From positions 3,898,968 through 3,962,967 of the forward strand of contig OY725497.1 of assembly GCA_963281255.1 (NCBI GenBank): a stretch of 64,000 bases of DNA. The letters are read 5' to 3'. The translations under genes and the position numbers were made by a program. Of this stretch, positions 1 to 64,000 are shown piece after piece (positions within the stretch are counted from its first letter, which is position 1; each line of letters opens with the position of its first letter). The notes below the pieces were generated by a model, which did not search any database, was not told where the DNA came from, and was given only the letters and a program-made list of their open reading frames with translations. Source of the DNA: Aphrocallistes beatrix. Taxonomy: Eukaryota > Porifera > Hexactinellida > Sceptrulophora > Aphrocallistidae.

Positions 1-181
1 ATGAACTCGCGAACTCTTGCAGTCTCGTTTCATTCCTCGCAGCGACCACCACCTTGCAACCTAGGTTGACCAGCTCTTGCGTAATCGATTTCCCGATACC
101 AGTCGCTCCTCCTGTCACAATAGCTACGTGGTCAGTGAATAGCTGGGGTCTTAGTACGCTGGTTATCCTAAATGCTGCCAT
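1..181 (-). CDS. PECR: Peroxisomal trans-2-enoyl-CoA reductase, second copy (5' part only)
   Basis: Minus-strand start of a second PECR gene, cut by the window edge. Bases 1-181 match 1524-1704 of the neighbouring complete gene base for base as far as I can see. The one difference noted is in codon 3 or so, where the Ala codon GCA replaces GCC, which is silent. It holds the start codon (179-181) and the glycine-rich Rossmann motif TGGATGIGK that binds NADPH. Homology continues just past the start codon and then fades, so the duplicated unit begins close to the ATG and runs off the left edge. Whether this copy is complete cannot be known from the window. It could be a partial duplicate. Confidence 0.8.
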   Translation of the reverse strand, partial: MAAFRITSVLRPQLFTDHVAIVTGGATGIGKSITQELVNLGCKVVVAARNETRLQEFASS

Positions 182-551
182 TCTAAGTGTTTGATTGCTA
201 TTCGAATGGTTAAGTAGGGATTAAGGAAAAATAAAAAGTATCCACCAGCTAGTAAAGGTGGATACTATTATGGTATAGACAGTGTAGTGCATCCTTTCGT
301 CCGTATGCGCTATCCTGCGAAACCTAACAGTCCGATTCTTATTAAATCTGGCATTAATGATCGCCTGATGGTATATATGTACAATTGATATTTTTCCACG
401 AAATGATTATGACTCGCGTTTTATCTGGCTATTCTATGTCATTGCAACCAAGCTACAAACGTATATAAAACACTCGAAGAATATATATTACTAACTTCAT
501 ACAAATGTTCGTTGTCTATGGGTAGAGTATAACTCTGACCAATAATCAGGT
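182..551. other. Spacer between PECR copies
   Basis: AT-rich spacer between the start of the left PECR copy and the stop codon of the complete one. No gene seen. The stretch near 270-340 weakly resembles 43090-43175, sharing a core around TCCTGCGAAA, and may be a decayed repeat. Confidence 0.5.
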
Positions 552-2241
<1,690 letters not shown>

Positions 2242-2844
2242 ATGTCTATGCTTGGAGAGAAAGCAGTGGAGCTACTGCACCAGTTGCGGCGCTCTGAGGC
2301 CACAGAAGGAGCCAATGCCATTCCTGTGTTCAACGATGAATTGGTCCGTGAGGTGCTGGAGGAGATGGGAGACCTGTTCCAGTGCAACCAGGAGGAAGTA
2401 CGAGCCACGTCGGAGGGAGAGAGGGGGCTACTCTCTGGGATACAGCTGAGGCACGCCGCTCTGGAGAGGAATCAGAGGTGTGTTCTTGCGTACCTTTATA
2501 ATCGAGCAGGAAAAGTCCGCCAGCTGAGGTGGGAGATGGGAGGAGCAGTGCCGCAGGAACTGAAGCGCAGGCTGCATGAGCAGGAAGTGCAGTGGTTCAC
2601 GAAGTACAGCAGGTCACTTGCTAAGTACATGTCGTCCCTGGGGGGTGGGAGTGGACTTGATCTCACCAGACACATGCAACCGCCCACTGGACTCCACCTG
2701 CAAGTGCGGTGTCTGGTGGAGTACGGAGAGTTCGAAACGGAGGATGGTACGGTGGTACAACTCACGAAGAACAGTCAGCATTTCCTACTCAAGGCACATT
2801 GCGAACACCTGATCAGACAGGGGGTGTTAGAGCACGTTGTTTAA
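2242..2844 (+). CDS. GINS1: GINS complex subunit 1 (PSF1)
   Basis: Single-exon gene for a 200-residue protein, close to human PSF1 (196). PSF1 is one of four GINS subunits that join Cdc45 and MCM2-7 to form the replicative helicase in the nucleus. Diagnostic blocks are VREVLEEM near residue 35, RCVLAYLYNR near 78, ALRWE-like LRWEMG, the SLGGGSGLDLT block near 130, and the C-terminal KNSQHFL...LIRQGVLEH motif of the B domain. The start ATG sits at the same place as in the family. A second ATG two codons later is possible. A polyadenylation signal AATAAA lies at about 2934, some 90 bases after the stop. Confidence 0.96.
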   Translation: MSMLGEKAVELLHQLRRSEATEGANAIPVFNDELVREVLEEMGDLFQCNQEEVRATSEGERGLLSGIQLRHAALERNQRCVLAYLYNRAGKVRQLRWEMGGAVPQELKRRLHEQEVQWFTKYSRSLAKYMSSLGGGSGLDLTRHMQPPTGLHLQVRCLVEYGEFETEDGTVVQLTKNSQHFLLKAHCEHLIRQGVLEHVV

Positions 2845-3353
2845 TGATGTGATATCCTGGGAATATGCATAACTTACATTTTATGGAAATTTGCTGCTCT
2901 TATCCTCACACTTGATTAATTTTTAACTTAAGTAATAAAGTTGATACTTAATTCGTAGAAGGACATATACGTATACGCATAGTTAAAATTAATATTAGAT
3001 AACACTATTAATTTATCTTCATGATTCTGTCTTCGAGTAAGTACGATACACATACGAGTCGCATGCATTTGTCCGAATTTTGGAGTAAGCTTCTATGCGA
3101 GTTTTTGTAATTTGCATGTATCCGATAATAGACATGCAAATGTTGGACAATTTCAGCTCCTCACGCGTACCATCTTTAATTCTTTAGGAATATATGAGGA
3201 ATGAACACAATATGTAATATGAGCTCAACGCCAACAATATGCTTTACTCCACTTAGTCTAGAGACTTAGAAGGATAGATATATTAGGATAATGGAAGTAT
3301 AAAGTCTACTTATATCAGTTGGGTATCCGAAAATCTAATTTTACATCAGATTT
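2845..3353. other. Spacer between GINS1 and kinase A
   Basis: About 0.5 kb of AT-rich DNA. It holds the GINS1 polyadenylation signal near 2934. A TATAAAG-like box near 3298 could serve kinase A. Nothing else was recognised. Confidence 0.4.
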
Positions 3354-5318
3354 ATGGTCGTGAAAATGAAGTGGAACATTTTCCTTGTCACTGCCATTTC
3401 ATCTTTTGTTTCGGTTGTTTGTCAGAGTTCAGTAACATGCAGTGCAAATATTGAATTTCCAAATGTAGTCTCTTGGATCGACATCTCTCCACCATCATGC
3501 ACTCTTCCTGCTGATAGCAATATACCATATAATTTTGATAACGTAACTGATTCATTATTGATGGATAATTATTTATTACAGTGCTCAGGAGATTCCATAA
3601 GTAACGATGGGGAGGAAGTGGCATGTTCCTGTATGTACATGTACACTAGAGATACTTTTCCAATTTATACTGGTAGGTGTGATGGCTTTGTTTTAGATAC
3701 TTCGAGCGAAATATCCGAGAGAGCTATTATTGTAGCAATTGCAGTTTCATTGATTCTAGTTATATGTGCCCTGTCGCTGTTAATCATCACATCAGTGTGT
3801 ATTACTGTATATTGCCTAATTTGGAAGAAAGATACGAAGGTACAAGGGAGAGATTCGCAATGGAGACTCTTTACAATCCGAAACCGAAATTCTACCTCCA
3901 GCGTTCATCATCACACAGTGCAACCAGTTCCTCCAGCCACGCGGGAGGAAAATGCATACTCCGGAGTGAACTTCAATGACTACGATTATGTGGATCCAGA
4001 TGCGGAATACTCCTATTCTTCTGATTTGTCGAATAAATGTGATGATCTCTACGAGAGGATCAGACGGGGGGGATCTAGTGCACCATCAATGAATAATATT
4101 GAAGATAAAATGGATGATATTCGGAGAACAGCTTCCAAAACCAATAGACTTGGCACAGTTAGCCATATCTTAGTTCCCTCTTCTGAGCAGAGAAGCTCCG
4201 TTTATTCGAATGCGACATCGTTCACTGAGTACGTACGGTTCAGCAGTCACTCGAGTGCTGCGACTAGCGTTTACAAGACCCCAGATCCGATTTACTTAGA
4301 ACCTTCTTCTAACATGGGAGAGTTATATAATCAGATGTCGGATGGACAACTCATGGAAATCAACAAAGATACCATTACGATCGGTAGCAAGCTAGGCTCT
4401 GGGGAGTTTGGCAGTGTGCACACAGGCTTATGGGAAAGCCCTATAGGAGACCTGCAAGTAGCTTTGAAAATAACGAATAAAGCAGATGAACAAACGAGAA
4501 CCGCGTTCCTCCAGGAAGCTGCTATCCTCGGTCAGTTCTCACACCCGAACATCCTGAGATTGGTGGGAGTGGTGACACTCACTGCTCCTAACATGATCGT
4601 GACAGAACTGATGCAAGAAGAACTCAAACGATTCCTTCTCTCCCTCCAGACTCAGCACCAACAAGATGTTGACTACGAAACCATCGCACCTCACTTCCTC
4701 TCTTTCAGTCGACAGGTGGCTAGCGGCATGCAACACCTAGCTCAGAGAGAATGCATCCACAGAGACATCGCTGCGAGGAACATCTTACTCACGGACAAGT
4801 GTGTCTGCAAGATCGGAGACTTCGGAATGTCTCGCCGACTAGAGACAGAGTCCGACTACTACAAGGTGAAAGGGAGCCACAAACTCCCCATCAAATGGTC
4901 CGCTCCTGAGGCAATCTTCTTCAAGCGTTACACGCTGAAGAGTGACGTGTGGAGCTACGGCATGCTCCTGTACGAGATATGGTCGATGGGGAGGAAGCCA
5001 TGGCCGTATGAAGACAATCGGAGTGCAGTGGAGAAGATGGCGCGTGCTGCCAACCTCCCGCCCCCGGCCGGCTGTCCCCGCTCTCTCTACCAGCTGATGG
5101 TCAGCACCTGGCACCCCAAGCCTGACCAGCGCCCCGACATGAACGAGGTCGTCTCTCGCCTCAGTCTCCCAGACGAAGAACTGCTAGCTCGTCCGGAGCT
5201 AGAGGGGAAGGAAGCGGCTAGTGCCCCTGCCTTTACGCTAGGTGCTGACCCAATGTCAGCAGATGAACTGTACAAGGATCTACAGACTACTTATGTGAAT
5301 TCTGCACAGCTGAAATGA
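3354..5318 (+). CDS. Transmembrane receptor tyrosine kinase A
   Basis: Single-exon gene, 654 residues. Order: signal peptide (residues 1-24), short Cys-containing ectodomain to about 120, one membrane segment about 123-155, a Tyr-rich juxtamembrane region, and a tyrosine kinase domain about 340-605. Catalytic motifs are intact: GSGEFG loop, Lys in VALKIT, HRDIAARN, DFG and SAPE. The HRDIAARN form and following PIKW mark it as a tyrosine kinase. The tail has a YVN motif, which fits the YxN Grb2-SH2 consensus. I cannot assign it to a vertebrate RTK class; the ectodomain is not recognised. Bases 4499-5208 are repeated in inverse orientation in kinase B (8532-9241) with no difference seen. An in-frame ATG four codons downstream is an alternative start. 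Confidence 0.9.
   Translation: MVVKMKWNIFLVTAISSFVSVVCQSSVTCSANIEFPNVVSWIDISPPSCTLPADSNIPYNFDNVTDSLLMDNYLLQCSGDSISNDGEEVACSCMYMYTRDTFPIYTGRCDGFVLDTSSEISERAIIVAIAVSLILVICALSLLIITSVCITVYCLIWKKDTKVQGRDSQWRLFTIRNRNSTSSVHHHTVQPVPPATREENAYSGVNFNDYDYVDPDAEYSYSSDLSNKCDDLYERIRRGGSSAPSMNNIEDKMDDIRRTASKTNRLGTVSHILVPSSEQRSSVYSNATSFTEYVRFSSHSSAATSVYKTPDPIYLEPSSNMGELYNQMSDGQLMEINKDTITIGSKLGSGEFGSVHTGLWESPIGDLQVALKITNKADEQTRTAFLQEAAILGQFSHPNILRLVGVVTLTAPNMIVTELMQEELKRFLLSLQTQHQQDVDYETIAPHFLSFSRQVASGMQHLAQRECIHRDIAARNILLTDKCVCKIGDFGMSRRLETESDYYKVKGSHKLPIKWSAPEAIFFKRYTLKSDVWSYGMLLYEIWSMGRKPWPYEDNRSAVEKMARAANLPPPAGCPRSLYQLMVSTWHPKPDQRPDMNEVVSRLSLPDEELLARPELEGKEAASAPAFTLGADPMSADELYKDLQTTYVNSAQLK
4499..5208 (+). 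repeat. 710-bp inverted repeat arm 1 (kinase core)
   Basis: This segment reappears as the reverse complement at 8532-9241. By eye I found no mismatch. It starts and stops sharply inside both coding sequences, just after the kinase N-lobe Lys strand and just after the end of the catalytic domain. Flanking coding sequence on either side is strongly diverged. Recent gene conversion or inverted duplication is inferred. Confidence 0.9.
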
Positions 5319-5695
5319 TAGCACTTTTAATCTTGATTTTCATATTTCTTAGCTGTATAGTTTGTAAAGAATGCCTAAGCTTTCAAATTTGTTAATTACT
5401 AATTACTACTCAAGCATTTGTATTAAAAATAATAACTGTACATGTGATTTCATATGTGTATGGCATAATTATAGATTTATGGTTTACAACTTTGAAACAA
5501 TAAGGAATACAACTTAATTAATGTTATTAATTATTGTAGACATGGCATGGAATTGATGGTATGCATTATGCAGTTGAGAGTTGTCCATCACTATTCATCC
5601 CCACAACTTACTTTTAAGTTGTAGATAACTGATTTATCTCATTAAAACACATATAATTAACTCAGTGCTGGATTTGCAATTATTTATGGTTTGAG
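5319..5695 (+). repeat. Duplicated flank segments X and Y
   Basis: Two adjacent segments downstream of kinase A are found again elsewhere. Segment X (5359-5460) recurs at 8232-8334 just after the truncated MASK copy. Segment Y (5463-5695) recurs at 10985-11218 upstream of the full MASK gene. Both recur in the same orientation with a few per cent differences and small indels. They mark the breakpoints of the block duplication. Confidence 0.85.
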
Positions 5696-6303
5696 CTTAT
5701 AATAAAAAGTCGAGAGAGCATGCTCGTTAAGTCGAGAGAGCATGCTCGTTAGGTCGAGAGAGCAGCTCGTTATCTCCTTATAATAAAAAGTCGAGAGAGC
5801 ATGCTCGTTATATACTTCATTGGGGTAAGCAGAACTTTCGTCCCTGGAATTTTTGTCTCATTAGAGACCAAAATAAACGGGCACTAATATGTAAGGAACG
5901 GAAATTGAGGCTTTTGGAGTGGAGTATGTTTGAAAAAAATGGTGAAAATGAGGCATTTTGATTGAGAAATCATTAGGTGCGAAAAGAGCATTTCAGGGGA
6001 CGAAAGTTCCGCCATTCCTCCATTGGTTACCAGCATCATACCTACTTATAATAGTAGGAAGTTATTACATAATATATGAAACTTCTCGAACTAATTTAAA
6101 CCAATTTTACATCAGGATTTTTATAGGTGATACTCCGTACGGGAAATACAGTATCTAGGACGCATGTAGTAGATTCAAATCAGTAAATACTTGTACCTTT
6201 TTTGAACATAAAGAAGGTATAAATGTAAGGAGCATGCTCTCTCGACCTAATGAGCATGCTCTCTGGACTTAACGAGCATGCTCTCTCGACTTTTCAATAC
6301 CTC
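5696..6303. mobile_element. Non-autonomous hAT-like foldback element
   Basis: 608-bp insertion flanked by the 8-bp direct repeat GGTTTGAG (5688-5695 and 6304-6311). The duplicated region at 11211-11218 has one copy of this site and no insertion. Both ends carry inverted arrays of a motif built on GTCGAGAGAGCATGCTCGTT, three to four copies on the left (5709-5812) and three on the right (6231-6292). No transposase coding region is present. An 8-bp target duplication is typical of hAT elements (family knowledge). The end sequence resembles that of the element at 20584-20904. Confidence 0.75.
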
Positions 6304-6315
6304 GGTTTGAGAGCT

Positions 6316-6552
6316 CTGTTGCATGAAAAAATGCCCCCACCATGGATATTCTTGAGTTTAACACTAAATATTGCTGATACTATTTATATACGATACATTT
6401 ATGAACGTCACTGTTATTACTTCACACGACTAGTTTGTTGATTTGCAATGCTTTAGTAAACGAATAGAAGCCAAATAGCATTCAAAATGGTTTTGTATAA
6501 GCATTGGCATACTTTGGAATATCCATGGTGGGGGCATTTTTTCATGCAACAG
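6316..6552. mobile_element. Small MITE with 36-bp terminal inverted repeats
   Basis: 237-bp element with perfect 36-bp terminal inverted repeats that start CTGTTGCATGAAAAAATGCC. It lies four bases beyond the right target duplication of the preceding element and is also missing from the second MASK copy. The target duplication is at most two to four bases (CT or AGCT), so the superfamily is unclear. It has no coding capacity. Confidence 0.75.
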
Positions 6553-6802
6553 CTCATTTGGTCTAGCTAGTGTTGAGTGGAGTAATTTTAATTTCGTCGG
6601 CTATATAAACCAAATTAAATGGTGGTTTGATTCATTGAATCGCCAATCTGTGTCGATTAATAGAATATAAAGTTAGTTTTTGATGTTGCCTAGAGTCATT
6701 TGACCCAGTGAGAAATTGAGAATAGATTCCTAATATTGTAAATATCCAATTTCTAGTTTACAACTTAGTGCTATTCTATCGACCTAAATTCCTGGCACAA
6801 AT

Positions 6803-8251
6803 ATGGATCAGTTCTGTCAATGTTGCAACACGCACCTCCTCCAACAGGAGCTGTTCCTCTCCCCCTGCTCCTGTACCACCTCCCTCCCCGTATCCAACCC
6901 CTTCACCCAGCCCCGTCTGCACGGGATCCAGGGCCCTTACGACGCGGAGGCCATTATGCGGGACTTCCCCACTAACCCGGACATGGACCGGGGCATGGAC
7001 AACAACGAGACCGCTCTCACCATCGCGGCGGCCGGCGGACACGACGACCTGGTGCAACTCCTGATAGAGAGGAAGGTAGACATCGAGCACAAGGACAAGA
7101 AGGGGCAGACCCCCCTCCTGCTGGCCTCCTACCAGGGCCACGACTCCACAGTCCGCATCCTGCTGGAAAACGGGGCGGACATCGAGGCACAGTCGGACCG
7201 GACCAAGGACACGGCTCTCGCGGTGGCGTGCTCGGCCGGGCGGCTGGACGTGGTGTACATCCTGGTGGCTAGGAGCGCGAATCTGGAGCACCGCAATCTC
7301 TCCGACTATACGCCCCTCAGCCTGGCCGCGTCAGGAGGGCACACGGGGATCATCCGTCTCCTGTTGGACCACGGAGCGGACATAAACTCGCGCTCTGGCT
7401 CCAAGCTGGGCATCTCTCCCCTCATGCTCGCCTCCATGAACGGACACGTCCAGGCGGTGCAGCTGCTGCTGGAGAGAGGATCGGACGTGAACGCTCAGAT
7501 CGAGACGAACCGGAACACGGCCCTCACGCTGGCCTGCTTCCAGGGCAAGCACGAGGTGGTCACGCTCCTCCTGGACAGGAAGGCCAACTTAGAGCACCGG
7601 GCCAAGACAGGACTCACCCCCCTCATGGAGGCGGCGACTGGGGGGCACTACGAGGTGGGGAGGCTGCTGTTGGACCATGGAGCCGATGTGAATGCGCCCC
7701 CTGTCCCCTCCTCCAAGGACACCGCCCTCACCATCGCAGCGGACAAGGGGCATGCCCGGTTCGTGGACCTGCTGGTGACCAGGGGGGCTGACATCGAAGT
7801 GAAGAACAAAAAGGGGAACTCTCCCCTCTGGCTAGCTTGTCACGGGGGACACCTGGAGGTGATCAAGATCATGGTCCAGAGCTTGGTGGACGTGAACAGC
7901 ATGGACAACCGCAAGGTCTCGTGTCTGATGATCGCGTTCCGGAGGGGACACCTCCACGTGACCTCGTACCTCGTGCAGCAGGTGACACAGTTCCCGTGCG
8001 ACTCAGACTGTCTGAAACACCTCAACTCCCTCCTGGACCGGCCGGACCAGCGCAGCCGCTGCAAGGAGTGCTTCGAGGTGATTATGCGCGCCAAAGAGCG
8101 TCAGACGGAGGAAGCGAACAAACACGCGAGCATCCTCCTCCACGAGATCGACCTGGAGAAGCAGCAGGAGGAGAACAGGCGGGCTCAGGCTGCCAAGAAG
8201 CGCGCGAAGAAGAAAAAGCAGAAGGAGAAGAAGTTTGTAAAGAATTCCTAA
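6803..8251 (+). pseudogene. Truncated MASK (ANKHD1-like) copy, ankyrin block only
   Basis: 482-residue open frame that copies the first third of the full MASK gene at 11473. Upstream DNA (6554-6802) is duplicated too, so promoter sequence is likely present. It keeps about ten ankyrin repeats and the Lys-rich coiled segment, then leaves the MASK sequence at about 8233. The last few codons come from segment X, ending FVKNS and a stop. KH and SAM domains are lost. Against the full gene it has an 81-bp in-frame deletion near residue 39 and a handful of substitutions. The frame is fully open, so it may make a truncated ankyrin protein. Calling it a pseudogene is a judgement. Confidence 0.75.
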
Positions 8252-8427
8252 GTTTTCAAATTTGTTAATTACTAATTGCTACTCAAGTATTTGTATTAAA
8301 AAGTATAACTGTACATGTGTATTTCATATGTGTATTATTGTTTCAGATTAAGAGGAAGAAAACATTGATAAATACATTATTTATAGAGGATAGATTTACA
8401 CATCATTTATGTACAATTAATCTTAAT
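8232..8427 (+). repeat. Segment X' and 3' flank of kinase B
   Basis: 8232-8334 repeats 5359-5460, the 3' flank of kinase A, in the same orientation. It is joined to the cut MASK copy with only a two-base overlap (AG) at the junction. The remaining bases to 8427 are unique and form the downstream flank of kinase B on the minus strand. Confidence 0.8.
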
Positions 8428-10572
8428 TTACTGATAATCATTTTTTATATTTTGATACATCACTTGTAAATCCATGTACAAGTCCCCGGCTACCGCTGGC
8501 TCCTCCCCTATCATGGACGCGGCATCCTGCCTCCCCTCTAGCTCCGGACGAGCTAGCAGTTCTTCGTCTGGGAGACTGAGGCGAGAGACGACCTCGTTCA
8601 TGTCGGGGCGCTGGTCAGGCTTGGGGTGCCAGGTGCTGACCATCAGCTGGTAGAGAGAGCGGGGACAGCCGGCCGGGGGCGGGAGGTTGGCAGCACGCGC
8701 CATCTTCTCCACTGCACTCCGATTGTCTTCATACGGCCATGGCTTCCTCCCCATCGACCATATCTCGTACAGGAGCATGCCGTAGCTCCACACGTCACTC
8801 TTCAGCGTGTAACGCTTGAAGAAGATTGCCTCAGGAGCGGACCATTTGATGGGGAGTTTGTGGCTCCCTTTCACCTTGTAGTAGTCGGACTCTGTCTCTA
8901 GTCGGCGAGACATTCCGAAGTCTCCGATCTTGCAGACACACTTGTCCGTGAGTAAGATGTTCCTCGCAGCGATGTCTCTGTGGATGCATTCTCTCTGAGC
9001 TAGGTGTTGCATGCCGCTAGCCACCTGTCGACTGAAAGAGAGGAAGTGAGGTGCGATGGTTTCGTAGTCAACATCTTGTTGGTGCTGAGTCTGGAGGGAG
9101 AGAAGGAATCGTTTGAGTTCTTCTTGCATCAGTTCTGTCACGATCATGTTAGGAGCAGTGAGTGTCACCACTCCCACCAATCTCAGGATGTTCGGGTGTG
9201 AGAACTGACCGAGGATAGCAGCTTCCTGGAGGAACGCGGTTTTTACTCTTTCTCCGTCCTCTTCGCTGTCTTTCAGAACTTTAACGGCTACCATCGCCTC
9301 TCCAAGCGGGCTCTCCCAAACAGCCTTCAGCACAGATCCATACTCCCCCTTCCCCAATATGTCCACTATCCTCATCGTATTTGGGTTGATCTCTTTGAAC
9401 CTCATATGCGACATTCTTTCAATGATCTCCACTTTCGTTTCTGGCGGGTCTTTAAACCCATTTGATACATCGAACGCTTCATAAGAATGGACACTCTTCT
9501 CGATCGACTTTTCAATTCCTCTAGCGTAATTGTCAAAACATGGGTTTTGTATCTTAGCATTTGTCCTCTCAGTGAATGAAGGAACCTTCAAAAATGCTAA
9601 TTTTCCGGAGTTGTTTCTAGTGGAATCCATTCGTTTCATTTGCATCTCATTGAAATACCATGGATCTGTTTCCTCGTTGAAACTGAATTGACTTTCCCTT
9701 TTAGCCATTATTCCATACATCTCATTGGATCCTTTGGCAGCAGAGAGACCAAACCCTTGATAGTTGTCCTCTCCTAATTTTTCTGATTCCTGATTGTCGT
9801 CAGGTAATTTTGTAACATCTTCAAAACTCAAACCACCGCCTAACGGAAGATTGCATTGAACTTTCGAATTTTGTCCTTCTACTCCATCGAAAGACTGAGC
9901 TAGGCCATCTCTTGATTGTCTTACTTCCATATAAATACTTTCTTGTTTCTTGTTTTTTGGCTTTTTTTTTAGTTTTCGTTTAGTCATTAGCAAAACTCTG
10001 ACTAATCCCAACAAGATTGCGAATCCAACGCAGCATATTAGTACAAGTAAGATAGGCACCGTCACACCGATGGCCACTATAATATTCGTATTGCCTAATT
10101 GTCCGGTAGCAGCTATGCTCGGACTTGGATTTGTTTCATTAGGTGTTGATGTTTTTTCTGTTGTTGGAACCAGGGATTGTGTAGTGTACGTGACTGATGC
10201 GAGTGTGTGGGGTGTGTCGATGCTGACACTAGAACACAATCCTTGCAAGAAACACCCTCGTGTCCAGTGGCATAGATAGCAACGGCAAGTTGCAAAATTC
10301 CCTGCAACTCGATCACACACACGGCAGTAGAAATAGTATATATCAGCTGTGGCTATTGTTGGGTCTCGCGATGTGTCGTTTCTTCCACTGTAGAGATTAG
10401 GTGGACATCTTCTCTCTAGAAACCAGTCTTCGTTCTCTGGACTGACATAGAAAATATCTATAACGCAGTCTCTAGCCGTGCATTGCTGTGCAGCACCAAC
10501 GTACGAGATCTCGCACAAAGCTAGGAACAATAACTCAGCTAACAGAAGCCCTTTCCAGTGCATTTTAGCCAT
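8428..10572 (-). CDS. Transmembrane receptor tyrosine kinase B
   Basis: Single-exon gene, 714 residues. Signal peptide at residues 1-27, Cys-rich ectodomain to about 110, Ser/Thr/Pro-rich stalk, one membrane segment about 161-195, a long juxtamembrane region, and a tyrosine kinase domain from about 400. GKGEYG loop, VAVKVL Lys, HRDIAARN and DFG are all intact. The ectodomain and juxtamembrane region share no clear similarity with kinase A, yet residues after the Lys strand are identical for about 236 positions. Tail ends diverge, but both keep a LYxDLQxxYxN pattern, a likely Grb2-type SH2 docking site (motif knowledge). The juxtamembrane motif YMEV is another candidate docking tyrosine. Ligand and subfamily are unknown. 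Confidence 0.9.
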   Translation of the reverse strand: MAKMHWKGLLLAELLFLALCEISYVGAAQQCTARDCVIDIFYVSPENEDWFLERRCPPNLYSGRNDTSRDPTIATADIYYFYCRVCDRVAGNFATCRCYLCHWTRGCFLQGLCSSVSIDTPHTLASVTYTTQSLVPTTEKTSTPNETNPSPSIAATGQLGNTNIIVAIGVTVPILLVLICCVGFAILLGLVRVLLMTKRKLKKKPKNKKQESIYMEVRQSRDGLAQSFDGVEGQNSKVQCNLPLGGGLSFEDVTKLPDDNQESEKLGEDNYQGFGLSAAKGSNEMYGIMAKRESQFSFNEETDPWYFNEMQMKRMDSTRNNSGKLAFLKVPSFTERTNAKIQNPCFDNYARGIEKSIEKSVHSYEAFDVSNGFKDPPETKVEIIERMSHMRFKEINPNTMRIVDILGKGEYGSVLKAVWESPLGEAMVAVKVLKDSEEDGERVKTAFLQEAAILGQFSHPNILRLVGVVTLTAPNMIVTELMQEELKRFLLSLQTQHQQDVDYETIAPHFLSFSRQVASGMQHLAQRECIHRDIAARNILLTDKCVCKIGDFGMSRRLETESDYYKVKGSHKLPIKWSAPEAIFFKRYTLKSDVWSYGMLLYEIWSMGRKPWPYEDNRSAVEKMARAANLPPPAGCPRSLYQLMVSTWHPKPDQRPDMNEVVSRLSLPDEELLARPELEGRQDAASMIGEEPAVAGDLYMDLQVMYQNIKNDYQ
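8532..9241 (-). repeat. 710-bp inverted repeat arm 2 (kinase core)
   Basis: Reverse complement of 4499-5208, without a mismatch that I could find. The two arms are 3.3 kb apart. Third-codon positions are identical as well, so selection on protein alone does not explain it. Confidence 0.9.
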
Positions 10573-10984
10573 ATATGAATGGAGGTTTAAGACAATGCAA
10601 GCTTATATAGAACAAAGCAGCATTAAACCATTGCAGTTGGAGTTGAGAACCTATTGGAATGAGACTACTTAGCTTACCTGTGTAAGGGAGAGATTTAATC
10701 GCCAAAATGAATAATAAGAGCACACAGTTGTATCTAAGATCAACACTGATAATTTATATACAATAGTTTCATCTGATTGTTGTCACCTCTCTTCACTTAA
10801 ATGGCTGCGCAAAGTGTTTGAAATGACCATCTTGAGTTATTCATCGAGTTTTAATCAACAGTAGAGTTAGTGTAAGCGTATATTATGATGTCTGCCATAC
10901 ACACCGAAATCTCTCAAAGATAGCAACAAAAACGGATCAAATCTAAGTCGACAATTTCAATTTTGTTAATTTTGGGCTTTAGGT
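10573..10984. other. Upstream region of kinase B
   Basis: AT-rich spacer between the kinase B start and duplicated segment Y2. No gene or repeat recognised. Confidence 0.4.
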
Positions 10985-11472
10985 AGCATAATTATAGATT
11001 TATGGTTTACAACAATAAGGAATACAGCTTAATTAATGTTATTAATTATTGTAGACATGGCATGGAATTGATGGTATGCATTATGCAGTTGAGAGTTGTC
11101 CATCACTATTCATCCCCACAACTTACTTTTAAGTTGTAGATAACTACTAGCTCTATCTCATTAAATAAAACACATATTATAACTCAGTTGCTGGGTTTGC
11201 AATTATTTATGGTTTGAGAGTTCATTTGGTCTAGCTAGTGTTGAGTGGAGTAATTTTAATTTCGTCGGCTATATAAACCAAATTAAATGGTGGTTTGATT
11301 CATTGATTCGTCAATCTGTGTCTCAATTAATAGAATATAAAGTTAGTTTTTGATGTTGCCTAGAGTCATTTGACCCAGTGAGAAATTGAGAATAGATTCC
11401 TAATATTGTAAATATCCAATTTCTAGTTTACAACTTAGTGCTATTCTATCGATCTAGATTCCTGGCACAAAT
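10985..11472 (+). repeat. Duplicated MASK upstream region (empty-site copy)
   Basis: 10985-11218 matches 5463-5695, and 11222-11472 matches 6554-6802. The join GGTTTGAG|AGTTCATTTGG shows the state before the two transposons entered the other copy. Small differences remain, such as a few indels near 11155-11185. It is the likely MASK promoter and leader. Confidence 0.85.
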
Positions 11473-14400
11473 ATGGATCAGTTCTGTCAATGTTGCAACA
11501 CGCACCTCCTCCAACAGGAGCTGTTCCTCTCCCCCTGCTCCTGTACCACCTCCCTCCCCGTGTCCAACCCCTTCACCCAACCCCGTCTCCCCTCCCCCTC
11601 TCCCTCCCTCACCCTCCCGCCCAACATTCCTGCTCACGACCAGCTGGCCAGCATCGAAGACTCAGGTCTGCACGGGATCCAGGGCCCTTACGACGCGGAG
11701 GCGATTATGCGGGACTTCCCCACTAACCCGGACATGGACCGGGGCATGGACAACAACGAGACCGCTCTCACCATCGCGGCGGCCGGCGGGCACGACGACC
11801 TGGTGCAACTCCTGATAGAGAGGAAGGCAGACATCGAGCACAAGGACAAGAAGGGGCAGACCCCCCTCCTGCTGGCCTCCTACCAGGGCCACGACTCCAC
11901 AGTCCGCATCCTGCTGGAAAACGGGGCGGACATCGAGGCACAGTCGGACCGGACCAAGGACACGGCTCTCGCGGTGGCGTGCTCGGCCGGGCGGCTGGAC
12001 GTGGTGGACATCCTGGTGGCTAGGAGCGCGAATCTGGAGCACCGCAATCTCTCCGACTATACGCCCCTCAGCCTGGCCGCGTCAGGGGGGCACACGGCGA
12101 TCATCCGTCTCCTGTTGGACCACGGAGCGGACATAAACTCGCGCTCTGGCTCCAAGCTGGGCATATCTCCCCTCATGCTCGCCTCCATGAACGGACACGT
12201 CCAGGCGGTGCAGCTGCTGCTGGAGAGAGGATCGGACGTGAACGCTCAGATCGAGACGAACCGGAACACGGCCCTCACGCTGGCCTGCTTCCAGGGCAAG
12301 CACGAGGTGGTCACGCTCCTCCTGGACAGGAAGGCCAACTTAGAGCACCGAGCCAAGACAGGACTCACCCCCCTCATGGAGGCGGCGACTGGGGGGCACT
12401 ACGAGGTGGGGAGGCTGCTGTTGGACCATGAAGCCGATGTGAATGCGCCCCCTGTCCCCTCCTCCAAGGACACCGCCCTCACCATCGCAGCGGACAAGGG
12501 ACACGCCCGGTTCGTGGACCTGCTGGTGACCAGGGGGGCTGACATCGAAGTGAAGAACAAAAAGGGGAACTCTCCCCTCTGGCTAGCTTGTCACGGGGGA
12601 CACCTGGAGGTGATCAAGATCATGGTCCAGAGCTTGGTGGACGTGAACAGCATGGACAACCGCAAGGTCTCGTGTCTGATGATCGCGTTCCGGAGGGGAC
12701 ACCTCCACGTGACCTCGTACCTCGTGCTGCAGGTGACACAGTTCCCGTGCGACTCAGACTGTCTGAAACACCTCAACTCCCTCCTGGACCGGCCGGACCA
12801 GCGCAGCCGCTGCAAGGAGTGCTTCGAGGTGATTATGCGCGCCAAAGAGCGTCAGACGGAGGAAGCGAACAAACACGCGAGCATCCTCCTCCACGAGATC
12901 GACCTGGAGAAGCAGCAGGAGGAGAACAGGCGGGCTCAGGCGGCCAAGAAGCGCGCGAAGAAGAAAAAGCAGAAGGAGAAGAAGAAACTCTCCTTCGTCT
13001 CCAGCGAGGAGGCGCTCGCGGAGGGGGACAGGGACAGCGAGTCCTTCACCGAGTCCTACTCCGAGCACAGAGACGAGGGTACACCTCAACACTTCTTGGA
13101 GAGTAAGGGGGTGGACCTGAGGAGCAGATCCAGCTCTAGCGACGACCCCACCAGCCCGCTAGCCGAGTTCTCCTCCTCCACCCCGCTGTCCGAGAGGAAG
13201 AAGAGCGCGCCCAGTCTCCTGCTGCGCTCGGACTCTCCCGCCCCGGACAAGCCCCGCAGGAAGTCCAAGCCCAGCTCTAGCAGCAGCAACACCTCAGGCC
13301 CACCCACCCCCACCGACCCCGCCCCCCTCCTGGAGTCCGAGACGGACCAGAGCCTGCCCTCCCCCAGACGGCCGCGGAAGGAGGAGGGCTGGAAGGAGGT
13401 GGTGAAGAAGTCCAAGAAGATCACCATCCAGTCGGACGCAGTCAGCCGAGTGATCGGGCGCGCGGGCTACAACATCAACGCCGTCCGCGAGGCCTCCAAG
13501 GCGCACATCGAGCTGGACAAGAACGCGCGCCCGGGCCTGAACGCGACCATCACCATCCGCGGCTCGGCCGACGCGACCAAGCTGGCGAACAAGTACATCA
13601 CGGCGCTGGTGAACGACGCACACGCCACCATAGCGGACATCCTGCCCAAGGGCTCCTACAAGAAGACGGAGGCCACGAGGGGGCCTTCCGCTACCACGGG
13701 CTCTCCTCTCACCTCCCAACCCACCCCTGAGTCTCAGCCCCCCAACCCGGCGCCGCCCCGGTCCAGACAGGGGCTGCTCCCCACTCCCAAGAACCAGGGA
13801 CTGCTTCCCGCGCCCGGGTACTTCTCAGGCGCCAGCTACTCCTCCAGTGCCGCCAAGCCCGCTCCTGTCCCTCCCGCGGCCACCGGGTGGAAGCAGGGCC
13901 CCCTGCAGGACGTCCCCGCGGGGTCTAAGCCCAAGATCTCGCCTGCCTCTCTCCCTCCGGTCAAGCCTTCCCTCCAAGCCGTCCCGGCTATCAAGCCCGG
14001 CTCCGTCCCCGCCAAGGCCACCCTCGACAGCAAGCAGAGGTCTGTGCCTGCCCCCCTCGTGGACAGGAGTAAGGAGACCCCCTCACAGCCCCAGACCTCC
14101 CCTGACACCTCTAAGTCCCCTTCTGCCCCCTTCCTCAGCCCGACCGAGACGCAGCCGCTCCAGCCGCAATGGAAGTCCAAGTCCACCCCTCCTCCCTCCT
14201 CCACTTCTGCGACCTCTGACACCTTGTGCAACCTACCAGTCATCCCGGTAGCGCTAGGCACGTCTCTCACCTACCCGGACCACACACACAGTTCGGACAC
14301 ACAGAACGACAGGTGGCACCTCGACACAGACACCGAGTCGGATATAAATACGGACTCACTCCAGAATCCTATCACGCGTGACATCAGCCCCATTGGACCC

Positions 14401-15567
14401 CCCACCAAGAAGAGTGTCCCCCTCCCCCTAGTCCTCCCCCAGCAGAAGGAGGAGCTCGTCCCCATGAAGGAGCACCAGGTTCCCGCCAAGGCGCGCCCAG
14501 TGGAGCCCTGGAAACGGGATCTCTCGCTTGGAATGGAGGAACCACGCGGCCCCTTCCTCCCCACTCCAGTCACCTCCGCTCCCCAGCAGTACCCAGGGAG
14601 GATCAACCCCCTCGTCGCCATGGAGCAGTCCCGGTTCCCTCTACCATTCGACCTGCCCCCTGTCTCCAACCTATCAGCTGACTGCCCCACCTTCATTCCT
14701 AGCGAGCACGTGCTGATCCAAGCTCAGAGTCTGGCTAGCGACAACTTGATCCTCCCCAACATCCCCACAGGCCCTGCGATGCTCCCACCGGCCCCTGAAA
14801 TGCAGGATGCGATTCACACCTTTGTGATGAACCCTCACCAGCCACAGGTGCACCCTCAGCTGCACGTGCCTCCCCCCCATCCCATGCAGGACATGCTCCC
14901 CGGCCCCCGCCTCCACGTGATGGAGGTCCCCTACCAGCCCCCGCACGAGCAGATCGCCATGCAGGCGCGGAGACGCGAGTCCTACAACCCCGGCAGCGAA
15001 CAGTCGCACTTCATCAAGCCGGAGTCCCTGTGGACGGACGCGTACGGATACAACGAGTTCAATCGGGGCGCCGACAGCGGGGACGACATGCCCACCTACT
15101 TCCTGCCGCAGGGCATCACTAACGACAAGACCATGGATGAGCCTGTTCCCAGGGAGGAGCCGTTCCCTGTGGGGAATAGCACCGGCATGAAGAGGATACC
15201 GGGACCGATCGGTGCCGAAAGAAAGGAGAAAATTCAGATCCATAAGCGCACCTCCTCCCTCCCCAACAACCTCCCCTCCATGCGGCCCGTAGACGGAGTT
15301 CAGGAGGGACAGGGGGACCAGTCGGGGAGCGAATCGGAGACAGGCGAGGAGAGTCAGATGGGCGTGCTTCTGGTCGCGCTCGGACTAGGAGGGTACGCTT
15401 CACTGTTTGAGAAACACGAAATCGACGAGTCGGCGCTCCTCCTGATGACTGATGGAGATTTCGCCGAGATAGGTCTTCCGGAGGACGCGATCTACATACT
15501 GAAAGAGGCAGTGTCTCCTTGCGAGGGAGAGAACACGAGGCGGGCACTCCTCTCCTCAGAAACCTAG
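11473..15567 (+). CDS. ANKHD1: MASK-type ankyrin-repeat, KH and SAM domain protein
   Basis: Intronless 4.1-kb gene, 1364 residues. Order: short Cys-containing N-terminus, about ten ankyrin repeats (about 94-430) that match the second ankyrin block of human ANKHD1/ANKRD17, a Lys/Glu-rich coiled segment (about 460-520), a low-complexity Ser/Pro region, a KH domain (about 648-716, GxxG loop reads GRAG), a long Pro-rich region, and a C-terminal SAM domain (about 1295-1350). MASK proteins are cytoplasmic scaffolds that bind RNA and assist Hippo/Yorkie and JAK-STAT signalling (family knowledge). Human members have about 25 ankyrin repeats; the first block of about 15 is missing here. The SAM domain is not one I know from human MASK. 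Coding GC is far above the surroundings. Confidence 0.9.
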   Translation: MDQFCQCCNTHLLQQELFLSPCSCTTSLPVSNPFTQPRLPSPSPSLTLPPNIPAHDQLASIEDSGLHGIQGPYDAEAIMRDFPTNPDMDRGMDNNETALTIAAAGGHDDLVQLLIERKADIEHKDKKGQTPLLLASYQGHDSTVRILLENGADIEAQSDRTKDTALAVACSAGRLDVVDILVARSANLEHRNLSDYTPLSLAASGGHTAIIRLLLDHGADINSRSGSKLGISPLMLASMNGHVQAVQLLLERGSDVNAQIETNRNTALTLACFQGKHEVVTLLLDRKANLEHRAKTGLTPLMEAATGGHYEVGRLLLDHEADVNAPPVPSSKDTALTIAADKGHARFVDLLVTRGADIEVKNKKGNSPLWLACHGGHLEVIKIMVQSLVDVNSMDNRKVSCLMIAFRRGHLHVTSYLVLQVTQFPCDSDCLKHLNSLLDRPDQRSRCKECFEVIMRAKERQTEEANKHASILLHEIDLEKQQEENRRAQAAKKRAKKKKQKEKKKLSFVSSEEALAEGDRDSESFTESYSEHRDEGTPQHFLESKGVDLRSRSSSSDDPTSPLAEFSSSTPLSERKKSAPSLLLRSDSPAPDKPRRKSKPSSSSSNTSGPPTPTDPAPLLESETDQSLPSPRRPRKEEGWKEVVKKSKKITIQSDAVSRVIGRAGYNINAVREASKAHIELDKNARPGLNATITIRGSADATKLANKYITALVNDAHATIADILPKGSYKKTEATRGPSATTGSPLTSQPTPESQPPNPAPPRSRQGLLPTPKNQGLLPAPGYFSGASYSSSAAKPAPVPPAATGWKQGPLQDVPAGSKPKISPASLPPVKPSLQAVPAIKPGSVPAKATLDSKQRSVPAPLVDRSKETPSQPQTSPDTSKSPSAPFLSPTETQPLQPQWKSKSTPPPSSTSATSDTLCNLPVIPVALGTSLTYPDHTHSSDTQNDRWHLDTDTESDINTDSLQNPITRDISPIGPPTKKSVPLPLVLPQQKEELVPMKEHQVPAKARPVEPWKRDLSLGMEEPRGPFLPTPVTSAPQQYPGRINPLVAMEQSRFPLPFDLPPVSNLSADCPTFIPSEHVLIQAQSLASDNLILPNIPTGPAMLPPAPEMQDAIHTFVMNPHQPQVHPQLHVPPPHPMQDMLPGPRLHVMEVPYQPPHEQIAMQARRRESYNPGSEQSHFIKPESLWTDAYGYNEFNRGADSGDDMPTYFLPQGITNDKTMDEPVPREEPFPVGNSTGMKRIPGPIGAERKEKIQIHKRTSSLPNNLPSMRPVDGVQEGQGDQSGSESETGEESQMGVLLVALGLGGYASLFEKHEIDESALLLMTDGDFAEIGLPEDAIYILKEAVSPCEGENTRRALLSSET

Positions 15568-15960
15568 CCCCCTTAGCTAGCTCGAATCAAGCTCGATGAG
15601 CTTCCTAGTACTACACGACTATCATACTGGACTGAGCATGCTCCTTCCTCAATCAGTTCTACTTTAAGCTACTTTATGGACTCCTGTGCTGATACTTGCT
15701 TTGTTGTTAAGCTTGTTCAATGATGACGAGATGCCAGTTATAAAGGCCTTGATTCTCTTACGTAATTTAACTATTCGGGTTTACCATTAAAGTGTTTAAT
15801 TAAATAAATAATTATAATTTGTTTAGATATGGATTGGATACGTCTGACATAGCAAATGTTTTCAGAATTTCAGAAATACGAGTAGAGTAGGGTATTCTTA
15901 ATTTCCACCTCCCATCGATCGCTACGCAGCATAGTTATTTCTTATTTCAACTGTGTAGCA
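15568..15960. other. Spacer between MASK and TTLL11-like gene
   Basis: AT-rich. Contains a likely MASK polyadenylation region with AAATAAATAA near 15799. No other feature seen. Confidence 0.4.
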
Positions 15961-18900
15961 ATGCAGCCAGCAGCTGACAGATGTGCGGTGACAGGGAATT
16001 CCGAGACTGTAATCAGCACGCCGCTCGCTCCTGATGCTGTTTGTTGTGAGGAAGATAGTGCCACTCTATCTGACAGTGGAAGTGTACTTGCCTCGAAAGA
16101 ATTGGATCGGCTGTACCTCTCTGATGAGGGTACGTGTGTATTAGAACAATCTAAATTAAGCAGATACTATTGTATTACACTGAATATTGCTAGATATTAC
16201 AACGAAAACAAAAAAGAGTTCATTGAAGAAGAAAAATATTCGAGTAGACCTTACATTCGCTCGCACTACGGGACCTGCCATTGAGATGAGCGTGCGTAAA
16301 TTGAATTGGAAATGTTACACGGCTCCTCTCACTCCCAATCCTAAACTACCCTGTCAGATCTACTGGCAGGGGATGTCTCGTGAGGACCACATCGTTCCGA
16401 AAGGTAGGATGCACCTTGATGTGACGCCATCAGCTCTGCTTCCGAATAAATAATTGAATCGTCCTCGATTATAAACTATAAACTTCATAAACTAATTAAT
16501 TATTGGCATACGTTAATGAAGCTGATTCTGTTAGGTAGCTATGTGAGCAGATTCCCAGGATTGGGTGAGCTCTGCCACAAGAAGGATATGGCTCTAGCTC
16601 TGAACAGAATGAAGGGACTGTTCCCAGATGAATTTTCTTTCCATCCTGAGAGCTGGCTGCTCCCGGAGCAGTATGAACAGTTTCTAGCTTATTCAGAAAA
16701 ACACTCTAAACTCAAGAAATTCTATATCCTCAAGCCGAATCAAGGATCTCAAGGTCTGTATCAATAGCTTATAATCGCTGGATATTAATTTTACTGTCAT
16801 TTTCTCCAAATTGCCGTTTTTGGGCAAGATCGATCATATTTATGTTCGATCTTACCTTGCTTATAATGTACACCCGATCTATGCGGTTACTGGGGCAACT
16901 TAATCGAAATTAATAGTTTAATATATGGGGGCATTAATGGAGTAGTATCCTCCAACTAGCTCCAATTGAATTAAGTCGATTGATAACTAATTACTTTACA
17001 GCCCGAATCAGTGTAACATATTGTATGTAGATCTTAGTTTAGTTGTATATGTACGTTAAATTTAAGTCACCCAACTTTACTCTCACAAATACTTCGTTTA
17101 TTAATCAAATATAATCTTACAAAGGAATACTATACATTAGAGATTTGTTAGTTTACAGATGTAGTACCATGTTAAATGAACAGTGATAGCAGTCTACATT
17201 GGACATGGGAAGTGATTGAATTGAAAGTATTGTATTCCATTTGTCAATCGTGCAGGTGCGCGACAACGTACTAACAGATTTTGTTGTCATCCTGCACTGT
17301 GACACTAAATCGAGTCAGTGAACCATTAACTATAAATTAAAATGACTGTAGTAATACACAGGCTTTTGTTGTAGACTCTGTACCCCAGTAGCATTATAAC
17401 AGGGCTACGCACTGAAGTAGAATGGCTGTGAGATGATATATGCACTACATACGTACATGCATTCACCATTATGAAATATATTCTCAAACTGCACAGGTCT
17501 TGATTACAAACGCTATAAAATGATTGAACATGTTTATTATTCTGAGAAAACAAGACTGCGTGCAATACAGGCGATATTAAACATTCCACTTATTTTGAGT
17601 ATACTATCGAATATGGATAAATTACACATCTAATAGCATGACAACTTGGGGCATTTAATAGGGATTATACATAACTCAATGAACATATACAATTCAGAAT
17701 CACTCTCTAGCCTAATGTAAGGATTATTCATATCTCCACACCTTGCCTCAAAATGTGACAAATGTGGTGACCAATAAAATTGCTGCAAGGTTTTACTCTC
17801 ACAGCAGAATTTAATATAATTGGTTACTATGGAATAGACCTGACTCAATACACATAAACAACTCTCTAAACTTGAAATTTGATTGACTGAAATGAAAAAA
17901 ATTGTTTAAAACTCAATTAAGGTTGTATATTATGCGAATGCCCTACGAGTCACTTAATGGAGCTGCATTATCGGTCTATCGACCGACATTTATCCTCCTA
18001 CAGGGTTACATCTGGGGTTGTAATTAGTGAAGGAATTTGAGGAAATTCAAAACTAAATTATTTTTCATTGTTTCTCTTGCACTTTTTGTCGATCTATTGT
18101 ACCCAATTATAGTAACATCTGATCTATCATAGAGCATTTATTTCCTTGTTAGCATAACAGTTCGAATGTTGGTGGTTTGGAATGCGCTACGCAATTACGC
18201 GTCGAATTTCTAAGCTTTTAAAATCGATTCATAAGAATTCTTAACACCTCCTCAGTACAGAGTTGACAAGATGAGGTCATGCAATGATTGACTCGTGCGT
18301 CTAAATAAAGCTGAACTCATGACGAACGGAACGAAATACCAAATTCCCAAACTGAAACCAAGTACAGGCTGTGCTATCACAGCCTCGATTAGTATAAATA
18401 TCAGAATTGTACTTGCATATATATTCAAACACATTGGCTGATTTTATACTGAATTAACCTGAACAATGAAAGGATTTTCTCAATTGCTCAAAACCAACTT
18501 TGGCATCGACAAAGGCTCAAAATACCACAATTTCGACGAGAAGAACTCAGTGAAGAAAATATTCAAAGCCGTTATCAAACGAGTTTCAAAATCATCAGCT
18601 TTCAAGAGCCATAACAAGCCTCCGACTCGGCTAACAGTTGACCACATTTCTTCACCTTCTGACTTCAAGCACCTCATCCACTGGCCGTACATTCCTCAAG
18701 ATGGGGTTGCACAAGCCAGTCAAGTTAGCTAAACGAAACAACCCCTACTTATTTGCACCGCGCTGCGTCGGCTCACTTACATCAGCTCGCCTTTAATTCC
18801 TGCTAGTATTTTTAGTGACTTTACCTTCTTATTTCGTTTGTAAGGTTTATGCTGTAATTTTTTATAGATTTTCTTTCTAATTATTGTTGCGTGATTTCAC

Positions 18901-21900
18901 TTTTGAAATAAAGACTTGAAATTAAATCAGATTTTGAAATAAGCCTACTTGAGGGTTGGAATTGATTTTATACGTGCTCATTAGCCAGATAAAATATAAA
19001 TTTTTCAGAGAGCAAATTACAAGGATGTCTTCGTACCATTAAATAAGATACAAACTTGTTATTCAGCAATAAAATTAACTCGTCTAACAATACAGTCGCG
19101 TATCATATGGGACTTTATATTGGAAATAAGTGTAAGCTAAATGAATTGTTTATGATAAATTGTAACTCCATCTTCTGTCGGCAGAAAACAAGAATTTCAG
19201 TAAGTAGTGTTGGAAAGTACAAGTAACTAAATACAGCCACATTCACATGCCCACTTTCTTCAAACTCTGAATAAATAATGCACATAACTGCTTGCATATG
19301 AGATCTGATTGTGAGGTGTTTTCTACTAAGATTGTACAGACATCTTACGCATCCTGTTACGTTACATCCACGCATGTTTAAATAGCTTATAGATGGTTGT
19401 GTGGCCATTTTAGAAGTAGCTGCTATTGAATAAAGATAACGTTGACTAAATTAGTGCACATACCAGAAGCATTACTAGCTTTGGCCTAATTATCAATAAT
19501 TTTTCTTGTTTAATTAAGTTAAGACAAAATATGTTATTCTATCCATCGTAAACAAGTTTGGTCACAACAGCATACAGGCTAGAGAACACAACATCGATTA
19601 ATGAGGTATCAGATGTCAACAAATTCCCTTCACCTGAGTGTTGACGATGTAATTGTTGGTATGCCTTATGCGATAAAAATTGATCCTTAAGCTGATTCTA
19701 AAATAACTACGTTTGTAGTTGGTACAATTATTTCTACAGATATCGTACTACGTAAACTTGTGTTGCATTATATTTTTATTTTTCCTGAATATGGTATTAT
19801 GTAGAAGAATAAAAGTTTCAAATTTTAACATCTCATTATTTTTCGCTTAATACAATTTTTTTGTAAAATTTTATCTCGGATCTACCTACGAATATAGCTT
19901 TACAAATCAGACATACGTGTACTCACTGATTGATTTAAATAGTAGCGGACAAACAAACTGGAACATCAGTGCATCTGCTTTTGACTCATATCCGTGTGTA
20001 TAAATAAGGCTTATTCATTAAACTCTACACTGGGATTTTCAGATGCTAATGCACTGATCATCAATAATTAACTGATATTGCATACCTTCATTTAGCAATA
20101 CACAATATATTAGTCCTCATCGAGTAAGACACAACATCTAATGGTGCAATTTCCTTACTAATTATTATAATGTTAATGCATTCTATATATTAAAAATTAT
20201 TGTTTATAATATGCTAATTTTGTGTTTCAATTTTGCACACACCCTAAGAGCTGTGTGTGGTCGTGACGATTATCTATTGTGTAATCAAATCAATTATACA
20301 AATTTAAAATTTGTTGCTTAATATCATTATAAACAAGAAGTTTGATCGATAAACTTCCACAATTATAAACGTATACAAGTGGAATTTACAAAATGTCTAC
20401 TCTATCGTGGTTCCATGCAACCTACGTAACTCCAACGTTAGAACTTTACACCATACCGACACTTTTATTTCTGATACAAAACTCTTTAATTTTTTCCAGA
20501 CCTCTACGTATGTTTTAGCTAATTAAAACTGATACCCACCAATGATCCGCTCATTTTCTCATTTTGAAAGGGGAACTAGGAGGTATTGAAAAGTCGAGTG
20601 CGCATGCGCACATCGTTTGTGTTTGTTATGGTATATTTACACAACACTAGCCTTGCGGAAAATAATCAAGATGTCAGTAACAGCAGCCACGTGTACGTGA
20701 CGGCCACTTTTAGCCAGTCCTTTGAGTTCATCGTCACGTACACGTGGCTGCTGTTACTGACATCTTGATTATTTTCCGCAAGGCTAGTCAGTTGAGTAAA
20801 TATACCATAACAAACACAAACGATGATATGCGCATACGAACTCGACCCTTTTGAATGCGCATGCGCACTCGATCTTATGCGCATGCGCACTCGACTTTTC
20901 AATATATGGAGGTAGACATAGTTTGCTAGTTACGTAGTTTAAGATACTTGTATCTGCGTAATAATATGGTTTAGATTACGAAATGTGTACTTAAATGAGT
21001 GGAAAATTCTATTTTGAAATGATTCCTTCTTACTGTAGGAGTTTAATAATAATATTGCAAGATCCGAGTTCGTTCTAGTAGAGAGAATGCATCATTTCAA
21101 ACAGAATATTAAAATAGCATAACTTGATGAGTATACTGGCGTGTTTCCACTAATATAGTATACGATGGGAGGAACATATAGATATTAATAAATCAATAAG
21201 CAAGAATTGAATGTGTTCGGATTCTAAGAATGAAGTATTCGGATTAGCGAGGGCGAAGTAATATTTTATGCTAAATAACAATAACTGTAATCTAAAGCTT
21301 CTATTTACTGAATTTAATTACAGGTGAGGGCATCTACCTCTTCTCGAACCCCAAAGATAAAGTGAGTCTATTCGCCAATCCGAGCATGGTTCAAGAGTAC
21401 ATCTCTAACCCCCTGCTGCTAGAGGGGTACAAGTTCGATGTCCGTCTCTATGTCCTTCTTTTGGGTACGGACCCGCTAGAGGCGTATGTGAGTCGGACTG
21501 GAATGGCTCGATTCTGTACAGAGACTTACAAACACCCCAGTGTTAAGAATACTCACAAAACATTCATGCACCTCACCAACTATTCTCTGAACAAGCGAAG
21601 CGGGGACTACCAACACACGGACGAACCTGATACTGGCAGCAAACGAGTGGTGGGGCACGTGCTCGAGGATATGGAGCTGTTGGGGCATGACATAGACTTG
21701 CTCTGGGAGAGAATCGACACAGTGGTGGTACGGACGCTCCAAGCGATGTGTCCTGAAATCAAGATATGCATTAATTCTGGGATGCGCCGCGGGGTCTTAC
21801 CATCCCCTGACAGTTGCTTCCAGATCCTCGGGTTCGATCTTCTGTTTGATGATAAACTGAAAGTCTACCTGCTAGAAGTAAACTCACATCCCAGTCTGGC

Positions 21901-22414
21901 TATAGACTTTGATGAGCCAGTTCCGGACAAGCCAGGCCTAACCAAATCCATTCTGAGTCAGGTTGATATCGACATCAAGCTGCCAGTGGTACAGAATGCG
22001 TTTCAACTGGTGCGTAGAAGACAGAAAAAAGGTCCTGGTGTAGCTATCGAGGTCCCCGAAGGATCTTGCTACAAGAGGGTCGCACCAGACCTAGTACTAG
22101 ACGATTTATCTGCTCTAGAACCTGTTTCGAAAATGTTTGTGCAGTTCCTCAAACGAGAAACGGTTACTCTAGGAAACTCAGCCTTTAGAAGTTTCTTACG
22201 TTTCTACAAATTAACTCCTACTCTCATCTCAACAGCGGAAGCAGATCTGTTGTTCTTAAAGGCGACCCGCTCTTATACCAGCTACGAACTGAATGCCATT
22301 AACTTCCAACAGTTCTATTACATTATTTGTACACTCGCCAGTCTTAATTTCAAGCGAGATTCACTCATTGAGAACATTTCTCTTCTCCTGGAATTTTGTC
22401 TCAAGGAAAAGTAA
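15961..22414 (+). CDS. TTLL11: Tubulin polyglutamylase, TTLL11-like
   Basis: Four exons: 15961-16129, 16248-16403, 16535-16753 and 21324-22414, giving 544 residues in one frame. Introns 1-3 all split codons at phase 1 and have GT-AG ends. Intron 3 is 4.6 kb. The protein matches human TTLL11 from memory: KLNWKCY and IYWQG early, SRFPG, then LFPDEFSFHPESWLLP, the ATP-grasp block LKPNQGSQGEGIYL across the exon 3-4 join, the EYISNPLLL...KFDVRLYVLL block, FMHLTNYSLN, and LLEVNSHPSL with the metal-binding Glu and Asn. The enzyme adds glutamate chains to tubulin in cilia and other microtubules. It is shorter than human TTLL11 because the C-terminal tail is reduced. AATAAA lies near 22549. Confidence 0.9.
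16754..18465. other. TTLL11 intron 3, proximal part
   Basis: AT-rich intron DNA. A repeat end motif (GGAGCTGCATTATCGGTCTA, from 17959) lies here and has an inverted partner at 22693-22726, outside the gene. No coding region was recognised; open frames at 17326-17848 have no family resemblance. Confidence 0.5.
18393..18400 (+). promoter_or_regulatory. TATA box of CRIB-motif gene
   Basis: Exact TATAAATA, 66 bases upstream of the start codon at 18466. The same octamer precedes the three bZIP genes. Confidence 0.5.
18466..18732 (+). CDS. Small CRIB-motif protein (CDC42 effector-like)
   Basis: 88-residue open frame in intron 3 of the TTLL11-like gene, same strand. Residues about 60-72 read ISSPSDFKHLIHW, which fits the CRIB pattern ISxPxxFxHxxH that binds GTP-loaded Cdc42 or Rac. 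A basic stretch (KKIFKAVIKRVSK) precedes it, as in many CRIB proteins where it contacts acidic lipids. Size resembles the CDC42SE small effectors (about 80 residues). The usual Val-Gly after the last His is Trp-Pro here. A TATAAATA box lies 66 bases upstream and a polyadenylation signal AATAAA at about 18906. These flanks support a real nested gene and not chance coding. Expression is not shown. Confidence 0.7.
   Translation: MKGFSQLLKTNFGIDKGSKYHNFDEKNSVKKIFKAVIKRVSKSSAFKSHNKPPTRLTVDHISSPSDFKHLIHWPYIPQDGVAQASQVS
18733..20583. other. TTLL11 intron 3, middle part
   Basis: AT-rich DNA. It includes the polyadenylation signal of the CRIB gene near 18906. Nothing else recognised. Confidence 0.4.
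20584..20904. mobile_element. Foldback MITE, long inverted arms
   Basis: 321-bp element inside TTLL11 intron 3. It begins TATTGAAAAGTCGAG and ends with its reverse complement. Arms carry GCGCATGCGCAC repeats, and the inner part forms a long near-perfect palindrome around the CCACGTGTACGTGA sequence (20688-20701 pairs with 20735-20748). Flanks GGAGG on both sides suggest a degraded target duplication of about 8 bp. The terminal motif matches the right end of the element at 5696-6303, so both belong to one family. No coding capacity. Confidence 0.75.
21213..21253 (+). repeat. Fragment of pogo-like element
   Basis: About 41 bases matching the right end of the element at 55055-55386, with the GTGTTCGGATT...TTCGGATTAGCGAGGG pattern. 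Truncated remnant inside TTLL11 intron 3. Confidence 0.6.
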
Positions 22415-24050
22415 TCACATGAAATATCCTGCCTACCAGTTTTAATACATATTTCTTATTTATGATATCCACCTGTGTTATTGCATTATTATTATTTTAT
22501 TGTGTCTGTATTAAGTAATTTATATATTTCGTTATGTTTATTCTCTGAGAATAAACACATTCCTATGAAATAGAGATTAGTGTCGGTTTTTGCACTGACA
22601 TACGAGACAGACTGAATCATTGTTTAATTCAACTACGTTTTACATCTAGAACTTATCTCATTAATGATGAATTCTACAGCTACAAAATATAAAAAATGTC
22701 GGTCGACAGACCGATAGTGCAGCTCCAGGAAGTGACTTGGAACGTGAAATGTGAATATCGTAATACATCGGGAACTATACATTTAATTCTTAACCTTTTC
22801 CTGCACATTTACCCCTTGACCTGGTGAGAAAAGTCCATTCGCCCCAGACAATTTACTGGGGGAGCAAAAAAAGCATTTTACGAATGTTTTTATTGTGTGC
22901 AATTAGCTATAGCACAAAAAGGGTTCTCTAATAGATATTTCTAGTTACTCATATGACTAAATTTACCGCATATCTACCCAGCTTAAGAACCCTGATTTAG
23001 AGCATTCAAAGTGTTAAAATTGGAATATAAATATTGGACTATCCAAAATTCTAATTTGAAATACAAATATTTCCAAAGATATAAACATATGTAAAAACCA
23101 TAGACTGCTTAATAGTATGGACTGGCAACTTCAATTGGATCCATTGCGTATCATTGATATAACGTAATCCGCTGAAGTTAGATTCGTAAAATGTAAATTG
23201 GTTGTATTTGATAAGCAATAGACCACTTCCATTAGCCGTTGAGAACTCGCTTATAGCTTAAAATCTGATTTTTCAAAAGGTTACATAGTATGTAGTAACT
23301 CATAAAATACTCAGATTATTAATTTCAAAGTGCGAAAATCTGATTTTACACACTTAAATTCCCTGTATAGCCGTTGAGAACTCACTTTTAGCTTAAATAA
23401 GAGTCATGACTCATGAGCCTACAGACCGCTTATAATCTGATTCGGTGATATAGTGTACATTTTAGCTTCGAATAAGGCACGTCGAGTGCCGATATTTTAG
23501 TGAACTAGATAGAACAGAAATGCTTCTTTCAATGGCAATCCACGGTACATAATTGTATTATTTTATTCTTTTAAAACTGATATTGGAGGACTTTACATTG
23601 TCTAGTCTAGGCCCACTCAATAGTAAACCCTGTCCCGATTGCATGCAATGGCAATGCACTGTTTCTCCTCAGAAGTAAAGTGCAGGTTTTAAAAATACGT
23701 ATTTATAGACCTGCCTTGTTGACTGAGTACATTCTTCGTAATTTTAATTTAATCGTAAATTATGCAAGAAATATATCAGAAAATAGTTCTGCCAATGCAA
23801 TCAATTGCCAACGTTTCCATTCGAGAATTGAAATCCTTTACTCCATTTACGTATGTCCATTGGTGCTAACTTAAACGGAATTAATATATCCACCACTCTT
23901 CTCAAATTCTGCAAAAGATATAATTATTAAATATTAATCAAATAAAGGCACGAGTCCAACTTTAGCACAAATTTGAATTAGTCTGAATTCTTAATATATT
24001 ACACTAGGACAGTTTGTACTAAATTTATTTAACCGTGTTTGAATAGAATA
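22415..24050. other. Intergenic region with direct repeats
   Basis: AT-rich. 22693-22726 is the inverted partner of the motif at 17959. A pair of imperfect direct repeats built on TAGCCGTTGAGAACTC occurs at about 23238 and 23361, 123 bases apart. No gene recognised. Confidence 0.5.
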
Positions 24051-27000
24051 TTATTGTTTGGGCTGTTCAGGGATAGGTTTAGCTTCCTCCGTATCCCCCA
24101 CTACCATCAAGTTGAGGATCTCCATGCTGCCTTTACCTCGAGTATCCTTTTTAATGATATCATCCAGGACTCGATACAGTCCTGGTTCTGCTAGCACCCT
24201 CATCTCGACTTCTCCACCTTCCCAATCCTCTGACTCAATGTTTGCTCCGAAGCCTAATATCTTCTCTTTCACCAACTTTCCATCTTTACTCGGCACGATG
24301 AACCTGAATTCCATCTGAGCACGCTCTATCTTCATGATCCCTTTCAGCTGCTTGATAACTCCCAACGCTTGCTTCTTGCTACTCTTGTCCGGCTTGGCAG
24401 AGAAGTGGATATCCTTCATGGCCTTCTCGATTATGGTGATCGGATACGGCCTGTTGTTAGCTGGGTTGATGCATTTGTCTGATACTATGGTGGCGATGTC
24501 CTTGAAGGTAGACTCCATCTGACTGGCCCGCTCTTTGTCCGAAACCTGGAGCTCGCCTGTAGATGATTAAACAGTGTTAACATTTACATCTCTGCTATTA
24601 ACTCTAACAGAAATATACACGAGTTGTTAAAACTAATAATAAGTGGTTGCGTTACCTTTTTTCAAGATGAATTCTATTACATGATCAATATCTTCTGATT
24701 CGAACGCTTTTACTACGTCTTCTTTTTTCGCGAACTGTCCTTTCGATACGTTGGTGAATATTTGTTTTATTTGCAACACTTCTCCTAAATCTTTCTCGAC
24801 TCCTTCTCTCCACGAGAGCACTTTGTTCTTGTAGCATGCGATCTCGAACCTGTGCGGTGCATGTGTGTATGTTAATTAAATATACTAAATTTATGTAATA
24901 TGCGAAGTGTTTCTTATTTCCTTTTTACATGACCCAACACACCGTTTTTGAAATAATCGTACTAACTGATGTGTTAAAAGTTCTCGATTCAATCAGAATA
25001 CTGCACTAAAGTAGCCGAGAACACCGAGGACTCTTATTTGATCACGAAAAATTGAGCATTCTTTTTTTTTTTTTTGTCCAGAATTGATTGAGCAACTGGT
25101 ATATATATATATATATATATTCTTACGTCTGGATACGTATATTTTGACGCATCTTGAACAATTTTAAACAGTTAGTTCGGGAAGCATCAGTAAGCTTAAA
25201 GTTTACTTCTAAATACATGAACTAGACTTATCATGATATTCAAATCAACGACTATTGTAATGACAATGATAATGTTCTGAATATGGAAGGTTAATTCAGA
25301 TGCTTTTCTTACTTTAATTCTTAGAAAAGTGTGCAATTAAATTGTTAATGGACATGTGATATATAGGAATAGTTAACTATTATATTCTATTAATAAGTAT
25401 TGTCTCTAATATGTATTCACTACAAAGCCACACCACTACGTATGTCTAAATGTATTCTAGTGATGAGGCTGATTAGTTGGAACTTAATTGGTAGACTATT
25501 CCCTTTTATTGCTTCGACTTATTTGCAACATTCAAGATATCATTTTACCAACCAATTTCTCTGTGGTTACACAAATGAATCATTATATGTGACAAAAAGA
25601 CATGTAAATGCATAGTTATATAAATAAAATTGAAGTAATGTTAACATGACTGAATTTTCCTTACATAAAAGGTATGTGAAACACTAACTAGGTAGCTTTA
25701 AAGAAACTGTTTCAGACATGTTTGAAAGTTCCGTCCAGGTTTATTCGTGTTCTACAGCAGTGGACAGCTGAAATGTACACATTATGCATCTATAACTTAA
25801 CGATAAGTTTTATCTGAAAATTGTCAATTAATTAATTATTCCATACAGATGGACCACCTGTAAAATGTAAAAATCCTCGAAAGTAGCAATTCCTTAATTT
25901 TTATTTTTTTAAATTAATAACTTCAGTTTATTATTAAGTTTTAAAAGAGTTAAAGTATAAAGTAATTAAATCAGGCTATTACCTGGCTAATTTGAGACTA
26001 TTGCAAATTATAATACTACTTAAATAACCAGCTTTGAATTTAGCTTAGTTAGTGTCCTTAAATAATGTCCCAAATCGACTCACAATTTTCTAGTAACAAA
26101 GCCTCTCCTAGAGCTCCTCAGAAACGAGATGGGCTATTCTCAGATTTGACATTCTATGTTAAATTGAATGGAGACAATTCTCGTGAGATAGAGCGACTGC
26201 TGAGAGAACACGACGGTACGATAGTTTCTTATCCAGACTCTGCAACCTATGTTATTTCCAATTCAGCACTGCCCAACTCTGAGAATTCTGTAATAACGCA
26301 TGAGTGGGTTAGGACGTGTATTGAACATCAGGTTCTCCTCCCGCCGGAACCGTTCGCGATAGCTGACAAGCAGTTTTTCAGTTCAGTGGTATTCTGCTTA
26401 GGACAGGATTTCTCGTTAGCAGACAAAAAGGCGCTATTCAGCATGTTGACGTTCTACGGCGCCAGCTACAATGAATCAATTCAAGAATGCACCCACCACA
26501 TTACACTCGGAAATGAGAGTCCTAGCGCTTTCTACTATAGAAAACAGAAACATGTACAGCCAAGGATAGAAGTCGTCTCTCCCAATTGGGTCGTCGACTC
26601 AATTAAGAGTAAAACTATGCAACCAGAATCTAACTACAAACATACACATGATCCCAGTCTGCTGCGGCTCTCTCTCCCAGCTCTTGAGATGCAGGATTCT
26701 CAGGATATGTCCGTACCCACTGACATATCCTCCCCCGTGCTGAAGATAATCACCAGTCCTGTGGTACCGTCCCAGAGGGAGCTAACCACAGCTAACCACA
26801 CAGCCATCGAAGGATCCCCACAGCCCCCTTTTCCTGGCTTCACATCAGAATCTAACTCTATCAGAGCACTATTTTCCTCTCAAACCTCAGAGAACTCGAG
26901 TATTCCCACCTTTAGCCAGACGCCAGGCAGACACTTGGCACCTCCCTCCCTCAGCACAGATCGACTGGCATTCTCGCCTAGCATAACCATAACACCGCAC

Positions 27001-28275
27001 ACCCCGGAGCCTCTACCTGAGCCGCACTGTGAGACCCCGCACGCACTCTCTTACCAAATTCCTGCACCCCCTGTCCCTCGAACCTCCGCGAACTCTGCGA
27101 GTGAATTACTTCACAAAATCGAACAGCCGATCCACGAGAAACTTCCACTATTCCATAACTTTCTGTTCGTATTCGATGGGTACATTGACCTGATCGGAAA
27201 GGATGCTTCCCGGGAATGGGAGAAGATAGTCATGAATAAAGGCGGACACGTCGCCCCGATATACAACCCGAAGGTAACGCATGTCATACTGAGACATATG
27301 GCAGGCGACACCTATGCAAAAGCTCTAAGGGACCGGAAGTGCATCGCCTCAGCTCACTGGTTAAACGATGTTCTACTGAAGGAACATCTTTTCCCTCCGT
27401 GCTACCCACTGCACGTTCCCATCAAGAATCCGAGACCGCTCGAGATGTCGGGATTCCAGATAAGCCTCAGCAATTTCGACGGGGTAGAACGTGCAATGTT
27501 AAAAGATATCATCTCGGTACTAGGCGCCAGCTATACAAGCTACTTCTCGAAGAAACACAACTTCTTGGTCACTAACAAGGCACAAGGAATTAAGTTCCAA
27601 AAAGCGAAGCAATGGGCTGTTCCCATTGTAAACGCGCGATTTCTTGTGGATACTCTCTTCAAGTCAGGAATTCCTGAACACAGCAAACCGATGTACAGAA
27701 ACGTAGAGCTCAAGGAGCAGTTGGAGATACAAAACATTGATAGTTTGAAACCCCTCCTGACCATTTGGTCCCAAGCAAATATTTAAGAGAACAGAACTGA
27801 AGGAAATCGAGTGCTAGATGATATGAGACGCTAATAGAATAGACATATACAGGATTTTAAAATATTTTATGATCATACTGTCTAGATTTCTTAACAGAAT
27901 CTTGTTACTAAAGGTTTTATATAAATTTATATCTGAAATGATTATATTTAAAACAGGTGATAATAAATGGTACTTCGGATCAGAGTAGTAGTCTACTTCG
28001 TACCTTTTCCATATACTATATCCATTGTGATAATATACAAGGAGTTCGTGCAGAAGAAACCTCACTACAAATCAAATCAAGTAGGAAATGAAAGTTTATA
28101 CGGACTATGCTATGGTGTTCAGGTAATGGATATAATATCGTATTACTTGTAGTATAAACATTTCAGTAATTTATACACTATTGTTAATAACAAACCTCTT
28201 TCCAGCTCTTTTTAGTCTGACTACCGCGATATTTGTAAGTTTGATTTGGTTCTCTGGAGTGAAAATGCCAGCCAT
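24051..28275 (-). CDS. SBDS: Ribosome maturation factor SBDS
   Basis: Three exons on the minus strand: 28275-28196, 24849-24656 and 24556-24051, 259 residues (human 250). Exon 1 encodes the N-terminal [17 protein letters not shown] block; its donor AAAGAG|GTTTG and the acceptor CACAG|GTTCGAG join Arg-Phe exactly as in the family. Exon 2 holds the FYSH domain part ([10 protein letters not shown]), exon 3 the rest including ERAMKDIH-like [10 protein letters not shown] and the C-terminal [19 protein letters not shown] works with the GTPase EFL1 to release eIF6 from 60S subunits. Intron 1 is 3.35 kb and contains a complete gene on the other strand. Exon 1 was too short for a standard open-frame list and was found by reading. 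Confidence 0.94.
24850..26064. other. SBDS intron 1, left part
   Basis: AT-rich. Includes a T run at 25061-25075 and a (TA)n microsatellite at about 25100-25120. No gene recognised before the nested BRCT gene. Confidence 0.4.
26065..27786 (+). CDS. PAXIP1: PAXIP1 (PTIP)-like protein with four BRCT domains
   Basis: Single-exon gene of 573 residues lying wholly inside SBDS intron 1 on the opposite strand. Two BRCT domains at the N-terminus (about 20-100 and 105-205), a Ser/Pro-rich linker, and two at the C-terminus (about 355-450 and 455-560). The tryptophan of the third BRCT helix is seen in HEWV, PNWV and AHWL; the fourth has Phe (ARFL). Pair arrangement and blocks such as [14 protein letters not shown] and [10 protein letters not shown] match human PTIP by memory. 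PTIP links DNA damage signalling and the MLL3/4 methyltransferase complex in the nucleus. Human PTIP has about 1069 residues and six BRCT domains, so this is a short form or a related protein. Confidence 0.8.
   Translation: MSQIDSQFSSNKASPRAPQKRDGLFSDLTFYVKLNGDNSREIERLLREHDGTIVSYPDSATYVISNSALPNSENSVITHEWVRTCIEHQVLLPPEPFAIADKQFFSSVVFCLGQDFSLADKKALFSMLTFYGASYNESIQECTHHITLGNESPSAFYYRKQKHVQPRIEVVSPNWVVDSIKSKTMQPESNYKHTHDPSLLRLSLPALEMQDSQDMSVPTDISSPVLKIITSPVVPSQRELTTANHTAIEGSPQPPFPGFTSESNSIRALFSSQTSENSSIPTFSQTPGRHLAPPSLSTDRLAFSPSITITPHTPEPLPEPHCETPHALSYQIPAPPVPRTSANSASELLHKIEQPIHEKLPLFHNFLFVFDGYIDLIGKDASREWEKIVMNKGGHVAPIYNPKVTHVILRHMAGDTYAKALRDRKCIASAHWLNDVLLKEHLFPPCYPLHVPIKNPRPLEMSGFQISLSNFDGVERAMLKDIISVLGASYTSYFSKKHNFLVTNKAQGIKFQKAKQWAVPIVNARFLVDTLFKSGIPEHSKPMYRNVELKEQLEIQNIDSLKPLLTIWSQANI
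27787..28195. other. SBDS intron 1, right part
   Basis: AT-rich stretch between the nested gene stop and SBDS exon 1. No other feature seen. Confidence 0.4.
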
Positions 28276-28690
28276 TCTGGGAAACTAAGTTAATGAGCAT
28301 GAAATCAGACAAATATTTACAAGTATAGTAAGATTCGTTTAATCGCTACCTTCCCTTCAAGCTATCCTATCCCATTGCACAGTCAATGACAATTCTTCAT
28401 AATTATCTATGAATCTATAATCCAATGTGTCCTGACATGAAGTTATTTGGCTAGGCCACTGTTAACAAGAGAACCGGATCATAGTATCCTGATAATTCTA
28501 CCTAGCAGGAGTTAATTGTTTTAGGTTATGGAACTAAGCAATTGATGTGTCTAGCATACTTGTTCGTACTACCTGCGTTCTGTATAATCACAACGAAAAG
28601 TTTGTTGTAGGAAATGTCATTGCCACAATTCAAATATTCTAGTAGTATATTTCTATCATCCATTAGTGAAAAGGTCCTAAGTAAAAAATC
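28276..28690. other. Spacer between SBDS and p23
   Basis: AT-rich DNA between two minus-strand genes; it should carry the SBDS promoter. Nothing specific recognised. Confidence 0.4.
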
Positions 28691-29146
28691 TCAATAATCT
28701 CCATGCATCCCAAACTCTCCGACTTTCGCCATTGCACCCATTAACTGATTCAGATTCTCCTCTCTCTCCGCATCATCCTCGCCAGAATCTTCTGGGTCTA
28801 ACCACTTTTCAAAGTCTGTCTTGAGATAGTGTAACTTCTTGTCACCATTTATAAGTCTCGGCCAGAATTTATTGGTCGTCTTATAAAATATGTAAAATAT
28901 TTCCTTTCCACTGTTCTTCTCTTCAGTTTTACTTGGGTCAATCTTAAGGAAGAATGTTAATTCGAGATGAAACAAAGTTTGGGGATTTTCAACACTTTTC
29001 TCACAATCTAAGACGAAGCTATCTTCTTTAATTTCGCGATGCAAAATTTTCGCATTGTCTACTTCGATAGTAAGGAATACTCGATCTTCTCTCTGAGCCC
29101 ATTTTATGAATGGCGGAATCACCTTTTTATCAGCTTCGGTCGCCAT
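28691..29146 (-). CDS. PTGES3: Hsp90 co-chaperone p23
   Basis: Single exon, 151 residues from the ATG at 29146 (an upstream in-frame frame extension has no ATG). A CS domain covers about residues 10-110 with the family block FWPRL...KLHYLKTDFEKWLD, which contacts Hsp90. A C-terminal acidic tail follows (DPEDSGEDDAEREE) and a Met/Gly-rich end. p23 stabilises closed ATP-bound Hsp90 with its client. Length is close to human p23 (160). A GC-rich repeat end lies only about 45 bases upstream of the start (29190-29228). Confidence 0.9.
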   Translation of the reverse strand: MATEADKKVIPPFIKWAQREDRVFLTIEVDNAKILHREIKEDSFVLDCEKSVENPQTLFHLELTFFLKIDPSKTEEKNSGKEIFYIFYKTTNKFWPRLINGDKKLHYLKTDFEKWLDPEDSGEDDAEREENLNQLMGAMAKVGEFGMHGDY

Positions 29147-29189
29147 CCTGATATATACTACCAAGTCTAATAATAAATAATAAATAACA

Positions 29190-29250
29190 AGCGCGCTTCG
29201 CTTGCTTGCGCTGCGCGGCTGGCGGACACTCCCTTCGGTCGCATGGGGTC
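29190..29250 (-). repeat. GC-rich repeat end next to the p23 start
   Basis: The 26-base palindromic core at 29190-29216 (GCGCGCTTCGCTTGC...) recurs in opposite orientation at 32731-32757. It can form a hairpin and resembles a Helitron 3' end (inference). It sits in the likely p23 promoter. Confidence 0.55.
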
Positions 29251-29339
29251 ACATTGGTTAATTATAAGGGAGATAGCATCTCTAAATATGTCTGTCCTAC
29301 TGTGATAATCGATATCACTCAAAAATCACCAAATTTGTC

Positions 29340-29775
29340 AATTTTTAAAATTTTGATGCGTAATGATGACGTCATAACAAAGTGACGAGTCATCATTTTT
29401 TGATGATAGTTGCATCATATGTGAGGTATGTTAGTATACAGATTCTATTAAAATTTCAGCCTTCTATCTCCTATAATGGCTGAGTTATGCTCGAATAACT
29501 CGGTTGCTTGCTAATACGCGAACTTTTAGTTCGTTTATTAACAAGAAAAACTTGCAATACGCGAACTTTTAGTTCGTTTATTAGCAAGAAAAACTTGCTA
29601 ATCGAGATTATTCTGTACATATTATGTATTAATTAATTTACATTCTTCAATTTGGAGAAAATTGTGGTTGCTTTTGAATAGAGTATAGAAAGTTTCGTAA
29701 GTATTATACAGTAGAGTTCGCTTATTAGCAAGTTTTTCTCGAGCAAAACCCGACTTGCTAATAAGCGAACTCTAC
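29340..29775. repeat. Mixed small repeats, including a foldback
   Basis: 29340-29480 contains ATGATGACGTCA and related ATGACTCATC/GTTGCATCAT motifs, which recur at 40145-40400 and 45030-45080. Two tandem copies of a unit starting TACGCGAACTTTTAGTTCG lie at 29515-29600. A 70-bp foldback at 29709-29778 has arms AGTAGAGTTCGCTTATTAGC and its complement. No coding region. Confidence 0.6.
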
Positions 29776-30068
29776 TATATATTAAAATGCTAGGATTTTG
29801 TTTGTTTGTCCGAATTGATTGAAGAATTGGCAAGTCGTAGAGATACGAAAATTGGCAGGTAGGTGTCAAATGATGAATCTACGATTAAGTTCGAAAATCT
29901 AAGCGAAATTTTCACACCTCTGCAAAAAAATGGAAAATTTTCACACCTTTTCTATACAATACTATGTACGGCTTCACTCTCACAATAGAATTCATTGTAC
30001 GACACTACAATAGATTGTCATTGTTATTAATAATACTTCAAAGCCACAACATATGTTTGATATCTTAA
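29776..30068 (+). repeat. Dispersed repeat, Helitron-like 5' end, copy 1
   Basis: About 290 bp shared with 31986-32279 in the same orientation. It begins TATATTAAAATGCTAGGATT and continues TTTGTTTGTCCGAATTGATT, which looks like the 5' end of many animal Helitrons (family knowledge from memory). No Rep/helicase coding region seen. Confidence 0.55.
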
Positions 30069-35295
<5,227 letters not shown>

Positions 35296-35971
35296 AGCAG
35301 CAGTTACTACAATAGTCGTTTCTAGGTACTTAACTATGTTGAGGTGCATAATGATAGTAGATCGAATTCTTTATTATAATTTAACTGTTGCAATTTCATT
35401 TCCTAGTTAATTAAAATATAAGATAGCCCGAATTATTTTGATATCCTGTGAGAAAACGGTAAATGCGTAATTTACTTTTTGAATCTTTGGAAATAGCTAG
35501 GATCGCTCTGTTAATCGAAGTTCTATTTTGCTCCAGAAAGCTACGAAAGGAATGTTTTATTTTTTCTCATGTCCCCTAATCAAAGATAAATCTTTACGTT
35601 TCCAACCTGATATTAAACCTGGTTTTCTGGGCGATGTTATTAATAATCTCTAAAGCTATCTGTTAAGTTTACTCGCTGAAGTTACAAACTCATTAATCTA
35701 AATAACAGTTTTCAAAATACAAAAAGTGAAATATTTAAATTTGCCACGATTTTAAATTATTAATATAAAAAACGAACTTTAAAAATTAGGTATGGTCCAA
35801 GCCATTCCAAAATGTACTGCCCCTAGAACAGCTTACATCTACAAAACAATATCTACAAATATATTTATTTAACATAAGTATTTAAACCGCAGTAGAAGTA
35901 GTACATATTGCAAATCTAAATACTATAAATACTAATAATGGCCCAATACAAATACCAATAAAAAAATAAAT
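35296..35971. other. Spacer between DLD and bZIP gene 1
   Basis: AT-rich. A TATAAATA box lies at 35924-35931, 41 bases before the bZIP start codon. Nothing else recognised. Confidence 0.5.
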
Positions 35972-36409
35972 ATGAACCCTGAAAATGCTGAATTAAACTT
36001 GGATATTTCATCCGATCAATTGGACTTGAGGTTCACTTTGTCATTGAGCGATCAGACGATTCATGAGCAAGGGAGAGACCTTCTGACCTCCAAAAGAGTT
36101 GGCGAGACTAATGATTGGTTAGAGAATTTGGATAGAAATAAGCTGGTTTCTTTTTCAATTAAATGTTTGAAAAGGATTATGGTTGATTTGGATTTAAGCG
36201 AAGAAGAAATTCGGTCCATCATGAAGAAGCGAAACATTGAGAATAAGCGCATTAGCACGAGACACAATCGAAGAAGAGTTGCTTTTAAAGAGCTTGAAAA
36301 ACTCAATGAGGTTAGAAAAAGACTTCAAGATGAAAAATTAAATTTGCAAAACGAGATTCAGATGTATCAAAGTCTCGTTCTCAACAAGGGATTATCTACA
36401 ATTTCTTAA
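35972..36409 (+). CDS. CNC/Maf-like bZIP protein 1
   Basis: Single exon, 145 residues. After a variable N-terminus, about residues 48-80 (W..NLDR.KLVSFSIKCLKRIM) resemble the helical CNC or Maf extended homology region. Then comes a basic region about 86-105 (KKRNIENKRISTRHNRRR) and a short leucine zipper with Leu/Tyr every seven residues over about four heptads. Compared with CNC proteins (NKVAAQNCR), the basic region aligns without gap as KRISTRHNR, so the invariant Asn position holds Lys. Two paralogues lie at 42332-41886 (-) and 50181-50591 (+). A nuclear DNA-binding role is inferred; dimer partner unknown. Confidence 0.75.
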   Translation: MNPENAELNLDISSDQLDLRFTLSLSDQTIHEQGRDLLTSKRVGETNDWLENLDRNKLVSFSIKCLKRIMVDLDLSEEEIRSIMKKRNIENKRISTRHNRRRVAFKELEKLNEVRKRLQDEKLNLQNEIQMYQSLVLNKGLSTIS

Positions 36410-37349
36410 TTCGCACTGCGTACGATCTCGAATTTGGGGTTGTAATTTAAGATAATTAGTTTAAGCTGCAGGAAGTAATCAGTGATGCAAAGCAACATTA
36501 ACTCCGTGGATTATCAAAAAAGGAATATTTGCAATTCAGTTCCATTAACTATACACACAAGTATATGATAGTGTGCGCGACTAATTTATTTATGTATTCC
36601 TCTGAACAATAATCATGTCCATGAGCTCGATTATCTCGCCTGCCCTGCGCGCCTATGAATGCCTTGCTTCTGTCATAATCACCCTTCTTTCTTTCTGTAT
36701 CCCTCTATACTTGATTAAACATTGTGAATTTGTGTAATGATGAAAATTTACAGTGCATTTTTTAGTTCACAAATTCAAATATACACCAAAAACAAAAGTT
36801 CTGGTGTGTACTAATCGTAATTTATAGAGCACCACGGACCCATTATAACCGACATCCTGACCGTCTAATATAAAAATGAATTAATAATAAAAGCCCAGGA
36901 CTCCCAAGATTACTGGTTGACACCTGTCTACGGCGAGTACGGCCACATGGAGAAGCTGCTCTTAATCGTATCCTGGAAGTAATATACGGATCTGTCAAAT
37001 TATCAGCAGTGGCGCAATTAAAAGTAAGCCATATACATGGCTACACAATCCTCATATTGTAAGTATAATATTATACTGTAGTTAACTCTCAAGTTTTATA
37101 CGATTTTATTCATGACTCATCCAGCGATCATCGGCGACTAAAGATTCCCTAAGATTACTACATATAATTTTAGTATTTAACCGTAGACTGCCCAGAGGGG
37201 ACACAGTGTCCCCGATATCGCGGATGTCTCCCAGCCATTTTCTATGGCACTGAAGCCATATAAATGCTGGGCATTCTACAGTTAATTAATCCTATATACG
37301 TAATAGAATCCAGAGTGTACATAGATATTTTAGCAAAAAGTGTAAGGAG
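36410..37349. other. Intergenic DNA after bZIP gene 1
   Basis: AT-rich. 37225-37285 (CCCAGCCATTTTCTA..., ACTGAAGCC...) recurs at 56664-56752, so it is a dispersed repeat. No gene recognised. Confidence 0.5.
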
Positions 37350-38059
37350 CAAAATACGGGGACGCTGCATTAGGCCGAATTATGATGTTTCATTAGATCG
37401 AAAATAGCATGTCGTCGATAGATTGAATTTATTTTAACTATGTCGTCGATAGATTGAATTTATTTTAATTAACTATGTTGTCGATAGATCGAAATTCGTT
37501 TTAACTATGTTGTCGATAGATCGAAATTCGTTTTAACTATGTTGTCGATAGATCGAATTTCGTTTTAGCTATGTTGTCGATAGATCGAATTTCGTTTTAG
37601 CTATGTTGTCGATAGATCGAATTTCGTTTTAGCTATGTTGTCGATAGATCGAAATTCGTTTTAACTATGTTGTCGATAGATCGAATTTATTTTAAGGCAA
37701 GATATCTGTAAAAATACAAGGAAACTTTGCACTTTTTGTTTAGATTATTGTGAACCTGAAAGTGAAAGTAGCATTTCTTTCTGAAGGGGGTTCGAGATGC
37801 ATTTCAGATGAGGAATGGCGATAAATGCCTGATCATTTTAGGATTTTTGCCATGGTGATTTGAGTATCAATCTTTCAGCATTGAAGAATGAGATATTTTG
37901 CCACAATCTAGAAATAAATTCGATCTGTCGATATCATAGCTAAAACGAATTTCGATCTATCGACAACATAGCTAAAATAAATTCGATCTATCGACAACAT
38001 GCTAGTTTCGATCTATTGACAACATCAGAATTCGGCCTAATGCATGCGCCCCAAAATAC
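37350..38059. mobile_element. hAT-like foldback element carrying a 32-bp tandem array
   Basis: 694-bp element (37358-38051) flanked by the 8-bp direct repeat CAAAATAC. Ends GGGGACGCTGCATTAGGCCG and its near complement form the terminal inverted repeats. Inside the left half are about nine tandem copies of a 32-bp unit with the core GTTGTCGATAGATCGAATTT (37411-37695). The right half has about four inverted copies (37918-38025). The middle is about 220 bp of unique DNA. No transposase. An 8-bp target duplication points to hAT (family knowledge). Confidence 0.8.
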
Positions 38060-38190
38060 TTATATCCAAATGATTTTGGTCTGGCAGTGGCTGTGGCTTC
38101 ATGATGACACTGAGACATGGTGTCATGAGAACAAGCTTTTATTCACATCTGCAAACAATTAGTAGGGACTGTAGGGCTGTAACAAATATA

Positions 38191-38553
38191 CAGTGAAACC
38201 TGTATATAAAAGGGACTGGATAAAATTGACCGTTATATACAGGTGATTGTCTCAATCCCCAAAAGGTATCAACGTAGTGCAATAAATATCAAGTTTTTAG
38301 CAATCCATTACTTGAAGTAATTACATGAAACTTGTTTATCGTTCGTAACAGGTCCTGTAATAAACACATAAAAAGGTGAAAAAGGTGATGGCCGTTATAG
38401 ACAGTTTTAGGGTCAGTAAAGGACTACAAACGGGTGGCCGCTGGCCGCGTTGAGCAGGTGACCGCTATACAAAGGTTCAATATTATGGAATTTCGGACGG
38501 AACTGTTCATTGGTGACCGCTATATAGAGTGGCCGTTATAGCAGGTTCGACTG
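38191..38553. mobile_element. Pogo/Tigger-like MITE, family 1, full copy
   Basis: 363-bp element flanked by TA on both sides. Ends CAGTGAAACCTG and, on the right as complement, CAGTCGAACCTGCTATAACG. TA target and CAGT...CC ends are typical of pogo/Tigger elements of the Tc1/mariner superfamily (family knowledge). No coding region. A second copy is at 50916-51219 and a short relative at 41304-41438. Confidence 0.75.
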
Positions 38554-40410
38554 TATATGGAATATTCAGATATTTGTTTGAAAAGAAACGAGCGAATAGT
38601 CTCAGACAACTTCAAAATCATTCTAGGGTGAGAAATTATATGTTCCATCGGAAGATTTTCTCCTTCCGAGGCCCAATCCATGGTCCGGCCTTACCTATCC
38701 AGGATTATTAACTTTTGATCGTGTAGAATTGTTTTTATAAAAACCCCACAAAATTTGTCCCCCTAAAATGTTTCGATTTGTCATACTCTGTGAAATCTGT
38801 AAAATTAGCACTTATTTGCTTTCCTGTTTTGATGACAATACACAATGAACAAATCACATAAAATAATTCTATTTACTATGCACACTGTTTACCATTGAAT
38901 ATTCGTAACTTGGTAGATTGTAATTTTTACTCCATTTTCCTACCTGATGAAAATTTATCATTTTAGATAAAAGAATTTTCAAATGAATGTAACTATCCAA
39001 GTGATTTGATAAATCGGTTCAAAAACACAAATATAGCAGTCCTATAATAACCTCCATTTAAAAACCTGATACATCCCAAACCTTTTCTCCGGACGTCTGG
39101 AAATATACAAAAATATTTTCGAAAGCTCAGGATATTAAATCCATTTTAATTTTTTCCATCAAGTGTAGTTAATAAATCTTGAGCTTGTGGCTTGTTTCAA
39201 AACTTAAGTCATCTAGCTAGTCGACTTTGTTAGTGCTATTAGCACGTAAAAATACAGTTTATCTTCCCACGGGTAGAAGTAGTAGTAGATTGGGGCTTTT
39301 CTGATATCGTAAACTTAGGCCTTGCATGCCATCGTATGTATACCATGCATTTTTCTATTTGACCTTCATATAAAAGTGTAGCCCAATGTAAATAGTAAAT
39401 CAAGAAGGGAGTAGTGGAGTTGACTAATCTTATCTTCAATAATGCCTTCATTTATAACAGAAGTTGTGGGATGTCCTACTTCGAGAATTAGAAATGCAGC
39501 AGAGGTATTTGAGAAAATTCCCTGGATGAAGGCTCAATATTTTCTTTTGGTATCTGGACCTATTCTATTGAGAACGGAATCCCTTATTTATATTGATTTT
39601 GAAAAAGCCTTTGATAGGCAACATAGAATACTTTTTAGAAGTAATATTCATGAATCTTCATCGAAAAACAATGAAATTAGTGGCTACTATCTCTTATGGT
39701 TTGGCCAGGAGCGAAATCGCCGAGAAAAAATATTATAACCACTCATTTCAGAAGTTGGCCATTATACTATAGTATAGTCAGCAAACTAAAAAACGATTTC
39801 GAATTTATTAGCTCATTTACCCTTCGCATCACCCCAGTTCCTTACTGGAGCTGCACTAACTGCTGTCGATTGACATTCTAAAATCGAATAAGGATCATTA
39901 CTCTACGATGTACCTACTACTCAAAATTCATTCGTGAATATCGATAAGAAACCTCACGTAGATATAGAAATAAAGGAAACCTATTGTTTAGAATAGTTAA
40001 TTTAATATGATTATAAAACTATACAAATGTTTAATTAACACTAAATAACTTCATAATGCAAAGTGATAATGGAAAACTTTCAACAGATAAATGTTTATTA
40101 TTTATCTTAACACCTATTAATGAATATACATATATGTGGTCAGGTGACGATGACTCATCAAAAATCTAAAATGACGAATTTCCATAATTATGCTTTCCTA
40201 TGTTGCCCAAAAAGGTTTCCTCAAAAATTTCATAATTTTCACACCTCATGTAGGTGTTAAAATGGATTAACTTGGAAACAAGAGGAGATAGAGATTAGGT
40301 TCCTTGATACGAAATGTTTATTAGGCATCACACCTTTCTATATACTAGTTAATATTTTCATGATCAAGTAATAATGACTCATCAATAGTTGCATCATGTA
40401 TAAAAAATAA
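38554..40410. other. Intergenic DNA with possible retroelement remnant
   Basis: AT-rich. The frame at 39580-39640 reads IYIDFEKAFDRQHR, like motif A of LINE reverse transcriptases, but no other domain is preserved. 39847-39880 resembles the repeat end at 17959. 40145-40400 shares motifs with 29340-29480. No intact gene. Confidence 0.45.
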
Positions 40411-40603
40411 CCCCAGTTTGCCTCCGCCTTTAACATGCAGTCGCCATCCAGACCCACAAATGCATCACGATACCAAGTGAGTATAGTCTGGCATAAATAT
40501 TGCCCAAATAAGTCCCATTGGGCTCTATACTCACTTGGTATCGTGGCGCATTTGTGGGATGTCTGGATGGCGACTGCATGTTAAAGGTGGAGGCAAACTG
40601 GGG
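40411..40603. repeat. Foldback repeat with about 76-bp arms
   Basis: The arms 40411-40486 and 40528-40603 are near-perfect inverse copies. Outer end CCCCAGTTTGCCTCCGCCTT, inner end near ACTCACTTGGTATCG. The loop is about 40 bases. Likely a small transposon; no clear target duplication seen. Confidence 0.7.
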
Positions 40604-41885
40604 CATCTTTTAAATACGTATTGGAATAAGTTATTATAAAAAAATTGGACTCCACAACCTTACACAAATGATTGGATTGATTATTTTGGACTAATATAAA
40701 AATTATACATATATTTGGGGGTTGAGAATTCCAATTAAACGAAAAAACAGTAACCACCTGCGACTTTTTAACTTAAAAAGATCAACCTATATTTGCAAAG
40801 TTATATCTGTGAAATTCCAATTTAATTCTTTCATTCAGGTGCTATACGTGTAGTTATTAGTATAATGAGTATATTCCCCATCTCAGTCTAAAACAGAGCT
40901 AAGTTGTCCATCCAAAATATGTTGGAAGAGAGTGGAAAACGCTTAAATTAATTCCAGATAAGTCCAATAGAAACTGGCAATAATTGATGAGTCATTGATT
41001 ATATGAAACGTGATATGATCTAAATAAAGCTAGGCTAGATTATTAAACAACTTGTAAAACTGTACTAGTTAAGACTGAATAAGATTTGGTTCAACTAGAC
41101 AAAACATAGACAAAACGTTCATATTTGTAGAGGTCAATTTGTAGGTCACTCTACATGTCACCTGGTGAATTTCTAAGGCTTAAATATTTCCACCTTGACT
41201 AGGAATCTTGTTTAAGATATGTCCTTAAAAATTGATAAATAAATTTGTCACCTTGGATAGTATCAATAGTTCTATTGCTAATATTTAACTCATTAACATA
41301 TTACAGCGGAACCAGCGGTCACCTGTACATAACGGCCACTTAAACAGTCCCGTTGTCGACTTTCCCATTACAATTAACCTATAAATAACGGCCATTTATG
41401 GCCAGTCCCTTGGGTGGCCGTTAAGACAGGTTTCATTGTATGCAATTTCTCTCTGTTCATCTGAACAAACTGAAAATTAGCGAGAGTTCAATTAAATACG
41501 GATATCGTTTTCAGTAAAACTACTTATTCGTGATTTTAATTCTTTTGTCTGGAGTTTTCAGGTCTATTGAAAATACTACTTGTATTTAACAGTTCGCGAA
41601 TACAAATCGGGATGGGATCTGTGGAGTGTATATTCTGTGACGACCAGTGAAACAATAAATCTAAAATAGTAACAGCGAAAAACACAGCTTGTTTAATTAA
41701 ATTCGCAGAGCGAGAAATGAGGGAATTAGCATCTGTTACGCATGTAAGCAGACGTAATACAAAAAGCATGAAAAGTTACAAGCAGCTTGAATAATGATAA
41801 TAAAATCATGCTTATATCCCTCTTCTTTCCGATCACGCACGAGGTCAGCAGTAGCTAGTTGTCAGCAGCGAAGTCAACTATCTCG
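40604..41885. other. Intergenic DNA with a short MITE
   Basis: Mostly AT-rich unique DNA. 41304-41438 is a 135-bp element flanked by TA with ends CAGCGGAACC and CAATGAAACC, related to the family at 38191. No gene recognised; the open frame at 41536-41769 shows no family. Confidence 0.5.
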
Positions 41886-42332
41886 TTAATTTGGGACTTT
41901 TGATTGGTAAAAGCCAATTTCTTGGAGCAGTCGTTCTTTCTCAAATTCTAGTTGGGATTTCTTATTTTCCAATTTAGAGACCTCGAATTGCGCCAGTCTT
42001 CTACGGTGAAGGAATGTACTGATCCGTTTGTTTTCAACTTTGCGTATTTTCTCGATGTAGCTGGCCTCGTCACCCTTTATATTCAGGATGCAAAGAATCC
42101 TCTTGAAACAAGCGAATGGAAAGAGAACTATTTTCTCTCTGTCCAAATAATTAAGCCAATCCTCGTCAACCTGGGTCCCCTCCTTCATCAGAAGAGCTTT
42201 TCCAAAATGAACAATAAGATTGTCGGATAGCTCGATAGAAAATCGGCCATCCGAAATGTCCTCATATTTTTCGTTGTATTCGTGCGGACTTTGGGGTAGG
42301 GAGGATTGTGCCATTACTATATTATATTCCAT
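41886..42332 (-). CDS. CNC/Maf-like bZIP protein 2
   Basis: Single exon, 148 residues from the ATG at 42332. The longer open frame upstream has no ATG and overlaps a TATAAATA box at 42378-42371, so this start is preferred. The layout is the same as the paralogues: W..YLDR.KIVLFPFACFKRIL helical region (about 60-85), basic region KVENKRISTFLHRRR, and a short zipper (LENKKSQLEFEKERLLQEI). The Asn position again holds Lys and the Ala-Ala pair is Ser-Thr. Identity to copies 1 and 3 is high over this part and low in the N-terminus. Confidence 0.75.
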   Translation of the reverse strand: MEYNIVMAQSSLPQSPHEYNEKYEDISDGRFSIELSDNLIVHFGKALLMKEGTQVDEDWLNYLDREKIVLFPFACFKRILCILNIKGDEASYIEKIRKVENKRISTFLHRRRLAQFEVSKLENKKSQLEFEKERLLQEIGFYQSKVPN

Positions 42333-44488
42333 TTTGTTAACTTTTTCTATAGATTTTTCACATCTGAATTTATTTATATGATTATATAAGCTGCTACTGG
42401 GAACTACGCAGAGCACATATACTGTTAATGTTGATTCAGGTTTAATCGATTCATAAGCATTTAATACTGTCTTTATGAGAATTAGTAAGAAAAGGTAATA
42501 CAGTGCGGGCTAGGAACCGCTAACTATGGACAGTTTTTTTTACATACGTCCTCATATGTAAATAAGAATACAAAGTATTGTTTTTTGAGAATCTTAGAGT
42601 CACCAAATTTCTAATTGTACACTGTATATAATCACAAAGTACATAGAATATCGCTTATACAGTAACTCCCACCGATTATTATATATTTTTCTCTTGGCTT
42701 AGGGCCACTGTTGAGTGTCTAATCCGGCCCTGACACAAGTCACTATCAGATTTAGAGTTGAAATATTCTATTCAACCATTATTTTTTTCGATTCTATTTC
42801 CTATTACTGTCTTTCATTCGAGATATTATTGTAGCAAATATTGCACCCATGAACACATTAGGCGACACAGGAGGAGACAAAATATCATTTGTGGCCTGCC
42901 TCTAAACAAGTGCCATTCAAAACTTATTTGCACTTCAGATAGAATAACGGAGCCGTGTATTGTCAGAAGTTAAAAAACTATCTGATTTGTTGGTACACAA
43001 AGAAATACGAAATATCCCATGTATCGCATTGTGTCGCCTCGTGTGTGCACAAGGAACAAATGTATTTTAGTACAGATCATAGAAATATCATAGAAAGAGA
43101 TGTATAATGGTATGGATGGTGTGTCATATCCGTTCGTACGTACGTAGCGCGATCCTGCGAAATATAAGTCTGATTTGTTCCTTTGCATGAACAAAACTCG
43201 AGCTGCTAATAAGCGAATTTAACTGTATATAAGTTATTTGTCAATCCATAGCCTACTCTAATAATGTCTCACAGTAGACTGAAAATTATGGACTAGGGAT
43301 GAAGTAGTAGCCGAATGGATTAACCCATTCACATTTCAGTTCTATGCGAAAAGTTTTATAATACAAACACTTAGAAGTGCCCTTAAACGACCTCAAATCA
43401 CCAAAAAATCACCAATTTGTCACAAATATACCCTATTGCGCAACCATATGGTGACTAATCTAAATTTTAACAACGGATATGGGTACCTTGACACCATATT
43501 TATATATGCTGGTAATACTTTATTAAGCTGTATTGTGCTTTGTTAATGATTTAAGGCAGCTCATGTATTAGTTCAACCATCTTCTAACGCATCCTTGGTC
43601 AAGTTACTCTGAGGCCTTATTATAGTAGGCTATGGATTACCGTAATACCACATGTCGTTATTTCCCGAAATTGATATGTAGTGTTTATGTTAACATATTC
43701 GGACTAGTGGACAAGCCAAGAAAACAAAAGTTCGGTGCATGTCCTCGAGCGGCACAAAACCTTAGATACGGGCAAATTTTCTGTTTTCAAGTTTTCTACG
43801 TATAGTACGTGAGTTACTGTAAAGTTGATCTAAATAGTAATACTGTACCGTAATAATATTTTACAGCTAGTGTGTTATATAATATGTCTCTACTAAAAGT
43901 GCATTCACAGTAATATGAGGAGGGCATTAAAATAATTTTCAATGATGCGTCAAACCAGAACAATCTTAAGGCATTTGAAGTAAACACAGACCTGAGTGGA
44001 CTACAATTCAAGTGAGGTTCCAAACAGCCCATCGATTTAGAATAGATAGTCTCCATTCGTTCTAAGGATATCCATGATGAATTAATTTTGCTGCCACTAC
44101 AGTACTTGTGTTACTCAGGGATTTAAGCTTATATTATACTATGTGTACATGTGTGCTTGCTTGTTTTACTCGTAAATTATATTAAATGCTTCTGCAAAAA
44201 TAAAAATTAATCGTACTCTTAGTTCAGCTCCTAAAAGGAGAATTGCCCTTATGGCATGGGCGGTGTACTATGTCGGTCTGCCCGTCCATCCAAAATTGCA
44301 AAAAATCACAAAATATGTACTTAGTCTTTTTTACTCTGAATAAATATTCCTAAAAGTTTGACCTATATCGGTGAACACAAAACAACAAATAAAGAAATAA
44401 GAATTTCAATTAACTTTACCGTGTACAAGATCTCAACCAATAGATTGATACTTATCCTTACTATTAAAACTCGATTAATGCATACATA
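42333..44488. other. Intergenic DNA after bZIP gene 2
   Basis: Holds the TATA box of bZIP 2 near 42375. A repeat-like end CGAGCTGCTAATAAGCGAA near 43198 resembles the foldback at 29709. Otherwise AT-rich with no gene recognised. Confidence 0.4.
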
Positions 44489-44939
44489 CAGGTATCGCCG
44501 TTCGCGGGGGTTACGTTCCTGAGAATTGTCGCGAATGGCAAAATCGCGAACGGCAAGACGTTAGTTCAATGAGAATAGTGGGGTTACGTTCCTAGATCAT
44601 AAAAACGACGCTAGATACAGTTTTCTAAATACGTTATTGATTCAATAGTTGAGCTGTAATACTGATACAAACACTGGCACAAGTGAAATGGTAGCAATAA
44701 ATGAAGTGATAAATGAAAGATATAGATTCCCTAGTAGCAAACCTAAGTACCTGTAAGTACAATAATATGTAGATACGTATAAGGTTATGGACTTATGGTA
44801 GCCCATGAAACTACTGAAGAGAGTAACGAAAACCGCGAATAGTCGGGGGAAAGAGTCGCGAATAGCAAAACGAGACTCAAATTTTCCGCAAATAGTCGAA
44901 ACCCCGAATGGCAAACTCGCGAACGGCGAGGGCTGCCTG
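44489..44939. mobile_element. Pogo/Tigger-like MITE, family 2
   Basis: 451-bp element flanked by TA. Ends CAGGTATCGCCGTTCGCG and, as complement, CAGGCAGCCCTCGCCGTTCG. Subterminal GCGAATGGCAAA and GCGAACGGCA motifs repeat near both ends. No transposase. Right next to it, 44951-45020 has another similar end (CAGTCGACTCCGCTTAATAG). Confidence 0.75.
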
Positions 44940-45829
44940 TAGATATATACAGTCGACTCCGCTTAATAGGGTCACATCGGTCAGAGGATATTTTGCCCCG
45001 ATTAAACAGAGTCGACATATATATATAGTAATGATGACGTAATAAACGATGACAACTCATTTTGGTTTTACGTATAACAGTATCATCATGTGGATCATGT
45101 TTTTATACACCTGTGATTCAAATTTCAAGCTTAACAAGTACAATGGCAGAATTAAGGCTAAACACTGGAATTTCTAATCACGGCCAAACACAAAGGACTG
45201 TAACTAATTCACGGCTATAAATAATCAGTCTAGTCTTTATCAGAATCAATTTGATTTTATCATGGTTGTTATAACGAATGGATTTCATAACAAATTCATG
45301 GCTATACTATACCAAAAATCCACTTCTCAATCACTCCTTATATCGCATCTACTACTATAGAATACACAATACATAATTGATCCCACTCCAACTAAGAACA
45401 TCAGTGTATGTAGATACAAAAGAGTTCACTTACCATTAATGTGCTTCAATCCATCTTGATGTTGTTGATAAAAAAAGTAATGCACAGCTCCCATAAAAGC
45501 ATTTTCTTCTGAAGTAGAGAATCGTCGTGAAAAAAAAGTAATATATGAACTTGACCGTTGCAAGCTGGCTATTAAAGAGAAAAGTACAATCACTTATGTG
45601 TAAAGTAGTTCAATATATGAGCACAATTTCAATACAAAACCATAATATTAAGAGCCAATAGTCGATGTCAGTAACGGCACCCTACCCAAAGCCCAAAATT
45701 AAACCACACAAATAAAACAATTGAAGAGAAATATTGCGTATAATGGTTAATATTCAATAGTAAAGAATTAGAAAATAAAAATTATAAAATGATTAGAGTT
45801 AATATTCAAAAGAAAACTGAAAATAAATT
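44940..45829. other. Intergenic DNA with an orphan exon candidate
   Basis: 45434-45508 on the minus strand is bounded by CTACTTCAG and GTAAGTG. One frame is open and reads AFMGAVHYFFYQQHQDGLKH in part. I do not recognise the protein and found no neighbouring exons. 45025-45080 shares ATGATGACGT motifs with 29340. The rest is AT-rich. Confidence 0.3.
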
Positions 45830-46204
45830 CTATTTTGCTTTAGCAAGAATTTCAGCTACTATTTCCCCGCCTCTCCCAACCTCATAAGGTTTTACATCAG
45901 TGAATTCGATCACAATCCTGTCAAGTGAAATGTTGAGCTTTTCAGAGACAAACTTGTTGATATCCGCACAGTACTTGGACATTTTTTTCGCGTCATTCCT
46001 GAACCTATCGACACTTATGACATTTATCTGAGCCATTGGAGCTTCACTGCCACCAAAAATCGTGACAGAGTCAGGAATTACACAGATCGATATTTTATCC
46101 GCTGGCTTGTCAAGAGAAGCCGCGAGGACCTGGACGAACTCTTTCAAGAATTCTGTTTGGAATGAAATTCTAGAAAGGTTAGTGTATATGCGACACAACG
46201 GCAT
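45830..46204 (-). CDS. MIF: Macrophage migration inhibitory factor homologue
   Basis: Single exon, 124 residues. Begins Met-Pro; after Met removal Pro1 is the catalytic base of the MIF tautomerase. Family blocks include KPADKISICVIPDS, FGGSEAPMA, and ISLDRIVIEF (human: ISPDRVYINY). The invariant Lys at about position 33 of the fold is present in KPADK. MIF proteins are trimeric cytokines and tautomerases. The C-terminal end has about nine extra residues over human MIF (115). D-dopachrome tautomerase is the main alternative name. Confidence 0.92.
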   Translation of the reverse strand: MPLCRIYTNLSRISFQTEFLKEFVQVLAASLDKPADKISICVIPDSVTIFGGSEAPMAQINVISVDRFRNDAKKMSKYCADINKFVSEKLNISLDRIVIEFTDVKPYEVGRGGEIVAEILAKAK

Positions 46205-46797
46205 TCTAGTGATGTATATAAATAAAGGCTAAAATAAAATCATTGGTTAAAAGTAAAAAAATCCGCTCACAGATGGGATGGGAGTGTGCTTCCAACTTAG
46301 AACTGGATGAGACACAATAAGGAATATTGCATCATCATCCAAAGCATGTGGATTGTACTATGATATTGGATAATACGTAGAACTAAGTTGACTAATTCAT
46401 GAATTATCAATGAATTACTCAAAATTTGAAACTAAAATAATGAAAAAAAAATTGATATTTCGCTTAGGGACTGAGCAATGTTAGAGGTATATAACATGAG
46501 CAACCTTTTAACCACTTTTGGGCATAGAATCTGCACTAATGTTTGAGATTTTGAATAATTCATTAATTGAATAATTCATAATTCTTCATCACCTTTCAAT
46601 GAATTAGTCAACTTAGACGTAGAATAGTATAGGAACCGCACAAAAATGAAATGAAAGAGATAGCTAAGAATTTAATTACTCAATTTCTCCCAATTTTTTA
46701 CAAGATGATGTTTCTGAAAATAATGAGATACTACTACGTGCACATTTTTATCAATACATGTGGAACAATATAACACAAACCTCCAAATTAAATATCC
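46205..46797. other. Spacer between MIF and zinc-finger gene
   Basis: AT-rich. A loose inverted motif around GACTAATTCATGAATTATC (46390) and its complement-like GAATTAGTC (46600) is present. No gene. Confidence 0.35.
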
Positions 46798-47835
46798 TTA
46801 GTTCGTTTCCTGAGACTCATGCTGTCTATGTTTAAAGTTGTGCTTAGTTAGAGTCTGCTTTCTTTTAAATTTAGAAGGACAAATGGTACAATTGAATGGT
46901 CTCTCATCAGTATGCGTTAACATGTGAGTAGATAGATTTGTCCGTTGAACAAACCCTTTAGGACATTGTGTACAAGAATAAGGTTTTTCTCCAGTGTGAA
47001 CACGTCGGTGTACAGTTAAGCTCATCTTACTAGAAAACTTCTTTGGACATAAATCACATTGAAAAGGTTGGTCTCCTGTGTGAATACGCTGATGCTGTGT
47101 GAGGTGCGTTCTTCTAGCAAACTTCTTAGAGCAAGTATCACACGAATGAGGTTTTTCTCCAGTATGTATCCTTAGGTGCACCTGTTGGCTGGATTTACTA
47201 CTAAATTTAACGGTACAAAATTGACACGAGTACGGTCTCTCCCCTGTATGAGACCGTACGTGCAACTCCAGAAGGTTTCTCTTGGGAAACTTCTTCGGGC
47301 ATTTCTCACAAGTGAACATATGCTCCCCGGTATGTAACCGCGTATGCACTGTTAGACTAGATTTATAGATGAATACTCGGGGACAAAAATCGCATGGGTG
47401 GGAAGAATTAGGAGAAAATTTCGATTTTGTTCTCTCTTCTCGAATTGCTTGAATTGGGGTTTTGTTTATCAGCTGATCATCCTCATCCAGTATTTCTACT
47501 TTGATATCAATCTCCTCAAGACAAATAGTTGCATTCTCACTTAGTCTCCATTGAGGAGAATCTTTCTGACATTCTTCATCACCAGTATCCTCGTAATCAC
47601 TGGTTTTCAATATTAACCAATCGGAGCAGTTAACAGAGTATCGAGGACTGCCATCGGAAGTTCCATCAGGTTGCTCTTCAGTTATCGAACTCTGTGGGCC
47701 TACTTCTAGCTGAAGATATTCTTTTTTTCTTCCTTCAATATTTTCATCATTTTTATATCTCCACTCTCTCTTATCGTCTGGTTGGCTCGCTTGGATTCTA
47801 CTTGAACTTTTTCCATGAACTGTATATTTATACAT
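46798..47835 (-). CDS. C2H2 zinc-finger protein, seven fingers
   Basis: 345 residues. The N-terminal 145 residues are acidic and not recognised. Seven tandem C2H2 fingers of 28 residues follow (about 147-340), joined by TGEKP-type linkers (TGEHM, TGERP, TGEKP, TGDQP, TGEKP, TDERP). Such arrays bind DNA in the nucleus. No KRAB, ZAD or BTB domain is seen. The frame stays open for a short distance upstream of the ATG, so a further 5' exon cannot be excluded. Target unknown. Confidence 0.88.
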   Translation of the reverse strand: MYKYTVHGKSSSRIQASQPDDKREWRYKNDENIEGRKKEYLQLEVGPQSSITEEQPDGTSDGSPRYSVNCSDWLILKTSDYEDTGDEECQKDSPQWRLSENATICLEEIDIKVEILDEDDQLINKTPIQAIREERTKSKFSPNSSHPCDFCPRVFIYKSSLTVHTRLHTGEHMFTCEKCPKKFPKRNLLELHVRSHTGERPYSCQFCTVKFSSKSSQQVHLRIHTGEKPHSCDTCSKKFARRTHLTQHQRIHTGDQPFQCDLCPKKFSSKMSLTVHRRVHTGEKPYSCTQCPKGFVQRTNLSTHMLTHTDERPFNCTICPSKFKRKQTLTKHNFKHRQHESQETN

Positions 47836-48709
47836 TCTTGAGTAATATTCTCCTCTATGATTAATCTTAAGTTAAAAGTTACAATATATGAAGCATAACA
47901 AAGATTGATATGAACCAGTAATAATAGTGGATTATCCGACACATCAAATTTGACTATGCTCTATTTGCTCTATAGGGCTACTCAGAACGTGGCCCACAAA
48001 GCCTTAATTAAATATGCCCCTCAAGCTTCACCTTTTCTACTAAACTATTGTATTTTTCCATGCACTTAATAATTAAGGTAGACTAGCCAATCGGAAATTA
48101 TCTGGTCCGCGGCCACGTAGCAATCAAAGTTGAGTACCCTGCACTATACTATAGAAACTATTGTAATTGTAGTTTGGTATGCGTATGAACAATGGGTTTT
48201 GGTGGTAATCAATCGAAAAAGTGTAAGAAACATCAATTACATGTGAAAGTTAGTAGTTCGGTAGGTTATTTGCATAACTTCACATGGCTAGACTATAATA
48301 CCTAAATAATTAATGCAGCTGAGCTTGAAGAAACAGGATAGGATACACATCATTTGTTAACATTTTAGTATTTATTCTTGGTAAAGTATACAAGTACAAT
48401 AGAACACGGATAAGACTTACCCCTCCGGGAAGCGAAAAAAGTACGTACTAACCGAGTTGATATTACATAGGAATCTATATATTAAATGAATTTTGGTTCA
48501 TAGATATGAGTACGTACTAACCGAGTTTTACTGTTATTGTATTTGTATTCTAGAAAGTGCGGTCTCTTCATTAGAGAAAAAATCATTTTGAAGATTTACA
48601 TTTTCAAATGAGTAAATTTTTTTGCTTATATGCGTACGAACTAAATTACAGACGAAATATTTTATCATGAGTTTTAGATAAATATTCGGATGAAACTAAT
48701 GGTATCAAG
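47836..48709. other. Spacer upstream of zinc-finger gene
   Basis: AT-rich. The 18-bp GTACGTACTAACCGAGTT occurs at 48441-48458 and again at 48510-48527. May be the ends of a decayed element. No gene. Confidence 0.45.
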
Positions 48710-49054
48710 TTATTTCTCACTCGTTAAGAATGCTTGTTTTCCACTAGATTCGACAGCATCTGATTCGAGGCCTCCAGCTCTATCTGCTACATCACCTAGG
48801 AACAGCTCACCCCTGTCGTTCAATCTACTAATACCGTATGGATTCGCGTAATTCCGAATGATGACATGTTTCACTTCAACCAGCTCAGATATGGATCTGA
48901 GCTTACCACAGATTTCTTCCGAATTCTTGAATAGGTAAACCTGTCCCCTCTTCAATCCGAGATGTTTTATTGTGGTTTTCATCCAGTAGGGCCTTCTGAT
49001 TCCAGAGTATCGGAGGGTGACTGCTAATAGCTTAGTAGCAGTCGTACCTGACAT
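48710..49054 (-). CDS. MRPL30: Mitochondrial ribosomal protein uL30m
   Basis: Single exon, 114 residues. The uL30 core is residues about 7-62 with LAVTLRYSGIRRPYW, HLGLKRGQVYLFKN and a VKHV end, which match the family motif of L30. The RRPYW...LGL pattern marks the mitochondrial form. It sits in the large subunit of the mitoribosome. A cleavable presequence is not obvious in the first residues. Human MRPL30 is longer (161). Confidence 0.85.
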   Translation of the reverse strand: MSGTTATKLLAVTLRYSGIRRPYWMKTTIKHLGLKRGQVYLFKNSEEICGKLRSISELVEVKHVIIRNYANPYGISRLNDRGELFLGDVADRAGGLESDAVESSGKQAFLTSEK

Positions 49055-50147
49055 TATTATTCTGACTAATATGATACAAAATTACAACAAAAATTAAGAA
49101 AATTGAAAATTTTTAAAGCTGCTAACTCATTCCCAATTATTTTAGGCGGAAAAGCCATAAAATTCGGGGTATTATAAATAGAATGTACCCCAATGCTAAG
49201 TAGTTAACCACTAACCTAGTTTTTACTTTATTAAACAAACAACATTTTTAAAGGTTATTGTATTTATTATAGAAATATTATACATACGTATATGTACTAG
49301 ATTTTGAGATTTCACAGGAGCCTTCCTGGAATAAATGGATTATTTAACAAAAAACCCACAACTCATGGCCATGGTTTGAGAATTAATCTTTAGTCCATGT
49401 ATGGTATTTTGTTTTGTATTTAGATATATTCTCAATAAACTAAAAATTTATACGTAACAAGTAGATTCAGGGGATTATCTAGGAGCGAGAGACGCTCCTT
49501 TAGGCTATGATTTTAAGCCTCAAAGTGTTTAGGAGCGTAAAAATCCAGAATAATACCCAATTTACCCTATTTTATAATGTAATTTATAGATTTAGGCGTA
49601 TGAAAATTTTGGGATTTTTTAGATTATGAACGTATCTCTGGAGGGCTGTATAATACCCTGAGTAGATTGAATTTAATTCCATAGAGATACATTCAATGGA
49701 ATGTACTGACGGACATAAGTGGTTGTTCACAGTGTAAATAACAAATCTATATATAGACTAGTCGGTATATTTAGTCCATATTTAATTGTCCCGTTTACAA
49801 TAGGTCTAGTCTAGCGTACATATATAACCCGAAGTGAAAAAAAATTTGTGTAAGTATATACACTATACTGAGCGAAATCACTTTATAAATTTTTGGTAGA
49901 TAAATCATCGTAGACAAAATAATTTCATTCGATCAAGTGAATTCGATAAATTACCAATGATTGGCTACTTACTGTCAAATTTTTGATCTAGACACATGGC
50001 TTGACATGTCGCTATATGTACCTATGTCCGAGTTTATTAATCGTAGGTAGTAAAAAAAAAACAATTATTCCTACCGAAAGACAGCATCAGCTTGTCGAGT
50101 TCGATGTAATTAGATCTAATTGTGTGGACCAATACGCATAGTATTCC
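49055..50147. other. Spacer between MRPL30 and bZIP gene 3
   Basis: AT-rich, about 1.1 kb. No gene or clear repeat recognised. Confidence 0.4.
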
Positions 50148-50155
50148 TATAAATA
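50148..50155 (+). promoter_or_regulatory. TATA box of bZIP gene 3
   Basis: Exact TATAAATA, 25 bases before the start codon region at 50181. The short distance implies a very short leader. Confidence 0.45.
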
Positions 50156-50180
50156 AAGCGAAAATGTAATTAGTACTAAA

Positions 50181-50591
50181 ATGGAAGCAATTAAAGATAC
50201 TGCTAAGTTATTTTGTCCACAACCTGACGAGAGATTTGGCACTTATTGTTCTGATAATACAATCATAAATAAGGGAGTTTCATTACTTGTCAATACTGGA
50301 TCGAATGTTCAATCAGAAAATTGGGTAGAACATCTGGACAGGAAAAAAATTGTGTCTTATTCGTACCCTTGTTTCAAACGTATTCTCTCATTGCTGAGAA
50401 TCAGTGATAATCAATGCTCCGAAATCATGCATATGAGGCGAAGAGAGAACAAACGAGTGAGTACCTCCAAGTTCAGAAGCAAGAAGAAGACCCGGGAATA
50501 CCACCAGTTATGTGTGAAAAAAACCCAACTGCAACGTGAAAAGGAAAAGCTGGTTAAAGAGATCAACTTTTACCGCAGCTTCAGTATGTGA
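50181..50591 (+). CDS. CNC/Maf-like bZIP protein 3
   Basis: Single exon, 136 residues. NWVEHLDRKKIV helical block (about 50-75), basic region MRRRENKRVSTSKFRSKKK, zipper with LQREKEKLVKEINFY. This copy shows the CNC likeness best: the Arg triplet before the core (RRRE) aligns with RRRGK of NFE2-type proteins, and the core KRVSTSKFR aligns with NKVAAQNCR. Asn is replaced by Lys with an Asn one position earlier, and Cys by Phe. Length is far below NFE2 or Nrf proteins, with no transactivation region recognised. Confidence 0.75.
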   Translation: MEAIKDTAKLFCPQPDERFGTYCSDNTIINKGVSLLVNTGSNVQSENWVEHLDRKKIVSYSYPCFKRILSLLRISDNQCSEIMHMRRRENKRVSTSKFRSKKKTREYHQLCVKKTQLQREKEKLVKEINFYRSFSM

Positions 50592-52254
50592 TCAATAACA
50601 GTTTTTTTCTTTTTTAGTTTTTAAATCTTACCCAAATAAGTATTTTTCTTTTTTACATCTCAACCCTTCTGCACTCGCCTAACACCAAACACCAAACTCG
50701 CCTAACACCAAAAGCTAAGGCTTTTTTTACCCAAAGCATTTTTAACGCGATGCTTTTTATTTTGTCTTTTTAATGCAAGCTTTTTTTTATCAGCGTATTT
50801 TTCGCTTTTTTATTTTTTATCCTGTGCTGTGCTTTTTAACACATCTTTTTATCAGTCTATTATATTGGATGGAACATTTACGAAGCGATTATAGTTTCAA
50901 CATACTGTACCTATACAGTGGAACCTGTATATAACGGCCACCCAAGGGACTGGACAAAATTGGTCGTTATACACAGATGACCGTTATATACAGGTGATTG
51001 TCTTAATCCCCAAAAGGTATCAACGTAGTGCAATAAATATCAAGTTTTTAGCAATCCATTACTTGAAGTAATTACATGAAACTTGTTTATCGTTCGTAAC
51101 AGGTCCTGTAATAAACACATAAAAAGGTGAAAAAGGTGATGGCCGTTATAGACAGTTTTAGGGTCAGTAAAGGACTACAAACGGGTGGCCGCTGGCCGCG
51201 TTGAGCAGGTGACCGCTATGGAGATCTCATAGACTAAATATGTGGAAAAGAAGAGGATTCCAAAATGATCTCTCATATAACTATAACGGTACACTAAATA
51301 AATAATTTCTATAAATCTATTTAGTCAAATTTGATCGGGTAAATATTTTAATATTGATAAATCAATAACTGTTGACCAACTTAGTGGCTATCAACACAAT
51401 TTGTTTGAGTGACCTGGTAAAAGATATTCAGATGATCTGGATGGAAAATTTCATTAGTCATAATAAGAACTGAAATATCTTAAATAAAGTGATCCAAAAA
51501 TAATTGAATCACTCTAATAATGATTCAATTGAATGATAAGATTTCAAAACATGGCCAGATTAAACTGACTTGTGAGCTTATTCTAATAGAACTTTCGACA
51601 GGGTATATGTCGAAGGTCAAATTGCAATTTATCTTGATACGTTTAGATTAATTCAGTGAATACTCAAATATATAATGCAATTATTGAGCACAGCTGACCC
51701 TAGATTATGCTGACACTAATAGCAAATCGTACTATGTTGTTAACATGATGGTGGTTAGCAATAATAATTAACGATGGGTGACAGGTGCTACACAGCCTAC
51801 TTTACTTCTATATCAGTATGCCACAAGTATGATGGTCTTTTATATGAATACGAAATGCACATACCTTATGTGCAATTTTGTTACATAAAGTTGTTTATGA
51901 TAGTGTTTCATACATTATGAACAACTTCTCATGTATACCACAACAAACGATTTGGAAATCTGGAAAATCGTGGCTCTCAGCAAACAAAATAAAAGGATAG
52001 TAGTTAGGACTGACGCCTACGTTTAACTGGAAACCCGGACCAAATTTATCCTAGTAAATCTATTGCATTGAATCTGTTTTGGATACTTAGTCGTTCTTAG
52101 GAAAAGATAAATATTAGTCAAATAATTTTAATCATAACATTGCTTCTGCATGCAGATTAGAACATGATATACCATAACAGTAATTAACAACTGATGCATG
52201 TAAAGATCTCATTCCTTTAAGTGAGCTCAAGCTCCTGCAACTAAAATCTGATGG
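50592..52254. other. Intergenic DNA with a truncated MITE
   Basis: 50640-50840 is T-rich low-complexity sequence with recurring GCTTTTT/CATTTTT words. 50916-51219 is a second copy of the element at 38191; it matches closely from the left end to GACCGCTAT and then breaks off. The rest is AT-rich with no gene recognised. Confidence 0.6.
50916..51219 (+). mobile_element. Pogo/Tigger-like MITE, family 1, right-truncated copy
   Basis: Begins CAGTGGAACCTGTATATAAC after TA. Over about 250 bases (from AGGTGATTGTCT on) it matches 38245-38480 almost without change. The right terminal repeat is lost. Confidence 0.75.
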
Positions 52255-52968
52255 CTATACCGGATGCGCGATTACATATCTCGGCTTACATATTAGTATG
52301 TAGGAAATTATGAAACCAAATGTCTCCATACAAGTGACCAATACCGCGACCACCATAGATAAAATCGAGATCCATCTGAAATTGGTTTCAAGATGATGGG
52401 CACAACCTGTCGTAAATATGTTCTCAATGTCATATGTGTCACATTCTGGTTGAATACAACAGCTGGAGGGGATAGTTTGCCCAATTAATGCCCAATCTCT
52501 GTACGAATATGTGCCACAGCATTTAAGTCCGCTCTGAATTGAGTTGAACACTCGTAGCACATCTTCTTCCGGTTCTTTCATGTAGAGACGCATGGAATCG
52601 GAGATCTTAGATGAAATTTCATCGTGAAGAGCGAGGAAAATAGCTGCTCCAGCTAAATGAGTGACAACACTGATAATTAGGATTATGTTGAAAGTTGTGA
52701 GTAGACAGCGATTGTAAAGAATTGAACTGAAAAATCCGATAACACTTGCTGTGAGTAGAATAAGAACTGTGAGAGCGATGAGTCCAGGGCTGATTATGTA
52801 GATAATTTGGAAGTAGGTCCCTGACCCGAGGAATGTTAGGAAATCCTTGAAAGCAATCAGGTAGTAGGCTATTGGAGCGATGACAGCCCCAGCCAACACC
52901 CAGAGCCATCCACAAAACAGTAACAACAGAACCCGCACTAATAACCCGTCCTTGATTTTGGTTTCCAT
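52255..52968 (-). CDS. Tetraspanin
   Basis: Single exon, 237 residues. Four membrane segments at about 11-36, 55-80, 87-113 and 201-227. The large extracellular loop lies between the third and fourth and has the signature CCG (KCCGTY) plus SCC and further cysteines for two or more disulfides. Tetraspanins organise membrane microdomains with integrins and other partners. I cannot place it in a vertebrate subfamily. Confidence 0.9.
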   Translation of the reverse strand: METKIKDGLLVRVLLLLFCGWLWVLAGAVIAPIAYYLIAFKDFLTFLGSGTYFQIIYIISPGLIALTVLILLTASVIGFFSSILYNRCLLTTFNIILIISVVTHLAGAAIFLALHDEISSKISDSMRLYMKEPEEDVLRVFNSIQSGLKCCGTYSYRDWALIGQTIPSSCCIQPECDTYDIENIFTTGCAHHLETNFRWISILSMVVAVLVTCMETFGFIISYILICKPRYVIAHPV

Positions 52969-54505
52969 GATTTCGAATCCGTTTAGAGTTTAATAAATAG
53001 TATTTTCAAAATATGATCTTTTTATACAAAGCCCGTAGAATGGTATTGGAATTTGCATCGTTGATTTCAGCACAGAAAGGCTTCGAAATAATCATTTCAG
53101 AGCATTGATTTAATTTCTTAACCTTACATGACCTGAGACTAAACCTTAGAAGTAACAACTATCTCAACTCTGATATAATGATTCACCCACAACATAGTAT
53201 TGTACTGCTTCATACCATTATCCCTGCAGTAGATCGACCGTCTCTTAAAAACATACAAATGCGAAGAGATTATTGAAAAGAATATATTTAAAGATTATGT
53301 AAAAAGAAGCAGATATCTTCTCTCAGGTGCAGCGGGTATTGGATATACATACAATATATTGACATTATGTGCCCTTAGAGATATCCCATAAAGTTTATTC
53401 ATAGGCGCAAATTTTTAAAAAGGGGGCGTAACCAGTGAAAATATGCTATTTTGCCTTAAAATTAGGCAACAATCATGCAAGGGGGTAGCGGTGAACTCAG
53501 ATAAGGTGTCTGTATCAGACGGCCCTCTTGTTACAGGTTCTATCTAATTTGGCTATGTTCAATATTACAGTAATTCTTTTACAATTTTTTCAACCAAATT
53601 AGACTCCGCTATATTCTATTATAATAGTATTGATTACCAATAAAAATAAGTTGAAAACCGCTGCCCTGTGGCTGGACGGTCTATAGACTCTACATCAGAA
53701 CGGGCAGCACTGCCAAGTCTTTTTCATCAAATTCGGTTTGTAGGCAATAATTCACTCTAGCACAAATATAAAGGATACAAGCAAATGAGTGCCCTTTGGG
53801 AAGGCTCCGATTATTAAAGGGAGGCTAATATTCTAGTAAATAAGGTTGGAAATAGTCCATAAATAATCTTAGAAAATAATGTCAGTATCATTCTAATCAA
53901 ATGTTTATAAATTATTGCTCCTCTCCTTTTCTAATTAGCAATTAAATACAGTATAATTAACGGTCGAGTCAAACATGATGTAGATTGAAACTCATGGCTG
54001 AAGAAGCAGATTTGAACATTCCAAATATAGTGTCGTGGCTGATCTCATTACTTTGTTCAGTCGCAGGAGCTATGCTGCAATTTCGAAAATTTGACAGTAA
54101 AGACAATTTCGTATAAACCAGCTTCGTAGGAAACTGAGTAATGATTACATTGGACATTTCTCAGATATAATTGACTAATGGTGTAATCCATCAATGTCCG
54201 TTTTATTTTTAGTTTAACCTTGAAATTCGAGAATCACCAATACAGCGACAATCATAGAAAAAAGACCGATAGACATAGCGTATGTACTATCATGCATATT
54301 GAGTACTTTAACCTGCGACATAGGTAATCAATGTACTACAACTGTTTTTATGTATACATAGGCAATCTCTTTTTTATTTGTCTGAACCACCACATCATCT
54401 GTTTTTTGATAATATATCTAATTAAATCAAACCTCACCGAAAAGATTCGAAAGCAAACTGAGTAATCCAGGCATTTTAAGTGACCGCTGTCGTCATCAAA
54501 CAAAG
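52969..54505. other. Intergenic DNA with a possible mini-gene
   Basis: AT-rich. 53995-54117 (+) has a 40-codon frame from ATG to TAA that starts MAEEADLNIPNIVSWLISLL and has one hydrophobic segment; no family recognised. 54205-54300 (-) has a 27-codon hydrophobic frame. Both could be chance. Confidence 0.3.
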
Positions 54506-57500
54506 CTATACAAATCGCACAGGCTTGGAAATAAGTCCGCGAGTTGTTGGATAGAGCTCTTCCTTATCAGGTTTGGCCGTTTTTTGGGGGTTGATCTTTT
54601 TCGTTTTACTCAATTTAAAAAAGTCTATTTTTTCAACTTCCTTTTCCATTTCTGAAACGTCGATTGTTAAAGGTTCTTCCATCTCCTTTACAACTTCATC
54701 CATAGCGGCTTTCACTGCTGGGGGTACTTTGGGGATCTCATAATCTTTCGTTGTTCTGGTAGGCATGTCTAGTTCCAACTGGAGTACGTTGCGCACCTTG
54801 TACCTGTGTGTGAGTGAGCGAGATAATTACTGGAGTATAAGTTATTTTGTAGTTTCATTCAAAGAGGCTGGATTCAGTTAAGCAGCTCTCACTAACCTTT
54901 ACCAGTATCGGTTAACTGAATCTAGATTTTCATCATCCACTTCTAGTGGTTTTAACAGATAAATACGCGAAAATATTACTTTGGTTGATAGAATCAGTTC
55001 CAGGATACGCATTATTTCTTAGTGAGTCATTAACTATATATAATTATGTCATTACAGTACACCCTCGCTAATCCGAACAGCTCTGTTCCAATGTTCGAAA
55101 AAATCGTTCGGATTAGTGAATTTGTTCCGATTAGTGAAATAACACTAATTTAATAGGGCATTAATTATAATAAATTTGTATTGTTAGAATATTAAGGATA
55201 TTATTTTGCTATGATTGCTTATTTAACGAGGTTTCTCAATCTTAATGATAAATTTAAGTTTATAAACGTTTATTCAAATCATAGAGGCGAATAAAATTAT
55301 AATTTGGGTGTTCGGATTTTAAGAATGAAGTGTTCGGATTAGCGAGGGTTCGGATTGGCGAGGTTCGGACTAGCGAGGGTGTACTGTATTATAATATTAT
55401 CGCTTGGATAGCGCTCTACGCCGTATTCCTACCAAAATGCACCTTTAAGATTACAAACTCATGGTGTATATGTGCATGGTCTATATTTTTCGCGAAATTC
55501 CATCACTTTCGGTTTTTATAAAAGTATATTAATATTTTAAACTACAAAGCTTTGTTTAAAGATATAAATGAAACTTAAATGGCTAATATATTTGTATAGT
55601 CTGATTTGAAGCGAAAGTTGAAAATGATGTCATAAATCTGTCACTAATTTCCATTTTGGTCTGAGATTCAAATTTGCTTGAGCCACTCACAAAATACTCT
55701 GGTGTGGCAAAAATTCAATTGTCCCTCTCGGTTCTACGATGCTACAGATGAACCACCAATCGATCTTGTCGGATCGCCAAGGGTGGCAATTGAAAACTCG
55801 TGAAGGTCCTATTTCTGGTTTCTCAAAACTTGATCTGAGGATGGGCAGGTGCCCACCCGTGAACCCGCCCCTATAGGCGTATGAAATTATTTGCATTGAT
55901 TATTTTAAGGTGTTGGAGAAAGTTAATTAGGGTACATCTAGAGATGCCACCTATTTGTATAGTCTTAAGTGCAGACACACAGACAGTATCTCCAGTGATG
56001 CAGCAATCACATTGTTATCAGCAGTAACAGAATACAAGAGCACGATATGATCAAGGTAGAGTGGAATTAAATCAGGGTAGTAATGCGGTTACATATGTTA
56101 TGGCTATGTAGACCATGCACTTTGATGACTTGTTCTCAACCAGTTGAATAACAAAATTAATTACTGAGCAGCTTGCGAAGAAATTGCAAGGTTCTTCAGT
56201 AATTATCCATGTAGGAGCTTCAGCAATTTTGAAACAATATATTTGAATCTACGTGTGATCCCATTATCAGATATGCAAGCCAAGTGCATTATAGTATGTG
56301 CATAGCACTGTAGAGTCATTATTTTGATAGCAATTATACTTGTATTGCTAAACAGTCAGTATAATTGCTCTCTAGAACTGACACAATCGATTCTGCTGAG
56401 GATCCTGTTATTATTCATGGACATAGGAACCGGTAGGGTTAGTAGGGCCACGGTCCTGCCAATAATTATTCAATGAGCCGTTATCTCCATTGATTATACT
56501 ACTGTATTACTACACATTGTCCGAAATGGCCCTTCAATTCTCCACTCCGATTTGTTCATTTATTCCTGAGGGGATCAGCTTTCGATTCGACATCTGATCC
56601 CCTAAGGAATGCAATAGACAAATCGAATATATTATATTTTCACTATCTTTTGAATGCAGATAAGGGACTCATGGATTTCCCAGCCATTTTCTACGTCACT
56701 GAAGCCGTAAATGTGCGAAGCCATATAATATATATTGCTCGGTATTCTACAGTTAAAAATCGGTAGTGGTTAAATTTCGCGAAAAAGCTATCAAGTGCAC
56801 ATCTACACCATAAAGAAATCCTATATACAAAATTTCTAAAAATCGGAATGTTAGATTTCACAAGATCGTGTGTACGGTACAGACGGACGTAGTACACTGT
56901 CAATGGCATAGACATCTGTCTGTACGACAGGAACTGCACTAAATGATAAACAGGATTGGCTAAGCTAGATAATACCAGTAGAGTTCTTTAACACTTCAAA
57001 ATTTTATGCTTTACTTTTAAACATTTTACAACACACCTCGGGTTGTTAGTTTTTTTCGCCTGCTCCCTTGCAAAGTTAGTAATCGGCCTAATAAATCCGT
57101 AATAAGATCCAGGCTCAGGGGCCATGTTCTCCTTCGTGTACCCGTGCGTGATCCCCTGCAACCCCCACTCTTCCTTCTCCTCGTCATATTCCGCCCTGGA
57201 ACACAGGTGCTCACGGTAATCAGGTGGAACGAAGTTATCCAGAACAAGTGTTTTGAATTTTATCTCTTTCATCAGCAATTCCTGTGCGCTGAGTAGATCC
57301 TGCTTCCGTCTTACCTACAACACATGCCTGTAGCACTCGACTTGTTCTACCTTCAAGTATATTAATAGCAACCCATGTTTCTACTCAGCACTAGTCTATG
57401 CTCTACCTGCTCAATACCATAATCCTCTATCTCAGCCTTGGTCAGCTGGAGTTGGTTGTAGAGCTTCTTCAATTTGTGTGTCTTACTCTCAACTTCCTCG

Positions 57501-60500
57501 TGGAGGTTGTCGAATGTCTCTTTTATTTCAGAAGCACTCTCTTTGTTTGCTTCCAATTTCTGCCTAATTTTCTGTTCTCTTGCTTTCTGCGCCGCGATTT
57601 CATGGCGCCGTTCTGCCAGTGCTTTCTCCTGCTCTGCAGTGTGCACTGAAATGGTCTTACCACCAGCTAGCAGCTTACTCTCCATTGCTTTGATTTTAGC
57701 TGCAAGATTGTCTCGGTTCTTCTGCTCTTTCTTAACCTACCATATTTACACCATTGTCAGAAATACCACTAACATTAGTCGTTGCAAATATTCTCTACTC
57801 ACCTCTTCCATCTTACTCTGTACATCCTGCACTAACTTGTCCTTCTCTTCTTCTACCATTTCAGTGTTCTGTAACAGCGCCGCTTTCTCTGCTTCCAGTC
57901 TGCTCCGTCTTTCCTTGAGATAAGTTTCGCGATCCTTTTTATCATCCGTAGACTCCTCCGAGTCCCTCTCTCCTTCCTTGACACCTTTCTTGCCGAAGTT
58001 TTTCTTCTTTTTGTCCAGCATTGATTTCAGTCGTGATAATTCATCTTGAAATTCTCTAAATGGAATTAGCATAAGATACACCATGGACGAATAGCAGGAC
58101 GAATTTGTGAATACCTGAGGAGAGCATCTTTCGGATCTTCATTTATTCTCGGTTTGTTTTTGATATTTTTGGCTCTGTTCGCATACCTGAGTGTGAGTAG
58201 CGACTCTTCAAAGTTATAGCTCGCTGGTCCCACAGTAGCTATCATTACCGTCTTGGAGTTGCCCCCAAGCGAGTCTTGTAGGAGTCGGGTGAGCTTAGAA
58301 TCCCTGTAAGGAATGTGGGTGCTGTTCCCATCCACTAGTGCAGATATTACGTTACCCAGGGCAGAGAGGGAGAGGTTTATCTTCGTAGCCTCTTTAAACT
58401 GTTCTCCAGTCGAATGGGTTTTGGCCTGTCTTTCACTCCCTACAGTTACATTATAATTCTACCTTCCAACACTGAACGCCACTTTCATTTTCGATAACCT
58501 ACCTGCTAAATCCACAAGGTTGAGCTTCCCCACCCTGATATGGCTCTCCCCCACCGTATCCATCTCGGAGCACTCTATCGTGATCACGAATATGGCGTGA
58601 GAGCGAGATGAGTGTTCGTTCATGTCTGTCCGCCCGACACTGCGGTTTTGGTTACCTACATTCATCACATGGACGATCTCCTTCACGCTCTTGGTCACAA
58701 ACGATGAAAGGTCTTGCACGTACACACCTGCATGAGTTATGTGTAAATAGGTGATTCATAACCAGTGTTGCCAGATGAATTGATTAGCCTGTTCATGCCA
58801 TACAGCATTAAATGTTCTTGCCAAAACTCAAATGTCCATGTCAAGTTCATGCTATCTATGTTCATGTCAAATCGAAGAAGTATTTTGCCATGTCCACGCC
58901 AAAATTAAAAAGTTTTTACCATGTTCATGCTAAAAGTAAAAGTTTGTGCCATATTAATGCCATGTTCATGCCACAACTCAAAAGTTGAAAATGGTCAAAT
59001 CTATGAACTTTGTTCATGATGTGGCAACATTGTTCATAACCTAGGTCCTAGCCGTGGGCAATCACAACAAGTGCAGGTTATGGTTATGATTATGACTCTA
59101 AGTTTCAGGTTTATCATTAGTTATTCTTTCACTCTTAGCGAAGAATTCAAAAGCTTAGCTAATATACATACTTTTAGTTCTTATTCTTAGCAGAAATGTT
59201 CAAAAAGTTTGATCCAGAGATCGACATCTCGAATCAGATTCAATTGAAGCAGTCAATCCAAAAAGCAATCCGTACGAACATCCGAGACCAGTACCCCAGC
59301 CTCGCCCCCTACCTCGATGACATCATACCGAAGAAGGAGCCCGTCAGCCTTATCAAGGCAAAGGATCACCTGGAAGTGGTGGCCTGCAAGAAAGAGTCTC
59401 TCTTCTTCAGGAAAAGAGACGGCCCCTACCTGCCCACTCTCAGACTCCTACACAAGTACCCCTTCATTCTGCCGAGGTTTCAGGTGGACTGCGGGGCTAT
59501 CAAGTTCATCCTTTCGGGCGCTAACGTGATGGCGCCTGGTCTGACTTCGAAGGGCGGGGATATGGAGGCAGTGGACAAAGGGGCGATTGTGGGAATTTAC
59601 GCGGAGGGGAAGCAGCACAGCATGGGGATAGGACAGACACTGGCCTCCACGGAAGAAATTAGGTTGGCTAATAAAGGAGTCGCTATCGAGTTGATCCACT
59701 ACCTCAATGATGGACTCTGGTTGCTGGAGGACTTCGTCAAGTATTAGTCGATCAATTGATTTGTTGAATTTAGATAATTGTGATTAAATAATTTGCTACG
59801 CAGAGACAGAGGCAAACAACTCAGGCCTGCTTTCAATATTGCTCAAACGTTTGAAAGTTAGATTATCATGGTTACGTACTAAATATGGGAACGAGGAACT
59901 AAATAACGGAATTTGAATTACTGAATTCTTACGGATTTGCCATTTTAGTCTTGATGTACGATTTGAATCTTATTTGTAAAGTAGTTCATAATCCAATCCG
60001 ACAAATTTGGGGTCAAATTCCAGCGTTTCCTAAACATCTCGCTGTAGCAGTACTTAGCAAAACAGATGAGTGTGGAAGTGCGAGCGGGAGAGCCAGCAGC
60101 AGAGCCAGCTCAGCCAGCGGTCTCGACCAAGGTGACGGTGATGCTGAAGCCGACTGCCAACGCTCCCATCCTGAAGCAGAAGAACTACATGGTGGAGCGC
60201 AGCAGACACGTGGGCTGGATCAGCAGCTTCGTGAAGAAGCAGATACAAGCGGATCCAGACGACCAGGTGTTCCTCTACATCAACCAGTGCTTCTGTCCCT
60301 CCCCCGACCAGGAGGTGGGGACGCTGTTCGACCTCTACGAGTCCGGCAAGAAGCTGGTGCTTCAGTATTGTCTCACGCCTGCATGGGGTTGATGGCAACT
60401 AACTACGCTACAGTACATAGCATACTCTAATCTCCACACCTAATACACGCTATGATGTAGAATGAATGTTGTATGTACTCTATCTATATTATAAATCCAT

Positions 60501-61196
60501 TGAAACATTATGATAATATCCGTATTTTGACTATTAACTTGAACTTAATTAAAACTGGTTTGGCCTACTAGACTACGTGTTTAAGCGTCTATTAAGTCAC
60601 ACCTGTGTCTGGCCTCTCTCGGAGCTCGAGCCTCTTCTTCTGGTCCTTGGACAGAAGGTCCCTCACCTCGTCCTGGTAGATCTCCAGGTAGGAAGCACGG
60701 ACTAAGAACTGGAGGTTCTCACTTTTAGAGATGTGAGAGAAAATGAAGTCAAAGCAGTTGGGTATCACTCCTCTCATCTCTGGATCACTTGGTGTTCCTT
60801 TGGGAGACATAGGCAGTACAAGAGTAGGAGATAGTAATTGGATTTGAAATCAAGAGTGTTACCCTGCATCGTGTAAGTCTTCCCGGTGCCTGTCTGTCCA
60901 TACGCGAATATAGTACCATTATATCCCTGTAGGACTGACTCCACTATTGGGTGTATCGTCTCCAAATACACGTCGATCTGTTTGGAGTTCCAATCGTATA
61001 CAGAGTCGAATGTAAACTCGCGTTTATTCTCGGTGGCTGTTTTCGTGTTGAGGAGAGTGATATTGCCTCTGGTGCCGTCAATCTCTACGATGTTGACATG
61101 GGACCTCATCTCTGACTCGCTCATCGGTCTGCATCGGACCACCACACGGATGTTCTCCTGACTCTTGGAAGAACTGCTGTGAGCTCCCTGAGACAT
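54506..61196 (-). CDS. KIF3B: Kinesin-2 motor subunit KIF3B
   Basis: Eight exons on the minus strand: 61196-60863, 60797-60603, 58727-58503, 58439-58115, 58055-57803, 57736-57407, 57314-57037, 54803-54506. The joined frame is 745 residues (human 747). Motor domain about 13-345 with P-loop GQTGTGKT at 100-107, SSRSH and DLAGSE (split by intron 3), then the neck and coiled coil about 350-600, and a tail ending [17 protein letters not shown]-like as in KIF3B. VYDWNSKQ marks KIF3B/C and not KIF3A. With KIF3A and KAP3 it drives anterograde intraflagellar transport. Introns 1, 3, 4, 5 and 6 are 59-92 bp; intron 2 (1.9 kb) hosts two genes and intron 7 (2.2 kb) hosts a transposon. Confidence 0.95.
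54804..57036. other. KIF3B intron 7
   Basis: 2.2-kb intron. Contains the pogo-like element 55055-55386, a hairpin at about 56545-56625 with arms GATTTGTTCATTTATTCCTG and near complement, and a copy of the repeat found at 37225 (56664-56752). No coding region recognised. Confidence 0.6.
55055..55386. mobile_element. Pogo/Tigger-like MITE, family 3
   Basis: 332-bp element in KIF3B intron 7, flanked by TA. Ends CAGTACACCCTCGCTAATCC and, as complement, CAGTACACCCTCGCTAGTCC. The right side repeats TTCGGATTAGCGAGG three times. No transposase. A fragment lies at 21213-21253. Confidence 0.8.
59196..59747 (+). CDS. MCTS1: MCTS1, translation re-initiation factor
   Basis: Single exon, 183 residues (human 181), inside KIF3B intron 2 on the opposite strand. 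N-terminal DUF1947-type domain, then a PUA domain about 93-172. Family blocks: MFKKFD start, [47 protein letters not shown], and IHYLNDGLW near the end. With DENR it recycles 40S subunits and promotes re-initiation after upstream open frames. The start ATG is fixed by the conserved MFKKF. Confidence 0.96.
   Translation: MFKKFDPEIDISNQIQLKQSIQKAIRTNIRDQYPSLAPYLDDIIPKKEPVSLIKAKDHLEVVACKKESLFFRKRDGPYLPTLRLLHKYPFILPRFQVDCGAIKFILSGANVMAPGLTSKGGDMEAVDKGAIVGIYAEGKQHSMGIGQTLASTEEIRLANKGVAIELIHYLNDGLWLLEDFVKY
60066..60392 (+). CDS. ATG12: Ubiquitin-like autophagy protein ATG12
   Basis: Single exon, 108 residues, inside KIF3B intron 2 on the opposite strand, 318 bases after MCTS1. The ubiquitin fold spans about 22-108 with [32 protein letters not shown], and KLVLQYC. 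It ends in Ala-Trp-Gly, the C-terminal Gly used to conjugate ATG12 to ATG5. The conjugate, with ATG16L, acts as E3 for LC3 lipidation. The N-terminus is shorter than in human (140), as in many invertebrates. An overlapping longer frame from 59951 is a shadow. Confidence 0.95.
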   Translation: MSVEVRAGEPAAEPAQPAVSTKVTVMLKPTANAPILKQKNYMVERSRHVGWISSFVKKQIQADPDDQVFLYINQCFCPSPDQEVGTLFDLYESGKKLVLQYCLTPAWG

Positions 61197-61622
61197 GCCG
61201 GATGTGTGTGTCTGTTCAGATCCGGCCTGATCGATGCTATTATGCTATGCACAAAGACACAAAGTTTGAACAGACATACATACGTATATAATCGTGTATA
61301 CGTATGTGCGCTTATTTGCATTGATATGCGCTGATACGATCTTGGCTATTAGATAAGGTAGTTTTATGCTTCTCACTAACTTTAGCTTCATAATTTTCAG
61401 ACACAATGATTTTAATATTATTAACTGGAGAGTATGAAACATGCTGAATGAAATAAGATTGATGCAGAGTTCCATTTGGAACACAAAAATCTATTTCCAG
61501 ATTCTGATCATTCGTGCACTTAAAACTTGTGAGCTTAAATAATCCGAAATTCGAAACTTCCAACTAATAAATTATTACTAATCTGTACAATCACGGAGCA
61601 TAGAAGAGGACATAACAATGAT
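61197..61622. other. Upstream region of KIF3B
   Basis: Spacer between the KIF3B start and the end of EMC4, both on the minus strand. It should carry the KIF3B promoter. Open frames at 61245-61563 have no family resemblance. Confidence 0.4.
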
Positions 61623-62156
61623 CTAAGTGGTAGGCGTGAGGATAGGTCCACCTCCCACCAACTCCAACACCTCCCTCTCAATTCCAAACTTGATCCAGTC
61701 TGAAGCGTAGATAGGCAGTATCCCCAGCACGTCACACTTGTACAGCCCCAGCACCAGACTGATGATGTTAGCCAAGAGGTAGACTAGCATCTGCAAGGGT
61801 CTCTGATCGCCTCTCAGCTGTTTGAAGAAGTCCCTGCAAGTGAGGAGGGCCGAGATGGGTCTGTACATCAGCAGGCCCACCATCATTAAGCTGAATATGG
61901 AGATGGTGTTACCTGACATGTACATGAGGAACAGATTCATTGGCACCTGGTACATGGGGGCGAGGGCTAGGTTCCAGGACTGCTTGGTGAGGAGTGCTCG
62001 GTTCTGTTCCTGCGGCAGATTCGAAACCAACTCGTCCACCCCGACTGGCTTAGAGCCAGGGGGCGTGGGGAGGGAGCTGTGGTGCTTCGAAGAGAAATCT
62101 AAGCACCATTTGTGTTTCCTTTGAGAGCTGGTGTGACGAGATTTGGAGCTAGACAT
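61623..62156 (-). CDS. EMC4: ER membrane protein complex subunit 4
   Basis: Single exon, 177 residues (human 183). Matches EMC4 by IPMNLFIMYMAGNTISIF-like VPMNLFLMYMSGNTISIF near residue 93, YRPISALL, and YKCDVLGILPIYASDW. Two to three membrane segments between about 95 and 155. EMC inserts tail-anchored and multipass proteins into the ER membrane. The N-terminal 35 residues are Ser/Lys/His-rich as in other members. Confidence 0.93.
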   Translation of the reverse strand: MSSSKSRHTSSQRKHKWCLDFSSKHHSSLPTPPGSKPVGVDELVSNLPQEQNRALLTKQSWNLALAPMYQVPMNLFLMYMSGNTISIFSLMMVGLLMYRPISALLTCRDFFKQLRGDQRPLQMLVYLLANIISLVLGLYKCDVLGILPIYASDWIKFGIEREVLELVGGGPILTPTT

Positions 62157-62557
62157 TAAATCGCTCGTAAAACTAAGCTACTATGAATGCTATGCTGTTA
62201 AAATCAATTGAAATAATATAACATTCCTCTACGAGTAATTACTCTCATTCACTGTGATTTTTACTGCAAAGTATTGCAATGGATGCCAATTGGTCCTAGG
62301 AATAATCTCGTGGTTTACTCCCTTAATGTTACATCACCATGAATCTTCAAAATCCGAGAGAATACAGAAGTAAAACACGGATTAGATAATATTACAAAGT
62401 GTTTAGAAAATATGAATACTACTCTGCAAATAACAAACTAAAGCATTCTCATGTCCAGGATGCTATGTAATACACATAGGCGTTGATTCCTATCTACTTC
62501 TAAGTGATAATTATAAATTTAAGTGTTCAATTATTGTAAATTATTGACTCTATAGAG
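62157..62557. other. Spacer between EMC4 and caspase-like gene
   Basis: AT-rich. It should hold the EMC4 promoter. Nothing recognised. Confidence 0.4.
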
Positions 62558-63679
62558 CTAAGTGTTCTGATCTAGATCAGAAATTCCATCTGATTCAAGT
62601 GGACCTTGCGTTTCATTTGCAGAATTTTCGTCTTGAGTTAGACTAGCTGGATTTGTTTGGTATTTAGAAGCTTGACTTGGTGTTGCGGGATCTTCTTTTC
62701 CAACTGCTGCTGGTATGATAGAACTTTGTTCTGAATTTTCCTGAGAAAAGCAGACATCTTCCATCGATTTTTTTCCAGATTCTGGTTGGCTAACCTCAGA
62801 AATAATATCTTCTTTCTCACTGTGCTGGTGCGCTCTGCTCTGTACTTTTTGCTTCAATCGTGGTGGAAATACCAACAACCTATCTAGAGTAGTGGTGACT
62901 TCTGGACATTGTGTAACAGGGTTCTCTTCACTCCCAGCAATTTCATAAATCTTAATTTTAACTTCGTATGTGAATCTTGTCATAAAGGACTGAAAATCCA
63001 TGTTTCTTCCATATTCCTTGAATGCTTGGCAGAATTCCTGGATTGCGAATGATCCAGATTCAGTACCTCGAAGAGAAGCGATACTCCATCCACAAAAGTT
63101 AACTGTAATGAAGTCGGACCAGCATGAAGCTACCCTCAGCTTAGGGTCTAAGTTAGGCTCTCCATCCGAATCAAGACCGTCTGTTTCTATTTGTTCTTGG
63201 AACATGGGATATGCAATCTCCTTTCTTTCTTTACCATCCTTTAGAGTCCTGCAACAGTTAAATAAAAACATCTTCGGTTTGCCAATTAGGAATTTGCAAC
63301 TCTTACCACTGAAGAATGTCTTTATCATGGAAAATGGGAAGATCTTCATATCGGAGGTACAGATGCCTTGCTCCGTTCCATGAGAAGAGATAGCCATAAC
63401 AAAAGTCTGATCTTTCTCCTCAATCTGTGGCACCTTAGACTTAAGAGTCCTCTTGCCAGATAATAAGCTCATAAGTTGGAACATGTCTTTCCATTTCAGG
63501 TCTTGGTAAACATGAACATCTAAAGAAAACTCTTCCTCCAGTAATTTTTTCAGAGATTCCACTTCTTTTTCTGCCCCCTTTCTTGTATACTTTTCGTCAG
63601 TGAACTTTTCGTTGACAATTACAATACCAATCCCACATTTGCCTTGACTGTTATCCAATTGATATCTATATCTCTCCAT
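62558..63679 (-). CDS. Caspase-like cysteine protease with divergent active site
   Basis: Single exon, 373 residues. The caspase fold spans about 12-270. Catalytic His100 is in SSHG; catalytic Cys143 lies in NCCRT, where caspases have QACRG or a close variant. The small-subunit block SLRGTESGSFAIQEF resembles SWRNxxxGSWFIQ. No CARD or DED prodomain. About 100 Ser/Glu/Gln-rich residues follow the protease, which is unusual since most caspases end soon after the small subunit. Aspartates in the linker (DGLDSDGEPNLD, about 169-180) may be processing sites. The substrate is unknown, and altered catalysis is possible. Confidence 0.82.
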   Translation of the reverse strand: MERYRYQLDNSQGKCGIGIVIVNEKFTDEKYTRKGAEKEVESLKKLLEEEFSLDVHVYQDLKWKDMFQLMSLLSGKRTLKSKVPQIEEKDQTFVMAISSHGTEQGICTSDMKIFPFSMIKTFFSGKSCKFLIGKPKMFLFNCCRTLKDGKERKEIAYPMFQEQIETDGLDSDGEPNLDPKLRVASCWSDFITVNFCGWSIASLRGTESGSFAIQEFCQAFKEYGRNMDFQSFMTRFTYEVKIKIYEIAGSEENPVTQCPEVTTTLDRLLVFPPRLKQKVQSRAHQHSEKEDIISEVSQPESGKKSMEDVCFSQENSEQSSIIPAAVGKEDPATPSQASKYQTNPASLTQDENSANETQGPLESDGISDLDQNT

Positions 63680-64000
63680 TCAAATTGATTGCCGAACCAC
63701 TTTAATTCAATTGCTAAATTATAATATATATTTTAGCCAAATAATCCCAATACCGTCGTGAATTTCAGTATCATCCCAAATGAACTGTACTCTCACAGTG
63801 CCATTTTAAGTCACAACTAAGGGGTTATAGTTTATCATACTTGCAAACCATTCGAGTCCCTGGATTCAACTTAATATCCAGGACCCCCATATATGTACTC
63901 GAGATTTTTTATGTGTAATAAAGGTGGAAAATATGTATATTCTGCTTCAAGAATCGTAGAAACATGGCTAAATTAGTTGTTTTTTAACGAATAAAATATA
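63680..64000. other. Right edge, upstream of caspase-like gene
   Basis: AT-rich DNA to the window edge. No gene seen. Confidence 0.4.

Follow-up and report, generated by a model that had tools for sequence, protein, structure and literature searches.

Three short bZIP-like genes

The window analysed here is a stretch of 64,000 nucleotides of Aphrocallistes beatrix DNA, in which three genes (w1, w2, and w3) encode short bZIP-like proteins (Table 1). The open frames are intact in all three, and each presents a basic region followed by leucine heptads. The initial annotation had placed these three frames, with a common helical block, basic region, and zipper, where we recovered them. It had also called the genes single-exon, and the open frames agree, this exon structure being deduced from the frames themselves. 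The w2 and w3 proteins are 41% and 38% identical to that of w1, respectively, with 41 invariant columns, ENKR.ST among them. A tblastn search with the w2 protein against its own genome retrieved the other two genes at E values of 1.1e-23 and 4.3e-20, and their likeness is thus beyond chance. By eye, little sequence lies beyond the DNA-binding and zipper parts, and an activation part is not evident.

Table 1. Positions of the three genes and their parts in the window.
Feature	Position	Strand	Remark
w1, gene (P0001; bZIP-like, single ORF)	35972..36409	+	145 aa
w1, N-terminal basic residues and CNC/EHR-like helical block	36116..36238	+	HMM alignment without gap
w1, ENKRIST basic core	36239..36259	+	Lys codon of the Asn column at 36245-36247
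w1, leucine zipper L-L-L-Y, heptad spacing	36302..36367	+	
w2, gene (P0002; bZIP-like, single ORF)	41886..42332	-	148 aa
w2, N-terminal basic residues and CNC/EHR-like helical block	42036..42158	-	HMM alignment without gap
w2, ENKRIST basic core	42015..42035	-	Lys codon of the Asn column at 42027-42029
w2, leucine zipper L-L-L-Y	41907..41972	-	
w3, gene (P0003; bZIP-like, single ORF)	50181..50591	+	136 aa; Pfam bZIP_Maf 18.6 bits (cut-off 22)
w3, N-terminal basic residues and CNC/EHR-like helical block	50322..50444	+	HMM alignment, AlphaFold2 model
w3, ENKRVST basic core	50445..50465	+	Lys codon of the Asn column at 50451-50453
w3, leucine zipper L-L-L-Y	50508..50573	+	On one unbroken predicted helix

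Relationship with CNC and Maf proteins

The profile search matched Nrf2 (E = 2.1e-14), BACH1, and Skn-1. In the AlphaFold2 model of w3, the helical block consists of short helices (residues 48-51, 54-59, and 62-71), and residues 76-135 form a single continuous helix carrying the zipper. Structural matches of the predicted model were led by MafA, MafG, and MafB entries. In the Pfam comparison suggested in the initial annotation, w3 stayed below the threshold of bZIP_Maf and of bZIP_1 (14.1 bits, cut-off 27.6), and w1 and w2 matched no bZIP model. Pfam was set aside as sole judge of the register of the basic region, its scores being too weak. A PDB search with the w1 protein alone returned four matches, none of them a bZIP (best E = 0.11).

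As in the CNC family (Nrf2/NFE2L2, BACH1, NF-E2, and Skn-1 of C. elegans), the helical block adjoins the basic region. Nrf2 is far longer than the proteins of the trio. The small Mafs (MafG and MafK) are of similar size and likewise have an EHR-like block and a bZIP with little besides, but the trio does not reach the bZIP_Maf cut-off and carries Lys and Ser in the places of MafG Asn61 and Tyr64.

A lysine in the column of the conserved asparagine

An HMM built from 28 Asn-keeping CNC-type relatives scored the trio at 28.2 to 37.5 bits (best domain); the top score of 90 shuffled controls with the same HMM was 9.9 bits (whole sequence). This HMM and two others, made from all 41 Asn rows and from 64 spacer-10 rows, matched the Lys of each protein to the Asn column and aligned the helical block and basic region without a gap. 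The indel follows the basic region, with six residues missing relative to the spacer-17 models and one extra relative to the spacer-10 model. The trio scored at most 6.4 bits with a fourth HMM, built on four large Mafs, which is too weak to bear on the register. These alignments support a CNC/Maf-like origin with Lys in the place of Asn and an Asn one residue earlier, as first proposed. An Asn in the canonical column with an indel elsewhere, named beforehand as the contrary outcome, was looked for in the HMM alignments and not found for the trio. A by-eye alignment against Maf that kept the Asn in place was abandoned, since the HMM results contradict it.

The core, first described as KRxSTxxxR, is more exactly ENKR[IV]ST, and both Ala positions are replaced too. 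In Nrf2, N507, A510, and A511 read TGA (PMC9756947). These residues are K, S, and T in all three proteins, in contrast to the CNC family, and R502 and R515 (Nrf2 numbering) are retained. The N-x7-R of bZIP basic regions is consequently absent, with Lys for Asn and the Arg kept.

It is highly unlikely that this register is wrong, the preceding Asn being the true contact and a one-residue indel lying elsewhere. L004, a sister locus with the same ENKRxST core, does take a one-residue deletion in two of the three HMMs, and one HMM puts its Asn in the Asn column. For the trio, however, the Lys register is free of gaps in the three HMMs, and the Asn register would give N, H, or F in the Arg515 column and a spacer of 12.

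The trio within a genome-wide family

At least 139 Maf/CNC-like places, 91 of them clustered, were found in the genome (100.5 Mb), whose mtDNA points to a sponge; glass sponges in particular are suggested by their reading of AGR as Ser. The alignment comprises 138 rows because one gene of L008 (C8:3890576), with Lys in the column, is not among them. Six bZIPs of other lines were left out by eye before alignment (C1:2972713, C1:6360349, C12:1318582, C18:1963692, C16:531467, and C8:89936). Four weak bZIP_1 matches (C1:4364717, C9:911603, C4:454968, and C17:3814911) and the weak matches C13:231935 and C13:238522 (both with stops) and C13:235301 were also left out, and L116 and L118-L121, which came from bZIP_1 matches, are outside the analysed rows. 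Some family matches cross a stop (e.g., C6:1602466).

Asn is kept in 41 of the 138 aligned loci and absent from 97, counting as Asn L012 and L144, whose basic region is gapped. Twelve different residues replace it; at positions 507, 510, and 511, which are ungapped in 136 loci, 59 different triplets occur. The initial annotation had spoken of a local family, which the genome contradicts: the nearest tree relatives of the trio are on other contigs (L004, L005-L007 on C8, and L009 on C12), and they group with it at SH-aLRT 82. The tree (113 rows) is poorly resolved, with stars on 15 of its 110 inner branches; it requires at least 8 changes between Asn and other residues and at least 35 changes of the residue itself, counted without a shuffled control. 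That the group is lineage-specific is supported in part, as two papers give far lower bZIP numbers in other animals and the search covered a single animal genome.

A survey of 896 bZIPs from 49 eukaryotes lists just three types of departure from the Asn/Arg pair (PMC4736632, section 7). The oomycetes offer a precedent, with expansion by duplication, the invariant Asn replaced, and the Arg kept, in the novel classes C-R, R-R, and V-R; Phytophthora sojae has 71 bZIP candidates (30 of the Asn class, 20 with Cys), with transcripts for most of them (PMC4046829). Described from another kingdom, and with 71 candidates versus 138 aligned loci here, this is a likeness in kind only. Among the best-ranked matches listed from open-licence papers (without supplements), none reported an expansion of this kind, whether in sponges or in other animals. 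The word bZIP is absent from the main text of the Oopsacas genome paper, and the Aphrocallistes paper mentions it twice, for one up-regulated gene and in one method line.

Constraint on the core and phase of the zipper

ENKRxST is the best conserved stretch in the trio and L004. Within it, w1 and w2 show 7 synonymous and 0 amino-acid differences. Of the 38 similar pairs in the family for which dN/dS is defined, 36 have a value below 1 (a hand count of pairs that are not independent). A test on the specificity residues was positive with all rows and not significant among separate clades without Asn only. We find it very improbable that the trio are decaying duplicates that lost the Asn because the genes were no longer needed: divergence has been fast (38 to 41% identity) and stops do occur in the family, but the three frames are open, and the w1/w2 differences in the core and the dN/dS values argue against decay.

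The spacer between basic region and zipper is 11 residues in the trio, not 10+7n, which puts the zipper one residue off the heptad phase, unlike in the CNC family. Among the 138 aligned loci this value occurs in the trio only; the spacer of L004 is 13. The four heptad positions are kept in the trio, and the zipper is 41% identical in the trio and L004.

Such an arrangement, together with the replaced TGA-reading residues and the shortness of the proteins, could indicate blocking dimers, which would use the zipper to bind CNC or Maf members, grip DNA poorly, and remove their partners from it (compare Id and bHLH proteins). We regard this as rather unlikely, and keep it in view because the out-of-phase spacer is confined to the trio. 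An exact basic core would be useless to a blocker, yet it is the most constrained stretch, and Arg502 and Arg515 are retained in all three proteins.

The two spacers found with the ENKRxST core, 11 and 13, and the profile match to Skn-1 would also fit half-site readers of the Skn-1 type, in which the CNC block and the basic region form a preformed DNA-binding unit and the phase of the zipper is irrelevant, since the zipper is only loosely coupled. In Nrf2, the CNC block does preform the basic helix in its N-terminal part (PMC9756947). This is nonetheless improbable for the trio, as the kept heptad positions and the zipper identity suggest that the zipper is used, and the predicted helix is unbroken.

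A putative altered half-site

The reading we prefer, with moderate confidence, is that the trio are short nuclear bZIP regulators, derived from this animal's CNC/Maf line, which likely read an altered half-site, pair within their family, and modulate or repress transcription. From the sequences, a retained reading role with changed specificity appears preferable to dimer-only blocking, given that constraint is strongest in the basic core. The CNC-like helical block would ready the start of the basic helix for DNA, and the retained Arg502 and Arg515 would grip the phosphate backbone. Since the fixed set Lys-Ser-Thr replaces the TGA-reading residues, a different half-site would most likely be read. 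Zta(N182S), a viral bZIP altered at the same Asn in the laboratory, acquired a new DNA site and kept binding, though it carries Ser, not Lys, and belongs to a different bZIP line (PMC13228511). The proteins would pair by a zipper of four heptads, and their partners would probably come from the same large family. Since the DNA-binding and zipper parts leave room for little else, the products may act like small Mafs, as modulators or repressors by which partners are retargeted or displaced, rather than as activators.

More tentatively, it is possible that one animal lineage turned its CNC/Maf switch into well over 100 mini-bZIPs, in which the backbone grip is mostly fixed and the base-reading residues vary, so that dimers of many members could read many sites, with Lys-Ser-Thr as the specificity of the trio. 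This would be a bZIP counterpart of zinc-finger repertoires. Provided that they bind DNA, the loci without the Asn amount to a naturally occurring mutagenesis series on the recognition code of bZIP proteins. The Asn counts as a hallmark of bZIP factors, and in this one animal genome most aligned loci do without it. Members of the family can escape searches that insist on the Asn or on a Pfam cut-off, as two of the three window genes match no bZIP model.

Structure and register of the three bZIP genes

The three bZIP genes of the window, w1, w2 and w3 (P0001, P0002 and P0003), are intact ORFs of 145, 148 and 136 aa (Table), with 11, 59 and 8 open codons, respectively, upstream of the first Met. 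As initially annotated, they look single-exon, judging from the open frames. In the trio alignment, w2 and w3 are 41% and 38% identical to w1, and 41 columns are invariant, including (P0001 numbering) D54, R55, K57, E90, N91, L111, L118, L125 and Y132, together with K92, R93, S95, T96 and R100, which make up the shared core KRxSTxxxR already noted in the initial annotation. In Pfam, P0003 matched bZIP_Maf under the cut-off (E = 0.0028; 18.6 bits versus 22), and no bZIP model matched P0001 or P0002.

The proposed replacement of the invariant bZIP Asn (N507 in Nrf2 numbering) by Lys could have reflected an indel shifting the Asn out of its column. We built an HMM, leaving out the trio, from 28 relatives within this genome in which the Asn, the Arg and a spacer (Arg515 to the reference zipper Leu) of 17 are retained. 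Best-domain scores were 37.5 (w3), 30.3 (w2) and 28.2 bits (w1), and among 90 shuffled versions of the trio sequences the highest score was 9.9 bits (whole sequence). The alignments were gapless from the helical block (CNC/EHR-like, preceding the basic region) through the basic region, with Lys falling in the Asn column, Ser-Thr in both Ala columns and Arg opposite Arg. Two further HMMs, one based on 64 spacer-10 rows and the other on all 41 rows with Asn, gave the trio the same register, so that three HMMs uphold Lys for Asn; one from four large Mafs alone scored the trio at ≤6.4 bits, too weak to inform the register. L004, the sister gene of the trio, speaks in part against this register: for it, two of the three HMMs introduced a one-residue deletion, leaving the Asn column empty (28-relative HMM) or holding its Asn, and the spacer-10 HMM gave the Lys register.

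A genome-wide family

The window (C11:3898968-3962967) belongs to a 100.5-Mb genome of 28 contigs. A bZIP_Maf profile search of this genome gave 109 matches at E ≤1, 93 of them over the Pfam cut-off, including five from other bZIP lines by eye (hand count). With protein searches enlarging the set, Maf/CNC-like sequences occupy at least 139 places on 18 contigs. The family is not local, contrary to the initial description; 91 of the 139 places lie ≤30 kb from another. By comparison, a published survey counted 446 bZIPs of all kinds across 20 holozoan genomes (PMC4736632), and another study assigns two CNC-like proteins to the sponge Amphimedon and, in one place, mentions 15 other bZIPs for a sponge (PMC6213907). 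Among the first 116 loci, 44 pairs, which share members and are not independent, were similar enough for dN/dS scoring; the ratio was defined for 38 and below 1 in 36 (hand count), the exceptions being L100/L102 (1.39, six changes) and L005/L007 (1.42). Within the scored pairs, recently duplicated members are therefore mostly kept as proteins.

Of 138 aligned loci, 64 have a spacer of 10 and 59 one of 17. These classes are one heptad apart, so that basic region and zipper are in phase in most members, a bZIP requirement. Eight loci have a spacer of 13, four have 6, 14, 22 and 23, and 11 occurs, among the 138, in the window trio only.

Variation at base-reading positions

In the published Nrf2-MafG structure, TGA is read by Nrf2 Asn507, Ala510 and Ala511, and MafG Asn61 bonds a flanking base, to which Tyr64 is close (PMC9756947). 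The Asn column of the 138 loci holds N (41), M (24), S (21), K (18), R (9), V (7), I (4), A (4), C (3), L, Q and G (2 each) and T (1). Among the 136 loci ungapped at positions 507/510/511, 59 distinct triplets occur there, the commonest being NAA (18); KST is confined to the trio and L004. Of the 138 loci, 129 retain Arg502 and 106 retain Arg515. Entropy is 0.44 bits at 502, 2.96 at 507, 2.37 at 510 and 3.21 at 511, and 3.1 to 3.7 at 500, 501, 505, 509 and 512-514. The grip on the DNA backbone is thus likely mostly kept, with base-reading positions nearly as variable as their neighbors.

Such variation fits diversified specificity and also relaxed constraint. To distinguish the two, we compared agreement between pairs: close relatives (34 pairs with 40-50% identity outside the basic region) share the residue at 84% of base-contact versus 46% of other basic positions, and the most distant pairs (<20%) at 16% versus 18%. 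With Asn rows removed, near relatives (40-85%) agree at 83% versus 63%; with one pair per clade (8 clades), this difference was not significant (P = 0.29).

Loss of the Asn itself has precedents, with Gly in Giardia and Cys and others in oomycetes (PMC4736632; PMC4046829), and an engineered Asn-to-Ser change yields a new DNA site (PMC13228511). Among the matches listed, literature searches on such an expansion in animals or sponges, or on the Asn in sponges, showed it reported neither for an animal nor for the CNC/Maf line.

Constraint on the core and possible mode of action

For the trio, the evidence is stronger than for the family at large. Identity among the trio and L004 is 90% over the seven residues ENKR[IV]ST, versus 39% for the helical block, 41% for the zipper and 17-25% for the linker and flanking basic halves; no other 7-column window of the alignment does better (permutation P = 0.0115). 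Each of the seven core codons differs between w1 and w2, every change being synonymous. Pooled over the six pairs, raw pN/pS was 0.05 for the core and 0.56 for the remainder, with synonymous sites saturated and few in the core. Selection has maintained the altered core, which argues against decay and for contact with DNA (or another partner) through a changed reading head. Of the two initial suggestions, altered specificity is favored, and a pure dimer-only blocker becomes less plausible.

The trio combines CNC/Maf descent, Lys in the Asn column, Arg502 and Arg515, a constrained core and an off-phase zipper. We lean, by a modest degree, toward CNC/Maf-derived proteins that would enter the nucleus, bind DNA at a new half-site, pair inside the family and act as modulators rather than activators. 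What speaks most against simple dimer binding is the one-residue phase shift between basic region and zipper. It might be taken up as a skip residue; alternatively, the CNC block and basic region may together read a half-site in the manner of Skn-1.

Other genes of the window and genome

Features of the window and of other contigs
Feature	Position	Strand	Remark
w1	35972-36409	+	
w2	41886-42332	-	
w3	50181-50591	+	
Tyrosine kinase ORF	3339-5318	+	N-terminal parts of the pair differ
Tyrosine kinase ORF	8428-10602	-	
Partial ankyrin-KH copy	6788-8251	+	Without KH part; between the kinase genes
Ankyrin-KH gene	11458-15567	+	GC-rich from ~12 kb onward; presumably ANKHD1/ANKRD17-like
MIF ORF	45830-46228	-	Among/next to bZIP genes
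C2H2 zinc-finger ORF	46798-47871	-	Among/next to bZIP genes
Ribosomal L30 ORF	48710-49081	-	Among/next to bZIP genes
Tetraspanin ORF	52255-52989	-	Among/next to bZIP genes
Caspase-domain protein	62558-63679	-	Long tail; Pfam Peptidase_C14, E = 2.5e-31
L017-L020	C18:38730-54220		Four consecutive large Maf genes
L108, L109	C8:2867248-2885308		bZIP-like copies
L122	C28:1-1500		Contig start
L123	C27:1-1500		374-residue open frame

Hydrophobic stretches in both kinase ORFs resemble, by eye, a signal and a membrane-spanning segment. The two ORFs share a 710-base kinase-domain piece that is 100% identical, which looks like recent gene conversion. The partial ankyrin copy matches the ankyrin-KH gene over 1319 bases at 99.0% and 131 at 98.5%.

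The large Mafs L017-L020 keep the Asn, and three of the four have near-identical N-terminal parts (by eye). L108 and L109 comprise four nearly identical copies, of which three are the same and the fourth differs once. The copies carry Pro at the second Ala position and a spacer of 13; they form a recent tandem array whose basic helix may be broken. The open frame of L123 has a Tc1/mariner-type transposase look (by eye).

Contig C28 (17,996 bases) is mtDNA, with COX1 matches containing 11 in-frame TGA codons. AGR codons lie at COX1 places that are Ser in other animals, a glass-sponge trait, and we take an open frame near the contig start to be atp9. According to PMC11572364, atp9 in mtDNA is a feature distinguishing sponges from other animals. 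The mtDNA points to a sponge, perhaps a glass sponge. The start of C28 carries an inverted repeat, as if the mtDNA were linear with hairpin ends (by eye).
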